Of a stretch of 50,221 nucleotides of DNA, positions 1 to 50,221 are shown piece after piece (within the stretch, counting starts at the first letter, position 1; each line of letters begins with the position of its first letter). The stretch is from NCBI GenBank assembly GCA_910573755.1, contig CAJTBO010000034.1, positions 1 through 50,221 of the forward strand, in the 5' to 3' direction. Source of the stretch: Lachnospiraceae bacterium (lineage in GTDB: Bacteria; Bacillota; Clostridia; Lachnospirales; Lachnospiraceae). The notes under the pieces are model-generated. The model was given only the letters and a program-made list of their open reading frames with translations. It was not told where the DNA came from and did no database searches. The position numbers and the translations under genes were made by a program.

Positions 1-39
1 ACGCGACTTTGTTCAATTCGGAAAAACCGAAAGTGTGCT

Positions 40-73
40 GAATAAGGGGGCAGAAAAGATTGCCCCCTTATTC
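40..73. repeat. Inverted repeat, 13-bp perfect arms
   Basis: Arms at 40-52 and 61-73 (GAATAAGGGGGCA and its exact complement) enclose an 8-nt loop. There is no clear T-run on either side, so it is a weak candidate for a factor-independent terminator. It lies downstream of a broken parA gene and could equally belong to the end of a mobile element. Bases 1-94 hold nothing else recognisable. Confidence 0.6.
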
Positions 74-94
74 AACCCACCTCCGGTTCTTTCC

Positions 95-244
95 TTAGAA
101 ATTATGCCGAATTCGGCATAACGGATCTGCGTCAATGAGAAGAACCTTTTTACCTTCTCTGGCAAGTCCTACTCCAAGATTTACCGCTACCGTTGTTTTT
201 CCTACGCCACCTTTTTGATTAGTAATGGCTATTACTTTTCCCAT
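95..244 (-). pseudogene. Truncated ParA/Soj-type ATPase, N-terminus only
   Basis: Reading from ATG at 244, the 49 codons begin [18 protein letters not shown], the deviant Walker A motif of ParA/MinD-type ATPases, and continue through VNLG and LLIDADP, the next conserved block. Full ParA proteins continue with Q-G-(S/D/N) and run to about 250-280 residues. Here the sequence turns into LCRIRHNF and stops. The change of sequence falls exactly at a perfect 20-bp palindrome (102-121). A Shine-Dalgarno GGAGG lies 10 nt upstream of the ATG. The gene is the third of a run with the two small DUF6462-type genes, an arrangement common on integrative elements. It lacks the rest of the fold and should not be a working partition ATPase. 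Confidence 0.8.
102..121. repeat. Perfect 20-bp palindrome at the parA breakpoint
   Basis: TTATGCCGAATTCGGCATAA reads the same on both strands. It begins directly after the conserved DADP codons of the truncated parA and encodes the aberrant tail. It could be the terminus or target of an inserted or excised element, or a recombinase site. I do not recognise it as a named element. Confidence 0.7.
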
Positions 245-261
245 TTTGTCTGTACCTCCAT

Positions 262-495
262 TTAATCGAAATCTTCCTGAAAAGCTTCCATGAATTCATC
301 AAACTTTTCTGTATTTACAAGAACTCTGCGATTGATTTTGTATGTAGCCTTGGCATCCTTTGCCATCTGTCTGAATGTATTCTTCCCTATCGAATACAAT
401 GCGGCACCTTCATCCAAGCTGACATACTTCTTGCCATGTCCTCTCGTAAGATTCTCAAGCTGTTCAACTGATAATTCTTTTCTCTTCTTCGCCAT
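262..495 (-). CDS. Small DUF6462-type DNA-binding protein (excisionase-like)
   Basis: This 77-residue protein has the pattern of DUF6462 family members. A basic N-terminus (MAKKRKEL) is followed by a helix-turn-helix-like core ([22 protein letters not shown], about residues 25-46) and a basic wing ([17 protein letters not shown]). Such proteins resemble excisionase/MerR-like winged helices and occur on integrative elements. GAGGAGG lies 5 nt before the ATG, and the start is only 2 nt after the stop of the upstream paralogue, so the two are co-transcribed. The role as excisionase or regulator is inferred from fold and context. Confidence 0.7.
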
Positions 496-497
496 CG

Positions 498-746
498 TTA
501 CCTCCTCACCAGATTCACTCTTTCAGCAACATCTGGATTTTCTTTTAAATAATCCTCGATAATATCAACATCAATAACTGTGGTTCTTCGAAGAGGAAGA
601 TTTGCCTTAGCTTCCTTTGCCAGACGGACAAAAGAATAATAAGGGATGTGGTACATTCTTGCGCCCTCAGTGTATGTCACTAAGTGGCGTCCTCTTTCTT
701 CCAGATATCCTTCAAGATCCGGAAGGCCTTCATTCTTTACTGCCAT
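498..746 (-). CDS. Second DUF6462-type DNA-binding protein
   Basis: This 82-residue protein aligns with its downstream neighbour over the central segment: VTYTEGARMYHIPYYSFVRL against [20 protein letters not shown], then a basic wing in both. The pair is a diverged tandem duplication. A good RBS (AAAGGAG) precedes the ATG at 746. It is the first gene of the short operon DUF6462-DUF6462-parA fragment. The leader carries a strong hairpin (797-842). Its target DNA is unknown. Confidence 0.7.
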   Translation of the reverse strand: MAVKNEGLPDLEGYLEERGRHLVTYTEGARMYHIPYYSFVRLAKEAKANLPLRRTTVIDVDIIEDYLKENPDVAERVNLVRR

Positions 747-794
747 TTTTGTCTCCTTTGATTTTCATAGATTTGCACAGGTTTTCTAGGACGC

Positions 795-842
795 AAAAAG
801 GCACCTCATTACTGGTATTTCTACCAATAACGAAGTGCCTTT
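795..842 (-). terminator. Long hairpin with GAAA tetraloop and U-run
   Basis: On the minus strand 797-842 fold into a 21-bp stem (with G-U pairs) closed by a GAAA loop and followed by five U. It has the form of an intrinsic terminator. It lies 200 nt beyond the lysS stop and also inside the presumed leader of the 498-746 gene. It may end lysS transcription, attenuate the DUF6462 operon, or do both. Confidence 0.7.
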
Positions 843-893
843 ATATGCACGTTTCTCAAGGCTGTTCCTCAAGAAATATCTATTCACTTTGCT

Positions 894-921
894 TTTATAA
901 TCCGTCCTTGTCCTCTGACAA
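894..921 (-). promoter_or_regulatory. Candidate sigma-A promoter for the DUF6462 operon
   Basis: On the minus strand TTGTCA (916-921) and TATAAA (894-899) are separated by 16 nt. Transcription from here would run through the hairpin at 797-842 before the first start codon at 746. The rest of 747-1040 shows no gene. The prediction rests on sequence pattern only. Confidence 0.4.
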
Positions 922-1040
922 TTCTCGAATTATTCCATGTTAAATCATTGGTATCCAACGTTCGGCATCAGGATTGTAACACGTTTGTGTCCTATGCCAA
1001 AATGCCTTTGGAGGTCGGATTTCATTGACTATCTGTCGGA

Positions 1041-2546
1041 TTAGTCCCTATTAGGGATGCTTTTCATTGTCGGGAACAGCAGAACATCCCTGATCGCCGG
1101 CTGATCTGTGAGCAGCATCACCAGCCTGTCGATTCCGTATCCGATTCCTCCTGTGGGCGGCATACCGATCTCCAGTGCATTCAGGAAATCCTCATCCGTT
1201 GTATTGGCTTCTTCATCGCCTGCCGCCAGAGCAGCTTCCTGTGCTTTGAAACGCTCCCTCTGATCGATCGGATCATTCAGTTCGGAATAGGCATTGCACA
1301 TTTCTCTCGCCATGATAAAGAGCTCAAACCGCTCCACGTAATCCGGCTTGTCCGGTTTTCTCTTGGTCAGCGGAGAAACCTCCACCGGATGATCCATCAC
1401 AAAGGTCGGCTGGATCAGATGCTCTTCCACAAACTCCTCGAAGAACAGATTCAGGATATCGCCCTTCGTATGCCGCGCCTCATAATGTACTTCCTTCTCA
1501 TCTGCCAACTTCTTCGCCGCTTCCGTATCCGCCACTTCATCAAAATCGATACCGGTATACTTCTTCACCGCTTCCACCATCGTAATCCGCTCAAAAGGCT
1601 TGCCCAGATCGATCGTTTCCTCGCCGTAAGGAACCGTTGTCGTCCCGCAGACCTCCTGCGCCACATGCCGGAACATATCCTCCGTCAGATCCATCATACC
1701 GTTATAATCCGTATACGCCTGATAGAGCTCCATCAGCGTGAACTCCGGATTATGCCTTGTATCCAGCCCCTCGTTGCGGAACACACGCCCGATCTCGTAC
1801 ACGCGCTCCATGCCGCCCACGATCAGCCTCTTCAAATACAATTCCAGAGAGATACGCAGTTTCACATCCTCATTCAGCGCATTATAGTGGGTCTCAAAGG
1901 GCCTTGCAGCAGCGCCGCCGGCATTGCTGACCAGCATCGGCGTCTCCACCTCCAAAAATCCCTTCTCATCCAGATAACGTCGGATAGAACTGATGATCTT
2001 AGAACGTGCCACAAAGGTCTTCCTCACGTCCTCGTTCATGATCAGATCCGTATATCTCTGACGATATCTGATATCCGTGTTGGTGAGTCCGTGCCATTTC
2101 TCCGGCAGGATCTGCAAAGATTTTGACAGAAGTGTCATTTTTTCCGCGTGGACGGAAGTCTCGCCGGTCTTTGTCTTAAATACAAAGCCCTCTATGCCGA
2201 CCAGATCGCCGATATCATATTTTTTAAAATCAGCATAGGATTCTTCTCCGATACTGTCTCTCGCCACATAGCACTGTATCGTACCCTCCAAATCCTGCAC
2301 ATGGCAGAAAGAAGCCTTTCCCATCACACGCTTGCTCATCAAACGTCCGGCTACGGATACCTTCTCGTTTTCCAGCGCATCAAACTTTGCCTTGATCTCT
2401 TCACTGTGATGTGTCACATCATATTTTGTGATCAAAAAAGGATCTTTCCCCGCTTCCTGCAGCGCGGATAGCTTTTCTCTTCTCACTTTCAGCAGCTGGC
2501 CTAAATCCTGCTGTTTCTCTTTATTCTGATTCTGTGTCTCTGTCAC
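1041..2546 (-). CDS. lysS: Lysine--tRNA ligase, class II
   Basis: The enzyme charges tRNA-Lys with lysine in the cytoplasm. Its 501 residues fit the family. An N-terminal helical stretch and OB-fold anticodon-binding domain (about 60-145) precede the class II catalytic core. Motif 2 is RVFRNEGLDTRHNPEFT (about 255-271), and motif 3 near the C-terminus is GIGYGIDRLVMLLTD. The start (MTETQNQNK) lies inside the end of greA with a 26-nt overlap, so the two are translated from one message in the order greA-lysS, common in Firmicutes. A long terminator-like hairpin follows at 797-842. Nothing is unusual in the catalytic motifs. Confidence 0.97.
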   Translation of the reverse strand: MTETQNQNKEKQQDLGQLLKVRREKLSALQEAGKDPFLITKYDVTHHSEEIKAKFDALENEKVSVAGRLMSKRVMGKASFCHVQDLEGTIQCYVARDSIGEESYADFKKYDIGDLVGIEGFVFKTKTGETSVHAEKMTLLSKSLQILPEKWHGLTNTDIRYRQRYTDLIMNEDVRKTFVARSKIISSIRRYLDEKGFLEVETPMLVSNAGGAAARPFETHYNALNEDVKLRISLELYLKRLIVGGMERVYEIGRVFRNEGLDTRHNPEFTLMELYQAYTDYNGMMDLTEDMFRHVAQEVCGTTTVPYGEETIDLGKPFERITMVEAVKKYTGIDFDEVADTEAAKKLADEKEVHYEARHTKGDILNLFFEEFVEEHLIQPTFVMDHPVEVSPLTKRKPDKPDYVERFELFIMAREMCNAYSELNDPIDQRERFKAQEAALAAGDEEANTTDEDFLNALEIGMPPTGGIGYGIDRLVMLLTDQPAIRDVLLFPTMKSIPNRD

Positions 2547-3033
2547 TTTTATTCCCTTCCCTTTTCCCGATCTCCAAAACCTGATAACGGATCTCGCCGA
2601 CGGGAGCCTGTACGCTGACAGTCTCCCCTTCCGCCGTGCCGATCAGCGCCGCACCCAGCGGGGACTCGTTGGAAATCATATTTTCATCTGTATTCGCCTC
2701 ACTGGAACCAACGATCTGATACTCCATCTCCTCGTCAAGTTCCAGATCCTTAATACGAACTGTGCTGCCGATGCGGACAACGGAACTATCCTCACTCTCA
2801 ATCACAACTTCCACATTGCTCAGCATATTCTCCAGTTCTTCAATACGGGCGTCAGCCTGTCTCTGGGCATCCTTGGCCGCCTTATATTCGGCATTCTCGG
2901 ATAAATCGCCCTGCGCCCGGGCTTCCTTGATCGCCTGAGTGATCTCTTTATATCTCTCATTTTTCAGATAATATAACTCATCCTCGTATCTTTTTAAACC
3001 TTCCGCAGTCAGAATGTGTTTCTTCTCTTCCAT
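2521..3033 (-). CDS. greA: Transcription elongation factor GreA
   Basis: GreA rescues backtracked RNA polymerase by stimulating transcript cleavage through the secondary channel. The N-terminal coiled coil (about residues 1-80) carries the conserved acidic tip GDLSENAEYKAAK. The C-terminal FKBP-like domain includes NESPLGAALIG. I chose the ATG at 3033 (MEEKKHIL) because GGAAG sits 10 nt upstream. An upstream in-frame ATG at 3057 would overlap this ribosome site. The product has 170 residues, slightly longer than the usual 158-160 because of a charged tail that overlaps lysS. Confidence 0.95.
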   Translation of the reverse strand: MEEKKHILTAEGLKRYEDELYYLKNERYKEITQAIKEARAQGDLSENAEYKAAKDAQRQADARIEELENMLSNVEVVIESEDSSVVRIGSTVRIKDLELDEEMEYQIVGSSEANTDENMISNESPLGAALIGTAEGETVSVQAPVGEIRYQVLEIGKREGNKSDRDTESE

Positions 3034-3158
3034 TATCCAACATCTTCCTTTCTTCATTCATTTTATTGGCAGTGCGCTTGTTATAGGACCGGATGGCTGG
3101 TTTGGTCTTTGTTTGCGGTCCGGTCTGCTCCCGGGGCAAAATATGGCTTGCTTTCCGC

Positions 3159-3199
3159 ACGCGGTTTTGTCCGCTCCTGAGACGCGGTTTTGTCCGCTC
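3159..3199. repeat. Two direct 18-bp repeats, 23-bp period
   Basis: ACGCGGTTTTGTCCGCTC occurs at 3159-3176 and again at 3182-3199. It lies in the non-coding stretch 3034-3335 between greA and the next gene. That stretch also holds the palindrome at 3241-3263 and the inverted repeat at 3283-3347. No convincing gene is present there. Confidence 0.75.
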
Positions 3200-3240
3200 T
3201 CGGACCACAGTCCGATTTGCCTTCAGTCCGCAGTGCCGAA

Positions 3241-3263
3241 CCGGTGAATCTGCGATTCCCCGG
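3241..3263. repeat. Palindromic element with GAATC-TGC-GATTC core
   Basis: Ten-base arms with one mismatch surround TGC. The core GAATC/GATTC with loop TGC is identical to the core of the palindrome at 6177-6199. This suggests a dispersed intergenic repeat family. Confidence 0.6.
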
Positions 3264-3282
3264 TTCGCGGGCTTCGCCCTAT

Positions 3283-3347
3283 CAACAAAAGTAAATAAGA
3301 AGCCGCTTATGTGCAAGCACAACGCTTCTTCTTATTTACTTTTGTTG
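3283..3347. terminator. 20-bp perfect inverted repeat; likely terminator
   Basis: Arms at 3283-3302 and 3328-3347 are exact complements (CAACAAAAGTAAATAAGAAG) around a 25-nt spacer. The TAA stop codon of the upstream 287-residue gene lies inside the right arm. Neither side ends in a long T-run, so termination is inferred from position. A repeat insertion is the alternative. Confidence 0.55.
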
Positions 3348-4199
3348 GCACTGCTCATTGCCTTCGCGCACATTATACCCATTTTCCCCCGTTGTGTCAA
3401 GATTTTGGACCAGATACAGGTACTCTGATATATATTTTATATCCACCCTGTTTCCGGCTATCTGCTTTTTCCGCCCGGGATCCGACCAGAGGTCCATATA
3501 GACGCATCCCCTCGGCAGTGCTCTCCAGTCCGCTTCCCCCTCCTGTCTGTCATCCAGCACGAGCAGTCTCCTGACCCGGCAGGTTGCAAGTTCTCCGGCT
3601 TCTTTCACCGGCATCAGCGGCATACCGTACTCGTTCCACAGATTCTCCTCCAGAACGGTGTATCGCTCCGTCTTCTCTCCCAGATAAAAAAAATAATGGA
3701 GCTTCCGGAGCAGTTCCTCCTTGAGGGGCATCTCCCCGGACCTATCCTGAAACTCCTCCGCCAGATACAAAATGCTGTCTATCCCCCGAAACTGTCCGGA
3801 AAATCTATGGATCAGTTCCGGACACATCCGCTGTCTGCCCGGTGTAAATCCCGGATCCCCTTCCGCAAACTCCTTCTCGAACCCTTCCTCCAGATAGTAG
3901 GCATCCGCCGAAACATACTCACAGCAATTCTGCATCAGCCTGAGAAGCTGGCCGAAATTCCAGTGAATCGGAAAGCTTCCTTTCCATCTGCCCCAGCCCG
4001 CCGCTCTCGCATAATATTCCGGCAGGCCGCAGAAAAACACCTTGACCGCCCCCTCTTCTTCCGATCCCTCCAGTTCCTTTTCGCCGAAAAAAACATTGCC
4101 GGCATGACGATTTCTCCCGCCTCTCGCCATCCTGCCCGCATTTTTCTCCCTGTAAAAAGTATTCTCCCTTTTATAAAAATACAGTATTCGATATCCCAC
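3336..4199 (-). CDS. Conserved protein of unknown function next to dusB
   Basis: This 287-residue protein starts with GTG at 4199, preceded by GGAGAGG at 5 nt. I recognise no named domain. Visible features are a basic N-terminal stretch (YKRENTFYREKNAGRMARGGR), an aromatic segment (HWNFGQLLRLMQNCCEYVSADAYYLEEGFE) and a later Leu/Val-rich piece (RVRRLLVLDDRQEGEADW). The acidic and aromatic content suggests a soluble cytoplasmic protein. No signal peptide or membrane segment is seen. It is 59 nt downstream of dusB in the same direction, so it probably belongs to the coaX-dusB transcript. Its stop codon lies within a 20-bp inverted repeat. Confidence 0.75.
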   Translation of the reverse strand: MGYRILYFYKRENTFYREKNAGRMARGGRNRHAGNVFFGEKELEGSEEEGAVKVFFCGLPEYYARAAGWGRWKGSFPIHWNFGQLLRLMQNCCEYVSADAYYLEEGFEKEFAEGDPGFTPGRQRMCPELIHRFSGQFRGIDSILYLAEEFQDRSGEMPLKEELLRKLHYFFYLGEKTERYTVLEENLWNEYGMPLMPVKEAGELATCRVRRLLVLDDRQEGEADWRALPRGCVYMDLWSDPGRKKQIAGNRVDIKYISEYLYLVQNLDTTGENGYNVREGNEQCQQK

Positions 4200-4258
4200 A
4201 GATGCCTCTCCGGTTTATAAGCTTGTCAACACAATATATGCAGACCCCGGAGAAAATT

Positions 4259-5224
4259 TTACTGAAATATTTCACGGACGCACTCTTCCAGTTCCGCCAT
4301 GCTCTCCACCGTATTGATCCTGCCCCGCAGCTTTGCCGAATGGGGACAGCCCGCCGTATACCACGAGACATGCTTGCGCATCTCCCTGACTGCCGTATAC
4401 TCGCCTTTACACTCCAGCATCAGCGCCGCGTGTTCCAGAATACATTCCCGCTTTTCCTTCGCGCCGGGCTTTTCCGGAATCTTTCCGGTCTCCAGATAAG
4501 AAGTGATCTCCCGGAATATCCAGGGATTTCCTCTCGCCGCCCGGCCCACCATCACACCGTCACATCCTGTTTGCCTCAACATCCTCTCTGCACTCTCCGG
4601 TCCATCCGCATCCCCGTTTCCAATCACCGGGATATCCACCGCTTCCTTTACTTTCGCAATGATTTCCCAATCCGCCTTCCCCGTATAAAACTGCTCTCTG
4701 GTCCTGCCATGGACTGCCACCGCCGCCGCACCCGCTTCCTCGGCACGCTTTGCCAGTTCCACCGCGTTTACATGCTCTTCGTCAAAACCCTTCCGGATCT
4801 TCACCGTCACCGGCTTCCCCGATGCCTCTACAACATGGCGGATGATCTCCTCCGCCAGCTTCGGATCTTTCATCAGGGCAGAGCCTTCCTTGTTGTTAAC
4901 GATCTTCGGCACAGGACACCCCATATTGATATCCAGCACATCAAAGGGCCTCTCCTGAATCTGTGCCGCTATCTCCCCCATGATCTCAGGGTCCGAACCG
5001 AACAACTGCAGGCTCACCGGCCGCTCGCCCGGCAAGATCTGCATCAGTTCCTCCGTATTCCTGTTTTTATACAAAATAGCTTTGGCGCTGACCATCTCCA
5101 TGCAGACCATCCCGGCCCCCTGTTTTTTGCACAGCAAACGAAAAGGCAGATCGGTCACACCTGCCATGGGCGCCAGAATCACATTATTTTCCAGTGTCAC
5201 GTTTCCTATTTTAAGAGTCTTCAT
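4259..5224 (-). CDS. dusB: tRNA-dihydrouridine synthase
   Basis: The enzyme reduces uridine to dihydrouridine in the tRNA D-arm with FMN and NADPH. The sequence shows the TIM-barrel start LAPMAGVTDLPFR, the catalytic-cysteine motif NMGCPVPKIV (Cys about residue 103 from the chosen start), VHGRTREQFY, and the FMN phosphate site IPVIGNGD followed by GVMVGRAARGNPWIF. Length (321 residues) fits the DusB branch. The ATG at 5224 is preferred, and a TTG 36 nt upstream would add 12 residues. It lies 77 nt after coaX, and the coaX-dusB neighbourhood is common in Firmicutes. DusB is the nearest subfamily, but a DusC-like assignment cannot be excluded. Confidence 0.93.
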   Translation of the reverse strand: MKTLKIGNVTLENNVILAPMAGVTDLPFRLLCKKQGAGMVCMEMVSAKAILYKNRNTEELMQILPGERPVSLQLFGSDPEIMGEIAAQIQERPFDVLDINMGCPVPKIVNNKEGSALMKDPKLAEEIIRHVVEASGKPVTVKIRKGFDEEHVNAVELAKRAEEAGAAAVAVHGRTREQFYTGKADWEIIAKVKEAVDIPVIGNGDADGPESAERMLRQTGCDGVMVGRAARGNPWIFREITSYLETGKIPEKPGAKEKRECILEHAALMLECKGEYTAVREMRKHVSWYTAGCPHSAKLRGRINTVESMAELEECVREIFQ

Positions 5225-5301
5225 CCCGATCACACTTCTTTGCCGTACAGGCTTATCCAACTGCCGCAGTCTGCCTCACTGCCGATCTCCTGCCTGCCGC
5301 A

Positions 5302-6075
5302 TCAGCCCTTTTTATTTTTATGATAGATAATGCGCAGCCCGTCCAGCGTCAGCGTACTGTCATAGATATCAATGGTGTCCGTCTCCGCAGATATGATCCG
5401 CCCCAGCCCGCCGGTCGCGACCACCTTCATATCTTTCAGCCCGGTTTCCTTCTTCACCTGTCTGATAATATACTCCGTCTGGCCGATCTGTCCGTACACA
5501 AGCCCCGCCTGCATGCTGCTGATAGTCTCCTGTGCCAGAATCGTCTTCGGTTTGATGATCTCGATCTCCGGCAGTTTTGCCGCCTCCTGCCAGAGCGCCC
5601 TCGCCGCAGTCCGGATCCCCGGCGCCGTGATGCCTGCCGCGAAACAGCCGTCCGCCGTCACATAGTCGTAGGTTGTCGCAGTCCCGAAATCCAGTACCAG
5701 CACCGGCCCGCCGTATTTTTCATAGGCCGCCACCGCATCCACGATCCTGTCGCTTCCCACTTCATAAGGATTAGCCGTTATCACCCTGATACCGGTCTTT
5801 ACTCCCGGTCCTACGATCAGCGGCGTCAGCTTTACATATTTGACCACCGCGCCCACCAGCGCGTGCATCACATTCGGCACAACGCTGGCAATGATCGCCC
5901 CGGTAAGCTGCTCCCGCCCGATCTCATTTCTCTCCAGCAGATCCACGATCTGCACGCCGTATTCATCCGAAGTATGGGGCGTTTTGGACATCATCCGAAA
6001 GGTCGCACAAAGCTTCTCTCCCTGATAAACCCCAAACGTAATATTCGTATTCCCTACATCCACAACCAAGATCAT
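5302..6075 (-). CDS. coaX: Type III pantothenate kinase
   Basis: CoaX phosphorylates pantothenate in the first committed step of coenzyme A synthesis. The type III enzymes are ASKHA-fold and insensitive to CoA feedback. Motifs seen: DVGNTN (6-11) for phosphate binding, [13 protein letters not shown] (106-118) with the catalytic Asp, and DFGTATTYD (129-137). The 257 residues match the family. ATG at 6075 has AGGGAAG upstream. It leads the minus-strand series coaX-dusB-unknown gene. Repeated palindromes lie in its upstream region. Confidence 0.96.
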
Positions 6076-6097
6076 AGCTTCCCTTCCCTTCCTTTCC

Positions 6098-6260
6098 TTA
6101 TATCATGGATCCGCGGCTCATGATCGCCATTTGCTGCTCGCCAAATAAACTCATTTCTCCCGTCAACGCTCATTATATCATGAATCTGCGATTCATGATC
6201 GCCATTCACCGCTCGCCGAATGAGTAAACTCATTCTTCCCGCCAACGCTCATTATATCAT
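6098..6260. repeat. Tandem imperfect 75-79-bp repeats with internal palindrome
   Basis: Two imperfect copies (6098-6172 and 6173-6251) and the first bases of a third (from 6252) each start TTATATCAT and end near CAACGCTCA. Copy 2 contains a 10-bp-arm palindrome, ATCATGAATC and GATTCATGAT around TGC (6177-6199). Copy 1 has a diverged version at 6102-6124. The unit occupies the non-coding gap 6076-6330, upstream of coaX. The core matches the palindrome at 3241-3263. Confidence 0.8.
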
Positions 6261-6330
6261 ACCAATGATACATCCCGGCGCATTCCTTTTTGCCCTCCCG
6301 CCGGAAACCGGAGCCCTGCTGTTATTTATT

Positions 6331-6696
6331 TTACAGGGGATCATCCCCCGATAACAGCGCCGAAATATCCTCATGCTTTACAAACACCCTGTAATACAGA
6401 TCCAGCGACTCCAAAAGTTCCTGCCTTGTATTGCGGATCTTGCTCACCAGAAGCCCGCTGGATATCTCATCATACATATAGTCGTCCTCCGCCGCTTCCG
6501 TCTCAATGGAAAGGCTTCCGTCCGACTCAAATACAAAAGTGATCACACCGCCTGCCTCTTCCGTAAACAGCACGCACATGATATGCAGTTCGTCCTGAAT
6601 AGACTTCGGTATCTTCTCAAATATCTTGTTAAAATAAAATTTCTGCTCATAGCTGCTGGCGCCGCAGAGCACGATCCTCCCGTTCTGATCTTCCAT
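6331..6696 (-). CDS. DUF6145-type protein of unknown function
   Basis: This 121-residue soluble protein has the pattern I associate with DUF6145 (VLCGASSYEQKFYFNKIFEKIP, then IMCVLFTEEAGGVITFVFESDGSL, then a C-terminal helical part with IRNTRQELLESLDLYYRVF). The family is found mainly in Lachnospiraceae and has no assigned function. It lies 87 nt downstream of birA in the same direction. The alternating acidic and hydrophobic pattern indicates a compact alpha/beta domain without membrane segments. The family name is from memory and less certain than the gene itself. Confidence 0.75.
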   Translation of the reverse strand: MEDQNGRIVLCGASSYEQKFYFNKIFEKIPKSIQDELHIMCVLFTEEAGGVITFVFESDGSLSIETEAAEDDYMYDEISSGLLVSKIRNTRQELLESLDLYYRVFVKHEDISALLSGDDPL

Positions 6697-6783
6697 ATCG
6701 TTCCTCTCTTCCCGCTGATCCTTTATCCCCTGATGCCGCCGTCTTGTTTCTCCGCCGCCCGCTCCGGCTTCGTCTCACTTTCC

Positions 6784-7782
6784 CTATTCCGCATACCCGT
6801 ACAGCCCCCGCACCGAAACCTCCCCGGCATATACCTTTTTTACCGTTTTATCCTCTGTCTCCACCAGCAGGTCGCCGTCCTGATCGATCCCCCTTGCCAC
6901 ACCCGTGTACTCTCCTTTAGGGTCCAGCACCTTTACCGCGGCATCCTGATTTACCAGAAGCACATTATAACTCTCCTGCAGGAAAGAAAGATCAAGCGTC
7001 TCCAGAAACAGTTCATAATTTTTTTCAAAAGCTTCCATTACATGCTGCACCAGAACAGCCCGCAGGATCTTCCCATCCTGTTCACCGGACTCCAGATAAA
7101 GACTGGTAGCGATTCCCTGCAGCGGCTCCGGAAACTCCCTGTTCCCGACATTGATGCCGACGCCGATCACCAGATACTGTATCTCCTTTGTCTCCAGTCC
7201 CATCTCCATTTCGGTAAGTATACCGCAGATCTTCTTTCCGTTCACCACCACGTCATTGGGCCATTTGATCTTTGCAGGGAGATCTGTGTATCCGCCTACT
7301 GCCTGCGCCACGGAAAGCCCCATCACAAGCGTCAGCATCGGCGCCTTCTCCGGCGGGAAATCCGGCCTGCACAGAAGGGACATATAGATGGAAGTACCTG
7401 CCGGAGACTGCCAGTTTCTGCCCCGCCTGCCTCTGCCGCTCACCTGCATTTCCGCCACCGCCAGCGTCCCGTGGGGCGCCCCCTGTCCGGCGAGCTGTTT
7501 GCAGTCTATGTTCGTAGAGCCTGTCTCCCTTTTATAAGAAACTTTCCTGCCCGCCCATTTTGTACAGATCCGGCTCTCCAGCTCATAAGCCTCCATGCTG
7601 TCCGGGCTTTCCATAAGGCGGTAGCCTTTATTCTGCTTTGCCTCTATCACATAGCCCTCTTCCTTCAACTGGTTTATGATCTTCCAAATGGCTGTGCGGG
7701 AAACCTGAAAGCGGTCGCATAACTCCTGCCCCGATATATAATCTTTACTTTCCCGCAAAAGCCTTATCATCTCTGCCTTCAT
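6784..7782 (-). CDS. birA: Biotin operon repressor / biotin--[acetyl-CoA-carboxylase] ligase
   Basis: BirA activates biotin to biotinyl-AMP, attaches it to a lysine of biotin-dependent carboxylases, and represses biotin genes. The N-terminal winged helix (ISGQELCDRFQVSRTAIWKIINQL) shows the regulatory form. The ligase domain has GRGRRGRNW for biotinyl-AMP binding, KWPNDVVVNGKKICGILTE, and a C-terminal SH3-like cap (VLDPKGEYTGVARGIDQDGDLLVE). GTG at 7791 is possible, but the ATG at 7782 has GGGG at the right distance and gives 332 residues. No biotin synthesis genes are in the window. Confidence 0.95.
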   Translation of the reverse strand: MKAEMIRLLRESKDYISGQELCDRFQVSRTAIWKIINQLKEEGYVIEAKQNKGYRLMESPDSMEAYELESRICTKWAGRKVSYKRETGSTNIDCKQLAGQGAPHGTLAVAEMQVSGRGRRGRNWQSPAGTSIYMSLLCRPDFPPEKAPMLTLVMGLSVAQAVGGYTDLPAKIKWPNDVVVNGKKICGILTEMEMGLETKEIQYLVIGVGINVGNREFPEPLQGIATSLYLESGEQDGKILRAVLVQHVMEAFEKNYELFLETLDLSFLQESYNVLLVNQDAAVKVLDPKGEYTGVARGIDQDGDLLVETEDKTVKKVYAGEVSVRGLYGYAE

Positions 7783-7856
7783 CCGATCCACCCCTTATCT
7801 TCATATTCCGGCATATAACAGCCTTCATCCTGCCCGGACAGTCCGCCTCCTCCGGT

Positions 7857-8852
7857 TCAGCCTTCCATTCCCAGCGTTGCCGCCATAACCGCCTTGATCG
7901 TGTGCATTCTGTTTTCAGCCTCATCAAATACGATGGACGCCGGCGACTCAAATACCTCACCGGTCACTTCCAGTTCCGTAAAGCCGAATTTCTCTCCCTT
8001 TTCCTTTCCGATCTTTGTATTCAGATCATGAAAAGCCGGCAGACAGTGCATAAATACAGCTTTTTCCCCCGCATTCTCCATAATTTCGCGGTTGACCTGA
8101 TAGGACGAAAGGGCTTTGATCCGTGACCCCCATACCTCGTCCGGTTCCCCCATGGAAACCCATACATCGGTACAGACAACATCCACGTCTTTCGTTCCCT
8201 TCATTGCATCCTCTTCCAGCGTCACGCTGCCGCCGCCCTCTTCCGCAAGCTTCCTGCACTCCTCCACCAGTCCCGCCGCCGGAAAAAACTCCTCTGTGGT
8301 ACAGGCGGTAAAATGCATGCCCATCTTCGCGCAGGCAACCATCAGGGAATTTCCCATATTATACCGGGCGTCCCCCATATAAGTCAGTTTTATCCCTTTC
8401 AGATGCCCGAAATGCTCCCTTATCGTCAGAAGATCCGCCAGCATCTGGGTCGGGTGGAATTCATTGGTCAGTCCGTTCCATACCGGTACGCCAGCATATT
8501 TTGCCAGTTCCTCCACAATCTCCTGCCCGTAGCCCCTGTACTCGATCCCGTCATACATCCGCCCGAGTACCCGCGCCGTGTCCGCAATGCTCTCTTTTTT
8601 CCCGATCTGGGAACCCGCCGGATCAAGATAGGTTGTCCCCATGCCCAGATCATGCGCCGCCACCTCAAAGGAACACCTTGTCCTTGTGGACGTTTTCTCA
8701 AAGATCAGGGCGACATTCCTGCCGCGGAAATACTCCGTCAGTTCCCCTCTTTTCTTCTTCTCCTTAAATGATGCCGCCAGATCCAGCAGATATGTAATCT
8801 CCTCCGGCGTGTAATCCAGCAATTTTAAAAAATGTCTTCCTTTTAAATTCAA
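7857..8852 (-). CDS. argF: Ornithine carbamoyltransferase
   Basis: The enzyme makes citrulline from ornithine and carbamoyl phosphate (arginine synthesis) or runs in reverse in the arginine deiminase route. Motifs: [16 protein letters not shown] (carbamoyl phosphate loop), [24 protein letters not shown] and MHCLPAFHD (ornithine-binding Cys). I place the start at the TTG at 8852 ([15 protein letters not shown]), because known family members begin this way and GGAAGG lies upstream. The product is 331 residues. The open frame continues upstream to 8996 with non-homologous basic sequence and a hairpin. No arcA or arcC lies nearby, so argF is more likely than arcB. Confidence 0.93.
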
Positions 8853-8960
8853 TCCTTTTCCCTTCCTTCCGCCGTTTTTCCCTGCGTCCCGGTCTGCTCT
8901 CCCGGCCGTCTTTCTCCCATCCGCCGCCAGCGCAGCCCTGAAACCTTCTCCACGCAAATT

Positions 8961-8993
8961 CCCCCGCAGGGTAATCATTTTATCCTGCGGGGG
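8961..8993 (-). terminator. Hairpin after the SPFH gene
   Basis: Arms CCCCCGCAGG (8961-8970) and its complement (8984-8993) enclose 13 nt. It lies just downstream of the SPFH gene stop at 9011 and before argF. On the minus strand it is followed by AATTT rather than a clean U-run, so it may be a weak terminator. Confidence 0.55.
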
Positions 8994-9010
8994 CAATCAT
9001 TTTCTCTTGT

Positions 9011-9940
9011 CTATTTTGTCATGATCTCCTTCACGGAACCTGCCAGCCCCGCGATCCCCTGAATTTCGGACGGAATGATGATCTTTGTCGCGTGTCCGTC
9101 CGCTGCTTTCGCAAACGCTTCCAGGCTCTTTAACTTCAGCACCGCTTCGTCCGCTCCCGCTTCTCTGAGCATCCGGATACCGTCTGCCGTCGCCTGCTGC
9201 ACCTTCATGATAGCTTCCGCCTGACCTTCCGCCTCACGGATCATCTTCTCTTTCTGCGCCTCCGCACGCAGGATCGCAGACTGCTTCTCAGCCTCCGCCT
9301 CCAGAATTGCCGCAGCCTTCTTACCTTCCGCCACGGTTACGCTCGCTTTCTTCTCACCCTCTGCCCTTGTTACGGCTTCACGGCGTTCACGCTCCGCCTT
9401 CATCTGGCGCTCCATGGAATTCTGGATCTCCGCAGGCGGAATGATATTCTTCAGTTCCACACGGTTTACCTTGATGCCCCAGGGATCTGTCGCTTCATCC
9501 AGGGATGCCCGCATCTTTGTGTTGATGGTCTCTCTGGAAGTCAGCGTCTGGTCGAGTTCCAGTTCACCGATAATATTACGCAGTGTGGTCGCCGTCAGGT
9601 TTTCGATAGCCATAATCGGATTTTCCACACCGTAAGTGAACAGCTTCGGATCTGTGATCTGGAAAAATACTACCGTATCGATCCGCATCGTTACATTATC
9701 CTTTGTGATAACCGGCTGGGGCGCGAAGTCCACAACCTGTTCCTTTAAAATAACACGCCTTGCGACTCTGTCAAAGATCGGCATCTTGAAATGGATACCC
9801 ACAGACCAGGTCCCCTGATAAGCGCCGAGCCTCTCCACCACATAAGCATGCGCCTGAGGCACGATCTTGATGCAGGATGCAAGCAGAAGCACCACTAAGA
9901 TCAAAAGAATCAAAAACACTACTACAAAAAAGCCACCCAT
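9011..9940 (-). CDS. SPFH/Band 7 membrane protein (stomatin/QmcA-like)
   Basis: One membrane segment (about 4-25, VVVFLILLILVVLLLASC) is followed by an SPFH domain (about 28-190, including VVERLGAYQGTWSVGIHFKM and IGELELDQTLTSRE). A long charged coiled coil rich in Ala/Glu/Lys follows (about 190-260), then a hydrophobic C-terminal end. Such proteins build oligomeric rings that organise membrane microdomains and often bind proteases. It is 61 nt downstream of an NfeD-type protein, the usual partner of SPFH proteins. The 309 residues fit. The specific role in this organism is unknown. Confidence 0.92.
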   Translation of the reverse strand: MGGFFVVVFLILLILVVLLLASCIKIVPQAHAYVVERLGAYQGTWSVGIHFKMPIFDRVARRVILKEQVVDFAPQPVITKDNVTMRIDTVVFFQITDPKLFTYGVENPIMAIENLTATTLRNIIGELELDQTLTSRETINTKMRASLDEATDPWGIKVNRVELKNIIPPAEIQNSMERQMKAERERREAVTRAEGEKKASVTVAEGKKAAAILEAEAEKQSAILRAEAQKEKMIREAEGQAEAIMKVQQATADGIRMLREAGADEAVLKLKSLEAFAKAADGHATKIIIPSEIQGIAGLAGSVKEIMTK

Positions 9941-10001
9941 TTTCTTTCTCCTTTTTCTTAATATTATTTACGAAGAACGCGGTTTTTACGCTCTCCGGTT
10001 T

Positions 10002-10460
10002 CTAAAGATTTTCTTCGCGTTCCACCAGAAGTTTTACACCGTTGATCCCTCTGATCGCCACTACTTCTCCGGTCTTAATCACCTGTCCGTCCGTGATCGT
10101 CCTCGCCGTCCACTCCATACCGTTTACCGCCACCTGTCCGATACCCTGCAGATTATTGATCTCGCCGGTCACAATGGCCTGTCTCCCCACCAAAGATTCC
10201 GCATTGGTTCTTTCTCTGTCTCTGTTAAAATATTTCACTGCCACCGGCCTTGTAAAGAATAACAAGACTGCCGAAACGATAACAGCCGTTAAAACCTGCA
10301 GCCAGACCGGACCGCCCAGAGCTGCCACAGCAATCGCCACAAGCGCACCGCCCGCGAACCAGATCGTCGTCAGCCCCAGCGTGAATATCTCGATCACGAC
10401 CAGAACGACTAAAATGATAAGCCATATGACAACAGGATTTGTAATCCACTCCATTTTCAT
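10002..10460 (-). CDS. NfeD-family membrane protein
   Basis: This 152-residue protein has three to four membrane segments (about 8-28, 30-48 and 52-72) and a C-terminal OB-fold domain (about 85-150: VGRQAIVTGEINNLQGIGQVAVNGMEWTAR). This is the short NfeD type without the serine protease domain. It precedes the SPFH protein in the same operon, the classic NfeD-SPFH pair. The OB domain is thought to contact the SPFH ring at the membrane. A clean RBS (AAAGGAGAA) precedes ATG at 10460. Confidence 0.92.
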   Translation of the reverse strand: MKMEWITNPVVIWLIILVVLVVIEIFTLGLTTIWFAGGALVAIAVAALGGPVWLQVLTAVIVSAVLLFFTRPVAVKYFNRDRERTNAESLVGRQAIVTGEINNLQGIGQVAVNGMEWTARTITDGQVIKTGEVVAIRGINGVKLLVEREENL

Positions 10461-10550
10461 TTCTCCTTTCCGCCAAAGCAGCTATACAAGCAGAATTCAT
10501 TGGCATCCATACAACTGTTATTCTACACCTTTTCCGTTAAATATACAACC

Positions 10551-10589
10551 AAAAAAGATATCCCTGAAAATTTTCTTTCCGGGATATCT
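10551..10589 (-). terminator. Intrinsic terminator of the cell wall hydrolase gene
   Basis: On the minus strand AGATATCCC and its complement (10556-10564 and 10581-10589) form a 9-bp stem followed by six U. It lies 23 nt after the stop of the gene at 10612. Confidence 0.85.
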
Positions 10590-10611
10590 CCTATGCTCTC
10601 ATTATTCAGTT

Positions 10612-11283
10612 TTAATAAAATACATGGCCGCCGATCACAAGCCCTTCTCTGCTGCCTGCTCTCTTAAAGTGCAGTGCGCCGCCCACATTGTCAACACCTG
10701 AGAAAGCCTGTTTCGCCGCTTCCCTGCAGGTATCCTTGATTGTGTCATTTGCCAGAAGATCCGCAAACAGCTGGCTGTCCGAGGGTCCGAACTGGTTCGG
10801 CTGCATGATCACTTCCTGTATCGTATTCGGGTAATTCGGCGCTTTCACACGGTTCATGATGACCGCACCGACTGCCAGCTGGCCTTCAAACTCCTGATTA
10901 CCTGACTCGCACTGAATCATCGCCGCCATCATCCGAACTTCCTCGCTCCTTGCCAGAAGTTCCGCTTCATATGCCGCAATCAGCTCCTCGTCATAACCGA
11001 TAAATTCCTGATACAGATACCCCTCTGCCCCGTTGTAATTTACCTTCGTATATATCTCTTCATTTTCCACGATCACTGCCACGGCATTTTTCGGAATCGG
11101 AGCAACCTTTCCCTCGTTGCAGTCGGGCAGTACAAAGAGGTCCGTATCTTCTGTGCAAACGATGTAGCTTCCGATCACATAATTCTGCTGTCCGGCTTCT
11201 ACATCCTGCTTGTTTACAGCCGCCAGTGCCAGACACATTACCGCGCCCAGAAGGCCTGTCAGCCATTTCTTCCTGTTACACAT
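10612..11283 (-). CDS. Secreted cell wall hydrolase, SleB-like
   Basis: A signal peptide (about 1-30, with a hydrophobic core LLGAVMCLALAAV) leads to an SH3-like domain (about 35-98, NYVIGSYIVCTEDTDLFV to GYLYQEFIGYD). A C-terminal Hydrolase_2 domain follows (about 115-223: AAMIQCESGNQEFEGQLAVG with the likely catalytic Glu, VIMNRVKAPNYPNTIQEVI). Relatives include SleB and CwlJ, lytic enzymes acting on spore cortex peptidoglycan. Related copies also act in growing cells. A strong sigma-A promoter with 5' repeats precedes it, so expression is not obviously sporulation-specific. Confidence 0.88.
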   Translation of the reverse strand: MCNRKKWLTGLLGAVMCLALAAVNKQDVEAGQQNYVIGSYIVCTEDTDLFVLPDCNEGKVAPIPKNAVAVIVENEEIYTKVNYNGAEGYLYQEFIGYDEELIAAYEAELLARSEEVRMMAAMIQCESGNQEFEGQLAVGAVIMNRVKAPNYPNTIQEVIMQPNQFGPSDSQLFADLLANDTIKDTCREAAKQAFSGVDNVGGALHFKRAGSREGLVIGGHVFY

Positions 11284-11325
11284 CTCGATAACCTTCCTTT
11301 AGATTTTAATCTTTTTTCATTAACT

Positions 11326-11352
11326 TGTTACAAATATGTTACATTTGTTACA
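11326..11352. repeat. Three TGTTACA repeats near the transcript start
   Basis: TGTTACA occurs at 11326-11332, 11337-11343 and 11346-11352, between the -10 box and the start codon of the cell wall hydrolase gene. Short repeats placed at the start of transcription suggest an operator or leader element. I cannot name a binding protein. Confidence 0.55.
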
Positions 11353-11357
11353 GCCTT

Positions 11358-11386
11358 ATATTAACAAATTATAAACAGATTGTCAA
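11358..11386 (-). promoter_or_regulatory. Strong sigma-A promoter of the cell wall hydrolase gene
   Basis: On the minus strand TTGACA (11381-11386) and TAATAT (11358-11363) are spaced by exactly 17 nt in an AT-rich context. It points to the gene starting at 11283. Confidence 0.75.
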
Positions 11387-11419
11387 ACTTTTAGACGATT
11401 TTTTTAAGATTTCATTAAG

Positions 11420-11456
11420 AAAAAACCGGAAAAGCGCATTTTTACGCCTTCCCGGT
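11420..11456 (-). terminator. Intrinsic terminator of proC
   Basis: A 12-bp stem (with G-U pairs) formed by 11425-11436 and 11445-11456, followed on the minus strand by six U, stands 35 nt after the proC stop. Confidence 0.85.
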
Positions 11457-11490
11457 CCTCTTTATCACCGAAAATCCTTTCTTTTTCCGT

Positions 11491-12300
11491 CTATAATTTT
11501 CTGGTTTTCTCCACGCAGGCGATCACGGCGTCCATCACGTTCCCCCGCATACCGCCCTTCTCCAGTGTTCTTACCCCCTGTATTGTCGTACCGCCCGGAG
11601 AGCATACCATATCCTTCAGCTCTTCCGGATGCAGTCCGCTCTCCAGCACCAGTTTCGCGCTGCCGTAGACCGCCTGCGCCGCAAACTCCAGCGCCTGCCC
11701 TCTCGGCATGCCTTCCGCCACCGCACCGTCCGCCAGCGCCTCGATAAACATAAACACAAAGGCGGGAGAGGAACCGCTGACACTGCCCACCGTATCCATC
11801 AGCCGCTCGGGTACTTCGATCGCTTTTCCGAAACTGGAAAAAAGCTTCTCTGCCAGATCCTTCTCCTCTTTATTCACCTGATCATTGATGCAGAATCCGG
11901 TGCATCCCGCCAGCACCAATGCAGGCGTATTGGGCATACAACGCACCAGTTTTATACGCCTTTCGCTTTCATAAACCCCAAACTGTTCCTCTATATATTT
12001 TATACTCTTTCCCGCCGCCACGCTGACCACCAGCGTTCCTTCCCGCAGCACATCCCGTATCTCCGCGATCACTTCCGGAAAAAACTGGGGTTTTACCGCC
12101 AGCACCAGAACATCTGCCTGCTCCGCCACTCTCCTGTTATCCGTGCAGGTTTCCATACCGAATTCCGCCGCCTTTTTTTCCGCCGTCTTTTCCGTTTTTG
12201 CGGAGCCTGTGATATCCTGCGGCGCAACTATCCCTTCTTTTAAAATACCGCCGATCATGGCGGATGCCATATTGCCAAGTCCGATAAATCCAAGTTTCAT
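11491..12300 (-). CDS. proC: Pyrroline-5-carboxylate reductase
   Basis: ProC catalyses the last step of proline synthesis with NAD(P)H. The N-terminal Rossmann motif is GFIGLGNMASAMIGGIL. The C-terminal dimerisation domain has the signature SGSSPAFVFMFIEALADGAV and HPEELKDMVCSPGGTTIQGV. The 269 residues match the family. RBS GAAAGGAAG lies before ATG at 12300, and an intrinsic terminator follows. No other proline genes are adjacent. Confidence 0.96.
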   Translation of the reverse strand: MKLGFIGLGNMASAMIGGILKEGIVAPQDITGSAKTEKTAEKKAAEFGMETCTDNRRVAEQADVLVLAVKPQFFPEVIAEIRDVLREGTLVVSVAAGKSIKYIEEQFGVYESERRIKLVRCMPNTPALVLAGCTGFCINDQVNKEEKDLAEKLFSSFGKAIEVPERLMDTVGSVSGSSPAFVFMFIEALADGAVAEGMPRGQALEFAAQAVYGSAKLVLESGLHPEELKDMVCSPGGTTIQGVRTLEKGGMRGNVMDAVIACVEKTRKL

Positions 12301-12395
12301 TTTGTGCTTCCTTTCTTACTGCAGGCCCGTATACGTATACTGCTGCTCAGATCTCTGATCACGCTTTTTTGCCCGGATCTGCGCATCTGCCCTCC

Positions 12396-12638
12396 TCATA
12401 CGAATCCGCGTCTTTTCCTTCTCCCATGCGGATCTGTTCCTAATAATACTGCCTCTTTCAGACACAGCACACTTATCGCAAGTATTTCATCGCTGCCCAT
12501 ACCCTTTTCTTTGAGTTTACGAATAAGATTCACAACTGCTTTGCCCGGCATACAGTCACCTGCTTTCTCCATAATCGCATTAATCGTTTCCATACGCAAC
12601 ATATAACAAACGAAAGAAAAAATGTAGAGCCCGTTCAT
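12396..12638 (-). CDS. Possible small protein of unknown function
   Basis: This open frame of 80 codons has a plausible helical core (METINAIMEKAG, then AVVNLIRKLKEKGMGSDEILAISVLCLKEAVLLG) and a basic tail. The ATG at 12638 has no good ribosome site, and internal ATGs (for example residue 16) may be the true start. It lies between proC and a methyltransferase gene in the same direction. It could be a real regulatory-size protein or chance. I recognise no family. Confidence 0.4.
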   Translation of the reverse strand: MNGLYIFSFVCYMLRMETINAIMEKAGDCMPGKAVVNLIRKLKEKGMGSDEILAISVLCLKEAVLLGTDPHGRRKRRGFV

Positions 12639-12669
12639 TTATCAGATACAGACTTTTTCCAACATCATT

Positions 12670-13452
12670 TCAGAGAACTCTTCTCTGCCTTGCGGCTTCA
12701 TAGACAAGCAGCGCTGCCGATATCCCCGCATTCAGGCTTTCCAGTCTTCCCGCCATCGGAATGCGTACACGGGCATCTGCGGCAAGGGCGGTTTCCCTTG
12801 TCAGCCCGTTCCCTTCATTTCCGATCACAAATGCGCTGCCGCCCCGATAATCCATCTCATCATAAACTTCCGAGCCATCCAGATATGCGGCATACACTTT
12901 TACATTCTTTTCCTGCAGGAATTTTATTTCCCGGCAGAAATCTTCCGCCTGATAAAAAGGCACACGGAAAAGGCTTCCCATCGTGGAACGCACTGCTTTG
13001 GGCTGATAGACATCCGCACAGCCGCAGCTCATGATCACACCGGTAACGCCCGCGCCTTCCGCCGTTCGCAGTATGGTTCCGAGATTACCGGGGTCCTGAA
13101 TGTTTTCCAGCAAAAGCAGCAGCGGAGATTTCCCAAGAAGCGCCTCCTTCTCACACTTTTGCTGCGCGAGAACCGCCAGAATCCCCTGCGGGGCTTTTGT
13201 ATCGGACATCTTTGCGAAAACCTGCTCTGACACGGTCTCATACCCTGTCTCCGCAAGCCTCTCTTTCATCTTTCCATCCGCATTTTCCAGAAAACGTTCC
13301 GATACATACACTTCCTGTATCAGAGATGCGGGTGCTTCCCAAAAGAGCCTGCCGCCTTCTATGACGAACAGACTCTCTTCCCTGCGCAGCCTTGCTTTCT
13401 GCTGCAGGGCTGCTGCATGTTTTATTTTTTCATTTGCTGTGCTTGTGATCAT
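12670..13452 (-). CDS. SpoU/TrmH-family RNA 2'-O-methyltransferase
   Basis: This is a SPOUT (trefoil-knot) methyltransferase using S-adenosylmethionine. The three family motifs are present: NIQDPGNLGTILRTAEGAGV, VIGNEGNGLT and IPMAGRLESLNAGISAALLVYEA. A substrate-binding N-terminal domain (residues 1-95, STANEKIKHAAALQQKARLR) is of the rlmB/YsgA type. The 260 residues are normal. The target nucleotide (rRNA or tRNA) cannot be told from sequence. RBS GGAG stands 7 nt from ATG at 13452. Confidence 0.9.
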   Translation of the reverse strand: MITSTANEKIKHAAALQQKARLRREESLFVIEGGRLFWEAPASLIQEVYVSERFLENADGKMKERLAETGYETVSEQVFAKMSDTKAPQGILAVLAQQKCEKEALLGKSPLLLLLENIQDPGNLGTILRTAEGAGVTGVIMSCGCADVYQPKAVRSTMGSLFRVPFYQAEDFCREIKFLQEKNVKVYAAYLDGSEVYDEMDYRGGSAFVIGNEGNGLTRETALAADARVRIPMAGRLESLNAGISAALLVYEAARQRRVL

Positions 13453-13586
13453 TCATTGTCTCCATTGTATATGGCAGAACTCATTCGGGACTTTACGCAT
13501 GCCACAGAACCTATCCAAGACCTTATTATACCGCAGCGCTCATCCGCAGGCATGCCGCAAATCCGTCTTCTTATCCTTCGGCGCCA

Positions 13587-14555
13587 CTACAGCTTACTGC
13601 TCACGTCGTAAATATACTGAGGTATTTCCTTCTGCATCTGCAGTGCTTCTTCGATATCGAAATCCACATATTCCCCGTTCCGGTAAGCCACGACTCTGTT
13701 GGACTTTCCGCTGCAGAGAATATCCGCCGCATATGCTCCCATAACCGAAGCGTACACCCTGTCCTTACAGGTCGGGGAGCCGCCTCTTTGCATGTAGCCC
13801 AGAATCGTTGCCCTTGTCTCCATACCTGTGGCAGCCTCGATACGCCTTGCCATGGAAGTGGAATGACCGATTCCCTCCGCATTGATGATAATATGATGCC
13901 GCTTGCCGTGTTTTCTGTTATTGATGATATTGTTGATAATACGCTGTTCGTTGTAATCGTATTTTTCCGGTATCAGTATATCCTCGGCACCGTTGGCTAT
14001 GCCGCACCAGAGCGCGATATAACCGGCGTTTCTGCCCATTACTTCGATAATGCTGCAGCGCTCATGGGAAGAGGAAGTATCTCTCACCTTATCAATCGCC
14101 TGCATCGCCGTATTAATCGCCGTGTCAAAACCGATCGTATATTCCGTACAGGCAATATCCAGATCGATGGTTCCCGGTATACCGATGGTGTTGATTCCCT
14201 GCCTCGCCAGTGCCTGGGCTCCCCGGTAGGAACCATCCCCGCCGATCACCACGATACCGTCAATACCATGCTTCCTGCAAATCTCCGCTCCCTTTGCCTG
14301 TCCCTCTTCATACTTAAACTCCGAACAGCGCGCCGTCCCCAGAATCGTACCGCCTCTCTGGATCGTATCGGATACGCTGGTTCTCTCCAGATCCACGATT
14401 TCTTCATTCAAAAGGCCCTGATACCCCTTTTTGATCCCCTTTACCTTCACACCGTTACTGAGTGCTTTTCTCACCACCGCGCGGATCGCGGCATTCATCC
14501 CCGGCGCATCCCCGCCGCTTGTCAGCACACCTATCGTTTTGATCTCTTTTGACAT
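13587..14555 (-). CDS. pfkA: ATP-dependent 6-phosphofructokinase
   Basis: PfkA phosphorylates fructose 6-phosphate to fructose 1,6-bisphosphate in glycolysis. GGDAPGMNAA binds ATP, GGDGSYRGA has the Gly typical of ATP rather than PPi use, and MGRNAGYIAL and MQRGGSPTCKDRV contact substrate. The catalytic loop reads GTIDLDIACTEYTIGFDTA, so the usual TIDND is TIDLD. The catalytic aspartates are kept. The ATG at 14555 is preferred (GGGAGG 8-9 nt upstream) over one at 14564, giving 322 residues. It stands alone, with no pyruvate kinase next to it. Confidence 0.95.
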   Translation of the reverse strand: MSKEIKTIGVLTSGGDAPGMNAAIRAVVRKALSNGVKVKGIKKGYQGLLNEEIVDLERTSVSDTIQRGGTILGTARCSEFKYEEGQAKGAEICRKHGIDGIVVIGGDGSYRGAQALARQGINTIGIPGTIDLDIACTEYTIGFDTAINTAMQAIDKVRDTSSSHERCSIIEVMGRNAGYIALWCGIANGAEDILIPEKYDYNEQRIINNIINNRKHGKRHHIIINAEGIGHSTSMARRIEAATGMETRATILGYMQRGGSPTCKDRVYASVMGAYAADILCSGKSNRVVAYRNGEYVDFDIEEALQMQKEIPQYIYDVSSKL

Positions 14556-14664
14556 ACGAGCCATCCTCCCGTCCCAGACTGCCTCTCCCGGCAGCCAGCT
14601 TTTTCCGTAACACCCTAATAATAAGCCATTTCCCTCTATTTTTCAAGTGGTAACAAAAGATAAG

Positions 14665-14694
14665 CCCTCTTCTGACACCATTGTATCAGAGGGG
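14665..14694 (-). terminator. Hairpin after the CGGC-protein gene
   Basis: On the minus strand 14682-14694 pairs with 14665-14677 (CCCTCTGATACA against TGTCAGAAGAGGG, with a bulge), followed by a U-rich stretch. It lies 18 nt after the stop at 14713 and probably ends the transcript. Confidence 0.6.
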
Positions 14695-14712
14695 AGCTCA
14701 ACAGATTTCACT

Positions 14713-14985
14713 TTAGTTGCTTCCGTTGTATTTCATGATTTCTGAAGAAAATGCCTCAAACTCCTTCTTATTCCTCAAAACAACATATCTGTCAGCCTGT
14801 GCTTCCCGATAATATTGCACACAACTCCTTGTACAGCCGCAGACCAGTAATATTATGTCATAATATTCCTCTTTACGGACAGTCTCAAACAGAAACCGCG
14901 GATAACTCTCTTTCAGTTTTTGCACCTCTGCGCCCCTCTCATAATAGGGATTACATCCGCCGCAGAATTTCAAGCCGATCCTCAT
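14713..14985 (-). CDS. Small cysteine-motif protein of unknown function
   Basis: This 90-residue protein begins MRIGLKFCGGCNPYYERG and has a second Cys group, LLVCGCTRSC. The CGGCNP opening and the later C-G-C-x3-C recur in a small clostridial family that I know only as uncharacterised. The cysteines suggest metal or Fe-S binding, or a redox role. It lies downstream of the 4-hydroxybutyrate gene run, behind a terminator, so it may be partly co-expressed by read-through. ATG at 14985 has AAGGAAGAG upstream. Confidence 0.7.
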   Translation of the reverse strand: MRIGLKFCGGCNPYYERGAEVQKLKESYPRFLFETVRKEEYYDIILLVCGCTRSCVQYYREAQADRYVVLRNKKEFEAFSSEIMKYNGSN

Positions 14986-15042
14986 ATACTCTTCCTTATA
15001 TTTTAATATGTTTCCTTCCGCCCTTTCCCGGAAGTGAATATA

Positions 15043-15336
15043 TCATATCTCTATCTTATGCTGCAACAAAGCTTTTGCAAACTCATACAGCTCGTCACTG
15101 ACTTCCTCTATCAGCCTCACATCTTCCACCGCATCCGTATGCTTCAGGACTTCCTCCTTTACAATCGTTTCCATCGTATACTTTGCAGAAGGACAGCCAC
15201 TGCAATGGCCGGTAAATTTTACATACGCAATATTGTTCCTGATCTCTGCCAGATAAAGGCTCCCGCCGTGCTTTGCCAGTTCAGGCTCCACATATTCCGC
15301 CAGAACCGCTTCTATGATCTGTTTTTTCTCTTCCAT
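15043..15336 (-). CDS. NifU C-terminal-domain protein (Fe-S scaffold type)
   Basis: This 97-residue protein is a stand-alone NifU-like domain with the conserved CSGCPSAKYTMETIV motif (two Cys spaced C-x2-C) and the preceding GGSLYLAEIRNNIAYVKFTG. Such proteins assemble or carry Fe-S clusters for transfer to target enzymes. The neighbouring 4-hydroxybutyryl-CoA dehydratase needs a [4Fe-4S] cluster, so a supporting role is plausible but inferred. It is separated from the CoA transferase gene by an intrinsic terminator at 15351-15413. Confidence 0.88.
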   Translation of the reverse strand: MEEKKQIIEAVLAEYVEPELAKHGGSLYLAEIRNNIAYVKFTGHCSGCPSAKYTMETIVKEEVLKHTDAVEDVRLIEEVSDELYEFAKALLQHKIEI

Positions 15337-15350
15337 AATATAATACTCTC

Positions 15351-15413
15351 TTTTTAAAAATCCGGACGGTACATGAAATTAAAAAAGCAATAAAGAAAAG
15401 GGTACCGCCCGGA
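15351..15413 (-). terminator. Intrinsic terminator after the CoA transferase gene
   Basis: On the minus strand TCCGGGCGGTAC and GTACCGTCCGGA form a 12-bp stem (one G-U pair) around a long loop of 29 nt, followed by five U. It marks the main 3' end of the liv/4-hydroxybutyrate gene run. Confidence 0.75.
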
Positions 15414-15470
15414 AATTAACTAATTTATCCTGATCTGTATCGCTGTGCCTTTTTCGGCATGCAGCAATCT

Positions 15471-16775
15471 TCAATCTTCATATTTACAATGAAATCTTCT
15501 TTCATATTCCTCTGCCAGCCCCGCTCGGAAATCAGGATGTGCAACCTTGATCAGCGCAGATGCACGCTGTCTTAAGGATTTCCCCCGCAGTGCCGCGATC
15601 CCATACTCTGTCACGATATAGTCAACATCCGTCCTGGATGTCGTCACCGCCGCGCCCTCGTCGAGAAAAGGAACGATCTTGGAAACGGTTCCCCTCTTCG
15701 CCGTAGAGCCGATAGCCATAATGGATTTTCCGCCTTTGCTCCGCCTTGCCCCCCGGACAAAATCGGTCTGTCCGCCGATACCGGAAATCTGGGATAAGCC
15801 TGCGCTCTCCGCCGCAACCTGCCCCTGCAGATCCACCTGAATACAGGAATTGATGGAAATCAGGTTATCATTTCGAGCAATAATGAACGGATCATTCACA
15901 TAGTCAACAGGACACATATATATGGACGGATTATCATCCGCATAGTCATACAACCTCTTTGTACCCATCAGGAACGTAACAACCGTCTTGCCCGGATGCA
16001 GAGTCTTCCTTTTGTTTGTAATAACGCCCGCCGCGATCAATTCGACAACTCCGTCCGAAATCATCTCCGAATGGATGCCAAGATCCTTTTTCTCTTTCAG
16101 AAAAAGAAGCACCGCGTCAGGAATAGCACCGATACCAAGCTGAAGCGTATCACCGTCATGGATCAGCTTCGCACAATTTTCGCCGATCGCTTTTTCCACT
16201 TCACCGATCTTTGGAAGCCCAAGCTCTAAAACAGGTTCATCGATCTCCACAAACGCATCGATCTCAGAAACATGAAGAAAAGTATCGCCGTGGGTTCTCG
16301 GCATCTGCGGATTTACCTGTGCAATCACTCTCTTCGCACACCTCGCCGCCGGCAATGTATAGTCTACGGAAATACCGCAGCTGCAATATCCGTCCTTATC
16401 AGGCGGTGTCACGATAATGATCGCGACATCCACCGGAAGATAGTTCCGGAACAGTCCCGGGATCTCGGAAAAGCAGCAGGGTGTAAAATCACCCCGCCCC
16501 TCCTTTACTACCGGCCGCGACTGCACGCCCAGAAACATGGAATTTAAATGAAAATGCCCTTCTGTTCCCGGCTCCGCAAATCTGGCATTGCCCATGGAAA
16601 CCATCTGCATGATCTCAACATCCCTGTAATTCTCTTTGTGATCCACCATCACATCCGTGATCGCGATCGGAACACCGACCGCATGTCCGATGACAACTCT
16701 GTCTCCGTCATGGACCAGCTTAACCGCCTCTTCCGCACTCATTCTTCGTTCGTCATAAATTTTCTTCCATTCCAT
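15471..16775 (-). CDS. abfT: 4-hydroxybutyrate CoA-transferase (acetyl-CoA hydrolase/transferase family)
   Basis: The enzyme moves CoA from acetyl-CoA or butyryl-CoA to 4-hydroxybutyrate. Both halves of the acetyl-CoA hydrolase/transferase fold are present. The catalytic glutamate is in HSEMISDGV (Glu 237, where the Clostridium aminobutyricum enzyme has Glu 238). The CoA-contact loops GIGAIPDAVL and SGIGGQTDFVRGA are intact. Its 434 residues match AbfT rather than longer acetate:succinate transferases. It is 29 nt downstream of the dehydratase gene and last in the run. Butyryl-CoA:acetate transferases are the nearest alternative, but the neighbours favour 4-hydroxybutyrate. ATG at 16775 follows TGGAGG. 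Confidence 0.88.
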   Translation of the reverse strand: MEWKKIYDERRMSAEEAVKLVHDGDRVVIGHAVGVPIAITDVMVDHKENYRDVEIMQMVSMGNARFAEPGTEGHFHLNSMFLGVQSRPVVKEGRGDFTPCCFSEIPGLFRNYLPVDVAIIIVTPPDKDGYCSCGISVDYTLPAARCAKRVIAQVNPQMPRTHGDTFLHVSEIDAFVEIDEPVLELGLPKIGEVEKAIGENCAKLIHDGDTLQLGIGAIPDAVLLFLKEKKDLGIHSEMISDGVVELIAAGVITNKRKTLHPGKTVVTFLMGTKRLYDYADDNPSIYMCPVDYVNDPFIIARNDNLISINSCIQVDLQGQVAAESAGLSQISGIGGQTDFVRGARRSKGGKSIMAIGSTAKRGTVSKIVPFLDEGAAVTTSRTDVDYIVTEYGIAALRGKSLRQRASALIKVAHPDFRAGLAEEYERRFHCKYED

Positions 16776-16803
16776 ATTTCATGACCTCCAAATCAATCCA
16801 CTG

Positions 16804-18255
16804 TCATTCTTTTATCTTGGCAATCTTCTTCGCCAGTTCCTTTTTCATCGGCAGATTGCCCTGGCGGGAAATCATGATCCTCTGCGCCTGAGGGCTTCCC
16901 GCACCGTGCATAGATTCCGTACGATAACCCACGGCTGCTGTTCCAAGACACAGATTTTCGATCAAACGAAGAATACGGATCCTGTTCTCTACAGGAACAT
17001 CTGCGGCACCGACAAGGTATTTCTGTACCCACTTACCGGTCTCTTCTCCTCTCAGATCTGCTTCGGAAGGAGCTGTTACCATAATGCCGCCTGCGATATC
17101 CTCCGCGAGCCGTGCGATTTCATAGGGAAATCTTGTAACATTCTGCTTACATACATTCGCAAGAAGCAGATCTATAATATAATTGCCGGACTGTGTCTTG
17201 CTGCCTTCTGCAGAGCAGGCGATACCGCAACAATATAAGGTCTCGTTTAAGTGCATCATCTCGATCAGCTTATCTTTAATATGGGAAGCTTTTGCCGCAC
17301 CATTATACTCTGCCGCCAATGCAGAAGCCCCGATCAGGACATCGCCCACGCCTACTTTACAGCCGCCATAGCTCTGCCTGTGATAACCTGCAAACCGCTC
17401 AACCAGCATTCCCGCAAATTCATTTTCTCCGTTCAAGAAGATCCTGTCATTTGGAACAAATACATCATCAAAGATCACAAGTGCTTCTACACCGCCGAAT
17501 TCGCTGTTGCCGACATCAAGTTCAGACCCCTCCAGTTTCCTTGTATCACAGGACTGTCTGCCGATGATCATGGAAATACCTTCCGCATCGGTCGGAACGG
17601 CAAATGCAACCGCATAGTCTTTATCGTCAGGTCCCATGGAAATGGTCGGCATAACAAGAACTTCCTGTGAATTGATAATACCTGTCTGATGCGCCTTTGC
17701 CCCTCTGACAACGATACCATCCTCTCTTCTCTCCACCACATGAAGGTACATATCGGGGTCTGCCTGCGCATGAGGCGCAAGACCTCTGTCACCCTTTGGA
17801 TCTGTCATTGCGCCGTCAACAGTGAAGTCCTTTTCCTGACAATACATTGCAAACTTTTTAAAATTCTCAAAATAAGATGTACCGTATTTTTGATCGATCT
17901 CATAAGTTGTGCTGTAGACAGCATTAAACGCGTCCATACCGACACATCTCTGGAAACATGCCGCTGTCTGCTGGCCGCATAAACGCTGCATTTTCACCTT
18001 GTTCATCAGATCTTCCGTGCTCTGATGAATATGTAAGAAACGGTTGATCTTCTCTCCTGTAAAGATAGATGTTGCCGTCATCAGATCTTCATATTCAGGA
18101 TTCTGCGCCAGATCATAGGTAGCCTTTACGGAATTCAGGGAAGGACGAAGAATGGGATCATCCACAGGATTCTGTATTTTTTTGCCAAACATATATACCT
18201 TCAAATTCATAGCGCGCATGCTTTCAACATACTGCTCACCGGTCATCATTGCCAT
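16804..18255 (-). CDS. abfD: 4-hydroxybutyryl-CoA dehydratase / vinylacetyl-CoA isomerase
   Basis: AbfD dehydrates 4-hydroxybutyryl-CoA to crotonyl-CoA by a radical mechanism with FAD and a [4Fe-4S] cluster. The four cluster ligands of the family are all visible: Cys 100 and Cys 104 in AACFQRCVGMDAFNA, and His 292 and Cys 299 in YHRQSYGGCKVG. They match C99, C103, H292 and C299 of the clostridial enzyme. The acyl-CoA-dehydrogenase-like fold and the 483-residue length agree. It lies 50 nt after 4-hydroxybutyrate dehydrogenase and 29 nt before the CoA transferase. 4-Hydroxyphenylacetate 3-monooxygenase oxygenase components are distant relatives, but the Cys/His ligands exclude them. Confidence 0.95.
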   Translation of the reverse strand: MAMMTGEQYVESMRAMNLKVYMFGKKIQNPVDDPILRPSLNSVKATYDLAQNPEYEDLMTATSIFTGEKINRFLHIHQSTEDLMNKVKMQRLCGQQTAACFQRCVGMDAFNAVYSTTYEIDQKYGTSYFENFKKFAMYCQEKDFTVDGAMTDPKGDRGLAPHAQADPDMYLHVVERREDGIVVRGAKAHQTGIINSQEVLVMPTISMGPDDKDYAVAFAVPTDAEGISMIIGRQSCDTRKLEGSELDVGNSEFGGVEALVIFDDVFVPNDRIFLNGENEFAGMLVERFAGYHRQSYGGCKVGVGDVLIGASALAAEYNGAAKASHIKDKLIEMMHLNETLYCCGIACSAEGSKTQSGNYIIDLLLANVCKQNVTRFPYEIARLAEDIAGGIMVTAPSEADLRGEETGKWVQKYLVGAADVPVENRIRILRLIENLCLGTAAVGYRTESMHGAGSPQAQRIMISRQGNLPMKKELAKKIAKIKE

Positions 18256-18305
18256 AATTTTAATCTCCTTCTGTTTTTTAGTCTCTTTTATATTTATTGC
18301 CTCTT

Positions 18306-19442
18306 TTACAGGCAGCTCTGGTAAATAGCCTTTATCTCCTCCTGGCTCAGAGGAACATAGCTGTTCTTCAAAAGTCTCTGCTGATTGTCAACCGTGCTCT
18401 GTGCAAAAGGTTCGATATCCTCCTGCACTACGCCGTATTCGCGCATCTTCTTCGCGGGAAGCACCTTGTCAAGCAGTTCTCCCAGCAATACAATGGCACT
18501 CTTATCATCCTCCGCACCGCAAAAGCCTCCGGATGCCATACATTTTTTCAAAATGTCCTTCAGCTCTTCCAGCCTGCCGCCGGACTCTTTTTCTTCATAT
18601 ACTTTCAGAACCGGCACAAAATACTGATAATTGCTCTCACCGTGAGGAACATGGTACTTTCCGCCGATGGCATAAGCCATTGCATGAACGGCACCGCAGC
18701 CGTTATTGGAAAATGCGATACCTGCCATACAGCTTGCGATCAGATAATCCTTCGCATCCTCTTTCCATACCTCTGGGCTGTCAGCAGCGATTCTGCAGTA
18801 ACCTTTCAGGATCATTTCGATCGCCTTTACCGAATACATCCCGGAAAAAACTGTCGCGTCAGGATTCAGATAGGATTCAACTGCATGAACCAGCGCATCA
18901 ATGGAACTTGTTGCAAATACTTTATAGGGGAGGCTGCCGAGAAACTCGGAAATCAGCACAGCCTTATCCGCAAACATCGCTGTCGAAACCATCCCCTGTT
19001 TTGTTCCAAGCTTTGTCCTGTTTAAAACCGCAATATTTGTCACTTCGCTGCCGGTACCGCAGGTAGTCGGTATGATGATAAGCTCTTTCCCCTTTTTCAG
19101 GGAGGCCATCTTATCGTACATGTCATCGATACCGTCTCCGCCTTCCAGAACGAGAACCTTGGCAATATCAATAATCGTACCTCCGCCTACTGCGATGATT
19201 CTTTTTGCATTATATTTTTTCATTTCTTCCAGAATTGCCTCGGTCATAACATCCGTGGGTTCTCCCATTCCATATTTTTCCTGATAAATCACGCCGCATT
19301 TTAAATTTTCGGCTGCCATAATGGGACTGTAGATATACTCATTTGTCAGGATCACATCTCCCTCACCCAGCTCATATTCCGCTGCAAATGCTTTAAACGT
19401 ATCATAGGACTGTATCTCAGGTTTGATCAAAATCTGCTTCAT
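18306..19442 (-). CDS. abfH: 4-hydroxybutyrate dehydrogenase (iron-containing alcohol dehydrogenase)
   Basis: The enzyme interconverts succinate semialdehyde and 4-hydroxybutyrate with NAD(H). It has the group III alcohol dehydrogenase layout: the nucleotide motif GGGTIID (86-92), the PTTCGTGSEVT loop, and metal ligands Asp 182, His 186, His 253 and His 267 (SSIDALVHAVESY, GAVHAMAYAIG, VPHGES). At 378 residues it fits the clostridial 4-hydroxybutyrate dehydrogenases. Its start overlaps the stop of the cupin gene (TAATG), so the two are translationally coupled. The substrate is assigned from sequence type plus the flanking dehydratase and transferase. No succinate semialdehyde dehydrogenase (SucD) is present. 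Confidence 0.88.
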   Translation of the reverse strand: MKQILIKPEIQSYDTFKAFAAEYELGEGDVILTNEYIYSPIMAAENLKCGVIYQEKYGMGEPTDVMTEAILEEMKKYNAKRIIAVGGGTIIDIAKVLVLEGGDGIDDMYDKMASLKKGKELIIIPTTCGTGSEVTNIAVLNRTKLGTKQGMVSTAMFADKAVLISEFLGSLPYKVFATSSIDALVHAVESYLNPDATVFSGMYSVKAIEMILKGYCRIAADSPEVWKEDAKDYLIASCMAGIAFSNNGCGAVHAMAYAIGGKYHVPHGESNYQYFVPVLKVYEEKESGGRLEELKDILKKCMASGGFCGAEDDKSAIVLLGELLDKVLPAKKMREYGVVQEDIEPFAQSTVDNQQRLLKNSYVPLSQEEIKAIYQSCL

Positions 19443-19849
19443 TACTGCTCTTCCTCCTGCTTTTTAAATTCGTCAAAATCAAAATTTTCATAGAATGTAT
19501 ATTCGATAGCAGATAACTGCGGTGCATAGAAACATGCCAGTTTCAGCGGTTCGCTCCCCGTATTCCAGACCATATGCGGAACACCCTGTGGAAACAGCAG
19601 CACGGCCCCCGGCTTCAGATTAAAGATCTTCTCTCCAACTTTTGCCCTTCCTGAGCCTGAAACCACATAAATCGTCTCCTCACCGTTATCATGGGCATGG
19701 GCCGGTTTCGCCCTTGCACCCGGCTCGTATACTGTGATACAGATAGAACTGTACTGCCCGCCTGTTGTTTCCGGAGTCTGCACCCAGGTCACCGTTCTGC
19801 CGGGCATCTGCTTTTTAAACATACTGTCCTCATGTGCCAATAAATTCAT
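19442..19849 (-). CDS. Single-domain cupin protein
   Basis: This 135-residue beta-barrel cupin has the metal-binding motif 1 AKPAHAHDNGEETIYVVSGSGRAKVG (two His and a Glu) and motif 2 LFPQGVPHMVWN with a further His. It therefore likely binds a divalent metal. Small cupins act as sugar isomerases, dioxygenases or ligand sensors, and sequence alone does not decide. It is coupled by a TAATG overlap to 4-hydroxybutyrate dehydrogenase and follows a zinc dehydrogenase by 27 nt. A second cupin stands on the other side of the transketolase genes. RBS GGAGGG precedes ATG at 19849. Confidence 0.88.
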   Translation of the reverse strand: MNLLAHEDSMFKKQMPGRTVTWVQTPETTGGQYSSICITVYEPGARAKPAHAHDNGEETIYVVSGSGRAKVGEKIFNLKPGAVLLFPQGVPHMVWNTGSEPLKLACFYAPQLSAIEYTFYENFDFDEFKKQEEEQ

Positions 19850-19876
19850 CTTTCCCTCCGTTCCGAGGCAAACGCA

Positions 19877-20905
19877 TCATTGCCCGACTTTTACAAGTAC
19901 TTTAAATGCCTCTTTACATTTTTCAGCATACTCAAATGCTTCTGTAACTTTATTAAATTCAAACACCTTGCTGATCAGCTTATCCAGCTTTTCATCCAAC
20001 GCGCCATCCACTACCATATTGACCGCGCCGCCGAAGTTATACTGGTTATGTATACGTACCCCCTGGATCCGCAGTTCTTTGGCGAATACTTTTCCGGTAT
20101 CTACAGGATAAGGCCCCTTTGTCATCGCGATCTGAACGATCGTTCCCGTATTTTTCACATGATCTACAAGTGTTGTGATCGCACTGGGCACGCCTGCCGC
20201 CTCAAATCCGACATCATAGCCTTTTCCTTCGTTTACGGCAAGAAGTTTCTTTTCAAAATCCTCTTCCAGCGGATTCAGGGCGATAAACCCGAAACCCTCC
20301 GCCAGCTTTCTGCGGCTCTCCACCACTTCGGAAATAACTACTTTACCGGCTCCGCCTCTCTGTGCCACAAGACCGATCAAAAGCCCGATAGGACCGCCGC
20401 CTATAACAAGCACATTCTCACCGACCTGCATGCCGCTCATGCGTACATCATGCACCGCTACCGCAAGTGGCTCGATCAGCGCCGCGCGTTTTATATCGAT
20501 ATGTTTCGGTATCTTAAACAGTTTTTTTGTCTTAACCTTCACATACTCCGCAAATCCCCCGTCTGCGTGAACACCGATGATCTGCAGATGGATACATGCA
20601 TTATCTTCACCCTTAGCGCAGGAATCACAGACGCCGCAGGTCAAAAGTTCCTGCGCGGTTACAATGTCTCCGATCTGAAACAACTCACTGCCTTCTCCTT
20701 TTATCTCCACCAGTTCACCGACAAATTCATGTCCGGGAATCCTCGGAAAAGTTGCCGTAGGATGATGTCCGTGCAGAACATGTACATCTGTTCCGCATAT
20801 ACCGATATACTGTACCCTGATCAGCGCCTCGCCTTCTTTGATCTCCGGCCTGATCCTCTCAACAATATGCATCTCTTCAGGACGCTCAATCACCAATGCT
20901 TTCAT
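19877..20905 (-). CDS. Zinc-dependent polyol/alcohol dehydrogenase (MDR family)
   Basis: This 342-residue medium-chain dehydrogenase has the catalytic zinc site (Cys 37 in GICGTDVH, and GHE at 58-60) and the four-Cys structural zinc lobe (Cys 90, 93, 96, 104). The Rossmann motif is VIGGGPIGLLIGL, with Glu at the end of beta-2 (SEVVE) favouring NAD. The family includes sorbitol, threonine, butanediol and galactitol dehydrogenases. It lies 11 nt after the transketolase genes, so it may turn a polyol or hydroxy-acid into the ketone used by transketolase. That substrate link is inference. ATG at 20905 has AAAGGAG upstream. Confidence 0.88.
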   Translation of the reverse strand: MKALVIERPEEMHIVERIRPEIKEGEALIRVQYIGICGTDVHVLHGHHPTATFPRIPGHEFVGELVEIKGEGSELFQIGDIVTAQELLTCGVCDSCAKGEDNACIHLQIIGVHADGGFAEYVKVKTKKLFKIPKHIDIKRAALIEPLAVAVHDVRMSGMQVGENVLVIGGGPIGLLIGLVAQRGGAGKVVISEVVESRRKLAEGFGFIALNPLEEDFEKKLLAVNEGKGYDVGFEAAGVPSAITTLVDHVKNTGTIVQIAMTKGPYPVDTGKVFAKELRIQGVRIHNQYNFGGAVNMVVDGALDEKLDKLISKVFEFNKVTEAFEYAEKCKEAFKVLVKVGQ

Positions 20906-20916
20906 TTTTTTCTCCT

Positions 20917-21879
20917 TTATTTGCGAACAAGTACTTTTTCTACAGTGGCAGCGATATTTTCCGCTTTCAGTTCAAACCGCTCTGCAAGATAATCGACCGG
21001 CCCCACTTCACCGAACTGATCCTGTACACCGATCATCTCCACAGGTACCGGGCTGTTCTTCACAAGAACTTCCGCAACGGCAGAACCGAGTCCGTTTATC
21101 ACATTATGGTTTTCCGCAGTCACAACAGCGCCGGTCTCTTTTGCCGCTTTTACGATCGCTTCCGCGTCAACAGGCTTCCAGGTGAATATATTCAGTACTC
21201 TTGCGCTGATGCCCTTTACACTCAGTTCTTTTGCTGCTTTCAGCGCCTCTGCCACACAGTATCCGGAAGCAATGATCGTGACATCCCTGCCTTCCCGGAG
21301 ATTTACCGCTTTACCTATTTCAAACCTGGAACCTTCTTCATAAATTCTTACAGACTGTTTACGCACCAGACGCATATAATGCATGCCGTAAACGCCGGAA
21401 ATCTGACGGATAATATCTGCCAGCATTACCGTATCCACCGGTTCGAGGACAGTCATCTCAGGAATCCCCCTCATAATGCCCATGTCTTCAAAAGGCATAT
21501 GTGTACCGCCGTTTAAGGAAGCTGTAATACCGGGATCAGAACCGACAAGCTTTACATTTAATTTTGCATATGCGCCGGACACAAAAACCTGATCACAGGC
21601 ACGGCGAGTGATAAAAGGAGCAAACGTATGCACAAACGGAATCTTTCCGACTGCGGAAAGGCCTGCGGCAACACCTACCATGTTAGCTTCCTGGATGCCG
21701 CAGTCAACAGTCTGCTCCGGAAATTTTTTGCCAAAAGGTTTTGTCCCCATAGCTCCCATTAAATCTGCATCCAGAACAATGATATCCTTATTATCTTCCG
21801 CCACTTCCATCAAGGTATCGCAGAATACCTTACGCATCTCTATGGGGTCATCATAGGGCTTTTCTACTAATCTATACAT
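20917..21879 (-). CDS. Transketolase, C-terminal subunit
   Basis: This 320-residue subunit carries the pyrimidine-binding domain (VVLDADLMGAMGTKPFGKKFP, then DCGIQEANMVGVAAGLSAVG with the Glu that activates thiamine diphosphate). The transketolase C domain follows (about 200-315: VTIIASGYCVAEALKAAKEL). It needs the N-terminal subunit encoded 19 nt upstream. GGGAGG stands 8 nt before the ATG at 21879. A GTG at 21897 would add six residues but destroys this spacing. Split transketolases are common in Firmicutes. Some serve pentose metabolism and others cleave unusual ketoses, as in the two-subunit sulfofructose transketolase. Which applies here is unknown. Confidence 0.92.
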   Translation of the reverse strand: MYRLVEKPYDDPIEMRKVFCDTLMEVAEDNKDIIVLDADLMGAMGTKPFGKKFPEQTVDCGIQEANMVGVAAGLSAVGKIPFVHTFAPFITRRACDQVFVSGAYAKLNVKLVGSDPGITASLNGGTHMPFEDMGIMRGIPEMTVLEPVDTVMLADIIRQISGVYGMHYMRLVRKQSVRIYEEGSRFEIGKAVNLREGRDVTIIASGYCVAEALKAAKELSVKGISARVLNIFTWKPVDAEAIVKAAKETGAVVTAENHNVINGLGSAVAEVLVKNSPVPVEMIGVQDQFGEVGPVDYLAERFELKAENIAATVEKVLVRK

Positions 21880-21898
21880 TTCAAATTCCTCCCGCACT

Positions 21899-22738
21899 TT
21901 AATATGAATCTATTGCTGCCTGCATCTCCGCAAGGGCTTCTGCCAGTTCCTCATCATTCAGCCCTCTGCTGTGGCTGCCTACCTGATTCGCCGATTTACT
22001 CCAACCGTTGCCCTTCACCGTATTCAATACGATCATCGACGGCTTTTCACTCTGTGCTTTGGCACGATTGATCGCTTCATCGATGGCTGCCACATCATGT
22101 CCGTCGATATCCTGGGCATACCAGCCAAACTCTTCAAATTTCTTTGCCACATTCCCCAGCTTACAGATTTCATCCGTCGGGCCGTCCAGCTGCAGCTTAT
22201 TATAATCCACGAAACCGATCAGATTGGAAAGTTTTCTGTGTCCCGCAAAAAGAGCCATCTCCCATACCTGGCCTTCATTGATCTCCCCGTCTCCGAAAGC
22301 CACATATACATAATTATCCTTGCCTTTCATCTTCATTCCCAGTGCAATACCGGCTGCGGCAGATGCTCCCTGTCCGAGAGAACCGCATGTCATATCCACT
22401 CCGGGTGTTTTTGTCCTGTCCACATGGCTGGGCAGTTTTGTATGCGGTCTGTTCAAAGTTGCCAGTTCTTCCACCGGCATAAAGCCTTTCAGGGCAAGCG
22501 TTGAATATAACGCCGGACCCGCATGCCCTTTCGAAAGGATAAACCAGTCCCTGCCTTCCCACTGAGGATTTTTCGGATCATATTTCATCTGATCACAGTA
22601 AAGCACCGCCAGAAGGTCCGTAATAGATAACGAGCCCCCCAGATGCCCGATTCCCAGACCGGCAATCATTTTCACTACTTCCATCTGTACCTGCTTGGAA
22701 AAGATCTTCATCTCCTTAATCTTTTCAACATTTAGCAT
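21899..22738 (-). CDS. Transketolase, N-terminal subunit
   Basis: This 279-residue subunit holds the diphosphate-binding half of transketolase. It has GHLGGSLSITDLLAVLY with the substrate-side His, LSKGHAGPALYSTLALKG, and the thiamine diphosphate/Mg motif GDGEINEGQVWEMALFAG continuing to NLIGFVDYNKLQLDG. With the C-terminal subunit it transfers a two-carbon ketol unit from a ketose to an aldose. The gene follows a cupin gene by 42 nt and precedes the partner subunit. The donor ketose cannot be read from the sequence. ATG at 22738 follows GGAGGAATGGGAA. Confidence 0.93.
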   Translation of the reverse strand: MLNVEKIKEMKIFSKQVQMEVVKMIAGLGIGHLGGSLSITDLLAVLYCDQMKYDPKNPQWEGRDWFILSKGHAGPALYSTLALKGFMPVEELATLNRPHTKLPSHVDRTKTPGVDMTCGSLGQGASAAAGIALGMKMKGKDNYVYVAFGDGEINEGQVWEMALFAGHRKLSNLIGFVDYNKLQLDGPTDEICKLGNVAKKFEEFGWYAQDIDGHDVAAIDEAINRAKAQSEKPSMIVLNTVKGNGWSKSANQVGSHSRGLNDEELAEALAEMQAAIDSY

Positions 22739-22780
22739 TTCCCATTCCTCCTGCTCTGCTGCTATATTTAATAAAAATTA

Positions 22781-23164
22781 TTACTGCTCTTCTTCATCCA
22801 AAAATTTTTTCTCCGGTCCCGGTGGTGAATATACCCAATACAGCCTGAGCTGTTCCGTCCCGTTATTGGTAAAGGTGTGAGGTTCCCCTTTCTCTATCGC
22901 GATCAGATCCCCCGGCTTAATGGTCAGTTCCGCACCGCCCACTTTTCCAAAACCGGTACCCTGTACCACAAAGATCAGTTCCTCACTGTCCGGATGTACA
23001 TGCTCTTCATGTATCTGTCCCGGATCGATCAACGCCATACCACAGCCATAGGCATCCCTTTTAGCCTTAGAATTCGGAGAGGCAAAAAGTTTGATACGGC
23101 GTTCATTGACAGTCCCCTCATTGATCACTTTTCCCTTTACGCTGTCAACTGAAAATTTATACAT
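22781..23164 (-). CDS. Second single-domain cupin
   Basis: This 127-residue cupin has motif 1 IHEEHVHPDSEELIFVVQGT (His, His, Glu) and motif 2 AIEKGEPHTFTN (His). It resembles the cupin at 19442-19849 in size and motif layout but is clearly diverged. The two bracket the transketolase-dehydrogenase genes. It lies between livF and the transketolase N subunit, so it is encoded in the same run. Isomerase and ligand-sensor roles are both possible. RBS GGAAGGGGG stands before ATG at 23164. Confidence 0.88.
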   Translation of the reverse strand: MYKFSVDSVKGKVINEGTVNERRIKLFASPNSKAKRDAYGCGMALIDPGQIHEEHVHPDSEELIFVVQGTGFGKVGGAELTIKPGDLIAIEKGEPHTFTNNGTEQLRLYWVYSPPGPEKKFLDEEEQ

Positions 23165-23218
23165 GACAACCCCCTTCCTTCCGCATATGTTTTCAGCCCA
23201 AAATCTTTCATGCCCTTT

Positions 23219-23923
23219 TTATATACCCAGATATGCCTTCTTCAGTCCCTCGTCCTGCAAAAGCCTGTTTCCATCATCCTGCATAACGACAACGCCGTTT
23301 TCTATAACATATCCCCAGTCAGACATGGCGAGCGTATGCCCTACGTTCTGTTCTACAATCAGTACCGCCGTTCCCCGATCCCGCACCATCTTAATGGTCT
23401 GGAACATCTCGTTGACCAGAATAGGCGCAAGCCCCCAGGAAGGCTCGTCCATGATAAGCAGTTTCGGCCTGCCCATCAGCGCTCTGGCTGTCGCCACCAT
23501 CTGCTGTTCCCCTCCGGAAAGCGTACCGGTGAGCTGCTTTCTTCTCTCAAGAAGGCGGGGGAATATCTCAAACATCTCCTCCAGATTTTCCTTCCTGTGT
23601 TTCTTTGCCTCTTTTGTGCAGGAACCGATATCCAGATTTTCCTCCACCGTCATATTCGGAAACAGCTGTCGTCCTTCCGGTACCAGACAGACACCCTTCT
23701 GCATAATCTTATCCGGCGCAAGGCCTGTCAGTTTCTCGCCGTCAAATTCAACCGTACCGCTCGTTGTCGGAATCAATCCGGTAATTGCTTTGATCAGGGT
23801 ACTTTTTCCGGCACCGTTTCCTCCCACGATCGCTACGATCTTTTCATCCGGTACTTCCAGTGAAATCCCGTGGACAATCTCTCCGCCGTTATATCCGGTT
23901 CGTAATTCATTAATTTTCAGCAT
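23219..23923 (-). CDS. livF: ABC importer ATP-binding protein, LivF type
   Basis: This is the second nucleotide-binding subunit of a HAAT (branched-chain amino acid type) importer. Walker A is GGNGAGKS (34-41), the signature LSGGEQQM, Walker B LLIMDEPSWGLAP, and the switch His lies in the C-terminal half. The 234-residue form starts at the ATG at 23923. It overlaps the end of livG by 14 nt and has GGGGAGG 9 nt upstream. A longer frame to 23968 is not supported. It acts on the inner face of the membrane with LivG, LivH and LivM. Confidence 0.93.
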   Translation of the reverse strand: MLKINELRTGYNGGEIVHGISLEVPDEKIVAIVGGNGAGKSTLIKAITGLIPTTSGTVEFDGEKLTGLAPDKIMQKGVCLVPEGRQLFPNMTVEENLDIGSCTKEAKKHRKENLEEMFEIFPRLLERRKQLTGTLSGGEQQMVATARALMGRPKLLIMDEPSWGLAPILVNEMFQTIKMVRDRGTAVLIVEQNVGHTLAMSDWGYVIENGVVVMQDDGNRLLQDEGLKKAYLGI

Positions 23924-24644
23924 TATCAAAATCCTCCCCAAGATATGCGCTGATTGCGCGTTTGTCATTAGCTACCTCTTCCGGTGACCCCTCTACCAGC
24001 TTTTCCCCACGGTGAAGAATATATATCTTGTTGCACAGCGACATGATCGTCTTGATATCATGCTCAATGATAATGATCGTCACGCCAGAATCACGGACCT
24101 TGCGGCAGGTATCCACCAATTCCAGTTTCTCCTGTGGGTTGCAGCCCGCCATCACCTCATCCAATAAGATCAGTTCCGGTTCCACCGCGAGCGCACGGGC
24201 AATCTCCAGTTTCTTTTTATCAACCGTTGTCGTGCTTGCCGCCTTCATGTCCAGATCACAGGTCATTCCGACAAGTTCCGCCGTCTGCCTCGCTTTTTCC
24301 TCAACGGATTTTGTTTTATTATTATGAAGAAACCCACCAACCATGATATTTTGCAGAACAGACATATCACCAAAGGGTTTAGTCACCTGAAATGTTCTTG
24401 CCAGACCCATTTTTGCCATATCTTCCGTTTTTGCAGCACTGATATCCTTATCTTTAAAATAAATCCTGCCGTTTGTCGGATGATAATAATTTGCTATCAT
24501 ATTAAACAGTGTCGTCTTACCTGCCCCGTTTGGGCCGATCAGGCCGACGATAGACCCTTCTTCGATCTCACCGCAAAAATCATTTACCGCCGTCAGACCG
24601 CCAAACTGTTTTGTAACATGCTCGATTTTTACAATAGCTGCCAC
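23910..24644 (-). CDS. livG: ABC importer ATP-binding protein, LivG type
   Basis: This 244-residue ATPase has Walker [10 protein letters not shown], the LivG-specific Q-loop region [20 protein letters not shown], a degenerate signature region ([10 protein letters not shown]), Walker [14 protein letters not shown] and the switch IIEHD. The expected LSGGQ is replaced by [12 protein letters not shown]. Start is GTG at 24644 with GGAG 9 nt upstream. The gene overlaps livF by 14 nt and follows livM by 21 nt. Confidence 0.92.
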
Positions 24645-24665
24645 TCCCTGTATCTCCTTTCTCTG

Positions 24666-25682
24666 TTATTCTTTCACCTTCTTTTTTCCAAATATCTTCT
24701 CTTCCACTTTCTGCAGTATAGATACAACATGCTCACAGAAACCATGGGGCATGAAATATACCACCAGCATCATGACTACACCGTAAAGGAACAAATTCAG
24801 ACCGGACATCTGTCCTGCAAACTTGGAAGAAAGTATCTCCGACAAGGGTATCAGTACGATGGCTCCGATAATAGGTCCCATAACGGTTCCCTGTCCTCCG
24901 ATCAGCGCGATCAGTGCCACCTGAACAGAAAGGTCATAACTGAAAATACGATCCGGTCCGATATAGCGGAAATACTGCGCATAAAAAGTACCTGCGATGG
25001 AGATCATAAAGCAGCTGATCGCCATAGCGATCAGTTTATACTTTGTCACATTGATCCCGAGGCTTCTCGCCGCGTCATCATCACTTCTGATCGCTACCAG
25101 ATAATATCCAAGTTTGCTTTCGGACATCTTATAGGTTACAAAAAGCCCGATCAGCATCAGTGCAAAAGCGATATAAAAGTATGACAGCTTACTGGAAAAC
25201 TCAAACATAGATGCCTGATTGCCCGTCTGGGTCAAAGACCAGCCGGAACCGCCCTTGATGGGAATGGGGCCGAGGCTTTCCGTATTGGAAATAAAAGTTC
25301 CCAGAAGTTCAACGATGGCAATCGAAGAAAGGGTAAAATAAGGCCCCTTCAGCCTGAAAGTAGGATAACTGATGATCACTCCCAAAAGCATCGCAACGGC
25401 TGCGCCTATGAACATGCCGATCCAGGGAGAGATACCTTTCGTCTCCAGTATGATCGTAGAAATATATCCCCCAATGCCCATATATACCGAATGGCCAAGG
25501 GACATGGTTCCCGCGTAACCGCATATAAAATTCCACGCAGTAGCTGCATACGCATAGTAGCATACCAGTACCAGAATGCCCTGCCAGTAGAGTCCTGAAA
25601 AAAGTGGTATGACCGCAAGTATGACCAATGTAAGCCACACGAAAAATTTTCCTTTAAAAATTGAATTTCCTTTATAAGTCAT
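24666..25682 (-). CDS. livM: ABC importer permease, LivM type
   Basis: This 338-residue integral membrane protein has about eight to ten hydrophobic segments. The family hallmark [23 protein letters not shown] is near residue 54, and the EAA-like loop [20 protein letters not shown] lies before the last segments. It forms the translocation path with LivH. The C-terminus is basic (KKKVKE), as expected for the cytoplasmic side. It is 12 nt downstream of livH. Confidence 0.93.
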
Positions 25683-25694
25683 TCTTTATAACCC

Positions 25695-26594
25695 TCACTT
25701 TCTTTTCCTGCTGCCCAGCAAACCATCCGGCATTAATACCAGAACTATTAAAAATACCGCAAATGACAGCATAGACGCCATTGTTGAAGGAATAAACTGT
25801 GCAATTACCTGTTCGATCAAACCGAAGATCATGCCTCCGACAATAGCGCCTGGTATGCTTCCCAGTCCCCCCAGTACAACGATCATAAAGGATTTTGTAC
25901 CGAAAACATTTCCCACGGAAGGCGACACCAGATAAAAAGAGGACATTGCCGCACCTGCGATTGCCAGAGCCGCTGTTCCAAGTCCGAAAGCAATGCCGTA
26001 GGTTGTATGTACATCCACACCGCAGAGTGCTGCCGCATCACGATTCTGGGAAACCGCACGTATCCTCTTTCCCAGTTCGGTTTTATTGATGATAAACCAG
26101 AGCCCGAAAGCCACGACAAAACACAAAATAAATGCAATGATCCTTGAATATTGTGTTACGAAACTGTTATCAAAAGCCCTGAAATAATTTTTATAGGACC
26201 ATGTATTCAAAGTTTTATATCTTGATGTGTAGATCATCAGGTAAAGGTTGCAGATCGCATAGTCCAGTCCTATTGTAAAAAGCATTACACTGGTAGGCTC
26301 TAATACGCTGGCGCTCTCACGGATCAGCAGCGGCCGGATGATCACCTTCTGCAGTAAAAATCCAATTATAAAAAATGCCGGTGCAATAAAAAACATCGCA
26401 AAGAACGGATCTACGTTAAAACGCGTAAACAATTCATAGTACGCAAAAGCGGAAGCCATCAGCATGGCGCCATGAGAAAAATTGATAATACGCACAACGC
26501 CGAATATAACACTCAGACCGACAGCGATCAGACTGTATGCTCCGCCGAGGATCAATCCATGTAAAATCGCTATAAATATATTATTCATGCTCAT
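25695..26594 (-). CDS. livH: ABC importer permease, LivH type
   Basis: This 299-residue permease has LivH signatures: LILGGAYSLIAVGLSVIFGVVRIINFSHG at the N-terminus, AVSQNRDAAALCGVDV as the coupling loop, and VLGGLGSIPGAIVGG near the C-terminus. About eight membrane segments are visible. The ATG at 26588 (third residue) has the better ribosome-site spacing, so the first two residues may not be made. It is the first gene after the binding protein, with an 80-nt gap that contains a hairpin. Confidence 0.93.
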   Translation of the reverse strand: MSMNNIFIAILHGLILGGAYSLIAVGLSVIFGVVRIINFSHGAMLMASAFAYYELFTRFNVDPFFAMFFIAPAFFIIGFLLQKVIIRPLLIRESASVLEPTSVMLFTIGLDYAICNLYLMIYTSRYKTLNTWSYKNYFRAFDNSFVTQYSRIIAFILCFVVAFGLWFIINKTELGKRIRAVSQNRDAAALCGVDVHTTYGIAFGLGTAALAIAGAAMSSFYLVSPSVGNVFGTKSFMIVVLGGLGSIPGAIVGGMIFGLIEQVIAQFIPSTMASMLSFAVFLIVLVLMPDGLLGSRKRK

Positions 26595-26619
26595 TTCCTT
26601 TCACAGCAGCCCAGATAGA

Positions 26620-26643
26620 AGGGAGAAAGGAGTACTTTCCCCC
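26620..26643 (-). other. Hairpin between livK and livH
   Basis: GGGAGAAAG (26621-26629) can pair with CTTTCCCCC (26635-26643) with one bulge, in the 80-nt gap after livK. There is no U-run after it. Hairpins here often protect the binding-protein message or reduce read-through, giving more LivK than permease. Confidence 0.4.
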
Positions 26644-26674
26644 TTATCTACTGCTTTTTATTACACTCTACTTG

Positions 26675-28036
26675 TTATCTCTCGCTGAAAGAAGGGATTG
26701 GCAGAATAGGAACATTCCCTTCCACACTGTGCTCTGCCGGATACAGTGGAACTGCAACGCCATCCTGATACTGTACGATCGTACCGCCGGTAGCGCCGCC
26801 ATCAAATGTATTCTGATTCTTTTCATCAAATGCGATTGCAGAATATCCACTTAACAGCGCACGGTCTGTACCATCATTATGTAACTCGATACCTTTGATG
26901 GCATCACGAAGCGTTTCCGCATCTGTAGTACCTGCCGCTTCTAAGGCATAGTATGCTATATAGGCAACGGTCCAACCCTGAGCGAAGAAAGATGTCATTT
27001 CATAACCATAAGTTTCTTTGCATTGTGTTGCTACTTCCTGAATCCATTCATGATTCTGCACACCGCACATGTCCCAGTCTTCCTGTACAAAATGATAGTT
27101 GTAAACCTCCTGGTCAAGTGCTTCGAAGAATGCCGCATCCTGCCAGCCGCCGCCTACAGACCACACACCCCAGGGAAGGTCTACCTGGTTCGCATACAGA
27201 GCATTTGAAAATACGATAGAGTCATCTGTATAGAATGAAACGTTCAGAACATCCGCGCCGGAGTCTTTTACCTTCAGCACCTGGGATGTCATATCCGCCT
27301 GACCATTTGTAACAGGCTCATCAAGTACACAGGTCCAGCCTCTTTCATCTGCTGCTTCCTTCCAGATACGAGCATTGTCTGCGCCCCAGTCTGAATTTTC
27401 ATATACAAGAGCATAGGTCAGTGTATCCAGATTATTTTCTTCGCAGATCGTATCAAGGGCAGTGATCATCTCAAGAACGTCATATGTTGCGGTATTATTG
27501 ATGCGGTACACATAATCATATCCGCGATCCGTCACTGCCGTCGCAACGCCGCCTTGAGAGATATAGGGAATAGAGTATTTCTGTGCAACCTCAGAGGAAG
27601 AAATACAACAGGTACTGTTATAGGCGCCGATGATCATGCTCACTCCGTCATCTGTGATCAGACGTTCACAAGCTACTGATGCTTTGTCAGCCGCTGTCTC
27701 TGTATCTGCCACGACAAGCTGTATCTGGGCGCCGCCCATGGACTTGATACCGCCGTTTGCATTGATCTCCTTAATCGCTGCCTCCGCACCATCTGCATGC
27801 TGCTGTCCGATCGTTGCCGACCCGCCGGTAAGCGGCCATAGACTGCCGATCTTTACTACATCGCCCGATGCGGCGGCGGGTGCCTCTGTCCCTGCCTCTG
27901 TCTCTACTTCCGTTCCCTCCGCGCTGGATGCCGGTGCTTCCGCAGTCCCGCTGTTCCCGCAGCCCGCTATCATACTTGCCGTCATAATCACAGCAAGACC
28001 GAGACTTAACAAGCGTTTAACTTTTCCCTTACTCAT
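26675..28036 (-). CDS. livK: ABC importer substrate-binding lipoprotein, LivK type
   Basis: This 453-residue lipoprotein has a lipoprotein signal (KRLLSLGLAVIMTASMIAGC, lipid-anchored Cys 26), a low-complexity linker rich in Ala/Glu/Thr, and a type I periplasmic-binding fold (VVKIGSLWPLTGGSATIGQQ, then VVADTETAADKASVACERLI and MIIGAYNSTCCISSSEVAQ). These domains bind branched-chain amino acids, but also amides, urea and aromatic or short-chain acids. The ligand is therefore not fixed. The start is ATG at 28036 with AAGGAGG upstream. The open frame beyond is not coding. First gene of the long run to 15471. Confidence 0.92.
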   Translation of the reverse strand: MSKGKVKRLLSLGLAVIMTASMIAGCGNSGTAEAPASSAEGTEVETEAGTEAPAAASGDVVKIGSLWPLTGGSATIGQQHADGAEAAIKEINANGGIKSMGGAQIQLVVADTETAADKASVACERLITDDGVSMIIGAYNSTCCISSSEVAQKYSIPYISQGGVATAVTDRGYDYVYRINNTATYDVLEMITALDTICEENNLDTLTYALVYENSDWGADNARIWKEAADERGWTCVLDEPVTNGQADMTSQVLKVKDSGADVLNVSFYTDDSIVFSNALYANQVDLPWGVWSVGGGWQDAAFFEALDQEVYNYHFVQEDWDMCGVQNHEWIQEVATQCKETYGYEMTSFFAQGWTVAYIAYYALEAAGTTDAETLRDAIKGIELHNDGTDRALLSGYSAIAFDEKNQNTFDGGATGGTIVQYQDGVAVPLYPAEHSVEGNVPILPIPSFSER

Positions 28037-28199
28037 TTTTCTTTTTCCTCCTTTGAAATAAATTTGTTGGGCAGTTGTTAAATTGCCAAACCCATTGATT
28101 TTACTGGGTTTTCTCATTGTTTCTATATAAATTTTCTCTCCGCAAATGGTATAATAGAAGTACCCACAGCCACCATACAACTCACGGAGGAGAAAATTT

Positions 28200-28304
28200 A
28201 TGTCTGTCAAATATCACCAGATCTCTTTAAAAGAAACTTTCTCAGATTGTCAGGATATCTTTTTTGACGATACTCCTTCTTTCTTCCAGATTCACCGCCG
28301 GTAG
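28200..28304 (+). pseudogene. Probable N-terminal remnant of an IS transposase
   Basis: From ATG at 28200 (GGAGG 9 nt upstream, TATAAT at 28150-28155) 34 codons read MSVKYHQISLKETFSDCQ and on to PSFFQIHRR, then a stop. The opening resembles the start of IS transposases I associate with Lachnospiraceae, where a DDE domain of several hundred residues should follow. The rest is missing. Between 28305 and 28543 I see no further coding sequence. The match is from memory, so a free-standing small gene is the alternative. Confidence 0.45.
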
Positions 28305-28543
28305 GAAAATCCGGAACCATATCACTACGAATGCGGAGGTTTCTCTCGCCGGAATTGCCAGCCGGCTGACTGTCATTTGTTGCTCACCGCATGAACTGTC
28401 CGCAGTATATCCGGAGCCTGAAACCTTTTATTGCCTGAAAAAGTATTCCATTGTCATATTTCTTTTGCGGGCTTATAAAAGTGCGCCCAAAATCTGTTGC
28501 GTTATGCCAGTCCGAAAACATTTCCATCCCCCGCCAAATACCC

Positions 28544-29590
28544 TTACTTATTTTCTCCGGCGGCCTCCAGCAAATATTTAAAACCGATTTTCCGCTGATA
28601 TCCGTCAAATGCCTTTTCCCAGTCTTCCAGCAGGCAGACATTGCTGATCAACGGCTCCAGCTTCACTTCTCCTCTCCGCACAAGATCCAGTGCCTTTACC
28701 CACCACTGCGGTTTCTGCGCATAGGTTCCTCTGACAGAAAGTTCCTTTAACGTAATCAAATTCATATCCAGCTCTACAGACCTGCCGGTCAGTCCCACCT
28801 GTACATAACGCCCGCCTTTCCGAACCGCCCGCAGCCCCATACGGATTGCCGCCCCTGCTCCGGAACAGTCGAACACCACATCCGGTCCAAAGGGAGCACA
28901 GAGTGCCGCGATTTTTTCTTCCCCATCCGGTTTATCAGAATAGATCACTTCCGAGGCCCCCAACGTCTTTGCCAGTTCCAACCGCTCCTGATCCACCGCT
29001 GTCCCCGCCATGACCACCACTGCTCCTGCACTCACCGCAACCTGCAGGCACATCAGCCCGATAGCTCCCGGACCGGTGATCAGCACCCTGTCGCCGGGTA
29101 CGATATCCCCGAATTCCAGAACACCCTGCACACAACACGCCAGAGGTTCCGTCATGGCAGCTTCCCTCAGGCTTATGCCCTCCGGGATCAAATGCAGATT
29201 CTTTTCCGGCACTACAACATATTCCGCCATGGCACCATTCACCGCGCTGCCGATGGATCTTTTCTCAGGACACAGGTTTCCTTTTCCCGTCTTGCAGTAC
29301 ATACAATGTCCGCAGGTATGATAATATGTTTCGCTGACAACCCTTTTGCCGATCCAGAACGGGTCTGTTCCCTCTCCTGCCGATTCCACGACTCCCGACA
29401 GTTCATGCCCCAATATAACAGGCGGATTGGTCGGATAGCCTCCGTCTCCCTCAAAAATATGAAGGTCTGTTCCGCAGATGCCGCAGTATGACACCTTTAT
29501 CCTCACCTGTCCCGCAGATGGTACGGGCATCTCAACATCCATACACTTTACTTTTTCAGGCCCGTTTTCATAATTTACTATCGCCTTCAA
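28544..29590 (-). CDS. Zinc-dependent alcohol dehydrogenase (MDR family)
   Basis: This 348-residue dehydrogenase has catalytic zinc ligands in YCGICGTD (Cys 39) and GHE (61-63), structural zinc Cys 93, 96, 99 and 107, and the nucleotide motif ITGPGAIGLMCLQ. The start is TTG at 29590 with GGAGG 9 nt upstream. It overlaps the end of the upstream paralogue by 23 nt. It shares zinc-ligand spacing and the SxGxGAMAEY-type segment (GSAVNGAMAEYVVV) with that gene, so the pair arose by duplication. The substrate is unknown. Relatives act on sorbitol, threonine or sugar-derived ketones. Confidence 0.88.
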   Translation of the reverse strand: MKAIVNYENGPEKVKCMDVEMPVPSAGQVRIKVSYCGICGTDLHIFEGDGGYPTNPPVILGHELSGVVESAGEGTDPFWIGKRVVSETYYHTCGHCMYCKTGKGNLCPEKRSIGSAVNGAMAEYVVVPEKNLHLIPEGISLREAAMTEPLACCVQGVLEFGDIVPGDRVLITGPGAIGLMCLQVAVSAGAVVVMAGTAVDQERLELAKTLGASEVIYSDKPDGEEKIAALCAPFGPDVVFDCSGAGAAIRMGLRAVRKGGRYVQVGLTGRSVELDMNLITLKELSVRGTYAQKPQWWVKALDLVRRGEVKLEPLISNVCLLEDWEKAFDGYQRKIGFKYLLEAAGENK

Positions 29591-30635
29591 TTTTTGCAGC
29601 CTCCTCCCTTTTGTTCGGATATATCAGAATTTTGATTCCTCTGCCTTCCTGCATATCCGTAAAGCCCTGTTCCCAGTCTTCTAACCCGTATCTGCCGGTG
29701 ATCAGATGATCCACCCTGACCTTTCCTGTACTCATCAGTTCGATCGCCGTCTCCCAGTTATGCCATCTGTGACCGAAAGTACCGATGATCTGTATCTCTT
29801 TTCCGGTCAGCAGAGAATAATCTATTGTCAGTTCCGGTTTCGTCAGACCCACCTGAATAAAAGTCCCTGTCTTTTTTACGCTTCTCATAGCCTGACGTAT
29901 GGCACGTTCTGCACCGCTGCAGTCCAACACCACATCAAATCCCTTTTCACCGGCAATCTCTTTTACCGCCTCTTCCGACAGATCTGTCAATGTTACATCT
30001 ACACCTGCGGATCTTGCCGCATCAAGCCTTTCCTGATCTTTTGGCAGTCCCGCAAGAACTGCCAGCGCTCCCACGGATTTTGCCGCCTGTGCCGCCAGCT
30101 GGCCTATGGCGCCCGGTCCCATGATCAGCACCTTATCTGTCGCCGTCAGTCTGGTGTGATCCATCAGTGCATGCAGGGCTACCGCAAAAGGTTCGCACAG
30201 GGCTGCTCTGTCAAAACTCAATGTATCCGGAATCTTATGTACGATTCCCTGCCGTACCTTGATATACTCCGCCATGGCGCCGTCCACACCGTATCCGATG
30301 GACAGTCTCTTATCACACATCAACTCCCGCCCTGTCTTACAATACTCGCAGACACCGCAGACAACCTGTCCTGTCTCGCTCACCACACGCTCGCCCGGCT
30401 TAAGGTTTTTCACATCTCTTCCTGTTTCCACGATCACTCCGGAATATTCATGTCCCAAAATCACCGGCGGGTTACTCCATGTACTGCCGTGCCATATCTT
30501 AATATCCGTTCCGCAGATACCGGCCGCCTCCACTCTGATCAGCACTTCATCCGCACCGGGAGTCGGACGTTCAACACTGCAAAGCTGTATATTTCCGCTG
30601 TCCTGCCACCGGTTTATTTTCCTCAATGCTCTCAT
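29568..30635 (-). CDS. Zinc-dependent alcohol dehydrogenase, paralogue
   Basis: This 355-residue MDR dehydrogenase has GICGTDIKIWHG (Cys 41), GHE (61-63), structural Cys 93, 96, 99 and 107, and MGPGAIGQLAAQ as nucleotide motif. The start is ATG at 30635 (MRALRKINRW), supported by GAGAGGTAGAG upstream. An open frame to 30704 overlaps the divergent control region and is unlikely. It is the first gene of a two-gene operon that faces away from the PucR-type regulator, which therefore probably controls it. Confidence 0.88.
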   Translation of the reverse strand: MRALRKINRWQDSGNIQLCSVERPTPGADEVLIRVEAAGICGTDIKIWHGSTWSNPPVILGHEYSGVIVETGRDVKNLKPGERVVSETGQVVCGVCEYCKTGRELMCDKRLSIGYGVDGAMAEYIKVRQGIVHKIPDTLSFDRAALCEPFAVALHALMDHTRLTATDKVLIMGPGAIGQLAAQAAKSVGALAVLAGLPKDQERLDAARSAGVDVTLTDLSEEAVKEIAGEKGFDVVLDCSGAERAIRQAMRSVKKTGTFIQVGLTKPELTIDYSLLTGKEIQIIGTFGHRWHNWETAIELMSTGKVRVDHLITGRYGLEDWEQGFTDMQEGRGIKILIYPNKREEAAKIEGDSKL

Positions 30636-30710
30636 CTTCACTCTACCTCTCAGAACCTTATCTTCATGTCGAATTTTAGTGTATTCTATCTCAACAGCCC
30701 TCAAAAATCA

Positions 30711-30740
30711 TTGACCAATCATACAATTCTGCTGTATTAT
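30711..30740 (+). promoter_or_regulatory. Candidate promoter of the PucR-type regulator
   Basis: TTGACC (30711-30716) and TATTAT (30735-30740) are 18 nt apart and point to the TTG start at 30780. The 144-nt divergent region 30636-30779 should also contain the promoter of the dehydrogenase pair and the regulator's operator. I could not place these. Confidence 0.5.
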
Positions 30741-30779
30741 AATTCCAAACATGTTCAGAATCTTCAGGAGGTTCGGCTT

Positions 30780-32438
30780 TTGCCGCTATTGATTATCCGT
30801 ATGAGTTACAGTACTTTTCTTGACATTCAGCATATGTATCCCTTTTCCGATATGGAGGTTTTGGCGGGACATGACGGCCTCTCCGCCCCCATCCTGTGCG
30901 GCGGCGTCTTAGATGCCCCGGATTCCACCAAATATGTACGCGCCGGGGAGTTTGTCATGACAACCGGTTATATTTTTATGAATAATAAGGATATTCTTAT
31001 GGAGATCATACAGGAACTGCACAACAGACATGCTGCAACTCTGGCTATTAAAATGTTCCGTTATATTCAGGATATTCCGGAGGAATGTAAGGAGCTTGCC
31101 AATAAATACGGCCTGCCGCTGATCTTTGTGCCCAGCAGGTTTTCATGGAATGATATTTTAAATCCCCTGATCCTGAATATCTCCATGTCTTCCGATGACA
31201 CTACTTCCTTTATCAACATATACAGTCAGCTTCTGCGGACTACTCAGAAATCCCAGTCTGTCACTGCCCTGCTCAACAGCGCCAGCACCATTCTGAACTA
31301 TCCGATCACACTTGCAAACACCGAGACAAAGTCCTTTCTCAGTTATCCGGCAGGGTTTCAGTGTCCGCTTGTTTTAGATGATGTCTTTTTCCGGGAAGCA
31401 GTCAGCTCGGAACATTATCTCGGAGATGAGACAGCTCTTTTCTATTCCGGAAGAAATGACGCCAAGATAAACCTCTTGATATCCACTCTGCATCTCGAAG
31501 ATTACCAGATGATGATCGTATGGAACGCTCCCGGTATCGAAAATAACGGTAAACTGAATATGCTGATCTATGCCGCCCTTCTGATCCGCGAATCTATTCA
31601 GGATATGCGGAAGAAGCAAAAAGATCTGATCCATAAAAAGAATTTCCTGCTGGAAAATCTTTTTGCAAAAGACACCCATGCGGCAAAAGAAGAAGCCGTC
31701 TCCCTGCAGATCGATCCGTGGCAAAGATATACCCCCATTCTGGCACGCTTTGCTTCCTCCGCCAGTCCGGATTATCCGGATATCTCTATCTACAATGCCA
31801 GAGTGCACAATTGCTTTGAACAACTGTTTCAAAAGTATAATATACATTCCTGTATCGGCTCTGACGGCATTTTCCGCTTTCTGGCTCCCGTCAATGCGCT
31901 CTGGAATACCTATCATGATGTTCTGATATACAGCAAACAGTATGGAAAACGCATTCAGGCTGTCCTGCAGACCGCTTTTCCGGATCAGATCATCCATATC
32001 CTGATCGGACATCCCGCACAGGACTGGGAAGATATCCCGTCAAAGTATCAGGATATCCTTGCTCTAATGGAAACCCTGAAAGATAAGACTGCCCTGTACC
32101 CCCCCGCATTGCTGCACATACACGACATTGGTCCCTCTTTTCTGCTGTTGCAGCCCGGTATTTACGACAGGCTTCCTGACTTTTACAGAGAATATTTCTC
32201 TCCGCTCTCCCAGGTGGATCCATCCGTACAGGAAAATATTCTGGAAACACTGAACACTTATATCGAATGCGGTTTTAACTATCGGGAGGCCTCCAGAACT
32301 TTAAATGTGCATCACAATACAATACGCTACCGGCTGGAACAGTTTTCCGATCTCACCGGCCTTGAAATCACAAATCAGGATGATCTTCTGACCATCCTGA
32401 TCTGTCTGCAATATTTTCATCTCAAAAAGAAGGAATAG
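30780..32438 (+). CDS. PucR-family transcriptional regulator
   Basis: This 552-residue regulator is the only large plus-strand gene in the chromosomal part. The N-terminal PucR/PurC-like ligand domain (about 10-135) reads MEVLAGHDGLSAPILCGG and GEFVMTTGYIF. The middle part resembles GGDEF-like/CdaR domains. The C-terminal helix-turn-helix is of the PucR type (YIECGFNYREASRTLNVHHN, then RYRLEQFSDLTGLE). PucR-type proteins usually activate nearby catabolic genes on sensing a substrate. Start is TTG at 30780 with AGGAGG 8 nt upstream, and the first ATG is 21 nt further in. It ends 11 nt from the convergent iron dehydrogenase gene. Confidence 0.9.
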   Translation: MPLLIIRMSYSTFLDIQHMYPFSDMEVLAGHDGLSAPILCGGVLDAPDSTKYVRAGEFVMTTGYIFMNNKDILMEIIQELHNRHAATLAIKMFRYIQDIPEECKELANKYGLPLIFVPSRFSWNDILNPLILNISMSSDDTTSFINIYSQLLRTTQKSQSVTALLNSASTILNYPITLANTETKSFLSYPAGFQCPLVLDDVFFREAVSSEHYLGDETALFYSGRNDAKINLLISTLHLEDYQMMIVWNAPGIENNGKLNMLIYAALLIRESIQDMRKKQKDLIHKKNFLLENLFAKDTHAAKEEAVSLQIDPWQRYTPILARFASSASPDYPDISIYNARVHNCFEQLFQKYNIHSCIGSDGIFRFLAPVNALWNTYHDVLIYSKQYGKRIQAVLQTAFPDQIIHILIGHPAQDWEDIPSKYQDILALMETLKDKTALYPPALLHIHDIGPSFLLLQPGIYDRLPDFYREYFSPLSQVDPSVQENILETLNTYIECGFNYREASRTLNVHHNTIRYRLEQFSDLTGLEITNQDDLLTILICLQYFHLKKKE

Positions 32439-32444
32439 GCGCTG

Positions 32445-32478
32445 CCGGATCACATCCAAAGATTCCGGTATATTTTTT
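32445..32478 (+). terminator. Weak terminator of the PucR-type gene
   Basis: CCGGA (32445-32449) and TCCGG (32464-32468) form a short stem followed by TATATTTTTT on the plus strand. It lies within the end of the convergent dehydrogenase gene. Confidence 0.4.
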
Positions 32479-33604
32479 CTACCTGCTCCTGCGTGATCTC
32501 ACGCATTGTATTCTGAGGGCTCTTACTGTCCATGGCATCGCACGCCATCTTTTTGATAACGCCCATGAATTCCTCTCTGTCTACACCATACTGTTCGAGA
32601 GTAGGAATTTCCAGTTCCACCACAAGTTCGTCCAGTTTTTTCAGGAACTTTTCCGATGCTTCTCTGTCAGAATCCTGTTCCGATGCGGCATTCACCGCCC
32701 TTCCGAGATCCGCAAAGCGGCTGTATGTACCGCACAGCGCAAAACTCAGGCATTCCTTCATCAGCATGGCGTTGGAAATGCCGTGGGGAATATGAAACAG
32801 GGCGCCTATCGGCCTGCTCATACCGTGGATCAATGTGACGGACGAATTATTAAAAGCAATGCCGGCTTCCAGCGCTGCCACCGACATCTGAATTCTGGCT
32901 TCCTCATCCTTCCCGCTATGAAACGCCTTTGGCAGATAAGAGAAAATTCTCTTTACGGCAGATACCGCAAAAGTATCGGACATCGCCTGCGCCTTTCTCG
33001 AGGTATAGGCCTCCACTGCATGACACAGCGCATCCAGCCCGGTTGCCGCTGTGATCTTCGGTGGCGCCGTCATCGTAAAGCACGGATCGATCACCGCGAT
33101 ATCCGGCATCAGGCACTTTCCTTTGAGCAGCATCTTTATGTCCTTTTTTGTGTCGGTAATGATCGTAAACTGTGTCGCTTCCGAACCGGTGCCCGACGTG
33201 GTGGGAATCGCAGCCATCGGCGGCATCTGTGTATCGATCTCTTTTCCCATAAAATCAGAAATATTTCCGCCTCTTTTCACCAGAGAACCTACAGCCTTCA
33301 TCGAGTCTATGGGACTGCCGCCACCCAGTGCAATCAAAAAGTCACAATTCTCCCTTTTGTAAAGTTCCAGCCCCTTTTCTATCATAATATCCGTGGGCTC
33401 CCCCGTAATCTCCGCAAAGACCACATAAGGCACGCCGCTTGAACTCAGCAGTTTTTCCAGTTTCCCGCAGTTTCCCAGATCGATCATCACCTGATCCGTC
33501 ACGATCATCGCCCTCCTGCCCATTGCGATGATCGAATCCTTTGCCAGCTCCAACGCCCCGGCTCCCGAAATAATACGGCCGGGCATTATAAATTCTCTTG
33601 CCAT
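32450..33604 (-). CDS. Iron-containing alcohol dehydrogenase
   Basis: This 384-residue group III dehydrogenase has the cofactor motif IALGGGSPIDSMKAVG, the PTTSGTGSEATQF loop and metal ligands in TGLDALCHAVEAY (Asp, His), IHGMSRPIGA (His) and IPHGISNAML (His). Members reduce short aldehydes such as lactaldehyde, butyraldehyde or sulfoacetaldehyde. It is only distantly related to the 4-hydroxybutyrate dehydrogenase in this window. It is the last gene of a minus-strand series AEC transporter, hydrolase, kinase, dehydrogenase with short gaps. Good RBS (AGAGAGGAG) before ATG at 33604. Confidence 0.9.
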   Translation of the reverse strand: MAREFIMPGRIISGAGALELAKDSIIAMGRRAMIVTDQVMIDLGNCGKLEKLLSSSGVPYVVFAEITGEPTDIMIEKGLELYKRENCDFLIALGGGSPIDSMKAVGSLVKRGGNISDFMGKEIDTQMPPMAAIPTTSGTGSEATQFTIITDTKKDIKMLLKGKCLMPDIAVIDPCFTMTAPPKITAATGLDALCHAVEAYTSRKAQAMSDTFAVSAVKRIFSYLPKAFHSGKDEEARIQMSVAALEAGIAFNNSSVTLIHGMSRPIGALFHIPHGISNAMLMKECLSFALCGTYSRFADLGRAVNAASEQDSDREASEKFLKKLDELVVELEIPTLEQYGVDREEFMGVIKKMACDAMDSKSPQNTMREITQEQVEKIYRNLWM

Positions 33605-33622
33605 TTTGTCTCCTCTCTGTTT

Positions 33623-34657
33623 TTATGCACGGGCAATCATCTCTCCGTACCGCTCCTTTTCCTCTCTTATAAAAGCTTTTACCTCTTCCGTTGTCGGCAG
33701 GGCATCCGTACAGTTGTTTGCCCGTACCATCATGGATGCCTCCGCGGAGCCGAATTCCAGACAGTCAATGATCTCCCAGCCGCTATAGAGGCCGTACAGA
33801 AATCCGGAGCCGTATCCGTCGCCGCCCCCGAAGCCTTTTCTCGCAGTGACAGGAAAAGGCCTGACCGAAAAGCTCTGACCGTCACATGTATAGGCTGTAG
33901 AGCCCTCCATGCCATGTTTAATCACAACGATCTTGGCATTGCATCCCTGCCAGTAAGCCGCACTCTCCTTATCTGTCATACCGGGCTGTACCAGCTTTTC
34001 CGTCAGATCAAACTCTTCTCTCGAGCCCATGATGATATCCGACTCTCTGGCAACCGCCGAATAGTATATGGATATCTCATCGCTGTTCTTCCAGTTGTAT
34101 TCCCGATAATCGATATCAAAAAGAATTCTTGTGTTATTTTTCTTTGCCAGCATCACTGCTTTTAACACGGCTTCTCTGGAAGGACTTTCCGCTAACGCTG
34201 TACCGGATACCAAAAGCATTTTGGCTGATCTGATATACTCCTCATAAATATCATCCACAGAGAGCTGAAGATCCGCTATACAATTTCTGTACATCAAAAT
34301 ACGACTTTTACTGGAAGAAAGCATTTCCGTAAAGGTAAGCCCCAGTTTTTCTCCGCCTGTGCATCTGGTAATGCAGGCTGTATCAATGCCCTTTTTCCGG
34401 AAATATTCCATCACAAAATCACCGAACTGATCATCTGATATCTTGCCGATAAAACCGGCTTTCAAACCGTGTTTTACCGTTCCGACCGCAATGTTTGCCG
34501 GAGAGCCTCCGACATACTTTTCAAAATAGCGAACATCCTTCAAGGGTTTGAACTCCTCTTTTACCTGCTCACTGTAAGCCGGATTAAAATCAATGGTTAT
34601 TCTCCCCATCATCACAATGTCCAGCGGTCTTGCCTCATCAACCTCTACATACCTCAC
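33623..34657 (-). CDS. PfkB-family sugar kinase, IolC-like
   Basis: This 344-residue ribokinase-type kinase has the N-terminal glycine pair YVGGSPANIAVGTVKHGLKAGFIGKI. Features like 5-dehydro-2-deoxygluconokinase (IolC) include RITIDFNPAY, LMYRNCIADLQL, FDIDYREYNW and the tail NCTDALPTTEEV. The anion-hole motif, usually GAGD(A/S), reads GGGDGYGSGF. The catalytic Asp is kept but neighbouring small residues are changed. No other inositol (iol) genes are present, so the natural substrate may be a different deoxy-sugar acid. The start is GTG at 34657 with AGGAGG upstream. The kinase joins a dehydrogenase and a transporter in one run. Confidence 0.87.
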   Translation of the reverse strand: MRYVEVDEARPLDIVMMGRITIDFNPAYSEQVKEEFKPLKDVRYFEKYVGGSPANIAVGTVKHGLKAGFIGKISDDQFGDFVMEYFRKKGIDTACITRCTGGEKLGLTFTEMLSSSKSRILMYRNCIADLQLSVDDIYEEYIRSAKMLLVSGTALAESPSREAVLKAVMLAKKNNTRILFDIDYREYNWKNSDEISIYYSAVARESDIIMGSREEFDLTEKLVQPGMTDKESAAYWQGCNAKIVVIKHGMEGSTAYTCDGQSFSVRPFPVTARKGFGGGDGYGSGFLYGLYSGWEIIDCLEFGSAEASMMVRANNCTDALPTTEEVKAFIREEKERYGEMIARA

Positions 34658-34689
34658 AGCAGTTTTTTCCTCCTTTTTCCTGTTGTTTC

Positions 34690-35511
34690 TTATCTGTTTA
34701 TCTCACTGCACACGAACTCTGCCACCGCAGCATTAAACTTTTCCGGCTCGTCCCAGTAGATCATATGGCCGGAGTTCTCGAAAAACAGCATTTTGGCTCC
34801 CGGGATATGATCTCCCGCCCAGGCACATCCCTGCCAGGGGAATACGGTACCTTTTCTTGCTACCATGACCAGTGTCGGCAGTGTAATATGGGGAATAAAA
34901 TCTCTCCAGTCCAGATTTGTGTGATCCCGCATGATCTTAATACGTACCTCGTCCGGACATTTACAGATTTCATCGGCGATCATCTTTATTTGCCCGAGCG
35001 ATGCCTCCTGATACAGCACCCCCCGCGCCATATCTTCCGCCGCGCCTCTTGGATCATAGATGATCCTGTCACAGATTCTTATAAAACTCTCCACATCGTA
35101 GCAGCTATTCTGTCCCCATTTCCAATCCGCATCATTATACTGACAGGGCGACTGGTCCACACAGATCAGCTTTGCCACCCGATAATTTCCAAATAACTGC
35201 AGATAACTCCAGAGGATTGAAGCTCCCATGGAACTCCCCAGCACAGTCACCTCCTGCAGATCCAGTTCGTCAAGAAGATTTTTTACGTCCATAGCATATC
35301 TGGCAATGGTGTGGGAATACATGATCTTCTCGGACTTCCCATGTCCTCTGTTGTCCATGCAGACCACCCTGCAGTGTTTTGCGATCTCCTTCGCATTTTT
35401 CTCCCAGAGTTTAGCTGTAAAGGTCCATCCCTGCACCATCAGCAAAGGTTTTCCTTCCCCTCTTATCTCATAATACAGCGACACTCCGTCATTCGTCTTA
35501 ACATAAGGCAT
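34690..35511 (-). CDS. Alpha/beta-fold hydrolase
   Basis: This 273-residue hydrolase shows the oxyanion segment PLLMVQGWTFTAKLW, the nucleophile elbow LGSSMGASI (Ser), and the C-terminal His in FFENSGHMIYWDEPEKF. An Asp in the cap-core junction should complete the triad. It resembles dienelactone, 3-oxoadipate enol-lactonase or esterase types. A lactonase role would suit a pathway with polyol dehydrogenases and a sugar-acid kinase, but this is inference. AAAGGAGG precedes ATG at 35511, and it follows the transporter gene by 28 nt. Confidence 0.87.
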   Translation of the reverse strand: MPYVKTNDGVSLYYEIRGEGKPLLMVQGWTFTAKLWEKNAKEIAKHCRVVCMDNRGHGKSEKIMYSHTIARYAMDVKNLLDELDLQEVTVLGSSMGASILWSYLQLFGNYRVAKLICVDQSPCQYNDADWKWGQNSCYDVESFIRICDRIIYDPRGAAEDMARGVLYQEASLGQIKMIADEICKCPDEVRIKIMRDHTNLDWRDFIPHITLPTLVMVARKGTVFPWQGCAWAGDHIPGAKMLFFENSGHMIYWDEPEKFNAAVAEFVCSEINR

Positions 35512-35539
35512 CCGGGCACCTCCTTTAAATACTGCTTCC

Positions 35540-36520
35540 TCATCCGCCCATCAGCATCCCCCACAGAGGTATGCTGAACATGGACAACAATGTGGAAGCC
35601 ACAACACATTTTGAAGCAAAAGAACTGTCACATCCATACTTCGATGCGAGGACCGGTGCCGTTGCTCCCGCCGGCATACCGCTCATAAGTACACATACTC
35701 CGGTAAGGAACGGATCGAGCCCTGCCGCCCGGCAGCCTGCCAGCACAATGCCGGGAAAGATCATCAACCGCAGACCGGAAAACGTCAGTGTATTTTTGTC
35801 ATTAAAAATATCCCCGAAGCGGATCTCCGAAAGTATCATGCCAACCAGCAGCATAGCAGCCGGATTCGTACAGGCGCCAGCCGCACTGACTGCCTTATCC
35901 AGTGCTGTGAACGCTATCCGCAGCGCTGCTCCGGCAACGGGAACCGCATAAATGCTGCTCTCTAATACAGATACTGCCGTCCCTTCAAAAAACAGAAGGA
36001 TCAGGCCGATATATACCGCAACGATACACGGATGTTTTATCACCTTTTTCAGAACAGTCTTTCTATCCGGACTCTCAGTAAAACAGGCAATACCCGCAGA
36101 CCACATCAAAACCCGTTGCGGTATGATAAAGATAGATGCATACATCATACCTTCCGTTCCGTACAGGCCGCCTGCGACGGGCAGTCCCAAAAAACCGGCA
36201 TTGGATACAATAATGCCGTACTGCAGCACACGTCTGATCTCCTGTGCTTTTTGTTTATACAGACATCTGCTGCATAGATAGCAGACCACCTGAAACAGTA
36301 CCGAAACTATCAATACCAGCGCGCATTTTTCTAAAATATCAATAGCAAACTGCATCCTGAAGGAATTGATGATATTGCAGGGCAGAAACAGATACAACAT
36401 AAGATCTGTCAGCATCTCCCGGTTTTCCGGTTTTACCGCGCCTGATTTCACCAGAATTACACCAGCTGCCATCAAAATAAACATCATCAGCTGCAGTGAC
36501 CATAAATTTCCGATATCCAT
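35540..36520 (-). CDS. AEC-family transporter (auxin efflux carrier type)
   Basis: This 326-residue integral membrane protein has about ten hydrophobic segments in two inverted halves (LQLMMFILMAAGVILVKSGAV at the start, then FSGLRLMIFPGIVLAGCRAA and GVCVLMSGMPAGATAPVLASKYG in the second half). Bacterial members carry organic acids such as malate or lactate. As first gene of the transporter-hydrolase-kinase-dehydrogenase run, it may import or export an intermediate of that route. ATG at 36520 is 195 nt from the divergent LUD pseudogene. Confidence 0.9.
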   Translation of the reverse strand: MDIGNLWSLQLMMFILMAAGVILVKSGAVKPENREMLTDLMLYLFLPCNIINSFRMQFAIDILEKCALVLIVSVLFQVVCYLCSRCLYKQKAQEIRRVLQYGIIVSNAGFLGLPVAGGLYGTEGMMYASIFIIPQRVLMWSAGIACFTESPDRKTVLKKVIKHPCIVAVYIGLILLFFEGTAVSVLESSIYAVPVAGAALRIAFTALDKAVSAAGACTNPAAMLLVGMILSEIRFGDIFNDKNTLTFSGLRLMIFPGIVLAGCRAAGLDPFLTGVCVLMSGMPAGATAPVLASKYGCDSSFASKCVVASTLLSMFSIPLWGMLMGG

Positions 36521-36651
36521 GTCCCGCCTTCCCTCTGCTTTATTGCTGCCGCTACATCGGTTTTTACATCTTTATATTGAATCACTTCTCCCCCCGCATC
36601 ATCAATGAGCAAAACCATAATCTCTTTGTTATTTTGGATAATTGATAATTC

Positions 36652-36680
36652 TTGTTTGAATCACACGGATATGATATATT
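36652..36680 (+). promoter_or_regulatory. Promoter of the LUD pseudogene
   Basis: TTGTTT (36652-36657) and TATATT (36675-36680) are 17 nt apart on the plus strand, followed by GAGGAG and ATG at 36716. The expression signals have survived although the gene is broken. Confidence 0.55.
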
Positions 36681-36715
36681 AGAAAATTAGAGATGCTGAA
36701 AGATGAGGAGCGCAT

Positions 36716-36990
36716 ATGAACAGTTATTACCAAAAAATTTCTTTTTCCCCCAAAATGCCTGCTGTATCAAATTCCTTAAAACAGAAAAATATAACGCCAA
36801 TAAATTTGTAAGTTCCATTGATGAAGGCGTTTGCCATATCGAGAGCATTGCTGCACCCGCCAACGCCAAACGCCTCCACCGGAATACTCCCTGCGCAAAA
36901 ACAGGGCTCTGTGTGCACTGCCATGCGCCTTGCCTTTGCTGCTGCACATCGGTTATCCGCCATAACCGTTTCCCCAGTGACGTTTTGTAA
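36716..36990 (+). pseudogene. Decayed LUD-domain (LutC-like) gene
   Basis: Two pieces of a LUD/lactate-utilisation-type protein remain in different frames. From ATG at 36716, MNSYYQKI to LKQKNITPINL gives 31 codons and a stop at 36809-36811, like a family N-terminus. In another frame SSIDEGVCHIESIAAPANAK, then KRLHRNTPCAKTGLCVHC and CLCCCTSVIRH are the conserved C-terminal segment (AAPxNAKRL, TPC, TGxCxxC). It ends early at DVL, where one base would restore VLVKDFLI. About half of the usual 210 residues, the middle, is missing. Stretch 36991-37033 holds nothing else. Minus-strand frames here are shadows. Confidence 0.65.
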
Positions 36991-37033
36991 AGGACTTTTT
37001 AATCATGTTCACAAAAATTTTACATTTTAGGGC

Positions 37034-37072
37034 AAAAAAAAGAGCCGGGAACCTATTTTTAGATTCCCGGCT
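37034..37072 (-). terminator. Intrinsic terminator of the PIN gene
   Basis: AGCCGGGAA (37043-37051) and its complement (37064-37072) form a 9-bp stem. On the minus strand it is followed by an eight-U tract after one C. On the plus strand a U-run follows after four bases, so it may act in both directions. Confidence 0.85.
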
Positions 37073-37123
37073 GCGGTTTTTATTTATGCTCTTGATTCTA
37101 TAAGCACAATAGTTACAAATCTT

Positions 37124-38284
37124 TTATAATGAATTTATAATTTCTGTTTCACTAAGCGTTTGCTTTAAAACAGTCAGTTCTTGTAATTTCTTCTCGTAGA
37201 TTTCCTCTAGTTCCTCCCTCTTGATTTTTGTATTATCATATTGAAACTGAATATTTTCAGGTAGTTCAATACCTTGTTTTTGATATTTATTTTCAATATC
37301 CTCCATAATTTTTCTTCTTCTTAAAATTCTATTTTGAATTTTTTCTATAGTATCTTCTGTGCGCGCTATTTTTTCTGATAAAGAAATTCCTTCATTTCGC
37401 TTTTTGTATCTTCGATTCTTTTTATCCGCTTTTTCAAGGCCAATCACTTCATCAATAGCACTTTTATCAATTTGATTTTCATTCATTTTATTGTATGTAT
37501 TTATAAACCCGTCCATAGAATACATATGAAATTCTTGATTAGTTTCTGTGATAAATTCTTTTCTAAGTTCTATTCTTGGCCCTATTGTTTTACCTTTGGT
37601 AATATTCCACCAATCTTCTTTTTGATCATGTGTAACATATACAATACCTACTTCATTTTCCTTTGCATACTTAATTATCTGTTTCCATATAATCAAATCT
37701 CCATAGGCATTATTATCATCTTCCGAATTTTTCTTCTTTTTATCATCTTTAAATCCAGGCGGAATACTCTGTTTATATCTTTTCTCACCTTCTTCTTTTA
37801 TTGCATTTAGTTCTTCATCACCAATCTGTGAACCAACTCTACCATCAAAAATTGTCAAGATTTTATCTAATATCTCATCTTCATCTGCGTTAACCACTAA
37901 CAAATTGCGATCTTTATTACTATCCAACCATTTGAACAAATACCTCTTTAATTCAGAAACTTCCTCATCACCAGAAGTCAAACGTAAAGTTTCTACTGCT
38001 TTATTTGTGAAGTTTTCCATTTCCTTCTTAAATTGTTCATATCTTTGAACTGTTTCATATATGACCTCACAACGTTTTCGCATATACTCATATGCCACTT
38101 GGTATGGAATCCATACTCTATCCTTAAAATTTTCAAAAGCAGCCAATAAAGATTTCCTTGTTTTTGCAGAATATCTATACAAATTCAGCAATACATTAGT
38201 ATCAAAAACAAAAACTGCCTTTTGCCATAATTCTTGTTTTTCTTTATTTGTTGGTTCTATAAATTCCTTGATTGTATTTTTCAT
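37124..38284 (-). CDS. PIN-like (PIN_8) nuclease with C-terminal coiled coil
   Basis: This 386-residue protein opens with a PIN_8-type domain: VFVFDTNVLLNLYRYSAKTR (Asp 28), VWIPYQVAYEYMRKR (Glu 66), NAYGDLIIWKQI (Asp 196) and IVYVTHDQKEDWW (Asp 220). These four acids form the metal site expected of an RNase. Lys-rich DDKKKKNSEDD marks a loop, and residues about 285-380 are charged heptad-like coiled coil. PIN_8 proteins occur in defence islands. The gene is much AT-richer than both flanks and sits 12 nt after an equally AT-rich partner gene, with its own terminator. Function as abortive-infection or toxin nuclease is inferred. Confidence 0.82.
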   Translation of the reverse strand: MKNTIKEFIEPTNKEKQELWQKAVFVFDTNVLLNLYRYSAKTRKSLLAAFENFKDRVWIPYQVAYEYMRKRCEVIYETVQRYEQFKKEMENFTNKAVETLRLTSGDEEVSELKRYLFKWLDSNKDRNLLVVNADEDEILDKILTIFDGRVGSQIGDEELNAIKEEGEKRYKQSIPPGFKDDKKKKNSEDDNNAYGDLIIWKQIIKYAKENEVGIVYVTHDQKEDWWNITKGKTIGPRIELRKEFITETNQEFHMYSMDGFINTYNKMNENQIDKSAIDEVIGLEKADKKNRRYKKRNEGISLSEKIARTEDTIEKIQNRILRRRKIMEDIENKYQKQGIELPENIQFQYDNTKIKREELEEIYEKKLQELTVLKQTLSETEIINSL

Positions 38285-38296
38285 ATTGCAGCCCTA

Positions 38297-38998
38297 TCAA
38301 TAAATAGCAAGTAATTCTAATCCAATATAATCTTCATTAACATCAATGCTTTCAAATTCTTGCTTTTTTTCCGAAGCTATTTGTTTTCTTAACGCTCGAT
38401 TTAGTCCCAAAAAATCTTTATAAATATCAAAAACTGGAAGTGGTTTATCTCTATAATATTTTCGAGATTCCAATCTTGCAATAATAGTTAACTCTTTTCC
38501 TTCATAATCTTCTAACTCATTATAGTCAATTAGCATATCTTCTTGTGATACTTTCCCTATTCCCATCCAGTAATCACAATCACCGCCCAATTCACAAAAA
38601 ATAGGTATCTTTACCTTTGAATTTTTCAAAACAGAATTTATTAATTCCCGTTGATTATTATCTTCGTAATCTACCTGTGAAACAATCATATCTTTATATT
38701 GATCAATTAAATGAATCATATCGAATTGTTCAGGTATATAGATTTCGCCAGTAACTTTAATGATGGAAGATATTCTAACATCTTTAATTGAAATACCTTG
38801 ATTATCATCAACATAGTCGATAAAATCATCTCTCCTTTGTAGAAGTTTTTCAAAATTGGAGCATTCCAATAAGTAGTTGGCTGATATATCTTCAATGTTA
38901 TCCTTATCAGTAACCCTTGTTTCGATATTTTTTCCTAAAATCAAAGCCGAATACTGATCAACCTTCTTTTTATTAAAATAAATTAAATCTCCAAACAT
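38297..38998 (-). CDS. Unrecognised partner of the PIN nuclease
   Basis: This 233-residue AT-rich gene has no family I can name with confidence. Visible are MFGDLIYFNKKKVDQYSALILG at the start, an acidic middle (DFIDYVDDNQGISIKDVRIS), a beta-rich portion (IIKVTGEIYIPEQFDMIHL) and a C-terminal IIARLESRKYYRDKPLPVFD. It is acidic overall, opposite in charge to the basic PIN protein, which fits a binding partner, immunity protein or sensor. The start layout (a small domain at the N-terminus, then a substrate-like beta barrel) recalls DUF6414-type proteins, but this is a guess. It is the first gene of the two-gene operon. Confidence 0.7.
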   Translation of the reverse strand: MFGDLIYFNKKKVDQYSALILGKNIETRVTDKDNIEDISANYLLECSNFEKLLQRRDDFIDYVDDNQGISIKDVRISSIIKVTGEIYIPEQFDMIHLIDQYKDMIVSQVDYEDNNQRELINSVLKNSKVKIPIFCELGGDCDYWMGIGKVSQEDMLIDYNELEDYEGKELTIIARLESRKYYRDKPLPVFDIYKDFLGLNRALRKQIASEKKQEFESIDVNEDYIGLELLAIY

Positions 38999-39023
38999 TT
39001 ATTTTCACCTCAATCTGCATTAC

Positions 39024-39875
39024 TTATCCTAAAGGAATATTCTGGTCTGTTTTTATTTTTTTGACCTCTTCAACAGAAAGACCGACAAATTCCGCAATCT
39101 TTTCAAGCGTTATTGTTCCATCTTCCAACATTTTCTTTGCAACATTTATCATTCCCTCTTTCAATGTCTGATTCCTCATATCTTCCATAGCCCGGCACAT
39201 AATCTCGATTCCCTCCTTGCTCTCTTTGAAAAATCTCACCCTGTCCGCCAGTGTCCCATAGTACATATCCGCTGCGTCTGTGCAGGAGAAGTCATGCATT
39301 AACTTCCCGATTGGCGTATCTCCACGGTAAGCGCCATTTACATACAGTATGTGCGAACCGTCCTCAAATCTTTCCCCGGTTCCTAAAAAGCACCGCTCAA
39401 TCGGATAGAGCGGCAGCCCTTTTCCCATTACGTCATTTTCCGTGATAAAGATTACCCACGTTTCCGGCAGCTTGTCGAAGTCCTCGCCTTTTTTCAAAAG
39501 GTTTGCGTCCATCATGCTGCTGTTGTACCTTGCCCTTTTTCTCCCGGCTCCTTTGTCGGAGCGCTGTACTTCTACATTCAGTTTTGCCCCTGTGCTGTCC
39601 GTAGCCAGGATATCCAGCCTCACTGAACGGTTCAGCAGGTTCTCCACAAATACCTGGGTGCGGACGTCCAGCACCTTTAAATCCGGTTTTTCCAGAACAA
39701 TCTGCAATACCAGTTCTATGCTTGCCGTATCTCCCTCAAAACACTTTGTGAGGAAGTCATCATCAAGCAGGCGAAAACCTCTTAATCTCTGTAAATCTTC
39801 CTGATGTTTCTGGTCTATCTGTTCCGTCACTGTCAATCTTCCCACCTGCTTTCCCTTCCGTTTTCGTATCTCCAT
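39024..39875 (-). CDS. Rpn family PD-(D/E)XK nuclease / putative transposase
   Basis: This 283-residue protein belongs to the Rpn (recombination-promoting nuclease, PDDEXK_2) group. The nuclease core is visible at about 50-115: TASIELVLQIVLEKPDLKVL, VRLDILATDSTGAKLNVEVQ (Asp and Glu-x-Gln), RARYNSSMMDANLLKKG. The C-terminal part (NVAKKMLEDGTITLEKIAEFVGLSVEEVKKI) is the usual small repeat of this family. Rpn proteins cut DNA and are linked to horizontal transfer, often as cargo or hitch-hikers. The gene has the GC content of the mobilizable element rather than of the PIN pair. Confidence 0.9.
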   Translation of the reverse strand: MEIRKRKGKQVGRLTVTEQIDQKHQEDLQRLRGFRLLDDDFLTKCFEGDTASIELVLQIVLEKPDLKVLDVRTQVFVENLLNRSVRLDILATDSTGAKLNVEVQRSDKGAGRKRARYNSSMMDANLLKKGEDFDKLPETWVIFITENDVMGKGLPLYPIERCFLGTGERFEDGSHILYVNGAYRGDTPIGKLMHDFSCTDAADMYYGTLADRVRFFKESKEGIEIMCRAMEDMRNQTLKEGMINVAKKMLEDGTITLEKIAEFVGLSVEEVKKIKTDQNIPLG

Positions 39876-39902
39876 ACTACCATAAACCTCCTGATTTTAC
39901 AA

Positions 39903-39933
39903 GCCGGGAGCCAGCGCATTTCTGATTCCCGGC
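39903..39933 (-). terminator. Hairpin after tnpW
   Basis: GCCGGGA (39903-39909) pairs with TCCCGGC (39927-39933). It lies 19 nt after the tnpW stop. The element shares GATTCCCGGC with the terminator at 37043-37072. The U-run is poor (TTGTAAAAT), so termination is likely but not certain. Confidence 0.55.
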
Positions 39934-39951
39934 CTGTTTCTATTATCGTTT

Positions 39952-40134
39952 TTACATCTGCTGTATCTCATTTTTCAGCATACGCTTGATTTTGTCGCTC
40001 ATGGTTTCCTTGCTCGTCTTGCTGAAATGAACCCGCACAATGTAGGTCGTCCGGCCAATCTTCTTCACCAGTGCAGGAGCGTCCTTAGCCGGTGCATTGG
40101 TGGTAGTGTCCTCTATGATTTTCTCGTTACTCAT
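39952..40134 (-). CDS. tnpW: TnpW family protein
   Basis: This 60-residue protein (VKKIGRTTYIVRVHFSKTSK, DKIKRMLKNEI) matches the small TnpW proteins named in the Tn4451/Tn4453 family of mobilizable elements. Its biochemical function is unknown. It lies at the end of the core replication/mobilization genes, 30 nt after the helicase loader gene. RBS AAAGGAG before ATG at 40134. Confidence 0.85.
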   Translation of the reverse strand: MSNEKIIEDTTTNAPAKDAPALVKKIGRTTYIVRVHFSKTSKETMSDKIKRMLKNEIQQM

Positions 40135-40164
40135 AAATGCTCCTTTTCATGCAATCAGGTTTTG

Positions 40165-41022
40165 TTATCCTTTCCTCACAATCTCCTTCGCCGCCGCTTT
40201 AGTCGCCATGGCTCCTTCCTCCCGGAAATTCTTTCCAGAAAAGAGAACCGGCGCACACCGTTCCAGTATGCGGTCATAAATCCTTGCGTGGGCAAGGTCT
40301 GGCGGCTTCTTGATTTCTTCCAGTTTCAGGTTTGTCGTGACAATCAGCGGCTTCTTGCTCCGATACCGGCTGTCAATGACGGTAAACACCTGCTCCATGG
40401 CATACTCGGTATTCCTTTCCACCCCTAAATCGTCAATGACAAGCAAGCTGTAATCGTCCAGACTGGCAATAAAGGCCGCCCTGTCCTCGGCAAACACGTC
40501 GGTCAGCCGGTTCAGGATAGACGGGAAATTTGTCATCAGTACCGGCACGTCACGGTCAAGCAGGGCATTGGCGATACATCCGGCAAAAAAGGATTTCCCG
40601 GTTCCTACGTCACCAAAGAGCAGAAGGCCGGTATTGTCCCGGTATGCCTCCTTCCAATGCTCCACATAGGCGTGCGCTTTCTCCATGACGGGGTTCTGGC
40701 CGTTATCGTTGGAGAAGGTGTAATCATAAAGGTATCTGTCCTGAAGCCCCTGCGCCTTCCGGCGTTTGACACGCTCCATGCGTTCCCTCTGTTCCTCCAT
40801 GGCTTTCCGTTCCTCCTGCGCCTTCTGCTGGCAGGGGCAGAGGCAGCGGGGCATGAAATAGCCGGAGCCACCGAACCTGGGCACGACAGTCTGGCGGCTG
40901 CCACAGCATTTCTTACAGTGGATAAGCCCATCAGCCGGTTCTATGTATTCGTCCCCGGCAAGCTCCATATCCTCAGCGGCCCTGTCAATGGCCGCCCGGA
41001 CTTCTGCGGTAATCTCTATCAT
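40165..41022 (-). CDS. DnaC/IstB-like AAA+ ATPase (helicase loader)
   Basis: This 285-residue ATPase has a zinc-ribbon-like N-terminus (Cys 36, 39, 40 and Cys 60, 62, 64 in HCKKCC and RCLCPC), then a Lys/Arg-rich linker. The AAA+ domain has Walker A GDVGTGKSF (137-145) and Walker B LLVIDDLGVE, followed by SRYRSKKPLIVTTNL (sensor 1). Such proteins load the replicative helicase. It overlaps the upstream initiator gene by four nt (ATGA), so the two work together in element replication. Confidence 0.9.
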   Translation of the reverse strand: MIEITAEVRAAIDRAAEDMELAGDEYIEPADGLIHCKKCCGSRQTVVPRFGGSGYFMPRCLCPCQQKAQEERKAMEEQRERMERVKRRKAQGLQDRYLYDYTFSNDNGQNPVMEKAHAYVEHWKEAYRDNTGLLLFGDVGTGKSFFAGCIANALLDRDVPVLMTNFPSILNRLTDVFAEDRAAFIASLDDYSLLVIDDLGVERNTEYAMEQVFTVIDSRYRSKKPLIVTTNLKLEEIKKPPDLAHARIYDRILERCAPVLFSGKNFREEGAMATKAAAKEIVRKG

Positions 41023-41771
41023 ATGTTTTCTCCTTCCTCTACGCTGTAATCACGTTTCCGGGCAGGCGGTTCCTCCTTCTTTTTGTCGGCGTTCGCCCAA
41101 CGCCGGATTGTGGCGGCATGGTTTTTATACCCTTTTCCGCTGGATTCCATGTACTCGGACAGCCGCTCAATGTATTGCTCCCAAAGAGAGGGAAGTTCCG
41201 TCTGGAGTTCTGCCAGTTCTGCAGAAGATAGAAACACATTCCGGTATCTCCCATAGGTGTGTGTCTTATCCCCCTCTCTATTCTCTATACTCTTATCTCT
41301 AATCTCTTTATCTCTATACTCTAATATAGGCGGACATTTGTCCACCCGGCCATTGGACGGACAAATGTCCGTTTCCCCGGACGGGAGCAGGTTCTGACGT
41401 TTCAGCCTCATGCGCTCCTTTTTCTTCCGCTCCCCCTCGCTGGACGACTGGCCGATCAGCAGCTGGATGTCGCTCATGTAATAGGCTCCGTCCGTCAGTA
41501 TCTCCACAAGCCCGAACTCCTGAAATATCTTCAAAGCCCGTTCCACCGTGCCTATCTGATGCCGGGTAAAGGTGGCTATGGTCTGCACGGTGTGGGGCAG
41601 GCAGTTATTCAGCAGGAGTACACCGCTGCTTTTCAGCGACATTAAATACATCTTGAGCAGGAGATTGGAGTACAGAAGGCCGTCCTGCATACTCTCCAGG
41701 ATGACCATGGTTTCGCTGTTATAAAAATTCTCTTTCAGCTTGAGGTAATAAAATCGTCGGTTCTCTGTCAT
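41019..41771 (-). CDS. Replication initiator-type protein (replisome organizer N-terminal domain)
   Basis: This 250-residue protein opens with the winged-helix domain of phage replisome organizers (FYYLKLKENFYNSETMVILE, then DGLLYSNLLLKMYLMSLKSS and ALKIFQEFGLVEILTDGAYY). A charged linker and a C-terminal part (LPSLWEQYIERLSEYMESSG) follow. It probably binds the element origin and recruits the DnaC-like loader encoded next, with which it overlaps. ATG at 41771 with GGAGCAACTAA upstream. Its own origin repeats were not found. The gap 41772-41893 shows nothing. Confidence 0.85.
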   Translation of the reverse strand: MTENRRFYYLKLKENFYNSETMVILESMQDGLLYSNLLLKMYLMSLKSSGVLLLNNCLPHTVQTIATFTRHQIGTVERALKIFQEFGLVEILTDGAYYMSDIQLLIGQSSSEGERKKKERMRLKRQNLLPSGETDICPSNGRVDKCPPILEYRDKEIRDKSIENREGDKTHTYGRYRNVFLSSAELAELQTELPSLWEQYIERLSEYMESSGKGYKNHAATIRRWANADKKKEEPPARKRDYSVEEGENI

Positions 41772-41893
41772 TTAGTTGCTCCTTTGGTTCAGAATGGGTT
41801 ATTTCGGCGCCTGTACGCATTTTAAGGCGGCTTTTGGGGTGTCAGTGATAAAAAGTATTGCCTCCCCTCCGACACGCTCCGAAAGTGCTTGAT

Positions 41894-42292
41894 TTACAAG
41901 GCTTTTTCCGCTTCTAAAGCGTGACATAAGCGCCTTTGTTTCCGTTTGCGCTCTGTGGCGTGTTTCCGCTTCATACGGGCGGCACATTCCCTACAGTATT
42001 TCGCCCGGTTGGAGCCGGGCAGGAAAAGAGCGCCACACTCGCTGCACCGCCTGCTTTCCAGCCGGTGGTAAAGCGCCGTTTCCAGTTGGTGGTCTAAGGG
42101 CAGCACCGCCGCACGGAACCAGCGGCAGAGCAGGGAGTGGGAAATGCTCTGGACACAGACGCACCCGTCCCCCTCGTCAAGCACGATACACTGGCCGTTG
42201 TCGTAGTTGCAGCACTCACGCACCAGCCGCCTCGCCCTGCGGTACTGCCGGTAGTCCATGGCCGGGATTCGCTCATGCCGCCTGTTTCCCAT
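41894..42292 (-). CDS. Cysteine-rich VLP-domain protein
   Basis: This 132-residue protein has the Cys_rich_VLP pattern. RRARRLVRECCNYDNGQC and LDEGDGCVCVQ are followed by the VLP-type segment FRAAVLPLDHQLE, RRCSECGALFLPGSNRAKYC and RECAARMKRKHATERKRKQR. Eleven or so Cys form likely zinc fingers, and the tail is strongly basic. It is common on mobilizable elements of this type, with a presumed nucleic-acid-binding role. The ATG at 42292 overlaps the preceding small gene by 20 nt. Confidence 0.85.
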   Translation of the reverse strand: MGNRRHERIPAMDYRQYRRARRLVRECCNYDNGQCIVLDEGDGCVCVQSISHSLLCRWFRAAVLPLDHQLETALYHRLESRRCSECGALFLPGSNRAKYCRECAARMKRKHATERKRKQRRLCHALEAEKAL

Positions 42293-42443
42293 ATCTCACC
42301 TTACAGCGGCACAAAGGCGGCTGCCCCTCCCTGAAAAGGAAAACCGGCTCCGGCACTTTCGCCCCCGTAGGCGCTGGCGGCGTGGGCGGCACGGGTATCT
42401 TTACGGTGATGGTGATTGTCATGGTGATAAATTGCTGTGTCAT
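42273..42443 (-). CDS. Small Pro-rich protein between relaxase and Cys-rich genes
   Basis: This 56-codon gene reads MTQQFITMTITITVKIPVPP, a Pro-rich patch, then PLCRCKVRYGKQAA. It is not part of larger frames. Its ATG shares bases with the relaxase stop (ATGA at 42440-42443) and it overlaps the Cys-rich gene by 20 nt, so translational coupling supports it. GGAGG lies 10 nt upstream. No family recognised. Confidence 0.6.
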   Translation of the reverse strand: MTQQFITMTITITVKIPVPPTPPAPTGAKVPEPVFLFREGQPPLCRCKVRYGKQAA

Positions 42444-43867
42444 AATTCCTGTTCCTCCTTCTTTCTGACCGGTTCATTTTCCGTACTGGCCAACTGTTCC
42501 GCTGTCTTTTTCAGATTCTCCACCGCCTTGATGTCCTCCCGCATGACTTTCATTTTCTGGTACTGTACCGATTTCTCCGCTTTCAGGCGGTCGGCCTCGG
42601 CCTGCCATTTCTTCGGGGTGATTTCTTCGCCGTTGGCTTTCAGCTTTTCCAGATACCGGACGGCGGCCTCATATAACGCCAGTTCCGCACTGTGCTTCTG
42701 CTCAAACTGCTCCTTTTTCCTCCCCGGCTTCATCTTGTCGAACTGGCGGCGGGTTCCTTTGTTCCTCTCGTATTTCTCCCACATGGAAAGATGTTCGTTC
42801 AGCACTTTGATACGCCGCTCGGCGGTGACAATCTTCCCACGCAGGGAATAGTAATCTTTGTTCATGGCGGCCACTTTTTCATAAAGCTGCTCCATGGAAG
42901 TAATGTGGTTGCCGTTCAGGAAATTGAACAGGGCAGCGCTTTCTTTCAGGTTCCTTATCTTCCCATACCGGGAGCCGGGTTTCCCCTCTGACAGCTGTGC
43001 CTCGTAAAGCTGCACCATGATACTGTCTTTTCTTTCCGGTTTCCCCGCCTGCTCCTTTGTCCATTTATAGAGCCGGGTAATCCTTGCTTTAATCTCCTTT
43101 AGCAGCTTATTGTCGGCGGCAATCTGGCGATTGATATTTCCCTTCTCTGTGGCAATGCCTTTCCGCTCCATCTGGCTGGCGGCAACTCCCAGATGGATGG
43201 AAGGTATCTTGTCAATGCCCTGACGCTCGTAGGAGCGGTGGTCAATCCGTTCCGGCCTGCCCGCCGCCTCCAACGCTCTGTTGGCGTAAGCTGCCCAGGC
43301 AGCCCGCCATTTCTCTACATTCCCCTTGTCGTTCCAGTCGGTGGTGTCCTCCCGGTAGTTCTTCCAGCCGCCTTTGCCGTTGGGGATTCTCTGGCCGTTT
43401 TCGTCCAGTTCGTAGACCTTCCGGCATTTTGCTCCCCACTGCCCGTCCTCCTTTAACGGCCTGATGGTGAGCATGACATGGAAGTGGGGATTTCCGTCTT
43501 TCTTGTCATGGATAGAAAAATCCGCACACATACCGGCGGCGACAAAGGTATCGCTGATGAAAGAGCGGGCAAGCCGCAGCTGTTCCTCCCGGTTCAGTTC
43601 TACCGGCAGGGAAATCTCTATCTCACGGGCAAGCTGTGCGTCACGGGGCTTTTCAACCATCTCCACACTGTTCCAGAGAGTGCTTCGGTCTTGAAATTCC
43701 GACGGGGCATGGGGCGGCAATATGATTTCAGAGTGGACTACGCCACGTTTCCGGGTGTAATCATGGGTAAGCCCGTCCCATTCGTTGGTCATTTTGGTTC
43801 CGCTCCGGTAAGCGGCAGCGCCTACGGCGGACTTGGCCTTGCTGCGCTTGATAATCTGGACAGGCAT
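42440..43867 (-). CDS. MobQ-type relaxase (MobA/MobL)
   Basis: This is a nicking relaxase for mobilization. From the ATG at 43867 it has 475 residues: MPVQIIKRSKAKSAVGAAAY (catalytic Tyr), ALPV-type segment (EIEISLPVELNREEQLRLA), and DKKDGNPHFHVMLTIRPL with the His-x-His metal motif (118, 120). A C-terminal coiled coil follows (IVTAERRIKVLNEHL and beyond). MobA homologues start MAI(Y/F)H. Here the frame has I-A-I-F-H, with ATA at 43882 where ATG is expected and GGAGG 9 nt before it. The Tyr would then be residue 25, as in RSF1010 MobA. The gene overlaps its downstream neighbour by ATGA. Confidence 0.92.
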   Translation of the reverse strand: MPVQIIKRSKAKSAVGAAAYRSGTKMTNEWDGLTHDYTRKRGVVHSEIILPPHAPSEFQDRSTLWNSVEMVEKPRDAQLAREIEISLPVELNREEQLRLARSFISDTFVAAGMCADFSIHDKKDGNPHFHVMLTIRPLKEDGQWGAKCRKVYELDENGQRIPNGKGGWKNYREDTTDWNDKGNVEKWRAAWAAYANRALEAAGRPERIDHRSYERQGIDKIPSIHLGVAASQMERKGIATEKGNINRQIAADNKLLKEIKARITRLYKWTKEQAGKPERKDSIMVQLYEAQLSEGKPGSRYGKIRNLKESAALFNFLNGNHITSMEQLYEKVAAMNKDYYSLRGKIVTAERRIKVLNEHLSMWEKYERNKGTRRQFDKMKPGRKKEQFEQKHSAELALYEAAVRYLEKLKANGEEITPKKWQAEADRLKAEKSVQYQKMKVMREDIKAVENLKKTAEQLASTENEPVRKKEEQEL

Positions 43868-44035
43868 ATGGAATATGGCTATGGCGGTTCGCCTCCTTTC
43901 GGGTGGGGATAGATTGGCTTCGCTGGAAAGGGCAGACGCAGGGCGGGTGTCCTTTCCGGCGGTGCGCACAAGGGGTTTGGGGAGTGTAGCTCTCCATTGC
44001 GTCCAGAGGACGCCATGCCCCCGGCAGGGCGCACG

Positions 44036-44086
44036 CACCGGAACGGTGTATAAGTGCGCCGTTGGATTTTTAAGATTGTTGCGCAC
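44036..44086. other. Candidate origin of transfer, IncQ/MobQ-like
   Basis: CACCG (44036-44040), GAA, CGGTG (44044-44048) form an inverted repeat directly followed by TAAGTGCGCC (44051-44060). This matches the nick-region consensus of the RSF1010/IncQ origin (inverted repeat then TAAGTGCGC). A GTGCGC/GCGCAC pair spans 44054-44086. It lies immediately upstream of the MobQ relaxase gene, as in relatives. The nick would fall after TAAGTGCGC on the plus strand. Confidence 0.7.
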
Positions 44087-44087
44087 C

Positions 44088-44357
44088 TTAGCTTCTAGGC
44101 TCGTTTTTCAGCAGCCACATGACTTCCGGCAGGCGGGAAATAGCAGATAAAAACGCCTTGACTTCCTCGCCGGTCATAGCGGCAGCGGCAGGGAAGATAC
44201 TTTCCAGAATTGCCCCATGCTCAATCAGGCGGCGTGTCCCGACCTTCCGCTCTGCGTCCGTTTTCCGGTTCAGGAGAATCTTCTGTCTATTCTCCAATTG
44301 GCGGATTTCTGTCTTTACTTTTTCCTGCTGGTTTTTCAACTTGTCTATATCTGACAT
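44088..44357 (-). CDS. DUF3847 protein
   Basis: This 89-residue protein has the DUF3847 layout: an N-terminal coiled coil (DIDKLKNQQEKVKTEIRQLE), Lys/Arg patch, then RRLIEHGAILESIFPAAAAM and a C-terminal helix (VKAFLSAISRLPEVMWLL). The family accompanies MobA/MobL genes on mobilizable elements and likely is a relaxosome accessory, from context. It begins the mobilization operon with RBS AAAGGAGG before ATG at 44357. The region 44358-44591 holds its promoter and the one for the divergent XRE gene, but neither is clear enough to mark. Confidence 0.85.
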   Translation of the reverse strand: MSDIDKLKNQQEKVKTEIRQLENRQKILLNRKTDAERKVGTRRLIEHGAILESIFPAAAAMTGEEVKAFLSAISRLPEVMWLLKNEPRS

Positions 44358-44591
44358 TTGCGATCACCTCCTTTCGGGCGGCAAAAAAAGACAGCCGTTT
44401 CCGGTTGCCTCATGTGATAAAATGTTCTGTTTTTACAATTCACAAGCAAACTAATTTCTTTCCCTACACACGGTCAATATTCTCTGATAATCGTTTTTAT
44501 CTTTTCGATTTTGAATAAAAGAGGGAGTATACACGCACCATATGATTAAGGCTTACCGACAGTTAAAATACAAGGGAAGGGAGCTGACAGC

Positions 44592-44804
44592 ATGATTAAA
44601 TATGACCGGCTCTGGTCTACCCTTAAAGAGCGGGAGATTAGCCAGTACAGACTAATCAAGGATTTCGGCATAGATAAAGCACAGCTTCATCGGCTGCGGA
44701 AAAACATGGTTGTCAAAACCATGATTCTCAACAACCTGTGCCGGATTCTAAACTGCCGTATTGAGGACATCATGGAGTATGTACCAGACGAAGATACGGA
44801 CTAA
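44592..44804 (+). CDS. XRE-family regulator, short
   Basis: This 70-residue Cro/CI-type helix-turn-helix protein has WSTLKEREISQYRLIKDFGI and DKAQLHRLRKNMVVKTMILN, where the recognition helix lies, and a C-terminal acidic tail. It is the only plus-strand gene of the mobilizable element, divergent from the mobilization genes, and ends in a strong terminator, so it probably represses the divergent operon. GGGAG 8 nt before ATG. Confidence 0.85.
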   Translation: MIKYDRLWSTLKEREISQYRLIKDFGIDKAQLHRLRKNMVVKTMILNNLCRILNCRIEDIMEYVPDEDTD

Positions 44805-44844
44805 AGGGGCAATGCAGATTTGGATTTGCAGAGCCTCTTTTTTT
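44805..44844 (+). terminator. Intrinsic terminator of the XRE gene
   Basis: AGGGGC pairs with GCCTCT, with a further inner stem TGCAGAT/ATTTGCA, then seven U. It starts at the base after the XRE stop codon. Confidence 0.85.
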
Positions 44845-44851
44845 ATTGCCT

Positions 44852-45385
44852 TCACCGTTCCTGCGCCGGCGGTTTCTTATCCAGGTAGAGTTTCCCGGCC
44901 ATGACAGCGGCATGGTTCCTGATTTTGATTTCTCCCCGCTTCTCACTGGCTCTGGCGTTTTTGTAGCCCTCATCAGAGAGGAAAAATCGGTATCGCTCTC
45001 CGGGGAATCCCACCGGGCTGTCACTGTTCAGAATATCCACCGTTACCATGTGCCTTGTTTCCGGCAGGAACCGCTCCATGCCTGCCAGGTCATGCCCCTG
45101 CAGAACCGGCTCCCCCTTCCTGGCTTTGGCTGCGGCAAGCCTCCGAAGGATAGAATTATCCCGTTTTTCGATAAAGGCTGCCCGGTTATCCGCAATAAAC
45201 CGGCTGCACTCCGGCTCCGCCAGTTTTTCCAGTTTCCGTATGGTATTCTCGACAATCACTTTTGAGAGTAGATCGTCCTTCCTTTCCAGAACCGGCACAA
45301 TCTCTTTCAGCCCGGCAAGGGTTTCTTCCTTCGTTGGTGCGGCATACTGGTAGAGCATTTCCAGTTCGCTTTTGGTAAAATTCAT
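44852..45385 (-). CDS. Conserved mobile-element protein of unknown function
   Basis: This 177-residue soluble protein (MNFTKSELEMLYQYAAPTKE start) has helical N-terminal repeats (LKEIVPVLERKDDLLSKVIVEN) and a later part with LPETRHMVTVDILNSDSPVG and ERYRFFLSDEGYKNARASEK. I recognise no named domain. It follows the first sigma gene by 5 nt and belongs to the regulatory operon. The ATG at 45385 is chosen, while one at 45403 overlaps the sigma gene more deeply. Confidence 0.75.
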   Translation of the reverse strand: MNFTKSELEMLYQYAAPTKEETLAGLKEIVPVLERKDDLLSKVIVENTIRKLEKLAEPECSRFIADNRAAFIEKRDNSILRRLAAAKARKGEPVLQGHDLAGMERFLPETRHMVTVDILNSDSPVGFPGERYRFFLSDEGYKNARASEKRGEIKIRNHAAVMAGKLYLDKKPPAQER

Positions 45386-45390
45386 TTCCC

Positions 45391-45849
45391 TTATTCCCTC
45401 CACTTCTTTTTCTCAAAATAGTTCCGCATTCGCTTTAATCCGCTCTTAACGGTCTGCTGTACTACAGATACGCTCACGCCTTCCTCTGCGGCAATCTCAA
45501 TCAGTTTTTTGCCAAGTATGTAGCGTGCGTGGATACGCCTTGCCTGTATGTCCGTCAGATTATCCATAGCTTCGGACAGATGTTCCAGTGTGGCAAGGAA
45601 AAGCTGTTCTTCCTCCTGTTCCAGCAGAATCTCCTCCGGGGATTTGGCGGTAAAATCAAAGGCACAGTTTTCAATCCCGTCCTCACAGTCAAGGGAATAG
45701 TACGCCTTGTGATACCAGATTTTGCGGGAACGATTGTTTTCTTCCCTCCGCATAAGCAGCAAAGCCTCGGCCACCTCGTCCGATACCTCAATCATTGTGT
45801 CCGTGGCAAAAAGCGGGTAATAATATTTTTTCAGATTGATTGTCTGCAT
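45391..45849 (-). CDS. Sigma-70-like factor of the element
   Basis: This 152-residue protein contains a region-4 helix-turn-helix (ARYILGKKLIEIAAEEGVSV, then SVVQQTVKSGLKRMRNYFEK) and an N-terminal stretch YYPLFATDTMIEVSDEVAEALL shared with the next gene upstream. Such small sigma-like proteins regulate genes on clostridial mobile elements. ATG at 45849 has GAGGT 7 nt upstream. It starts 10 nt after the stop of its paralogue. Targets unknown. Confidence 0.85.
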   Translation of the reverse strand: MQTINLKKYYYPLFATDTMIEVSDEVAEALLLMRREENNRSRKIWYHKAYYSLDCEDGIENCAFDFTAKSPEEILLEQEEEQLFLATLEHLSEAMDNLTDIQARRIHARYILGKKLIEIAAEEGVSVSVVQQTVKSGLKRMRNYFEKKKWRE

Positions 45850-45859
45850 AGGCCGTACC

Positions 45860-46309
45860 TCATTCCGTCTGCTGGCGGCTGTAAAACTCACGCATACATT
45901 TCAGGCCACGGTGTACGGAACGGTTTACCACACTTTTGTCAACGCCTTCCTCTTTGGCAATCCGGGTAAAATCTAATCCCCTGATGTAATAGCCCTTAAC
46001 ACGTCTTGCCTGCATGGGAGTGATAATGGAGAGCGCCTCGTCCAGCATGGCAAGCAGCTTTTCATGGGCGGTCTGTTCCTCTTTCAACAGGATAATTTCT
46101 TCCGCTGACGGGCTGTGTTCCAGTGCGTACTTCTCCGTCCAGTCAAAAGCGTCAAGGGAGTAAAATGCCTTGTGGTAACGTGTCCGGCGGTCATAGTTGT
46201 ACATCTCCCGGACAGACTGCACCATGACCTCGGCCACTTCGTCCGATACCTCCACAAACACGTCCCCGGTGTAGTAGGGATAACAGTACCTTAGATTGAT
46301 TGTTTTCAT
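45860..46309 (-). CDS. Sigma-70-like factor, paralogue
   Basis: This 149-residue protein (MKTINLRYCYPYYTGDVFVE, then RYHKAFYSLDAFDWTEKYAL) is a clear paralogue of its neighbour (same TINL start, EVSDEVAE, YHKA(F/Y)YSLD). It ends with a region-4-type helix-turn-helix (RIAKEEGVDKSVVNRSVHRG). AGGAGG stands 6 nt before ATG at 46309. An open frame to 46396 is non-coding. Together the two form a tandem sigma pair. Confidence 0.85.
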   Translation of the reverse strand: MKTINLRYCYPYYTGDVFVEVSDEVAEVMVQSVREMYNYDRRTRYHKAFYSLDAFDWTEKYALEHSPSAEEIILLKEEQTAHEKLLAMLDEALSIITPMQARRVKGYYIRGLDFTRIAKEEGVDKSVVNRSVHRGLKCMREFYSRQQTE

Positions 46310-46432
46310 GACTGACCTCCTAAAATACAGAGAGGACAGGCAGCGGTTTCCTGCTTGTCCTCCCCGAAAAAATGATAGGGAAAAAGTTCCCTTCACTGGT
46401 TAGCCCGAAATCGGCCAATCGTAGGGTCTGTA

Positions 46433-46828
46433 TCAGAAAAATTTTTTGATTTTCTTCCGTACCGCCTCAATGCTGTCCTGTATGGCAGCTTTGGAGCAGC
46501 GGCAAAGCCCGGCAATCTCGGCATAACTCAAACCGTCCAATGCATAGAGCAGGAACCGGCGGCGCTGCGCCTCGGTACAGAGCGCAAGGGCGGCCTTAAT
46601 CTCCAGCATGGTTTCTTTCCTGCATACCCACTGTTCCGGTGTCTGGTAGTAGCAGGAGCGCCCTTCGGTGAGGATTATGTACTCATCAAACTCCCGGCTG
46701 TCCCAGTGCCTCCGCTTTTCATGGGCAAGGTTTTCTTCCTTGTGGCCGGCTTTGTCCAGATACTCGTACACTTCGACTGTGACCTCCACGGACAGGGCTT
46801 GTCCGTCTATGTTGATGGTGACTTCCAT
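46433..46828 (-). CDS. Third sigma-like helix-turn-helix protein
   Basis: This 131-residue protein starts EVTINIDGQALSVEVTVEVY and ends in a sigma region 4-like helix-turn-helix (ALDGLSYAEIAGLCRCSKAA, DSIEAVRKKIKKFF). The layout (beta strand start, Tyr-rich middle DEYIILTEGRSCYYQTPEQW) matches the other two sigma-like proteins loosely. It lies upstream of them in the same direction. Function unknown. Confidence 0.82.
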   Translation of the reverse strand: MEVTINIDGQALSVEVTVEVYEYLDKAGHKEENLAHEKRRHWDSREFDEYIILTEGRSCYYQTPEQWVCRKETMLEIKAALALCTEAQRRRFLLYALDGLSYAEIAGLCRCSKAAIQDSIEAVRKKIKKFF

Positions 46829-46958
46829 CTTCCTTTCCTCCGTTCAAATTTTTTGCAAAGATTTCTGAACGGAGTGAGGCGGGGAACGGCAGTGGGGAGC
46901 ATGTGCGCCTCCCAAGAAAACAAAAGCGCCCGGATGGTTAAATTCCATTCGGACGCAT

Positions 46959-46988
46959 AAGATACGGTATTCAGTTAGAATATGACAA
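46959..46988 (-). promoter_or_regulatory. Candidate promoter of the sigma-like operon
   Basis: On the minus strand TTGTCA (46983-46988) and TATCTT (46959-46964) are 18 nt apart, 131 nt upstream of the ATG at 46828. The stretch 46829-47130 holds no other gene I can support. Confidence 0.35.
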
Positions 46989-47130
46989 ATTTCGCATTTG
47001 CTGTCAGGGTGTTCCTGTTCCGTATTCAGAATTTTTTTAACAGTGAACCTTCTGGCAGCTTGTGCCAAAACAAATGACTTTTCAAAACGGCTCCTCCTTA
47101 CAGCCGCTTTATATGAACAACACAATATGC

Positions 47131-47163
47131 AAAAAGGCGGCTTTGCTTTTGACAAAACCGCCT
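47131..47163 (-). terminator. Intrinsic terminator of the ABC-F gene
   Basis: AGGCGGTTTTG (minus strand, 47163-47153) pairs with CAAAGCCGCCT (47145-47135) with one mismatch, followed by five U. It is 99 nt after the ABC-F stop. Bases 47164-47261 show nothing else. Confidence 0.8.
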
Positions 47164-47261
47164 GAAAATATTCATGTAAAATGAGCGCACAAAAGGCTCT
47201 GCCAAGCGGCGTTTTTTTTCTTTTCTGCCGCCAGGCAGACTATCTTGTTTTACGAAATCAC

Positions 47262-48794
47262 TTACCGTTTTTCTATGTTAATTACTTTTTGTGTCCACTC
47301 CCGGTAAAAATTTTCTTCATGCGAAACAAGTAACACTGTACCGGGAAATTCTTCTAGTGCTGTTTTTAAAGAGTCTTTCGCCTGCACATCTAAATGGTTT
47401 GTTGGCTCGTCCAGTATTAGAAAATTACATGGCTTTAGCGTCAGCAAACACATTTTCACTTTTGCCTGTTCGCCGCCACTTAACGTTCCAATCGGCTGCA
47501 TGGCGCGTTTGCTGGAAATGCCACATCTGGCAAGTGATTTACGCACCTCTTTCATCACCATTTCCGGGTAACTGTCTGAAATAATTTGTATGGGAGTTCT
47601 TGTTGTATCGTCCCATAATAAATCCTGTTCAAAATATCCGATAGTAACCTGATCGGAAAATTTATAATAACCATTCATTGACGAAATCTCTCCAATCAGT
47701 GTTTTCAGCAAAGTTGATTTGCCAATCCCATTGAAACCCGTAATCACTACTTTTTGCCCGCCCTTTATTGTAAAACCAATATCAGACAAAACCGGATAAT
47801 GATAGCCTACGGACAAATGCTTTACGAAAAGGTGTTCTGTATTCGTAAATGGCATTGATGGAAAATGAAAATATGGCGTTATCTCTTTCTGGTCTAATGC
47901 TTCCATTTTTTCCATTCGTTCAAGCTGTTTCCTTCGTCCTCTCGCCATTTTTGACTTTCTTCCGGCAATATTTTTACGGATAAATTCTTCCGTTTTTTTA
48001 ATCTCCTTTTGTTGGGCGGAATACTGGCGTACATAATCTTCCCGCAACAAAGTTTTCTTTCTCAAAAATTCAGAATAAGTGCCGTAATACTTTGTTATCG
48101 TATCGTTGTCAATATCACAAATCCGATTAGCAATTTTTTCTAAAAACGCATAGTCATGAGATACTACCATAAAAGCATTTTCAAGATTCGATAAGTAATC
48201 AGAAAGCCATAAAATATGCTCTTTGTCCAAAAAATTTGTTGGTTCGTCAAGCAATAGTACGTCTGGCTTTTCAAGAAGTAATTTTGCCAATATTACCTTT
48301 GCCCTTTGGCCGCCGCTCATCTGTTCAATGGGCCTTTCCAATCCTATCGCCAACAGCCCTAAACCATTCGCCACTTGCTCAATTTGAGTTTCGATAGAAT
48401 AAAAGTCATAGATTTCAAGCTGTTCCTGATATCTCGCCGCAAGGTCAAGACATTCTGTATGCCCTCTGGCTGCTTTCTCATAAAGCTGCGTCATTTCTTT
48501 TTCAATTTGGTACAATCTCGAAAAAGCTGACTTCAAAAAGGAACGCATGGTAAGACTTTTCTCTATCTCTGCATACTGATCCAGATAACCAATCGATACT
48601 TGGGACTGCCAGATAATGCGTCCATTATCTGGAATTATCTGCTCTGTGCAAATCTTAATCAATGTGCTTTTACCTGTTCCGTTTTGTCCAACAATCCCGA
48701 TATGCTCGCCTTTATTCAGAGAGAACGCTGCATTTTTGTAAAGCAGGTTATCCCCAAAAGAGTGTGTCAGTCCTTCGATTTCTAATAAACTCAT
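47262..48794 (-). CDS. ABC-F family ATPase, probable ribosomal protection protein
   Basis: This 510-residue cytoplasmic protein has two ABC ATPase domains and no membrane part. Domain 1 has Walker A GQNGTGKST (36-44), signature MSGGQRAKVIL and Walker B VLLLDEPTNFLD. Domain 2 has GFNGIGKST, LSGGEQAKVKM and FLILDEPTNHLD. The linker (about 240-300) is Lys/Arg-rich (RKNIAGRKSKMARGRRKQLE), as in ABC-F proteins that displace antibiotics from ribosomes. Its AT-rich bias differs from the mobilizable-element core, which marks it as cargo. The leader carries two terminators and an upstream ORF, typical of drug-inducible attenuation. A housekeeping ABC-F role is less likely. Which drugs is unknown. Confidence 0.88.
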   Translation of the reverse strand: MSLLEIEGLTHSFGDNLLYKNAAFSLNKGEHIGIVGQNGTGKSTLIKICTEQIIPDNGRIIWQSQVSIGYLDQYAEIEKSLTMRSFLKSAFSRLYQIEKEMTQLYEKAARGHTECLDLAARYQEQLEIYDFYSIETQIEQVANGLGLLAIGLERPIEQMSGGQRAKVILAKLLLEKPDVLLLDEPTNFLDKEHILWLSDYLSNLENAFMVVSHDYAFLEKIANRICDIDNDTITKYYGTYSEFLRKKTLLREDYVRQYSAQQKEIKKTEEFIRKNIAGRKSKMARGRRKQLERMEKMEALDQKEITPYFHFPSMPFTNTEHLFVKHLSVGYHYPVLSDIGFTIKGGQKVVITGFNGIGKSTLLKTLIGEISSMNGYYKFSDQVTIGYFEQDLLWDDTTRTPIQIISDSYPEMVMKEVRKSLARCGISSKRAMQPIGTLSGGEQAKVKMCLLTLKPCNFLILDEPTNHLDVQAKDSLKTALEEFPGTVLLVSHEENFYREWTQKVINIEKR

Positions 48795-48927
48795 GTTAAT
48801 TACAATCCTTTCATTTGTTTTGCCTAACAGCAATACTGGTGTCTTTGAAGGTTTCATTTTGTATACCCATAGGGCACACTTGTCCATTCAGCCATTTCAC
48901 AAGGTATAAAATTACTACCGTAAACGC

Positions 48928-48974
48928 AAAAAGGCAGAAAGCACCTGCACACATCTGTGTACTGCCTTCTGCCT
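48928..48974 (-). promoter_or_regulatory. Attenuator hairpin in the ABC-F leader
   Basis: On the minus strand a 12-bp stem (AGGCAGAAGGCA and its G-U complement) with an internal hairpin, followed by five U, lies 134 nt upstream of the ABC-F start. A leader ORF starting at 48887 (MDKCALWVYKMK) continues in frame into the gene. Confidence 0.7.
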
Positions 48975-49000
48975 ATATGGATTCCTGTTCCTATATGACA

Positions 49001-49034
49001 AAAGGCTACAGACAAAACATTGTCCATAGCCTTT
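49001..49034 (-). terminator. First terminator-like hairpin in the ABC-F leader
   Basis: AAAGGCTA and its complement (49027-49034 and 49001-49008), with inner GACA/TGTC pairs, form a hairpin followed by TTTGTC. It precedes the attenuator at 48928-48974 in the same leader. Confidence 0.6.
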
Positions 49035-49140
49035 CACACGCTTAATCTGCATACGGAAAACAAGCAATAAATATACTGATAGTCAGAATAACTATTGCCC
49101 TGTTTTCCGATGAAATCTTAATGCGTTATTTATACGCCAT

Positions 49141-49179
49141 ACTCTGTACAATGTTTCATCGGAATGGATTGTACAGAGT
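49141..49179. repeat. 12-bp inverted repeat upstream of the ABC-F leader
   Basis: ACTCTGTACAAT (49141-49152) and its exact complement (49168-49179) surround 15 nt. It lies between tnpV and the ABC-F leader, in the non-coding stretch 49035-49301. It could be an operator, or part of the cargo boundary. Confidence 0.6.
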
Positions 49180-49301
49180 TCAGTTTCTTTTTAGGTTGAT
49201 TGGTCAAATAAAAATTCATTTCGGTTCTCCTAGAGGGAAATTCCCACGCCAACAATCATACTACACTCATACCCGTCTGTCAATGCCCTTCCGAACGCTT
49301 T

Positions 49302-49661
49302 TCAAATTCCATCGTAAATCAGTTCATGCAAAATGATTTCCTCTGCCTGCGCCTTACAGTTATTTGCCAGCCCCACCCATTTCATCTGGTCGGCTGCTTT
49401 CAGTTCCTCGGTCACACCGGCGGCCTTCATCAGCTGCGGCATAAGAATGTCCATTCGCTCATTGGCGGCCCCGTCAATCTCCAACAAATGGGGATAGAGT
49501 TTTTCCGTCAGGAGCAGGCTGGTATACAGCCCTTTCCGGTGTTCTTTCAGATAGCGAAGCCTCATGCGCCCATACTTGCCGATTGGCGTGTCCGGCTGCT
49601 CTTTTAATACCAGATTCGGGAGATAGTAATCTCCAACTTTTGTATAAGTCAGTCCATTCAT
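49302..49661 (-). CDS. tnpV: TnpV family protein
   Basis: This 119-residue protein (LTYTKVGDYYLPNLVLKEQP, then RMRLRYLKEHRKGLYTSLLL and ADQMKWVGLANNCKAQAEEI) matches the TnpV proteins of Tn4451-type mobilizable elements. Their function is unknown. In relatives tnpV lies beside the large serine recombinase gene, as it does here (39 nt). The start at 49661 has AAGGAGG upstream. Confidence 0.9.
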   Translation of the reverse strand: MNGLTYTKVGDYYLPNLVLKEQPDTPIGKYGRMRLRYLKEHRKGLYTSLLLTEKLYPHLLEIDGAANERMDILMPQLMKAAGVTEELKAADQMKWVGLANNCKAQAEEIILHELIYDGI

Positions 49662-49700
49662 GTGTATGCCTCCTTGTCTTTTCTGTGGTATGCCAGCCGC

Positions 49701-50114
49701 CTACATAGCAGCTCTGGCTGACATTGGTGCTTTTGGGGGTTCTTTCTTTGGCAGGCTGCTGGCCGGGATAAACACACCGTTTTCCATATCCTCGGCACGG
49801 ATAGCGGCTTTCTTCGCCTCGATTTCAGACTTTTTCTTTGCCTTGATTTTATCCTCGTACCGTTTCTGTGTCCCATTGGCCTTGCGCCGGAGATACGCCT
49901 GGTGCAGCTTGTCCTTGCGTTCCTCTTTCTTCCGCAGGGCTTCCAGTTCCTCCGGCGTGAGGTTCACTTCCCCGAAGTGGGGCGGTATGTACCTTCCGAC
50001 AAAATTGAAGTAAATCTCAACCTCCTGCGTGGTTTCAATGCTGCCTTTCCGGTCACGCTCATGGACAAGGATTTTCTCCACAAACTCATTCAGCATGGTG
50101 GTAATCACAGCCAT
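49701..50114 (-). pseudogene. C-terminal fragment of a large serine recombinase (DUF4368)
   Basis: This 137-residue piece matches the C-terminal DUF4368 part of TnpX-type serine recombinases (MLNEFVEKILVHERDRKGSI, VEIYFNFVGRYIPPHFGEVN, then the Lys-rich coiled coil KRYEDKIKAKKKSEIEAKKA). The catalytic and recombinase domains are absent. The frame begins at ATG 50114, and an in-frame stop lies a short way upstream. The sequence changes to hairpin-rich non-coding DNA from about 50115. So the recombinase was split, probably by an insertion, and cannot move the element unless the N-terminal part continues beyond the window. Confidence 0.8.
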
Positions 50115-50122
50115 ACGGCTTG

Positions 50123-50221
50123 ACCACCGGCTCTGCCGGTGGTTTGGATGAACCCCTCCGGGGCATTTTTCGGTACCGCCTATAGGCGGTGTCTAAGCAA
50201 CCCCTTTTTCGGTGCTGCCTA
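50123..50221. other. Hairpin-rich unidentified insertion end
   Basis: Three perfect short hairpins stand in a row: 9-bp ACCACCGGC/GCCGGTGGT (50123-50143), CCCC/GGGG (50153-50163) and ACCGCC/GGCGGT (50175-50190). A 17-base unit TTTTTCGGT(A/G)C(C/T)GCCTA recurs at 50166-50182 and 50205-50221, 39 bp apart. The end of an IS200/IS605-type element or a structured RNA would look like this. It directly abuts the broken recombinase. Confidence 0.55.

Follow-up and report, generated by a model that had tools for sequence, protein, structure and literature searches.

The 4-hydroxybutyrate branch of fermentation is known in Clostridium aminobutyricum and C. kluyveri, and the Thermotoga inositol route uses IolM and IolN. 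Dysosmobacter welbionis and Intestinibacillus are reported to make butyrate from inositol. The classical iol pathway proceeds through IolG-E-D-B-C-J, and an inositol-to-propionate route is described for Anaerostipes (PMC8355322). Some gut bacteria turn myo-inositol into butyrate by a pathway that, according to a 2025 review, is not yet fully characterised (PMC12482443). The sulfo-TK pathway (SqwGH), as set out in PMC11659671, employs ABC import, a two-subunit transketolase (TK) with the motif RAFDR that takes a C2 unit off an anionic ketose carrying no phosphate and places it on glyceraldehyde-3-phosphate, and a reductase that disposes of the aldehyde.

We analyzed a 50,221-nucleotide stretch of Lachnospiraceae DNA (the window; contig CAJTBO010000034.1, assembly GCA_910573755.1) in which a two-subunit TK with RAFDR, an ABC importer and a candidate aldehyde reductase share a gene run with abfD and abfT (Table 1). 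Relative to the sulfo-TK pathway, the same C2 transfer would act on a carboxylate instead of a sulfonate in one TK round, the aldehyde would pass through a CoA ester and AbfD to butyrate rather than to isethionate, and the operon gene list holds no RpiB-type SqwI isomerase next to the TK. With the classical iol pathway the locus shares iolC and an iol-type Fe-alcohol dehydrogenase (Fe-ADH) near the operon, and other genomes carry the TK inside iol clusters. Here, however, the TK would replace the kinase/aldolase, a four-carbon aldehyde would replace malonate semialdehyde, and the window genome lacks an IolD over cut-off. The clostridial 4-hydroxybutyrate branch has abfD, abfT and an abfH-like Fe-ADH in common with the operon, which differs in being without a succinate-semialdehyde source and coupled to a TK. 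The Thermotoga route shares IolM-related MDR dehydrogenases and, in other TK loci, an IolN-like hydrolase; the window has no IolN, and a TK would stand in place of the epimerase step. By analogy, the proposed route may be a version of the sulfo-TK pathway for carboxylates that runs on into 4-hydroxybutyrate fermentation, a reading to which we give about even chances.

Thirteen minus-strand genes form the run at 15471-28036, transcribed in the order livK, livH, livM, livG, livF, cupin A, tktN, tktC, Zn-dehydrogenase, cupin B, Fe-ADH, abfD and abfT. A sequence-only reading had announced twelve same-strand genes; all those it named are present on the minus strand, but its own list already held thirteen. 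The close spacing it described is found from livH to abfT, where gaps range from -17 to +54 bases (80 bases between livK and livH), and the TAATG overlap it cited is the cupin B/Fe-ADH junction. The livG/livF overlap measures 14 bases, with the livF start at 23923. livH, livM, livG and livF were named by sequence, without a scan against a family library. Of the intrinsic terminator placed at the end of the run, a hairpin with a T run after abfT was found; its role as a transcription terminator is plausible but unproven, and two small genes come next. With its 29-nt loop, this structure fell outside the range of a hairpin scan that allowed loops of 3-8. The NifU-like protein beyond it possibly supplies Fe-S to AbfD.

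Table 1. Features of the gene run and its surroundings in the window.
Feature	Position	Strand	Basis or remark
pfkA phosphofructokinase	13587..14564	-	
CGGC protein, 90 aa	14713..14985	-	no Pfam or NCBIfam family
NifU-like protein	15043..15336	-	3' of hairpin
hairpin, terminator-like	15362..15412 (about)	-	12-bp stem, 29-nt loop, then T run
abfT, 4-hydroxybutyrate CoA-transferase family	15471..16775	-	3eh7, 3gk7 matches
abfD, 4-hydroxybutyryl-CoA dehydratase family	16804..18255	-	1u8v match, motifs
Fe-ADH, abfH-like	18306..19442	-	aldehyde reductase role proposed
cupin B, 135 aa	19442..19849	-	Cupin_2
Zn-dependent MDR dehydrogenase	19877..20905	-	threonine-DH / scyllo-inosose 3-DH-like, below cut-offs
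tktC, C-terminal subunit of split TK	20917..21897	-	RAFDR set, GSDPG motif
tktN, N-terminal subunit of split TK	21899..22738	-	best PDB match 6yak
cupin A, 127 aa	22781..23164	-	Cupin_2; sugar-acid isomerase or ring hydrolase role proposed
livF ATPase	23219..23923	-	named from sequence
livG ATPase, GTG start	23910..24644	-	named from sequence
livM permease	24666..25682	-	named from sequence
livH permease	25695..26594	-	named from sequence; 95-97% identity in L062-L064
livK, substrate-binding lipoprotein	26675..28036	-	Peripla_BP_6
mdr1, Zn-dependent MDR dehydrogenase	28544..29590	-	threonine-DH/IolM-like, below curated cut-offs
mdr2, Zn-dependent MDR dehydrogenase	29568..30704	-	threonine-DH/IolM-like, below curated cut-offs
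PucR-family regulator	30801..32438	+	divergent from mdr2
Fe-ADH2	32450..33604	-	65-73% identity to Fe-ADH of 8 iol loci, same family
iolC, 5-dehydro-2-deoxygluconokinase	33623..34657	-	372 bits, cut-off 300

AbfD matched 1u8v with 787 bits over nearly its whole length. It carries CFQRC and YHRQSYGGC and keeps the Cys, Cys, His, Cys motifs, which we take to be the ligands in 4-hydroxybutyryl-CoA dehydratase; AbfD is predicted to be that enzyme. The best solved-structure matches of AbfT were 4-hydroxybutyrate CoA-transferases (3eh7, 1.8e-160; 3gk7, 1.7e-151). Fe-ADH had its best PDB match in 30sm (Cvir-Hbd2, 1.4e-99), and its best-scoring model was sulfoacetaldehyde reductase, far below cut-off (158.6 vs 700). 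As the sequence-only reading had stated, the operon gene list contains no aminotransferase, SucD or other gene forming succinate semialdehyde. Crotonase and acyl-CoA dehydrogenase were likewise absent from the window operon, and the genome itself has thl-crt-hbd-bcd-etfB-etfA. LivK showed only distant similarity to amino-acid binding proteins (8wch scoring highest, at 100 bits); its homology was dropped as a substrate pointer because such distant matches name no ligand. The AlphaFold model of cupin B was of low confidence (mean pLDDT 65.5).

The split TK was confirmed: two ORFs correspond to the N- and C-terminal parts, and the three active-site His columns are kept. Where the alignment shows RSFHR for the Carboxydothermus enzyme, the window TktC reads RAFDR, and an Asp replaces the phosphate-binding His of ordinary transketolases. 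RAFDR is the motif reported for sulfofructose transketolases (PMC11659671), which bears out the analogy to that enzyme drawn earlier; with columns matched through the Carboxydothermus sequence, TktC would be of the sulfofructose type. The Ala of RAFDR is not distinctive, as ordinary TKs of the family read RAFHR. The 75 TK pairs came to 57 once near-identical rows were merged. L013, L026, L031, L081, L082, L084 and L108 (fragments, misaligned, duplicate or far outgroups) were left out before the tree was built, and L037 additionally from a later tree. Asp occupied the His column in all 20 assessable TKs near iol or abfD (15 and 5 in two alignments); L192 has only tktN within its stretch, and its TktC was not assessable. 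The same Asp occurred in 22 further rows whose visible stretch holds neither abfD nor iol, four of them in the presumed sulfofructose clade, and is thus not specific to the proposed pathway. His stood there in 13 rows, with abfD or iol absent among the markers seen nearby, 11 of the 13 being known only from loci of 3-3.9 kb. The tree did not settle how the Asp-type TKs branch at depth. TKs of L033/L068, L066 and L067 fell in the window's clade, and the L038 enzyme (row L007) with its kin L008, L016 and L042 formed a group apart. The L038 layout (TK, RpiB-type isomerase, FSA-like aldolase, transaldolase) is like the one described in PMC11659671. A TK-like match in L187, at 34% identity, was taken as another protein type and not counted.

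Neighbourhood maps of the loci were built with tblastn and HMMs. L062 (Bacterium 1XD8-76) and L064, both relatives whose stretch spans the block, hold all 15 genes from mdr2 to abfT in the same order at 79-97% identity, and L063 keeps 13 genes of the block up to the contig end. This retained order argues that the block is more than chance. The mdr1/mdr2 pair is conserved ahead of livK in L062-L064, at 507 bases in the window and 72 and 73 bases in L062 and L064; the L062 contig also has iolC and Fe-ADH2 upstream in the window's order. The block is rare, since cupin B had matches in only 2 of 397 family genomes, its own included and the other at 40%. The single conserved block envisaged earlier is whole in L062 and L064, but other loci speak against a strict one-pathway reading. 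Within the stretches covered, the TK occurs with no abfD in L066, L033/L068 and L069, while a core of TK, Fe-ADH, abfD and abfT stands in L067 and L070 with neither liv nor cupins, so the import half is exchangeable. In L070, an Epulopiscium MAG, the run reads crt, hbd, bcd, etfBA, TK, Fe-ADH, abfD, abfT.

Linkage was then counted from both sides. A TK lay near abfD in 6 of the 45 abfD loci examined, window included, and 39 had none within 11 kb. These loci covered all 34 family rows (two being halves at contig ends, G269) and, of 22 class rows, 11 of the 20 that did not repeat family rows. Crotonase without hbd or thl in the stretch was seen at 7 of 33 abfD loci, including G084, whose thl and hbd sit further on in L052. 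Among 56 iolD rows (27 family, 29 class), 54 were examined, two G199 rows being left out. In nine of these 54, under seven family labels, a TK lies no more than about 11 kb from iolD, and in eight of the nine the stretch has no iolC. Within the stretches seen, 26 loci had IolC only, 8 TK only, 1 both, 5 transaldolase only and 14 none. Of the loci with none, L119 and L219 (both G010), L165 (G058) and L160 (G165) belong to genomes with an Asp-type TK elsewhere, and L150, L164, L193, L196 and L206 are close to contig ends; L071 came from the TktN scan and is outside this tally.

Three same-strand clusters combine the two gene sets. G084 has IolM, IolN, IolG, TK, abfD, abfT, crotonase, Bcd, EtfBA, Fe-ADH, IolC, IolD and IolB. 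G080 has IolE-like, IolD, IolB-like, a CoA transferase other than abfT, Bcd, EtfBA, abfD, crotonase, TK and Fe-ADH, and G732 has IolD, IolE, IolB-like, TK, IolG, Fe-ADH, pfkA, abfD and abfT. With 91.5 and 93.7, the IolB-like proteins of G080 and G732 stay under the curated cut-off of 205. This enzyme set inside iol clusters of some other bacteria hints at a route by which inositol might be turned into butyrate in fermentation. The window genome has an IolC over its curated cut-off, 66-78% identical to iolC of five iol loci in the same family; the L064 genome has no iolC over cut-off. IolD over cut-off was not found in the window genome (top score 235 bits against a cut-off of 715, in a genome 95.4% complete) or in the nine genomes, of unstated completeness, behind L062-L070, so DKG (2-deoxy-5-keto-D-gluconate) would need another source there. 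Myo-inositol as the window's substrate by the standard route was rejected on this ground. IolN-like hydrolases precede tktN in L033/L068, L066 and L067 (L033, 264.7 bits vs cut-off 245; the L067 protein is Creatininase in Pfam).

From gene content, conservation, motif and linkage we infer the following reactions and substrates. LivKHMGF would import an acid or cyclitol, which the three MDR dehydrogenases and two cupins would oxidise and isomerise to a carboxylate-tailed ketose, most likely DKG or a close isomer. The RAFDR-type TK would transfer C5-C6 of DKG to triose phosphate, giving xylulose-5-phosphate and 3-hydroxy-4-oxobutanoate; by textbook rules rather than computation, DKG has the D-threo arrangement that transketolase needs. 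Fe-ADH would reduce the aldehyde to 3,4-dihydroxybutyrate and AbfT would form its CoA ester. The genome's crotonase could then yield 4-hydroxycrotonyl-CoA, (R)-3,4-dihydroxybutyryl-CoA corresponding spatially to crotonase's (S)-3-hydroxyacyl-CoA (likewise derived from textbook rules, not computed). Bcd/Etf would give 4-hydroxybutyryl-CoA, AbfD crotonyl-CoA, and Bcd/Etf again butyryl-CoA. That a TK acting on a carboxylate ketose, most likely DKG, feeds an AbfD route to butyrate is, in our judgment, evenly balanced. In outline this retains the earlier proposal of a deoxy-ketose cut to yield an aldehyde for the 4-hydroxybutyrate branch, given RAFDR and the recurring TK-Fe-ADH-abfD core (with iol genes in G084, G080 and G732). 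The aldehyde, however, is more likely 3-hydroxy-4-oxobutanoate, which would join the branch only once it had been activated with CoA and passed through the crotonase and acyl-CoA dehydrogenase steps, than succinate semialdehyde entering directly.

Succinate semialdehyde would arise if the TK cut 2,3-dideoxy-5-ketohexonate instead, and Fe-ADH, AbfT and AbfD would then reach crotonyl-CoA with no further enzymes. In the window and L067 the run with Fe-ADH-abfD-abfT indeed includes no crotonase, the closest matches of AbfT and Fe-ADH (4-hydroxybutyrate CoA-transferases and Cvir-Hbd2) fit, and so does the IolD result for the window and L062-L070 genomes. We know of no common natural source of that ketose, however, the presence of iolC close to the operon favours DKG, and the G080 cluster has a crotonase, with no hbd or thl seen, that such a route would not need; we consider this version distinctly unlikely. 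Shared regulation might also be all that joins two independent modules, a TK route for a sugar or cyclitol and a 4-hydroxybutyrate fermentation drawing on GABA or on succinate semialdehyde produced elsewhere, as the 39 abfD loci lacking a nearby TK and the TK-bearing stretches of L033/L068, L066 and L069 lacking abfD would allow. This is unlikely in view of TK-abfD linkage in several separate TK branches and three iol clusters, and of the Fe-ADH between or beside the TK and the abf genes in loci of the window type and in L067, L070, G080 and G732 (it sits at the cluster's far end in G084 and was not seen in G058/G368).

A sulfoquinovose sulfo-TK operon would account for the split TK with RAFDR and for the sulfoacetaldehyde reductase model scoring best, if below cut-off, with Fe-ADH. 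No RpiB-type isomerase follows tktC, though, abfD and abfT would have no role, and the L038 enzyme and its kin group separately; sulfoquinovose was rejected as substrate on these grounds, and such an operon is extremely improbable. Un-deoxygenated 5-ketogluconate, from IolM/IolN-type chemistry, could give a trihydroxybutyrate, to be processed by a novel variant of AbfD-type radical chemistry, and the loci with IolN-like hydrolases ahead of tktN all belong to the window's TK clade. We find this quite improbable, as there is no IolN among the window's genes and AbfD matches the classical enzyme nearly full length with ligand motifs kept, so that a new AbfD substrate is not required.

For DKG cleavage by TK, the G084, G080 and G732 clusters propose steps of the myo-inositol-to-butyrate route and name candidate genes. 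We tentatively propose, at slightly under even probability, that inositol catabolism, in parallel to sulfoglycolysis, cuts DKG in three interchangeable ways (the kinase/aldolase with iolC, a transaldolase, an Asp-type TK). On that proposal, the TK branch, with Fe-ADH, CoA transferase, crotonase, Bcd/Etf and 4-hydroxybutyryl-CoA dehydratase, would be the missing myo-inositol-to-butyrate route of gut Clostridia, and the window a variant fed by a different imported compound. If true, inositol and phytate would be a butyrate source without acetyl-CoA condensation, and 4-hydroxybutyryl-CoA dehydratase would gain a role in sugar-derived metabolism. Sulfoglycolysis logic, in which a kinase, transaldolase or transketolase cuts an anionic ketose, would extend to carboxylate ketoses. 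Among the matches listed in the open-licence literature, no paper joins these pathway steps. Around the run, homologues of the 90-aa CGGC protein recur beside abfD, and pfkA is also found beside the TK or abfD in L033/L068 and G732 (L173).

All 13 genes that the sequence-only reading had placed in the operon were found on the minus strand. The window AbfD (4-hydroxybutyryl-CoA dehydratase family) matched the Clostridium dehydratase/isomerase of gamma-aminobutyrate metabolism (1u8v) at 787 bits and retained the CFQRC and YHRQSYGGC motifs. The top solved-structure matches of AbfT were 4-hydroxybutyrate CoA-transferases, and Cvir-Hbd2 was the top match of the operon Fe-alcohol dehydrogenase (Fe-ADH). 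The transketolase (TK) is split into TktN and TktC, as in the Carboxydothermus enzyme 6yak/6yaj. The operon is followed by genes for a NifU-like protein and a CGGC protein of 90 aa, and by pfkA. On its 5' side are two MDR dehydrogenase genes, a PucR regulator gene in divergent orientation, the gene of a second Fe-ADH (Fe-ADH2), and iolC. This iolC, 5.6 kb upstream of livK, scored 372 bits (cut-off 300) and was 66-78% identical to iolC of five iol loci in the same family; Fe-ADH2 was 65-73% identical to Fe-ADH of eight such loci. A profile search at the curated cut-off found no IolD in the window genome (4.88 Mb, including this contig, C34). Since IolD is missing, the locus is read as holding two ways of using 2-deoxy-5-ketogluconate (DKG), or another kinase-accepted compound, from another source. 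Deoxyinositols, 2-deoxygluconate and 5-deoxyglucuronate would fit as the imported compound.

A TktN scan of one genome per species (84,980 species) gave 23 loci. The run mdr2-mdr1-livKHMGF-cupA-tktN-tktC-znDH-cupB-FeADH-abfD-abfT was intact in Bacterium 1XD8-76 (L062) and a Lachnospiraceae MAG (L064) at 79-97% identity, and in L063 it was kept up to Fe-ADH, where the contig stops. On the cut contig of a more distant MAG (L065), cupB, livKHMGF, tktN and tktC remained at 50-73% identity, preceded by an MDR gene and by the gene of a TIM-barrel protein that resembles xylose isomerase and, judged by eye, IolI. The order was IolN-like hydrolase, tktN, tktC, Fe-ADH, abfD, abfT in a Hespellia MAG (L067) and crt, hbd, bcd, etfB, etfA, tktN, tktC, Fe-ADH, abfD, abfT in an Epulopiscium MAG (L070). 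From these gene orders, TK, Fe-ADH, abfD and abfT are the constant core in such relatives, and import and preparation genes are exchanged. The proposal that importer, TK and 4-hydroxybutyrate genes form one pathway is partly supported: the liv-to-abfT block is kept as one in L062 and L064, but TK without abfD within the stretches of L033/L068, L066 and L069 counts against obligatory TK-abfD linkage. A creatininase-family (IolN-like) protein lies immediately 5' of tktN in L033, L066, L067 and L068 (377 aa in L033, L067 and L068). The L062 contig carries iolC and Fe-ADH2 in the window order; the L063 genome carries iolC, with Fe-ADH2 at the edge of the stretch examined, and in the L070 genome a more distant iolC stands by itself on a short contig. 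No iolC above cut-off was found in the L064 genome, and IolD over cut-off was also absent from the genomes behind L062-L070.

In an alignment to human transketolase (4kxu), window TktC retains the two Arg, while Ala replaces S345 and Asp replaces H416. PMC11659671 gives RSFHR for ordinary transketolases, including Carboxydothermus, and RAFDR for sulfofructose transketolase subunits; RAFDR occupies these columns in window TktC, which supports the proposed sulfofructose-transketolase analogy. All 20 assessable TktC rows with iol or abfD neighbours carry Asp (15 from the main alignment, 5 added in the later tree), and their first motif residues vary (R/K; A/S/C). None of the 13 His-type rows had abfD or iol among nearby markers, 11 of them being seen in 3-3.9 kb loci only. 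Counting against motif specificity, 22 more rows had Asp without abfD/iol neighbours in the stretch examined, and Ala also occurs in ordinary transketolases of this family. In the midpoint-rooted tree, window TK, L067 and L070 belong to one clade of nine rows (100/99); TKs linked to iol genes were spread over several other branches, whose order the tree does not settle. The L038 enzyme and three kin grouped together (100/100) next to the 39 remaining rows, the Asp-type set numbering 43 (96/96). The L038 layout (Fe-ADH, TK, RpiB-type isomerase, FSA-like aldolase, transaldolase) resembles published sulfo-TK/TAL clusters.

TK and abfD also stand together in inositol clusters. Genome G084 carries on a single strand IolM, IolN, IolG, tktN, tktC, abfD, CGGC protein, abfT, crotonase, acyl-CoA dehydrogenase, EtfBA and Fe-ADH and, further on, IolC, IolD, IolB, thiolase and Hbd. 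Scores in bits (cut-off) were 521.7 (450) for IolM, 522.4 (245) for IolN, 432.3 (355) for IolG and 890.6 (715) for IolD; the other genes were named from sequence or HMMs. The G080 order is IolE-like, IolD (895.3 bits), IolB-like (91.5, under the cut-off of 205), CoA transferase, Bcd, EtfBA, abfD, second Fe-ADH, crotonase, tktN, tktC, Fe-ADH. G732, from a different family, has IolD (892.7; 715), IolE (375.5; 290), an IolG-like gene, IolB-like (93.7, under 205), tktN, tktC, IolG (474; 355), Fe-ADH, pfkA, abfD and abfT, with other genes interspersed, and a separate iolC-type cluster (L175). In L119 (G010:C141), an IolE-like, IolD and IolG cluster, abfD, Fe-ADH and abfT immediately follow iolD; the stretch holds no transketolase, and the Asp-type TK of G010 is on another contig.

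DKG is HOCH2-CO-CHOH-CHOH-CH2-COO-. Its stereochemistry, derived from the name, would be the D-threo form used by transketolase, which would then yield 3-hydroxy-4-oxobutanoate. The reduced product, (R)-3,4-dihydroxybutyryl-CoA, would spatially resemble (S)-3-hydroxybutyryl-CoA, the usual crotonase substrate. Reduction of 4-hydroxycrotonyl-CoA would give 4-hydroxybutyryl-CoA for AbfD. The putative sum, C6H12O6 -> butyrate + 0.5 acetate + CO2 + H2O, closes on paper. Crotonase stands without hbd or thl in the stretch in G080 and in 7/33 family abfD loci (one, G084, has both further on); crotonyl-CoA to butyrate alone would need no crotonase. In the window genome, crotonase and Bcd/Etf would come from the butyrate cluster on contig C5, which includes them.

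The available text of a 2025 review describes the myo-inositol-to-butyrate pathway as yet to be fully characterised, names Dysosmobacter welbionis and Intestinibacillus, and lacks the word transketolase (PMC12482443). Anaerostipes rhamnosivorans is reported to convert inositol to propionate through IolC/IolJ, butyrate not being the product (PMC8355322), and a faecal culture from one donor turned 13C6-phytate into 13C4-butyrate and 13C2-acetate, which is compatible with an intact C4 unit without proving it (PMC7618129). No publication uniting these steps was among the matches listed in open-licence literature.

The iolD rows number 56, drawn from 200 genomes of the family and 371 of the class; in the 54 examined, the stretches held iolC alone in 26, TK alone in 8, both in 1, transaldolase alone in 5 and none of the three in 14. 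IolC and TK tend towards mutual avoidance (one-sided Fisher test, p 0.012; for TK or transaldolase vs iolC, 0.00017), both values being too optimistic because the loci are related. The iolD loci with TK span seven family labels (f1, f7, f28, f33, f43, f44, f84), and chance TK-iolD proximity was roughly 6e-9 (Poisson, expectation assumed at 0.53). TK lay inside 11 kb in just 6/45 abfD loci examined, window counted, so the majority of abfD genes are in other contexts. Five iol loci (L194, L197, L199, L200, L201; f25, f40) hold a transaldolase-family gene (HMM in all five, Pfam test in L197 and L200), with neither iolC nor TK found. By analogy, this suggests that transaldolase would cut DKG to malonate semialdehyde, parallel to sulfo-TAL.

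Coordinates of features in the window and in comparison loci
Feature	Locus	Coordinates	Basis
~90-aa CGGCNP-type protein near abfD	window	14713-14985	no Pfam family
NifU-like protein adjoining abfD/abfT	window	15043-15336	Pfam
NifU-like protein adjoining abfD/abfT	L064	17408-17752	Pfam
NifU-like protein adjoining abfD/abfT	L173	8283-8576	by eye
Phosphofructokinase	window	13587-14564	
Phosphofructokinase	L033	12146-13120	
Phosphofructokinase	L173	10359-11321	
Type II glyceraldehyde-3-phosphate dehydrogenase and phosphoglycerate kinase, iolC-less iol locus	L071	3541-7142	identity tested; LarA-like gene by eye
Type II glyceraldehyde-3-phosphate dehydrogenase and phosphoglycerate kinase, iolC-less iol locus	L219	3066-6781	by eye, as is LarA-like gene
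Mobile-element-like region	window	37124-46828	by eye
MobA/MobL relaxase	window	42440-44086	
uup RNA	window	49141-49188	Rfam, 62.7 bits

The NifU-like proteins possibly deliver clusters to the Fe-S dehydratase. Phosphofructokinase stands beside TK or abfD in three arrangements and may serve pentose/heptulose phosphates produced by transketolase. The CGGC protein occurs near abfD in 22/44 abfD loci and is apparently continuous with the 5' end of the abfT ORF in L115 and L173.
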